Origin: an uncultured Methylobacter sp.
GTDB lineage: Bacteria; Pseudomonadota; Gammaproteobacteria; Methylococcales; Methylomonadaceae
NCBI GenBank assembly: GCA_903831545.1
Contig: CAIKYI010000708.1
Span: forward strand, 1-14,367
Direction of reading: 5' to 3'
Length of the DNA: 14,367 bases
Made by a program: the position numbers and the translations under genes. Shown here in pieces: positions 1 to 14,367 of the stretch; position 1 is the stretch's first letter; the number at the start of each line of letters is the position of its first letter. A model generated the notes under the pieces. The model worked only from the letters and a program-made list of their open reading frames with translations. It was not told where the DNA came from and ran no database searches.

Positions 1-324
1 TGGAACATTGCCCATAAAGAAATTGATTTAAAAAACTGGCGTGGAAATAAAAAAAACTCCGGCTTTTTACCAGAAGAAAGAGCCTGGCTTGATCAGTTAT
101 TTTCCGAGAATAAATGGATTGACGCCTTTCGACTCATTAATCATGATTCAGAACAATATACTTGGTGGTCAAACAGAGGCCAAGCCTGGACAAATAATGT
201 AGGCTGGCGTATTGATTACCAAATCATCAGTCCGTCTCTCAAAGATTGCGTAACAGCAGCCTCAATCTATAAAGACCAACGCTTTTCTGATCACGCTCCA
301 CTCATCATAGATTACGAGTTTTAA
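1..324 (+). CDS. xth: Exodeoxyribonuclease III, C-terminal part (partial)
   Basis: The reading frame is open from the first base and stops at TAA 322-324, giving the last 107 residues. It belongs to the exonuclease III / AP endonuclease family, which incises DNA at abasic sites and removes nucleotides 3'->5' during base-excision repair in the cytoplasm. Visible family landmarks are the GD-W/L-NIAH element (WNIAHKEIDL at the very start, containing the catalytic Asn), the FLPEERAWLD segment, the GWRIDYQ strand and the terminal SDHAPLIIDYEF, which holds the catalytic Asp-His pair. The DLKNWRGNKKNSGF insert resembles the ExoA-like form found in many beta- and gammaproteobacteria. The N-terminal half lies outside the window. 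A terminator hairpin follows 20 bases downstream, so this gene is not co-transcribed with the next one. Confidence 0.93.
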   Translation, partial: WNIAHKEIDLKNWRGNKKNSGFLPEERAWLDQLFSENKWIDAFRLINHDSEQYTWWSNRGQAWTNNVGWRIDYQIISPSLKDCVTAASIYKDQRFSDHAPLIIDYEF

Positions 325-344
325 TCTTGATATTTGCGTATAGC

Positions 345-376
345 TGGGTATTAGTTCAAAATGCCCAACGTTTTTT
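345..376 (+). terminator. Intrinsic terminator after xth
   Basis: An 8-bp stem, TGGGTATT (345-352) with AATGCCCA (360-367) including one G-T wobble, encloses a 7-base loop. After AACG comes a run of six T (371-376). It lies just past the exonuclease stop codon and before the permease gene, so it should end the xth transcript. No convincing sigma70 promoter for the following operon was found between here and 405. Confidence 0.6.
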
Positions 377-405
377 GATAAGTTGCCCATAACCGTAAAT
401 CCTCA

Positions 406-1761
406 ATGACCAAACCCATTCACTTAAGACAATTTGCTTCACGCACTCGTCAATGGTTAATCATGGCGCTTGGCTTTTTAATGACTTTTGGGCTTGTTTT
501 ATTGAGTAGCCTTGAAACAACTCTCAATATTAGCGGCTGGAGCAGTGGCTTCATCCACCCTTTACACGGTGGCGACCACCTACTCACCATGCTTGCTGTG
601 GGCATTTGGGCCGCTCAATTACGAGGCTCGGCAATTTGGTTATTACCCCTCACTTTTGTCGGTGTAATGAGTCTGGGAGGTTTGGCGGGTGCAGCAGGGC
701 TCTTAATTCCGGGCGCTGAGCCCATTATTTTGCTTTCCTGCCTGGTTTTTTGCGTTCTTATTATTCGCAGAATCCGCTTCAGCAATCAAACCAATCTTTT
801 AATAGTCGCTTTCTTTGCCTTTTTTCACGGCTTTGCCCACGGGCAGGAAATTTCAACATCTGCAAGCCTGATTTCTTATACTTTAGGGTTCATGGTTGCT
901 ACACTGCTGTTACACGGCGCAGGCATTCTGGTTGTACGTCTACTTGTAGTCTTTTTCGCATTTTTTATCAGCTATTTAGCACACGCACAACCCACAAGTG
1001 ATGCTGTAGCTAATAAATATAACGCACTGACCACATCAAAAGAATTTATTTCGCCTTCCCACTCAACATTGCCCGATAACCAAAGCTATCAAAATTTTTT
1101 GTTTATCGACGAAAATAATACCAAACACCGACTCCCAAAACTGGATCACTTCAACATTAGGCCGCATAGCTCTGAACCTGCGAATAATTACTTGACCCAA
1201 GCCAAGGATGAAATTAGTAATATTATATTTAATGCAGCTTCATATCTGGCAATTAATCATCAGACTGGCATTCACTTTCTAACTAACGGCGTTGGCCTGA
1301 CTTCACCGCCATACACATTGATGCCAAACACTATTCCTCGCTTTTACACTGCAAGTTCGGTTTGTCACGCTTCAGAATATACTGCCATTAATGGCATCCA
1401 GCCTTTAATAACGCGCCTCGGCTTAAAGCCACCTCATTTTCTTTATTCTCCAGCCACGAGTTTACTAACTAATGGCAAAGGCGCAACTTCACCGCCTTTT
1501 GTAAACACATTCCCTGCTGTTACCTCATTCGCTCTAAATGATATTGTATTTAGCAATTCGTTCTCCGTTAAAAATTTCATCCCGCTGTCATCATCCGACA
1601 GCAACATTTTATTTTCCAACAAGTCTTTAGCTGCAGGAATGCAATCTTATGCGTCCTTATGCCTTTTACTATTGCCTTACAAATCTCACTTGACCGACAA
1701 AATAATTCGTCAGCCACTTCTAAAACTTTCTACAATTCACTTAAGCAGAGAAACAACATGA
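406..1761 (+). CDS. HupE/UreJ-family metal permease with a long novel C-terminal extension
   Basis: Residues 1-193 match the HupE/UreJ family of small inner-membrane permeases linked to nickel or cobalt uptake. Landmarks are the first membrane segment (about 18-36), the signature GFIHPLHGGDHLL at 48-60 with His51, His54, Asp57 and His58, a second metal-like cluster FHGFAHGQE (140-148) and LLHGAG (168-173). Family members normally end after about 190-200 residues. Here the last membrane segment (177-191) ends in LAHA-QPTSD, which looks like a signal-peptidase site. About 255 further residues follow, rich in Asn, Ser, Thr and Pro, with a duplicated motif, LTNGVGLTSPP (292-302) and LTNGKGATSPP (354-364). 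I do not recognise this extension. The start at 406 lacks a clear Shine-Dalgarno; Met20 is an alternative. The stop overlaps the start of the next gene (ATGA), so the permease and the outer-membrane receptor are probably made together. Confidence 0.8.
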   Translation: MTKPIHLRQFASRTRQWLIMALGFLMTFGLVLLSSLETTLNISGWSSGFIHPLHGGDHLLTMLAVGIWAAQLRGSAIWLLPLTFVGVMSLGGLAGAAGLLIPGAEPIILLSCLVFCVLIIRRIRFSNQTNLLIVAFFAFFHGFAHGQEISTSASLISYTLGFMVATLLLHGAGILVVRLLVVFFAFFISYLAHAQPTSDAVANKYNALTTSKEFISPSHSTLPDNQSYQNFLFIDENNTKHRLPKLDHFNIRPHSSEPANNYLTQAKDEISNIIFNAASYLAINHQTGIHFLTNGVGLTSPPYTLMPNTIPRFYTASSVCHASEYTAINGIQPLITRLGLKPPHFLYSPATSLLTNGKGATSPPFVNTFPAVTSFALNDIVFSNSFSVKNFIPLSSSDSNILFSNKSLAAGMQSYASLCLLLLPYKSHLTDKIIRQPLLKLSTIHLSRETT

Positions 1762-4010
1762 GAAAATCACAACTAAATATCCCGCACATTCTTTCCTGCA
1801 AACCACAAACGCAAAGCTTGCAGAGAGCAGGAATGGCCATATTTGCCTGCTCAGTTATGCTTAGTTATTCTGACATTACTCTAGCCGCTGCCATTATTGA
1901 TGTTAAAACTGCCGGAGGCACAACAGAAACCACGGAAAAGAAACCAGCATCAAAAGGTTTAAATAATGCTAAGCCAAAGGCCAGTAAAAACGACACGGTT
2001 GAACTTGAAGATATGGTCGTGAATACAGAACGCGCAGACTCCCTTGTGGGTATTGCAAGCAGCGCCTCACAAGGTAACGTAGGGCAAGAACAATTAAAAT
2101 ATCGCCCGGTAACACGCCCAAGTGAAATTTTAGAAACCGTACCCGGTTTGATTTCAAGTCAACACAGCGGTGAAGGTAAAGCTAGCCAATATTATCTTCG
2201 CGGTTTTAATCTCGATCATGGCACAGATTTTTTAACGCAAGTCGATGGCGTCCCGGTAAACCTTGGCTCACATTCACACGGCCAAGGCTGGATGGATACA
2301 AATTTTTTAATTCCCGAAATGATTAAAACCATCAACTATCAAAAGGGCAATTATTACGCAGAAAATGGTGACTTTTCCAGCACGGGTGCGGCGAATATTC
2401 TGTATTTTAGCGATCTTCCTGAACACACGGTGAAATTCACCGGGGGTAGTTTTGACTACTACCGTGGCTTAGTTATGGGCTCAAAAAAACTCGGTGATGG
2501 TAATTTGGTGTATGCCGGCGAAACAGTTCATAACGGTGGCCCTTGGACCGTGAGCAATGATTATATGAAGTTCAACGGCGTTCTAAAATATAGCGAAGAA
2601 CACGGCAATCATGGCTGGAGTTTAACCGGCATGGCTTATAAAGCCGATTGGAAATCAACAGACCAGATTCCTTTACGTGCCATCACCAATGGCACTATTG
2701 ATCGTTTTGGCAATATCGACCCCACCGATGGCGGCATGAGTCAACGCTATAGTTTAACGTCAGAATGGCATCGCCAAGACAATGATAGTAAAACCCAAAT
2801 CATGGCATATGGCTTGTATTCACAGCTTAATTTGTTTTCGAATTTTACCTATTTTATGGATGACCCCGTTAATGGCGATCAATTTGGACAACCTGATGAG
2901 CGTTTTGTGACCGGCACTAAAGCCACTCACACGATTTATCACAAATTGGGCCGATTTGATTCGGAAAGCACTTTTGGTTTGCAATTTAGAAACGACAACA
3001 TCGACAACGCTTTATTGAAAACAAAAGCTCAACATATATTAGATATAACCAGAAATGACACGACTTGGGTAAGTAGCTTAAGTCCATATTTTGACAATAA
3101 AACAACCTGGACAAATTGGTTACGAACCGATGTCGGTCTTCGTTTTGACGGTTATCGTTTTAATGTGAGCAAAAGCAATCAAGCTGCAAATAATGGCACA
3201 GCCTACGATGGTATTGTCAGTCCAAAAGCGGGTATCGTTTTGGGGCCTTGGGCAGAAACCGAATTTTATTTAAACGGTGGTTTAGGGTTTCACAGTAATG
3301 ACGGACGCGGCATAAATACACACGTTGATCCAAAGACAGGTAGCACAACCGATGCGGATGGTAACCCGATTAAACCAGCCGTACCGCTTGCGCGCACTTA
3401 CGGAGCAGAAGTGGGTGTACGTAGTAATTGGGTGAAAGGTTTAAACAGCACCCTATCCGTTTGGTGGCTCGATATTGATTCTGAACTGTTATTCGTCGGT
3501 GATGCCGGATCTACCGAGGCAAGTCATCCTAGTCGCCGTTATGGTATTGAATCAGCCAACTATTATTCACCAACAAACTGGCTGACATTTGATGCTGATT
3601 TAAGCTTTTCAAAAGCGCGTTTCCAAGGCCATCCAGCAGAGGGAAGCCATATTCCTGGCTCTGTTGAAACAGTAATTGCCTCAGGCGCGACGTTTCATGA
3701 TGTATTTGGAGGATTTTATGGCGGTCCTCGATTACGTTATTTTGGTCCACGCGCATTAATTGAAGATAACAGCGTGCGATCAAAGGAAACATTGATGCTC
3801 TCGGCTATGCTCGGCTATGAATTCAACAAACAGTGGAAGTTGCAAGCGGAGGCTTTCAATTTATTGGGTAGAAAAGACAGTGGAATTGATTATTACTATG
3901 GGTCCTGCTTGAAAACAGATACTTCGTGCCCAATCGGTGGCAACCAAGATATTCACCTCCATCCAGTCGAACCACTCAGTTTTAGAATGACAATATCAAC
4001 TTCATTCTAA
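1758..4010 (+). CDS. TonB-dependent outer-membrane receptor, probable metal or metal-complex uptake
   Basis: This 750-residue protein is a TonB-dependent receptor, which imports a ligand across the outer membrane using TonB energy. The start at 1758 is preferred over an in-frame ATG at 1659: it overlaps the upstream stop as ATGA and places a signal peptide (hydrophobic 24-37, cleavage near TLA-A, residue 43) at the N-terminus. A Lys/Thr-rich linker (50-80) and a TonB-box-like stretch VELEDMVV (81-88) precede the plug (about 95-215), which contains RPSEILETVPG, YYLRGF and QVDGVPVN. The rest is beta-barrel ending in Phe750, as usual for these proteins. Candidate metal ligands are GSHSHGQGW in the plug (170-178) and IHLHPVEP near the end (732-739). 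Cys717 and Cys724 are the only cysteines of the mature protein. The permease partner upstream suggests a metal substrate, but the ligand is not proven. Confidence 0.88.
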   Translation: MRKSQLNIPHILSCKPQTQSLQRAGMAIFACSVMLSYSDITLAAAIIDVKTAGGTTETTEKKPASKGLNNAKPKASKNDTVELEDMVVNTERADSLVGIASSASQGNVGQEQLKYRPVTRPSEILETVPGLISSQHSGEGKASQYYLRGFNLDHGTDFLTQVDGVPVNLGSHSHGQGWMDTNFLIPEMIKTINYQKGNYYAENGDFSSTGAANILYFSDLPEHTVKFTGGSFDYYRGLVMGSKKLGDGNLVYAGETVHNGGPWTVSNDYMKFNGVLKYSEEHGNHGWSLTGMAYKADWKSTDQIPLRAITNGTIDRFGNIDPTDGGMSQRYSLTSEWHRQDNDSKTQIMAYGLYSQLNLFSNFTYFMDDPVNGDQFGQPDERFVTGTKATHTIYHKLGRFDSESTFGLQFRNDNIDNALLKTKAQHILDITRNDTTWVSSLSPYFDNKTTWTNWLRTDVGLRFDGYRFNVSKSNQAANNGTAYDGIVSPKAGIVLGPWAETEFYLNGGLGFHSNDGRGINTHVDPKTGSTTDADGNPIKPAVPLARTYGAEVGVRSNWVKGLNSTLSVWWLDIDSELLFVGDAGSTEASHPSRRYGIESANYYSPTNWLTFDADLSFSKARFQGHPAEGSHIPGSVETVIASGATFHDVFGGFYGGPRLRYFGPRALIEDNSVRSKETLMLSAMLGYEFNKQWKLQAEAFNLLGRKDSGIDYYYGSCLKTDTSCPIGGNQDIHLHPVEPLSFRMTISTSF

Positions 4011-4026
4011 ACAATAGAAATAATAC

Positions 4027-4062
4027 AAAAACGTTACTGATTTACTAATCGGTTTCGTTTTT
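4027..4062 (+). terminator. Intrinsic terminator of the permease-receptor operon
   Basis: Outer arms AAAAACG (4027-4033) and CGTTTTT (4056-4062) and inner arms ACTGATT (4036-4042) and AATCGGT (4047-4053, one G-T wobble) form an interrupted stem with a TACT loop, ending in five T. It starts 17 bases after the receptor stop codon. Confidence 0.65.
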
Positions 4063-4308
4063 ACAAATTACAGAAACTGCAATGTTACTTTGCATAATTC
4101 CTACACCAATGGGAATTTATAGTGACCTCTTAAATCAAAAAGTTGATAAATGACACCATTAAAACCACTATAACGACATTAAATTACGCTTTTTATTTCT
4201 ACAAGCCATCACTTTATCAACGAAGATATTTATAATTGAAGAGCCAGCTAATTTTTACAAAATCATTACTAATAACAACTATGGTATTTAGCTTCAATTT
4301 TCACACAC
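4063..4308. other. Gene-free intergenic stretch
   Basis: This AT-rich stretch lies between the convergent terminators of the receptor operon and the - strand genes. I see no open frame with a ribosome site, no repeat array and no tRNA-like structure in it. Confidence 0.5.
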
Positions 4309-4340
4309 AAAAAAGCCCCGTTAAACTTTAACGAGGCTTT
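4309..4340 (-). terminator. Intrinsic terminator for the - strand helical-protein gene
   Basis: Arms at 4312-4324 and 4328-4340 form a 13-position stem with a 3-base loop. The single C-A mismatch on the + strand becomes a G-U wobble on the - strand, where the stem is followed by six T (A4309-A4314). It is therefore built for - strand transcripts, about 120 bases after the stop of the gene at 4461-4847. Confidence 0.7.
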
Positions 4341-4422
4341 AAATACTTTAATATGACGTCAGTTCAGTTATATGTAAGAATAAAAGTAAAATCTTATCAA
4401 ATATACTGCCTAATCGGTCAGA

Positions 4423-4460
4423 TTAATTATCTGCTTCTTGTTAAAGAAGCAGATAATTAA
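4423..4460 (-). repeat. Perfect 17-bp inverted repeat abutting a stop codon
   Basis: TTAATTATCTGCTTCTT (4423-4439) and its exact complement (4444-4460) are separated by GTTA. The right arm ends one base before the stop codon (4461-4463) of the - strand gene. There is no T-run, so it is more likely an mRNA 3'-end stabiliser or a helper upstream of the true terminator at 4309-4340 than a terminator itself. Confidence 0.7.
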
Positions 4461-4847
4461 TTACAATATGCTTTTTAATGCTAAGAAAGCTTTTTGTGCA
4501 TCTCTTAACTCTTGCTCTGCTTCTTGTCTGGCGCCGTCTTTCAAGTGTGCACGTGCAGCTTTAAGTTTGCTATGAACTTTATCACGTGAAGCAAATACTT
4601 TATCGCTTGCATTGATTTCTTTACTTGCTGCCAACACGTCTTTGATAAGCTCAGAAACTTTATCTGCATCTTCTCCCTTAGTCAGCGCTTCAAGAGCCAC
4701 ACCTACTTTAGCTGCAACCATATCAATGGCATCAGCAGGAGCATAAGTAATTCGACCAGCATCAACTTCTGCCATTACTGAAGTTGAAACAGCCCCCATA
4801 GAAGCAGTGATACAAAAAGCTAATGCAATTTTTTTTAAATTTTTCAT
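4461..4847 (-). CDS. Small exported helical protein (paralogue of the 5151-5546 product)
   Basis: This 128-residue protein has a clear signal peptide (KNLKK then hydrophobic 7-22, cleavage after VMA at 24-26), so it should be periplasmic. The mature part is charged, Ala/Lys-rich and almost entirely predicted helix, in two helix-turn-helix units with Gly-centred turns: ALEALTKGEDADKVSELIKD (51-70) and ARAHLKDGARQEAEQELRDA (98-117). From residue 67 it aligns with the neighbouring product with one gap (L-x-x-D, KE, K-x-x-x-KLK, R landmarks), so the two genes are a duplicated pair. The architecture recalls the Nitrosomonas small metal-binding protein SmbP, but the many His residues of SmbP are missing (only two His). 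A Shine-Dalgarno GAGGA lies at 4857-4861. Function unknown; a stress or metal-related periplasmic role is possible. Confidence 0.82.
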   Translation of the reverse strand: MKNLKKIALAFCITASMGAVSTSVMAEVDAGRITYAPADAIDMVAAKVGVALEALTKGEDADKVSELIKDVLAASKEINASDKVFASRDKVHSKLKAARAHLKDGARQEAEQELRDAQKAFLALKSIL

Positions 4848-5150
4848 GGTTTTAAGTCCTCAAGTTATTTTTATTTTAAAATTTATTGGCAAACTATATT
4901 ATCATCAAAAGATGCAGCTATGAATTTACACTACCCTCTTAATATTTTTAAAAGGGTAATAGCAAATCGTTCAACAGCTTATTAACAAACTTAGGTTTCG
5001 AGTGCAATTTACGCTCGTAAATTTCATTTTATACCTTAGTAACCCTGTAGGGTCAAAAACTTTTATTATTTAAATTTAATCTATAAATAGAAAGCGCCAA
5101 CTTCTTGCTGTCAGCACTTAATTAAATAATTGATTATGGACTGCTTTATT
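4848..5150 (-). other. Intergenic region with three hairpins between the two paralogues
   Basis: There is no gene here. Besides the Shine-Dalgarno for the gene ending at 4847, it holds three dyads: TACCCT/AGGGTA (4932-4937 with 4953-4958), CGAGTG/CGCTCG (4999-5004 with 5012-5017, one wobble) and ACCCT-GT-AGGGT (5042-5053). None has a downstream T-run on the - strand. They may belong to a structured 5' leader. A possible -10 (GATAAT on the - strand near 4900-4905) has no good -35 partner. Confidence 0.45.
5086..5119 (-). terminator. Possible intrinsic terminator of the 5151-5546 gene
   Basis: On the - strand AAGTGC (5119-5114) pairs with GCGCTT (5097-5092) with one G-U wobble. An inner CAGC/GTTG pairing leaves a three-base bulge. 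TTTCTATTTAT follows, a weak T-rich tail. It lies about 30 bases after the stop codon. Confidence 0.4.
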
Positions 5151-5546
5151 TTAGTGTGCTGCGTCGTACACTTTTTTCATTTCTGCATAGATAGCTAACG
5201 CTTCATTTAATGCAGCCAATGCTTTTGCATTATCATTACCAATGAAAGCATCACGAGTAATTTTTAATTTATCCTGTAATTTTTGACGAGTGCGCTCTGT
5301 TTGCTCATAACGAAATTCTTTTTGAGCTTGACGAGCGTCATTCAAAAGTTGTTGGATTTGATCATGATCACCGCCATTTTCCAGCAAACTTTTAGCTTCC
5401 AGCATTTTAGATTCAGTCAGCTTACCAGCACCTTCAACAACAGCATTTAAATCTTTTTTCTCTTCCTTTGAAAAAGCTGCTGAAGACACTGCTAACATAG
5501 ATACAGTCATAACAACAGAAACGGCAATTTTATTAAATAACTTCAT
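5151..5546 (-). CDS. Small exported helical protein (paralogue of the 4461-4847 product)
   Basis: This 131-residue protein has an N-terminal signal peptide (KLFNK, hydrophobic 7-24, probable cleavage near SSAAFS-K, residue 26). The mature part is highly charged and helical, with two helical hairpins: EAKSLLENGGDHDQIQQLLN (50-69) and RDAFIGNDNAKALAALNEAL (98-117). It contains no cysteine in the mature part and only two His, one in GGDHDQ (His61) and one at the C-terminus. Residues 67-98 align with the paralogue at the same positions within one residue. Shine-Dalgarno AAGGAT (5557-5552) sits five bases before the ATG. The SUMF1 gene terminator lies just upstream, so this gene is likely transcribed separately. 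I know no named family that fits; an SmbP-like four-helix bundle is the nearest structural analogy, from memory. Confidence 0.82.
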   Translation of the reverse strand: MKLFNKIAVSVVMTVSMLAVSSAAFSKEEKKDLNAVVEGAGKLTESKMLEAKSLLENGGDHDQIQQLLNDARQAQKEFRYEQTERTRQKLQDKLKITRDAFIGNDNAKALAALNEALAIYAEMKKVYDAAH

Positions 5547-5626
5547 TTTTAATCCTTAGTGGTGGTTTGGTTAAATATTTATTCAACTTTATATATTTAC
5601 GAAATGTAGAACAAAAGACATTTAAC

Positions 5627-5655
5627 AAAAAAAATGACTGTTGCCGACAGGCATT
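5627..5655 (-). terminator. Intrinsic terminator of the SUMF1-domain gene
   Basis: On the - strand the arms AATG-c-CTGT and ACAG-t-CATT (5655-5647 and 5641-5633) enclose loop CGGCA and are followed at once by eight T (A5627-A5634). It lies about 115 bases after the stop at 5772, and upstream of the 5151-5546 gene, separating the two transcripts. Confidence 0.65.
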
Positions 5656-5771
5656 TTAGCACAGATTCTGCTTCAGTAAAGCTCGCCTAATAAATACGGG
5701 GCGCCATCACTGCGCCAAACCACCAGCAACAAAAAAATGTTACATTTAAGCTGGATAATTTTAGTAGCCGA

Positions 5772-6551
5772 CTATCGAATCTCTCTCAATACCCGGAATC
5801 CAATATCATTGGTCCGACTACTGGGTAAACCACTGTAACGCAAGGCTGAACGCAAATTAACAGCCTTCCCTACCCAACTGCCACCTCGATAAACGCGATA
5901 CTGACCAACATCAGGCCCCATAGGATTTTTCTCAGGACTTTTTTGGTAATAATTTGGCTCATACCAGTCCTGCACCCACTCCCAAACATTGCCGTGCATG
6001 TCGAACAATCCCCATGGATTAGGTTTTTTTTGACCGACTTCGTGACTTCCTCCACCATAACCTTCATTGCCAAACCAAGCGTATTCAATTAAATCCTTTG
6101 GCTTACCTCCAAATGAGTAAAGACCTGTACTGCCTGCTCTGGCGGAGTACTCCCACTCCGCTTCACTAGGAAGCCGATAAGCGCTGCCACCTTCCTTTTC
6201 ATTTAAATGCTTAATAAACTCTTGGGCATCATTCCAGCTAACTTTATCTACAGGTTTATAAAAAGCCTTAAATTTACTTGGATTAGTCCCCATTACATCT
6301 TCCCATTGCTTCTGCGTGACTTCTGTTTCACCCAGATAAAACGGTTTTTCAATGCAGACACGGTGCTGAGGTAATTCAATAGGGCTACTTTCTTTGAGTT
6401 CAATATCTCGGCCCATCAAAAAACAGCCCGCCTCAATTCTGACAAACCGAATACCTGCAAAAGCTTTGTAATCAACTGCAAGTGCGGATTGACAAAATAC
6501 GGCACTCATAGCAAAACCAAAACCAACTCTGAAATTTTTATTAAGCTTCAT
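5772..6551 (-). CDS. Exported SUMF1 / formylglycine-generating-enzyme-fold protein, catalytic cysteines absent
   Basis: This 259-residue protein has a signal peptide (cleavage after SALA, 22-25) and then a complete SUMF1 (FGE-sulfatase) domain from about 33 to the end. Landmarks are GCFLMG (42-47), YLGETEVTQKQW (72-83), VSWNDAQEF (104-112), RLPSEAEWEYSARAG (126-140), GLFDMHGNVWEWVQDW (181-196), RGGSW (222-226) and GFRV (251-254). True formylglycine-generating enzymes carry a copper-binding Cys pair between RGGSW and the GFR motif. Here that segment, VGKAVNLRSALR, has no Cys, so formylglycine formation by the known mechanism is unlikely. Cys43 and Cys66 are the only mature cysteines. Relatives without the Cys pair include lectin-like, chaperone-like and NirV-type proteins. 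Shine-Dalgarno AAGGGAAG (6565-6558) supports the start. It is divergent from the propeller lipoprotein gene. Role unknown. Confidence 0.88.
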   Translation of the reverse strand: MKLNKNFRVGFGFAMSAVFCQSALAVDYKAFAGIRFVRIEAGCFLMGRDIELKESSPIELPQHRVCIEKPFYLGETEVTQKQWEDVMGTNPSKFKAFYKPVDKVSWNDAQEFIKHLNEKEGGSAYRLPSEAEWEYSARAGSTGLYSFGGKPKDLIEYAWFGNEGYGGGSHEVGQKKPNPWGLFDMHGNVWEWVQDWYEPNYYQKSPEKNPMGPDVGQYRVYRGGSWVGKAVNLRSALRYSGLPSSRTNDIGFRVLREIR

Positions 6552-6608
6552 AATGACTTCCCTTATTGAATTGTGAATTAAGCGTACTCAATGCAGCTGC
6601 TGATTAAT

Positions 6609-6629
6609 ATTATATATTAACAGTGTTAA
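6609..6629 (-). promoter_or_regulatory. Perfect TATAAT -10 with an adjoining operator-like palindrome
   Basis: On the - strand TATAAT (6614-6609) is an exact sigma70 -10 for the SUMF1-domain gene, about 60 bases before its start codon. Immediately upstream lies the perfect dyad TTAACA-G-TGTTAA (6617-6629), placed where it would overlap the spacer between -35 and -10. No good -35 is seen, which fits a promoter needing an activator or controlled by a repressor. The divergent gene at 6672 could share this site. Confidence 0.4.
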
Positions 6630-6671
6630 ACTAAATGCATCCCCATCAATATTAAGCAGTATTTTATAATA

Positions 6672-7874
6672 ATGCCCTCATTTTCTTATATTCCTGCACT
6701 GACACTGAGCGCCACTCTATTTCTGTTAAGCGCCTGCCTTAACACAACGCCTGCTCTACAAACCCTCATACCCATGGACTTAAATCCCTCTTTAGGCTTA
6801 GAGGAAGTAACAAGTTTTGATGTCGCCATTAATAACGGTTTGATTCATCTTCTTGTAGCCGGCAAAACATCAGGAAAAAACAGCCCTGTTGTCGTGCGTT
6901 ATTTGTCTTCAGAAGATGGCGGCGACAATTGGATAGCGGCAGTTGATGTCAGCAACAAAACCAAACCAATCGCAACCAGAGGCAATGACGTACAAATAGC
7001 CGCGGCTAAAAACAACTTAGTGGCAATTTGGCAATCAACCGGTGATTTGGAAAATAGTGGACCGATGATGAATCGCTATTCTCATGATGGCGGAAAAACA
7101 TGGTTCACAGGCAAAAATCCAGCACAGGATAATAGCGGCGATCAATCGCATATTGATGTCATTTCAGATAAAAACGGTGTTTTTCATGCAATATGGTTAG
7201 CTGACCCCGAAGAAAATGGTTTTCAAAGCCTTCGCTATGCACGCTCCATAAATGCAGGGGTAAATTGGCAAGCAAGTTTGAAACTGGATGAGTCTACCTG
7301 TTCATGTTGCTGGAACACTTTGGCAATTTCCCCAGCGGGAGAGCTAAATGTACTTTATCGGGATATGAAACCCCGTGACATGGCATTAATGCAATCATCA
7401 GATCAAGGATCAACATGGCGACAAGCCAGCATTGTTGGTGATTTTAAATGGCAGTTTGATGGCTGCCCTCATATTGGCGGCGGTATAGCCATTCATGACA
7501 ATAATACTATATACAGTAGCGTATGGACCGGTATTGAAGGTAAAGCAGGCTTGTATTTTCTCCGCTCCACCGACAATGGCAAGACCTGGAGTAACCCACA
7601 ACCACTTGGCGGGTTGGCGAGCCATAGCGATATTGCCGTAAATAACCAGAACGTAGCCGCAATTTGGGATGAAAGAGAGCCAGACGGATCAAGTATTTTT
7701 TTTAAACACTCCAATATCGGCACTATTTCATGGTCAACACCAGTGCGATTATCACCAGTCGGCGCAATGGCCTCACATCCACGTATCGTTTCGAACCTTG
7801 ACGGATATTTAGTCCTGTGGACAGAGAAGCACAACAAACACACAAAGCTGGTTATTAAAAGATTAACAGAATAA
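6672..7874 (+). CDS. Lipoprotein beta-propeller with Asp-boxes (BNR repeats) and a CSCC motif
   Basis: This 400-residue protein starts with a lipoprotein signal (LLSAC, lipidated Cys22), so it should be membrane-anchored facing the periplasm or outside. Asp-box repeats of the S-x-D-x-G-x-x-W type occur at 79-87, 137-144, 192-199, 242-249 and 299-306, with a degenerate one at 346-354, as in six-bladed sialidase-like propellers. Database searches would probably label it exo-alpha-sialidase, but nothing points to sugar cleavage: there is no evident FRIP motif or Arg triad. The distinctive part is DESTCSCCWNTLA (206-218) with Cys210, Cys212 and Cys213, and later GCPH (264-267). With the lipid Cys these are all the cysteines. 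The cluster suggests metal binding or disulfides. Next to copC, a copper-handling or assembly role is a reasonable guess. The Shine-Dalgarno is weak. Confidence 0.85.
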   Translation: MPSFSYIPALTLSATLFLLSACLNTTPALQTLIPMDLNPSLGLEEVTSFDVAINNGLIHLLVAGKTSGKNSPVVVRYLSSEDGGDNWIAAVDVSNKTKPIATRGNDVQIAAAKNNLVAIWQSTGDLENSGPMMNRYSHDGGKTWFTGKNPAQDNSGDQSHIDVISDKNGVFHAIWLADPEENGFQSLRYARSINAGVNWQASLKLDESTCSCCWNTLAISPAGELNVLYRDMKPRDMALMQSSDQGSTWRQASIVGDFKWQFDGCPHIGGGIAIHDNNTIYSSVWTGIEGKAGLYFLRSTDNGKTWSNPQPLGGLASHSDIAVNNQNVAAIWDEREPDGSSIFFKHSNIGTISWSTPVRLSPVGAMASHPRIVSNLDGYLVLWTEKHNKHTKLVIKRLTE

Positions 7875-7961
7875 GGTTTAGCGTAAATCGATGCTTGTGT
7901 AGCTTTCCCCGTCTTCGACAGCCTATAGCTTTTTTAATATGTGTCACCTAGTGTTTGGTCT

Positions 7962-7967
7962 TATAAT
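7962..7967 (+). promoter_or_regulatory. Putative -10 box for the copC operon
   Basis: An exact TATAAT lies about 36 bases before the preferred copC start at 8004. The best upstream partner, GTGTCA (7941-7946), is only 15 bases away, so the -35 is poor. If used, transcription would begin near 7974, inside the in-frame GTG-initiated extension, which argues against that longer start. Confidence 0.35.
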
Positions 7968-8003
7968 GACGTTTTGTTACTACCTTTTTCATTCCTAGAT
8001 TTT

Positions 8004-8399
8004 ATGACTCGGCGCCAATATAATTATAAAAAAAATCACTACCTGCTTTCATCTTTAGTCTTACTATCGGCAATGACTGCATCCTCTCAGATATTTGCCC
8101 ATGCCATCATGGTGCGCTCTTCACCAGAAAAAGATATCGTTTTAGCGTCTTCTCCCAAACAAATCGATGTTTGGTTTAATGATAAAGTCGGGACGGAATA
8201 CAAGTCTCTCGCCGTTATTGATAGTAAAGGCAATCGAGTTGACAATAAAGACTTGCAACAAGAAACCTTTGACCAGTCACATCTGTATGCCACCGTGCCG
8301 TCCTTGGCACCTGACACCTACACTGTACGTTACCGCGTTGTCTCTATTGATACACATATAGTTACGGGCAAATTCCAATTTACTGTTAAAGCGCCTTAA
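8004..8399 (+). CDS. copC: Copper-binding periplasmic protein CopC
   Basis: This 131-residue protein is a CopC-family copper chaperone. The signal peptide covers residues 1-32 (hydrophobic 13-25) and cleavage at IFA-HAI would expose His33 as residue 1 of the mature protein, the hallmark of the CopC Cu(II) site together with a downstream Asp-x-His. That pair is present as Asp116 and His118 in SIDTHIVTGKFQFTV (mature 84 and 86). The S-S-P motif (VRSSP, 38-42) and the YTVRYRVVSID strand are also typical. There is no Met-rich Cu(I) loop, so it resembles Cu(II)-only CopC. The frame extends upstream to a GTG at 7941, but the extra 21 residues would precede the signal peptide and span a -10 box. CopC leads an operon: two bases separate its stop from the next start. 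Confidence 0.88.
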   Translation: MTRRQYNYKKNHYLLSSLVLLSAMTASSQIFAHAIMVRSSPEKDIVLASSPKQIDVWFNDKVGTEYKSLAVIDSKGNRVDNKDLQQETFDQSHLYATVPSLAPDTYTVRYRVVSIDTHIVTGKFQFTVKAP

Positions 8400-8401
8400 T
8401 C

Positions 8402-9067
8402 ATGATAAATAAAATTGTTGTTACATGGATTTGTCTGCTACTGCTTACGAGTCAACTAATTGGTTGCGATAAAAATAATTTGGGCACACAACCACAAATC
8501 CCCGACCTTAATAGTGTTGGCTGTTTAATTACCAATGATTTTTATGCCGTACATTTCAGCGTTTATGTAAAAACGTCTGCCACGAAGCAAGACAGTAGTG
8601 ATAGAGCGGCCTTATTAAAACCATTTTGCCAGGAACTACCTACTGTTGGTAAAGCGTTCTTTTCCGCAGATTTGATAGATCGTGATATCCGTAAAACTCC
8701 TATCGGCATTCGGGTAGTTGAACTGGAACTCACCGGCTCTGATGACAGTAAACCGGAAGATTTTAAAGAAGTACGCACCATCACCGAGGTTGCCCCAAAA
8801 CTCTATACAAATGGTGTGGTAGAAGCCCAGGCCGATATCGTTAAAAACGGTTATTACGCCATATTTCTTCTGATCGGCGGAGAAGATGCCATTTCAGACG
8901 AAGATAAACTGAGAATACCATTTCATGTAGGCGGCAATCCTGATGCATTACCTAAAAAAACAGTGATGCTGATTGCCGGCGGTGGCGTCGTGCTGGTGAG
9001 CCTGATTTTAATTGCACTGGTTTGGTATCGTAAAAAAGCGCGCAATAAGAGCTTATCCAATGATTAA
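8402..9067 (+). CDS. Unrecognised membrane-anchored periplasmic protein
   Basis: This 221-residue protein begins with a signal sequence ending in LIGC (19-22), a possible lipobox. A periplasmic domain (23-185) and one C-terminal membrane helix (187-208) follow, with a basic cytoplasmic tail (YRKKARNK). The periplasmic part appears beta-rich, as in Ig-like or cupredoxin-like sandwiches, with conserved-looking stretches SADLIDRDIRKTPIGIRVVE (88-107) and ADIVKNGYYAIFLLIGG (144-160). Cysteines are Cys22, Cys41 and Cys76. I do not recognise the family. The layout (signal, periplasmic domain, single C-terminal helix) and the position beside copC resemble AmoD/PmoD proteins of ammonia and methane oxidisers, but I see no convincing shared motif. 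It starts two bases after copC and overlaps the next gene by eight bases, so the three products are probably made in concert. Confidence 0.82.
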   Translation: MINKIVVTWICLLLLTSQLIGCDKNNLGTQPQIPDLNSVGCLITNDFYAVHFSVYVKTSATKQDSSDRAALLKPFCQELPTVGKAFFSADLIDRDIRKTPIGIRVVELELTGSDDSKPEDFKEVRTITEVAPKLYTNGVVEAQADIVKNGYYAIFLLIGGEDAISDEDKLRIPFHVGGNPDALPKKTVMLIAGGGVVLVSLILIALVWYRKKARNKSLSND

Positions 9068-10160
9068 AATAGTTACATTTATGTTCTTGCTGGGATTTTC
9101 TCTATCCTGCCTGGCACATGACCCCGGACTAAGTTCGGCCGATGTAATCCTTAAAGCCCATGGCGTAAATGTAAAAATAACGTTTTCGTTACAAGATATT
9201 GAAGCATTTGTACCGATGGATAGCGATCTGGATGCGGAAGTTACCTTGGCAGAACAGGAAGCGGCAAAACCATTTATCGCTTCATGGGCAATAAATGGAG
9301 CGCAACTTGCTTTTGACGAAAAAAATGTTCAACCTGCAATGCCTGGTGTGGTAACTTTCGATCAGAAAAATAATGCCTTTATCGAATTTCAATACCCGCA
9401 AACACCTGGCAAGCAACTTCAATTACACGCCGAATTTTTTAAGCAATTACCGGCAAATCACAAGCAGTTTGTAACCATAAAAGATGAGGCGGGGCATGGC
9501 ATAAGTGAGAAAATGCTATCTCAAGAAGATAACACAATGACATTGCCTTTACCGGCAGCTAACGCCAACGAAAACAGCACCATTGCTGAAAGCCCAAAAG
9601 CCTCGGTCTTCACTGACTTTCTGCTACTTGGAATTGAGCACATTCTGACAGGCTATGATCATTTACTGTTTTTATTTTCTTTACTCATTGTAACTCGCAG
9701 CTTTTGGCCGGCAATTAAAATCATTACTTTTTTTACCATTGCCCATTCAATTACCTTAGCTCTTGCCGGGCTCAATATTATTGACATACCTAGCCAAATC
9801 GTTGAGCCGTTAATTGCCGCAACGATTGTTTATGTCGCCTTGGAAAATATTTTGCGAGGTGATCACCCCAAAGGACGACAATGGCTTACTTTCTTTTTTG
9901 GCTTGATACACGGCTTTGGTTTTGCTGCCGTGTTACGCGAAATGGGGATTACTTCCTATGAAACAGGCATCATGGTGCCGCTGTTCTCTTTTAATCTGGG
10001 CGTAGAGCTCGGACAGATTACTGCTGCAGTGATTATTTTACCGATCATATGGTGGCTACATAAGCAGCCAAAAATAGAATCTAGAGTCATGCCTGCCTGC
10101 TCAGTTTTAATCTGCCTGGCTGGCGGTTACTGGCTAATAGAACGTACTTTGCTGAACTAA
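9060..10160 (+). CDS. HupE/UreJ-type membrane protein with periplasmic domain and EF-hand-like loop
   Basis: This 366-residue protein belongs to the second HupE/UreJ group, with an exported N-terminal domain and a C-terminal permease-like membrane domain. The start at 9060 overlaps the preceding gene by eight bases and is followed directly by a signal peptide (cleavage at SCLA-HDP), so mature residue 1 would be His20. The periplasmic domain covers 20-185 and carries DSDLDAEVTLAE (54-65), which matches an EF-hand calcium loop except Ala for Gly at position six. The membrane domain (186-362) has GIEHILTGYDHLLFL (191-205), TIAHS (226-230), GLIHGFGFA (281-289) and GVELGQ (314-319), placing His193, Asp200, His201, His229, His284 and Glu316 in membrane segments. 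Substrate unknown; a divalent metal is likely from the family and copC linkage. An earlier in-frame ATG at 9012 would precede the signal peptide and is rejected. Confidence 0.88.
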   Translation: MIKIVTFMFLLGFSLSCLAHDPGLSSADVILKAHGVNVKITFSLQDIEAFVPMDSDLDAEVTLAEQEAAKPFIASWAINGAQLAFDEKNVQPAMPGVVTFDQKNNAFIEFQYPQTPGKQLQLHAEFFKQLPANHKQFVTIKDEAGHGISEKMLSQEDNTMTLPLPAANANENSTIAESPKASVFTDFLLLGIEHILTGYDHLLFLFSLLIVTRSFWPAIKIITFFTIAHSITLALAGLNIIDIPSQIVEPLIAATIVYVALENILRGDHPKGRQWLTFFFGLIHGFGFAAVLREMGITSYETGIMVPLFSFNLGVELGQITAAVIILPIIWWLHKQPKIESRVMPACSVLICLAGGYWLIERTLLN

Positions 10161-10170
10161 GAACAGCTTG

Positions 10171-10194
10171 CTCCCTCTCTTACTAGAGAGGGAG
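10171..10194. terminator. Perfect 9-bp hairpin after the copC operon
   Basis: CTCCCTCTC (10171-10179) pairs exactly with GAGAGGGAG (10186-10194) around a TTACTA loop, 10 bases past the permease stop. It has no proper T-run on either strand, so it may act as a weak or bidirectional terminator or as an mRNA end protector. Confidence 0.45.
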
Positions 10195-10222
10195 TTCAGA
10201 GAATAAATGTCATACACCCCCC

Positions 10223-10278
10223 TGAGAGTAAGCCTACGTCGCAATTTTAGATGTTGGCAAAGACTAAGGCGACTCTCA
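10223..10278. repeat. 56-bp imperfect dyad between convergent genes
   Basis: TGAGAGT (10223-10229) and ACTCTCA (10272-10278) are exact complements. Inside, AGGC/GCCT-type pairing and a GTC/GAC pair continue the stem, with two internal loops and about a 21-base terminal loop. It lies 12 bases beyond the ampG stop on the - strand. No T-run follows, but it may serve as the ampG 3' structure. Confidence 0.4.
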
Positions 10279-10290
10279 CACAAAACCATA

Positions 10291-11610
10291 TCAATCTTGA
10301 ATATATGCTTCAGAGAGTTTTTGATAGCGCATTAATAAAAGCACAAGTACGATTGCTGGCAATCCCACGGTTGAAGCATAAATAAAAAATATCGTGTAGC
10401 CATAACTATCTACAACTACTCCAGAGAATCCACCCAATAACTGGGCTGGCAAAGTCATTAGCGAACTGAACAATGCATATTGTGTTGCCGTATAAGCAGT
10501 ACTGGTTAAACTTGAAAGATAAGCAATAAATACCGATGTGGCTATACCACCACTTAAATTATCCGCACTGATAACCCCTGCCAACAATAACAAATCAGGC
10601 TCACTAACCGCCAAAACTGCGAACAACAAATTTGTAGCTGCGACCATAATTGCCCCGAGCAGCAGAGGACGCATAATTCCATACCTGACAACAAGCATTC
10701 CACCTAGTGCAGCACCGACAATTGTCATGATAAAGCCAAAAATCTTACTAATCTCGGCAATCTCTTTTTTACTAAAACCCAAATCCAGATAAAAAGGGTT
10801 AGCCATTACTCCCATAGTAATATCGCTCATTTTATAAACTGCAATAAGCACTAAAATCAATAATCCAACTTTGCCGTTTCGGGCAAAAAAATCCACAAAG
10901 GGATCCAATACCGCCCCTACAAAACCTGACGAAATACGCCGCAAGATATTTTTGTGGCTGACTGGAAAATGCTCTACCTCCAAGACCCGATGCTCTGGCT
11001 CTTTGAGACATAGCGTAGTTATCACCCCAACTGACATTGAAATTGCCATCACAAAATAAGCCGCTCTCCAGCTGAAATAATCGGCTATGTAAAAGGCGCC
11101 GGCACCTGCCATTAATAAGGCAATTCGATAACCCAATACATAAGTTGCAGCCATAGCTCCCTGGTATTCAGGCTGGACCGATTCGATACGGTAGGCATCA
11201 ATAACAACATCTTGCGTAGCCGAACAAAAAGCCACCCAAACGGCAAAAAAGGCAATATATTGCAATTGACTATGAGAATCCAACCCTCCCATGCCAAACA
11301 ATCCGACAACAATCCCCAGTTGTGCCAACAACATCCAACTGCGTCTTTTACCTAAAAATTGAGTCAAAAAAGGTAAAGACACCCTATCAATCACGGGAGC
11401 CCAAAAGATCTTAATAGAATAAGTAACTCCAACCCAACTAAAAAAACCTATGACAGATCTTTCCACGCCTTCATCGCGCAACCACGCCGATAATGTTGAA
11501 AAAACCAGTAAAAAAGGAAGTCCTGCAGAAAAACCAAGAAAGATCATGCTCCGCACTCTTGGCTGAACATAAACCAAAAAAACTGAACGCCAACTTTTAA
11601 CACCAGGCAT
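10291..11610 (-). CDS. ampG: AmpG-type muropeptide permease (MFS transporter)
   Basis: This 439-residue inner-membrane protein belongs to the AmpG family of the major facilitator superfamily, which imports anhydro-muropeptides from the periplasm for cell-wall recycling and so feeds beta-lactamase induction in many proteobacteria. Family landmarks are GFSAGLPFLLVFSTLSAWL (26-44), IGFFSWVG (54-61), KIFWAPVIDR (67-76) with the LGKRRSWML loop (86-94), and the signature FCSATQDVVIDAYR (128-141). About 12 hydrophobic segments can be counted. Enterobacterial AmpG is about 490 residues, so this is a shorter form missing part of the C-terminal end. Shine-Dalgarno AAGG (11617-11614) precedes the ATG. 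It stands alone, downstream of the nhaD terminator, with no beta-lactamase or ampD gene beside it. Confidence 0.85.
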   Translation of the reverse strand: MPGVKSWRSVFLVYVQPRVRSMIFLGFSAGLPFLLVFSTLSAWLRDEGVERSVIGFFSWVGVTYSIKIFWAPVIDRVSLPFLTQFLGKRRSWMLLAQLGIVVGLFGMGGLDSHSQLQYIAFFAVWVAFCSATQDVVIDAYRIESVQPEYQGAMAATYVLGYRIALLMAGAGAFYIADYFSWRAAYFVMAISMSVGVITTLCLKEPEHRVLEVEHFPVSHKNILRRISSGFVGAVLDPFVDFFARNGKVGLLILVLIAVYKMSDITMGVMANPFYLDLGFSKKEIAEISKIFGFIMTIVGAALGGMLVVRYGIMRPLLLGAIMVAATNLLFAVLAVSEPDLLLLAGVISADNLSGGIATSVFIAYLSSLTSTAYTATQYALFSSLMTLPAQLLGGFSGVVVDSYGYTIFFIYASTVGLPAIVLVLLLMRYQKLSEAYIQD

Positions 11611-11649
11611 TGACCTTACTCATCACATTCCAACTCATGCTTAGATATA

Positions 11650-11664
11650 ACATTAAGGTAATGT
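11650..11664 (-). promoter_or_regulatory. Palindrome upstream of ampG
   Basis: ACATTA-AGG-TAATGT has exact 6-base arms and lies 40-54 bases before the ampG start. On the - strand it borders TTATATCT, a possible -10. It could be an operator, though an AT-rich dyad of this size can arise by chance. Confidence 0.25.
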
Positions 11665-11698
11665 CCCATAATTAACGAAAAAACAATAATTAATAACC

Positions 11699-11765
11699 AA
11701 AAAAAACACCACGAAAACAAACAGCATAAAAACATTAAAATTTTGTGCCGTTTGTCTTGGTGGTG
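11699..11765 (-). terminator. Strong intrinsic terminator of nhaD
   Basis: Arms 11707-11728 and 11744-11765 form a 22-position inverted repeat. On the + strand there are three mismatches and a wobble. On the - strand the two A-C mismatches become U-G wobbles, and the stem (beginning CACCACCAAGACAAAC) is followed by eight T (A11699-A11706). The asymmetry shows it serves the - strand nhaD transcript, about 100 bases after its stop. A second, alternative stem TTGTCTT/AAGACAA (11752-11758 with 11771-11777) overlaps the right arm. Confidence 0.75.
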
Positions 11766-11864
11766 AATTAAAGACAATTTATTTACCAGTATTTAGCTGA
11801 CTTGATGCTGTATACCTAAGCCTTTAAATTTGCATATCTGTCACTTAATACGCAGTTACGCCAA

Positions 11865-13226
11865 TCAACCATTGATTAAATAGTGAGCAACAATACTTGC
11901 TGCGTAACCACCAGCAATTGCAGGCGTCCATTTTAAATGACTGAAAAAGGTATATTTATGATCGGATTGCCCCATTAAGGCCACACCTGCGGCTGAGCCG
12001 ACAGACAAAAGCGAACCACCAACGCCGGCAGTCAACGTTACCAATAACCATTGATACAAGTCCATATCCAGATTCATGTTTAACACAGCAAACATAACTG
12101 GAATATTATCAACAATCGCAGAAATCACACCCACTAAAATATTGGCAGTTGTCGCACCGAGTCCGTCGTACATCGCGCCGGAAAGCAACTCAAGATAACC
12201 GATATAGCCCAAACCACCGACCGCAAACACTACGCCAAAGAAAAACAACAAGGTATCCCATTCGGCACCACGAACCTTATTAAAAACATCAAATCCTGCC
12301 TCACCTTCAGCACGATGATTCATTTTCAAATAATAGCCGTAAAGCATTAGCGCAGAAAAACCAACCATCATTCCCATAAATGGAGGCAAATGCAGGGCTT
12401 GCTTAAAACTGACCGCAGTAACAATGGTAAACAAGAACATCACACAAATAACAATTGCTCCCGGCTTTAATTGCACTGCAGCCTCAGTAGTGGCTTTAGG
12501 TTGCTCATCGGGCACTGCAAAATACATAACCGCTGCCGGTACGGCATAGTTAACTGCCGACGGGATAAACAAATTGAAGAAATCGAAAAACTCGGCGTAT
12601 TCAGCCTGCCAAACCATTAAAGTAGTAATGTCGCCAAAAGGACAGAAAGCACCGCCAGCATTAGCGGCAACCACTAAATTAACAAAACCGATGCTGACAA
12701 ATTTTGGATTGTCAGCACCAACTGCCATAACTACCGCGCCCACCAACAAAGCAGCTGTCAAGTTATCCGCTACTGCTGACAGAAAAAATGTAATAACACC
12801 TGTGATCAAAAACAATTTACGATAGCCAAACTGCTTTCTTACCAACCAGGAGCGTAAAGCCTCAAACACGTTGCGCTCTGACATCGAATTGATATAGGTC
12901 ATGGCAACCAGCAGGAACAACATTAACTCTGCATATTCTTTCAAGTTGTATTCGAAAGCTTCATGCATGGCTTCAACAGAAACACCTGCTTGAGTTGCTA
13001 AGACAGAGGCGTTCGCCCAGATGATACCAGCGGCCAAGATAACCGGCTTGGACTTACGCAGATGAGTAAACTCTTCTGTCATCACAAAGCCATAGGCAAT
13101 AATAAAGATCAAAACGGTGTATATTCCCCGCTCCGTTCCCGTCAGCCCCAAGCTTTCAAAACCACCCGCCATTGCCATCCCAGGCAAAAACAATAAAGAT
13201 AACAAGACAAAAATAGACCGCAACAA
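11865..13226 (-). CDS. nhaD: Na+/H+ antiporter NhaD
   Basis: This protein belongs to the NhaD family in the ion-transporter superfamily, which exports Na+ (and Li+) in exchange for protons across the inner membrane. Features are an N-terminal hydrophobic leader ending in GMAMA, about 12 membrane segments, and the family motifs SAVADNLTAALL (near residues 150-161), NAGGAFCPFGDITTLMVW (189-206) and IVDNIPVMFAVL towards the C-terminus, which carry Asp and Asn residues expected in the ion path. I place the start at TTG 13226: the strong Shine-Dalgarno GAGGGGG (13238-13232) lies directly upstream, with 5 bases from its end. TTG 13223 is equally possible. The frame stays open to another TTG at 13271, but that would translate through the ribosome site. 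Length is then about 453 residues. A divergent promoter is shared with the reductase gene. Confidence 0.9.
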   Translation of the reverse strand: MLRSIFVLLSLLFLPGMAMAGGFESLGLTGTERGIYTVLIFIIAYGFVMTEEFTHLRKSKPVILAAGIIWANASVLATQAGVSVEAMHEAFEYNLKEYAELMLFLLVAMTYINSMSERNVFEALRSWLVRKQFGYRKLFLITGVITFFLSAVADNLTAALLVGAVVMAVGADNPKFVSIGFVNLVVAANAGGAFCPFGDITTLMVWQAEYAEFFDFFNLFIPSAVNYAVPAAVMYFAVPDEQPKATTEAAVQLKPGAIVICVMFLFTIVTAVSFKQALHLPPFMGMMVGFSALMLYGYYLKMNHRAEGEAGFDVFNKVRGAEWDTLLFFFGVVFAVGGLGYIGYLELLSGAMYDGLGATTANILVGVISAIVDNIPVMFAVLNMNLDMDLYQWLLVTLTAGVGGSLLSVGSAAGVALMGQSDHKYTFFSHLKWTPAIAGGYAASIVAHYLING

Positions 13227-13286
13227 AATAACCCCCTCGTTATTATTTAAATAATTAATCAAAACACCCAAAAATTAGCGGCCAAT

Positions 13287-13314
13287 ATTATCACCATACA
13301 ATAACCTTTGTCAT
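13287..13314 (-). promoter_or_regulatory. Sigma70-like promoter for nhaD
   Basis: On the - strand ATGACA (13314-13309) and GATAAT (13292-13287) are separated by 16 bases; each hexamer matches five of six consensus positions. Transcription would begin near 13280, giving a leader of about 50 bases. Confidence 0.5.
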
Positions 13315-13336
13315 TTTATGACCTACAGTATATGAT
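13308..13336 (+). promoter_or_regulatory. Sigma70-like promoter for the nitrite/sulfite reductase gene
   Basis: TTGTCA (13308-13313), a 17-base spacer and TATGAT (13331-13336) each match five of six consensus bases. The start codon follows 43 bases after the -10. The -35 lies on the same base pairs as the divergent nhaD -35. Confidence 0.55.
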
Positions 13337-13379
13337 TATTAGTCGTAATTAATAGCCTGGACAGGCACTAAACGCTCAC

Positions 13380-14367
13380 ATGTATCAGTATAACGAAACC
13401 GACCAAACACTCGTCGACCAACGGGTAGCCCAGTTTAGAAGGCAAACGGAAAGCTTTTTAAATGGCCAGATTTCAGACGATCAGTTTCGCGCCCTGCGCT
13501 TAATGAATGGCGTCTATATTCAAACTCACGCCCCGATGTTGCGTATAGCCGGTCCCTATGGCCTGCTTAATTCAAATCAACTTCGAAAACTGGCTCATAT
13601 TGCCCGTAAATATGACAAAAATTACTGTCATTTTACCACCCGGCAAAATATCCAGTTTAACTGGCCGCAACTGGAAAAAATTCCCGATATACTCGAAGAA
13701 TTAGCCACAGTTCAAATGCATGCGATACAAACCAGTGGCAATTGCCTGAGGAACACTTCCTCGGATCATCTGGCTGGCGTTTGCATCGATGAAATTGAAG
13801 ATCCACGGCCTTATTGCGAGATTATCCGGCAATGGACAACCCTGCATCCAGAATTCGCTTACTTGCCGCGCAAATTCAAGATTGCGGTCAGCGGTGCAAA
13901 ACTCGATCGCGCAGCAACCCAATTTCATGACATTGGCCTGCACCTGGTTACCAATGATCAAGGAGACATCGGCTTTAAAGTGCTGGTCGGTGGCGGCTTG
14001 GGTCGCACCCCGATTATAGGTCAAGTGATCAAACCCTATCTGGAAAAGAAGCATCTATTGTCTTATCTGGAAGCCATACTGCGGATTTATAATCTGTTTG
14101 GCCGCCGCGATAATAAATACAAAGCGCGCATTAAAATCCTGGTTAAGGAATCCGGCCTGGAGAAATTCTCCGAATTAGTCGAAAGAGAATGGCTGCTGAT
14201 CCGCGATAATCTGGAGCTGTGCGCCGATCGTATAGACGCCATCAAAACCCAATTTGCAGCGCCTGACTACGAAATTTTTGCCGTACAAGACACGAGCTTT
14301 GCAGAGCGGCAACTCGAAAATCAGGTGTTCGCTACCTGGGTTAAATACAATACTGCCGAGCATAAAA
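13380..14367 (+). CDS. Nitrite/sulfite reductase, hemoprotein (CysI-like), N-terminal part (partial)
   Basis: The frame runs from ATG 13380 to the window edge, giving 329 complete codons of a protein usually near 550 residues. It belongs to the siroheme and 4Fe-4S containing sulfite/nitrite reductase family, which performs six-electron reduction of sulfite to sulfide in assimilation. Landmarks are the N-terminal YNETDQTLVDQRVAQFR, FRALRLMNG, HAPMLRIAGPYG, the siroheme-side HFTTRQNIQFNW (about 82-93), and TSGNCLRNTSSDHLAGV (near 118-134), DEIEDPRPYCEIIRQW, and FLP-like AYLPRKFKIAVSGA. VLVGGGLGRTP ends the first half. The iron-sulfur cysteines should lie in the part not seen here. The start agrees with the family's usual MYQY beginning, although the Shine-Dalgarno is weak. 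Sequence alone does not settle sulfite versus nitrite as substrate; assimilatory sulfite is more usual for this type. Confidence 0.93.
   Translation, partial: MYQYNETDQTLVDQRVAQFRRQTESFLNGQISDDQFRALRLMNGVYIQTHAPMLRIAGPYGLLNSNQLRKLAHIARKYDKNYCHFTTRQNIQFNWPQLEKIPDILEELATVQMHAIQTSGNCLRNTSSDHLAGVCIDEIEDPRPYCEIIRQWTTLHPEFAYLPRKFKIAVSGAKLDRAATQFHDIGLHLVTNDQGDIGFKVLVGGGLGRTPIIGQVIKPYLEKKHLLSYLEAILRIYNLFGRRDNKYKARIKILVKESGLEKFSELVEREWLLIRDNLELCADRIDAIKTQFAAPDYEIFAVQDTSFAERQLENQVFATWVKYNTAEHK

Follow-up and report, generated by a model that had tools for sequence, protein, structure and literature searches.

A candidate trans-envelope copper-acquisition island in a Methylobacter-like methanotroph, with relatives that may encode a HupE–TonB-dependent receptor polyprotein

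Our study examined a window of 14,367 nucleotides from an uncultured Methylobacter sp., in which positions 406–10,160 hold nine genes whose products, upon reading of the open reading frames (ORFs), are exported or membrane-bound. On the forward strand, a HupE/UreJ permease with a 256-residue tail (HupE1, 406–1761; PF04955, 145 bits) is followed by a TonB-dependent receptor (TBDR) with its own signal peptide (1758–4010; plug PF07715 and barrel PF00593). Three reverse-strand genes come next, encoding the small exported proteins smA (4461–4847, 128 aa) and smB (5151–5546, 131 aa) and an exported protein of the SUMF1/FGE fold (5772–6551; FGE-sulfatase PF03781, E 5.3e-49). The forward strand then resumes with a propeller lipoprotein carrying CSCC and CPH motifs (6672–7874; BNR_2 PF13088, lipobox assigned by reading), CopC (8004–8399; PF04234, E 9.5e-22), the PmoD/AmoD homologue h221 (8402–9067) and a second permease, HupE2 (9060–10,160; HupE_UreJ_2 PF13795, E 2.1e-46). 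No Pfam family was matched by smA, smB or h221 at E 0.01. By hydropathy, 7 of the 9 proteins have a hydrophobic segment, either N-terminal or internal; the FGE-fold protein and CopC fell under the threshold, and their N-termini were read by eye as signal peptides. The sequence-only reading had described this region as a set of envelope-protein genes including a TBDR, two HupE/UreJ permeases and CopC, and the Pfam matches, hydropathy and N-terminal reading bear that description out.

The TBDR starts at the ATG at 1758, in an ATGA overlap with the HupE1 stop, and not at the ORF start at 1659; 8004 and 9060 are the most likely starts of CopC and HupE2. With spacings of −4 bp between HupE1 and the TBDR and of +2 and −8 bp along CopC-h221-HupE2, these two gene groups look like translationally coupled operons. 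The earlier division of the region into at least five transcripts by terminators is plausible, given strand switches at 4010/4461 and 6551/6672, and 27 terminator-like sites were counted in the window against 15.5 ± 4.8 in shuffled sequence, a comparison that is purely pattern-based.

HupE1 has a core at approximately residues 38–180 that retains both canonical metal motifs, HPxxGxDH (as HPLHGGDH) and FHGxxHGxE (as FHGFAHGQE). PF04955 matches residues 43–180 only, corresponding to profile positions 20–157 of 179, and the full-length profile, including the last helix, was not matched. The last helix instead ends in a signal-peptidase-like site, SYLAHA|QPTS at residues 194/195 (by reading), behind which lies a fast-evolving tail (991–1758) with two copies of an [FL]LTNG-x-G-x-TSPP motif (matched parts at 1285–1310 and 1471–1496). 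A protein search with the tail (region 196–451) returned three relatives besides the window, all of them HupE proteins, and no known domain. The tail was rejected as a chance open frame, as homologous tails occur in seven loci and more align, the third codon positions of the motif vary, and dN/dS lies at 0.29–0.56 in 12 of the 14 pairs. The remaining two pairs, L085/L086 (27 changes) and L085/L089 (7 changes), gave 1.67 and 1.71, respectively; the HupE core gave 0 to 0.20 (12 scorable pairs).

In relatives of this locus, HupE1 and the TBDR are found as one protein. This fusion was seen in 99 non-redundant sequences from methanotrophs, Nitrosomonas and Verrucomicrobiota, 94 of which span 820–938 residues and five of which are short. 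At the junction, the last HupE helix ends in a textbook-like A/V-x-A|Q signal-peptidase site directly before the receptor. A permissive pattern for such sites passed at 99/99 junctions, yet 79% of random windows pass it too, and for this reason the evidence used was restricted to the strict count of AxA sites and to the columns of the alignment. Both halves of the fusion are under purifying selection. HPxxGxDH is kept in 97 of the 99 fusions and the final E of FHGxxHGxE in all 99, FHGxxHG itself having been a selection criterion. The PF04955 match stops at approximately position 157–163 of 179 in most fused or tailed forms, and the fused relative L074, which matches profile positions 2–158, likewise lacks the match to the last helix. 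AlphaFold modelled the barrel of L074 with a pLDDT of 81.8, and all 50 listed fold matches were TBDRs.

The two fusions without HPxxGxDH have a broken or uncertain N-terminus. In L077, from the complete Methylomicrobium wino1 genome, an in-frame stop codon interrupts the N-terminal signal region, so this copy may be broken; in L112 the HupE start is uncertain and the receptor is incomplete. Both were kept in the fusion counts. L107, cut by the contig end, was counted as unfused in the tree, though its junction is visible. L118 and L119, which resemble fusions by length, were rejected as such on account of their unrelated N-termini and counted as unfused. An assembly or frameshift artefact was also rejected as an explanation, since the fusion is present in the 99 non-redundant proteins and in isolates, namely Methylotuvimicrobium buryatense 5G (L084), Nitrosomonas oligotropha (L109/L110), P0021, P0052 and P0054.

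A separate internal start for the receptor was disfavoured. The junction scan took 27 entries, reduced to 22 distinct loci as five genes had entered twice, and scored TTG only where a Shine–Dalgarno (SD)-like stretch was present; 21 of the 22 had no such stretch at a junction ATG or GTG, and L082, L083 and L110 had no ATG or GTG at all in the scanned stretch. Only the high-GC L111 has two junction ATG/GTG codons with an SD-like stretch. The relatives thus fit the pattern predicted for a polyprotein, with one ORF, an internal signal peptide followed by a signal peptidase I site, and no supported internal start. In the window, HupE1 and the TBDR are two overlapping ORFs, which probably arose by the splitting of such a polyprotein or are closely akin to one. 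On balance, we think it rather probable that methanotrophs, ammonia oxidizers and some Verrucomicrobiota make HupE and the TBDR as one polyprotein that signal peptidase I splits, giving a 1:1 supply of both, and that the window carries a split form, in which the fast-evolving exported tail (LTNGVGLTSPP) stands behind the site where the fusions have the receptor, and is possibly a released peptide on the same copper route. Searches for HupE in open-licence literature brought up no paper about a HupE-TBDR fusion, although one may exist in print elsewhere.

The rhizobial HupE is a nickel permease; HupE1 and its fused relatives share its PF04955 core and both metal motifs, but in place of its last helix they have a helix resembling a signal peptide, followed by the receptor or the tail. 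A parallel to the predicted processing is the Bradyrhizobium fbcH product, a cytochrome b/c1 polyprotein that signal peptidase cuts at an internal signal peptide. As predicted for the fusions, fbcH places an inner-membrane and an exported protein in one chain; unlike fbcH, the half released from the fusions would be an outer-membrane receptor, so that its final membrane differs from that of its partner. If true, the HupE-TBDR polyprotein would be unusual, as one start codon would yield two partners for two membranes.

The second group of genes carries candidate copper ligands. CopC matches the solved structure 5icu (E 2.3e-12) in an alignment that begins at the N-terminal His, and it keeps the Cu(II) histidine-brace residues, namely the DTH of SIDTH and a His predicted to begin the mature protein (FA|HAIM). 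These residues were found in 16 of 18 CopC hits (13 by script, 3 by reading), the copies in L088 and L093 being without the His. The adjoining h221 matches PmoD (6cpd) at E 3.2e-4 as a single sequence and at E 1.6e-11 as a profile, and has an export signal (lipobox by reading) and a C-terminal transmembrane segment at residues 188–206. It lacks the CuA-forming Cx7MxHxnC motif and carries Cx9HxnC instead (C41, H51 and C76, both Cys invariant in 16/16), and it is therefore assigned to the PmoD family but not to its CuA subset. According to PMC6189053, genes of the Cx9HxnC class are often found close to copC and their products bind Cu, a tested member having bound Cu without forming CuA. The propeller adds CSCC (C210, C212, C213) and CPH (C265, H267), invariant in an alignment of 34 rows, and its AlphaFold model (pLDDT 85.9) has a sialidase/BNR-type propeller fold. 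Among distant propeller relatives, CxCC is kept in 8 of 9 (the ninth, L041, is a fragment) and CP in 9/9, and CxCC is also present in all seven propeller paralogues examined.

In HupE2 the N-terminal domain is exported, and its mature form is predicted to begin with His (LA|HDPGLS), with H20 invariant in 15/15 sequences. In these features and in its PF13795 permease it resembles the Ang-1 HupE/UreJ-2 'anglerases', whose Ang-1 domains, according to PMC12537917, bind Cu2+ with a Kd of 74 nM, tighter than Ni2+ at 220 nM. By sequence, HupE2 matched no Ang-1 structure at E 1, in a set of structures from which RbAng-1a (9GCE) may have been absent. The Ang-1 neighbours named in that paper are DUF4198, indigoidine synthase A-like and PfkB genes, and not the TBDR, CopC and PmoD genes found here.

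The sequence-only reading had proposed a search for conserved co-occurrence of these genes, and we found that they do recur together in other genomes, but as two modules, HupE1-TBDR and propeller-CopC-h221, which many genomes keep apart. They are joined in some Methylococcales and in N. oligotropha and separate elsewhere. The fused loci L069–L074, L076–L078 and L084, for example, have no CopC, PmoD or propeller gene within ≤7 kb on each side (some contigs end sooner). Among 68 HupE1/TBDR loci in the genome collection, a propeller gene accompanied 10, CopC 10, a PmoD-like gene 9, a HupE2-like gene 17 and a TonB-ExbB-ExbD set 8; in those 8 the set sits between HupE1 and HupE2, as confirmed by Pfam in L132. 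Approached from the other module, of 9 close relatives of the propeller, 6 have CopC and a PmoD-like gene adjoining it. Near-complete islands were seen in L082, L083, L108, L109, L110, L129, L132 and L033, of which L109 and L110 are without HupE2 and L033 has a different, 45%-identical TBDR. The separation of the modules in many relatives and the several predicted transcripts of the window would suit genes that have only an envelope-rich neighbourhood in common, and no joint function. We consider this very improbable, as the gene order recurs in Methylococcales and in the betaproteobacterium N. oligotropha, and as the window's own genome holds a paralogous TBDR-propeller-TonB-ExbB-ExbD cluster on contig C457.

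Of the metals, copper is best supported, by the CopC brace, the PmoD homology of h221, the N-terminal His of HupE2 and the loci adjacent to pmo genes. The latter number 3 of 68, with pmoCAB less than 1 kb from the island in L132 and in L093, where pmoB is divided between two ORFs; in L129 the retrieved stretch has pmoB at its edge. Acquisition of nickel or cobalt would instead make HupE1 and HupE2 ordinary Ni/Co permeases and the TBDR an importer of a Ni or Co chelate, leaving CopC and PmoD to a separate copper role. HupE is known as a nickel transporter, and HupE1, like nearly all the fusions, keeps both motifs of known nickel/cobalt transporters. The Ang-1 domains bind Ni2+ too (PMC12537917). 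Against this stand CopC, the PmoD homology, the pmo neighbours and the presence in related genomes of separate, standalone HupE paralogues of ~190–250 aa that could serve nickel. Furthermore, the window and 18 related loci gave no cobalamin or NiCo riboswitch that reached the Rfam gathering score. We therefore regard nickel or cobalt as an unlikely substrate. The earlier suggestion of metal acquisition, which had linked CopC to copper and HupE/UreJ to nickel or cobalt, thus gains support from family membership and pmo proximity, with copper the better supported metal.

Several observations run counter to the copper reading, among them the nickel/cobalt motifs of HupE1, the absence of a sequence match between HupE2 and Ang-1 structures, the two CopC copies without the His and the nearest solved relatives of the receptor. 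Many HupE1-TBDR loci have no copper genes nearby, and pmoA was not found in the window's own assembly, which is 73% complete; it was found in 21 of 25 relatives.

The receptor profile matched only YncD (6v81) and PqqU (9c4o) at E ≤0.01 (9e-9), and the same two, linked to PQQ uptake, ranked first by fold. This would suit a receptor that imports not copper itself but PQQ, some other small organic cofactor or perhaps a metallophore, with the copper genes as mere neighbours. The match, however, covers profile positions 409–690 only, identity by fold is 17–18%, and FecA, FoxA, BtuB and OprC rank close behind in Foldseek, the copper receptor OprC being 39th. The metal-related genomic context and several invariant receptor His (H137, H155, H173, H175, H734 and H736 in alignment query numbering, 15 rows) also weigh against such a substrate, which we judge more doubtful still than nickel or cobalt.

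Taken together, we favour as probable a trans-envelope copper-acquisition route in this Methylobacter-like methanotroph, in which HupE1 and the TBDR are split from, or kin to, the polyprotein. What the sequences show is the gene content, co-occurrence that is conserved in part, candidate copper ligands that are intact, and pmo genes next to related islands; we infer copper as the substrate, the direction of transport, the order of the carriers and, as had been proposed from adjacency, the nine genes as one system. At the outer membrane, the TBDR, energized by TonB-ExbBD, would import some copper species. Its acceptors in the periplasm would be CopC, the PmoD-like protein and, probably, the propeller lipoprotein with CxCC, and HupE2, which has an N-terminal His domain, and HupE1 would then move the copper into or through the inner membrane. 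In the polyprotein, the TBDR signal peptide would double as the last HupE helix, and cleavage by signal peptidase I would be expected to free the receptor. Known copper TBDRs include OprC/NosA, the methanobactin receptor and Bordetella BfrG. The receptor proposed here would share with them TonB dependence and a copper substrate, but a HupE permease is coupled with it or fused to it, and in sequence it is nearest to YncD/PqqU, not OprC. Similarly, CopC with its His brace recalls CopC-CopD and PcoABCD, but the window is without CopD and the inner-membrane partners are HupE-type permeases. To our knowledge, copper supply for pMMO in methanotrophs without methanobactin is not settled. The island offers a knock-out-ready candidate for copper uptake with each compartment represented, and the fusion occurs in the tractable M. 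buryatense 5G. The adjacency of copC to pmoD-like genes near pmo/amo is also described in PMC6189053 and PMC13374858.

Among the reverse-strand genes, the FGE-fold protein was present in 6, smA in 7 and smB in 9 of the 68 loci. The best PDB match of smA reached only E 0.075. smB is weakly similar to smA (29%), and smA recurs in related islands.

Searches with the HupE/UreJ permease HupE1 (406-1761; PF04955) and the TonB-dependent receptor (TBDR, 1758-4010) of the window revealed the two proteins in one open frame in five genomes of the same genus. The HupE-TBDR polyprotein predicted in relatives, of which the window holds a split variant, is more surprising than the island itself. When only the HupE portion of a fusion was used as query, a protein search yielded 235 hits, the best 120 of which were listed; among the matches listed were two kinds, long proteins with PF04955 and PF07715 (usually also PF00593) and shorter HupEs with a tail. 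An FHGxxHG motif and plug pattern selected 109 fused sequences, reduced to 99 at 97 % identity (21 from the loci, 78 from the protein database); 94 were 820-938 aa long and 97 carried an HPxxGxDH motif. Across 121 sampled Methylococcales genomes, HupE was counted by eye in a frame of ≥870 aa, the match ending early in the profile, in at least 11 and in a frame of 316-543 aa in at least 28, with receptor content checked for G001, G011 and G020 only. One related locus has a tailed HupE gene immediately upstream of a fusion (L083:5427-9613), showing that a single locus can hold the two forms side by side.

A signal-peptidase AxA motif was present in the 24-residue junction window of 79/99 fusions; when windows were drawn at random from these proteins, 428 of 4950 contained it. 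Aligned over 37 rows, the junction has A at -1 and A or V at -3 in 36 rows each, and Q or E at +1 and G at -6 in 34 rows each. Standalone HupEs beside the loci stop after the preceding helix, and several of them (L088, L093, L097 and L124) carry a K/R-rich tail. Such ends would be expected with a cytosolic C-terminus, the extra helix of the fusions then being the signal peptide that the receptor kept; a further helix is present in other standalone HupEs (L068 and L111). No Shine-Dalgarno-supported internal start was found in 21 of 22 distinct loci. In five pairs dN/dS ranged from 0.05 to 0.14 in HupE and from 0.04 to 0.07 in the receptor, and an AlphaFold model of the fusion (37 sequences, pLDDT 81.8) gave a helical bundle and a barrel with its plug, with a low-confidence linker (178-205) between them in which the site falls at 184/185. 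The fused state required eight changes on the 65-row TBDR tree, and well-supported branches force at least five of these; the window fell in an unfused clade of 14. On the HupE tree, fused and tailed forms grouped together, apart from standalone HupE (support 99). We read these trees as fusion first, followed by splits.

HupE1 of the window keeps the predicted site, SYLAHA|QPTS (194/195), but a tail of 256 residues comes after it. One or two copies of the motif [FL]L[TS][NS]GVG[LA]TSPP are common to related tails. A degenerate DNA pattern for this motif was found at 11 places in five genomes. Seven lie in HupE1 tails, where the third positions of codons vary, and the remaining four equal in number the four hits that the control pattern gave. 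The tail evolves fast, with dN/dS of 0.29-0.56 in 12/14 pairs and ~1.7 in two close Methylomonas-type pairs. A shorter tail class (L092, L096 and kin) has neither the motif nor a clear cleavage site. That the tail might be released as a peptide is speculation.

The sequence-only reading had proposed the genes at 406-10160 as a candidate metal acquisition island, forming one system by inference from their adjacency. As an island of envelope genes it is real: all nine encode envelope proteins, namely HupE1, TBDR, two small exported proteins (4461-4847 and 5151-5546), an FGE-fold protein (5772-6551), a propeller lipoprotein (6672-7874), CopC (8004-8399), the PmoD/AmoD homologue h221 (8402-9067) and the second permease, HupE2 (9060-10160). 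An ATGA overlap joins the HupE1 and TBDR genes; spacing is +2 bp between CopC and h221 and -8 bp between h221 and HupE2. Family membership is good for CopC, PmoD, TBDR and HupE, and a transport role is predicted. The window is the whole of its contig (C708), in a fragmented assembly of 805 contigs that is 73 % complete, and its genes at 10291-14366, outside the island, encode an AmpG-family transporter, a NhaD-like antiporter and a sulfite/nitrite reductase-like protein, the last two assigned by reading only. The small exported proteins are paralogues (29 % identical to each other) without a known family, and recur by related islands in 7/68 (4461-4847) and 9/68 loci (5151-5546). Active formylglycine-generating enzyme (FGE) carries cysteines in its C-terminal region. 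The FGE/SUMF1-fold protein lacks them in its C-terminal RGGSW region, and is probably not an FGE.

Whether these genes stay together received a divided answer, as both modules co-occur in some loci but stand apart in others. Of 40 relatives of the propeller, nine were close, and these lie in eight other genomes; in the nine, CopC and an h221 homologue adjoin it in six, a HupE_UreJ_2 gene lies near it in two, and a TBDR 42-45 % identical lies within ~10 kb in three. With the fused HupE-TBDR of L050 as query, 68 loci of the genome collection were retrieved, a sample biased towards the query and including some short contigs; HupE1 was fused to the TBDR in 22 and separate in 24, alongside the propeller in 10, CopC in 10, h221 in nine, a HupE2-like gene in 17 (two at only 30-32 % identity), TonB, ExbB and ExbD together in eight, and pmoB in three. 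Copper genes were not found in the DNA examined (≤7 kb each side) around fused loci L069-L074, L076-L078 and L084 of Methylobacter, Methylicorpusculum, Methylomicrobium and Methylotuvimicrobium. The island therefore consists of two modules, which stand together in some genomes.

For metal acquisition, copper is the best reading of the sequence evidence. The predicted mature N-terminal His and D-x-H of CopC are kept in 16/18 hits (13 by script, three by reading), and its alignment to the solved CopC 5icu starts at that His. h221 matches the solved PmoD 6cpd (E 3.2e-4 by single sequence, 1.6e-11 by profile); both Cys are invariant in 16/16, and the window copy has the Cx9HxnC motif. PMC6189053 describes this class as frequently close to copC, and its tested member as binding copper without CuA. 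The predicted mature residue 1 of HupE2 is His in 15/15; according to PMC12537917, the Ang-1 domain of permeases of this kind binds Cu2+ at 74 nM and Ni2+ at 220 nM, although no sequence match was found between HupE2 and solved Ang-1 structures. pmoCAB lies <1 kb from the island in L132 and L093 (where pmoB is two ORFs), as does pmoB in L129, at the end of the stretch examined. No cobalamin or NiCo riboswitch reached Rfam gathering scores in the window and 18 loci. Against copper, however, we counted the usual Ni/Co motifs in HupE1; pmoA, not seen in the window's own assembly, whereas 21/25 relatives have it; and the TBDR profile, for which YncD and PqqU were the sole PDB matches at E≤0.01, both also top by fold (OprC ranked 39). 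A chromosome MAG of Nitrosomonas has a partial amoC-like ORF (L112:6349-7203; 45 % identical to L132 PmoC) overlapping the start of its HupE-TBDR ORF, which could be rearrangement or assembly error.

The propeller, modelled as a BNR/sialidase-type fold, has five invariant residues in 34 rows (C210, C212, C213, C265 and H267), which suggest a candidate metal or redox site. CxCC was present in 8/9 more remote relatives, where the exception is a fragment, and in 7/7 paralogues examined. A CxCC paralogue lies beside TBDR, TonB, ExbB and ExbD in L043 and on contig C457 of the window's own genome; such neighbours were not found in L046, L047 and L048. The C457 cluster (G000:C457 = L042, 789-6799) is a second TonB-linked propeller island, with a TBDR-like ORF (822 aa), a CxCC propeller (417 aa) and TonB-, ExbB- and ExbD-like ORFs. 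A c-di-GMP-I riboswitch (L092:11966-12050; 43.7 bits) lies just downstream of a propeller gene, and none was found in the window. Thioredoxin-like exported proteins adjoin the propeller in several islands (L109:9697-10191 and L132:11682-12158), and might act as redox partners of the CxCC site.
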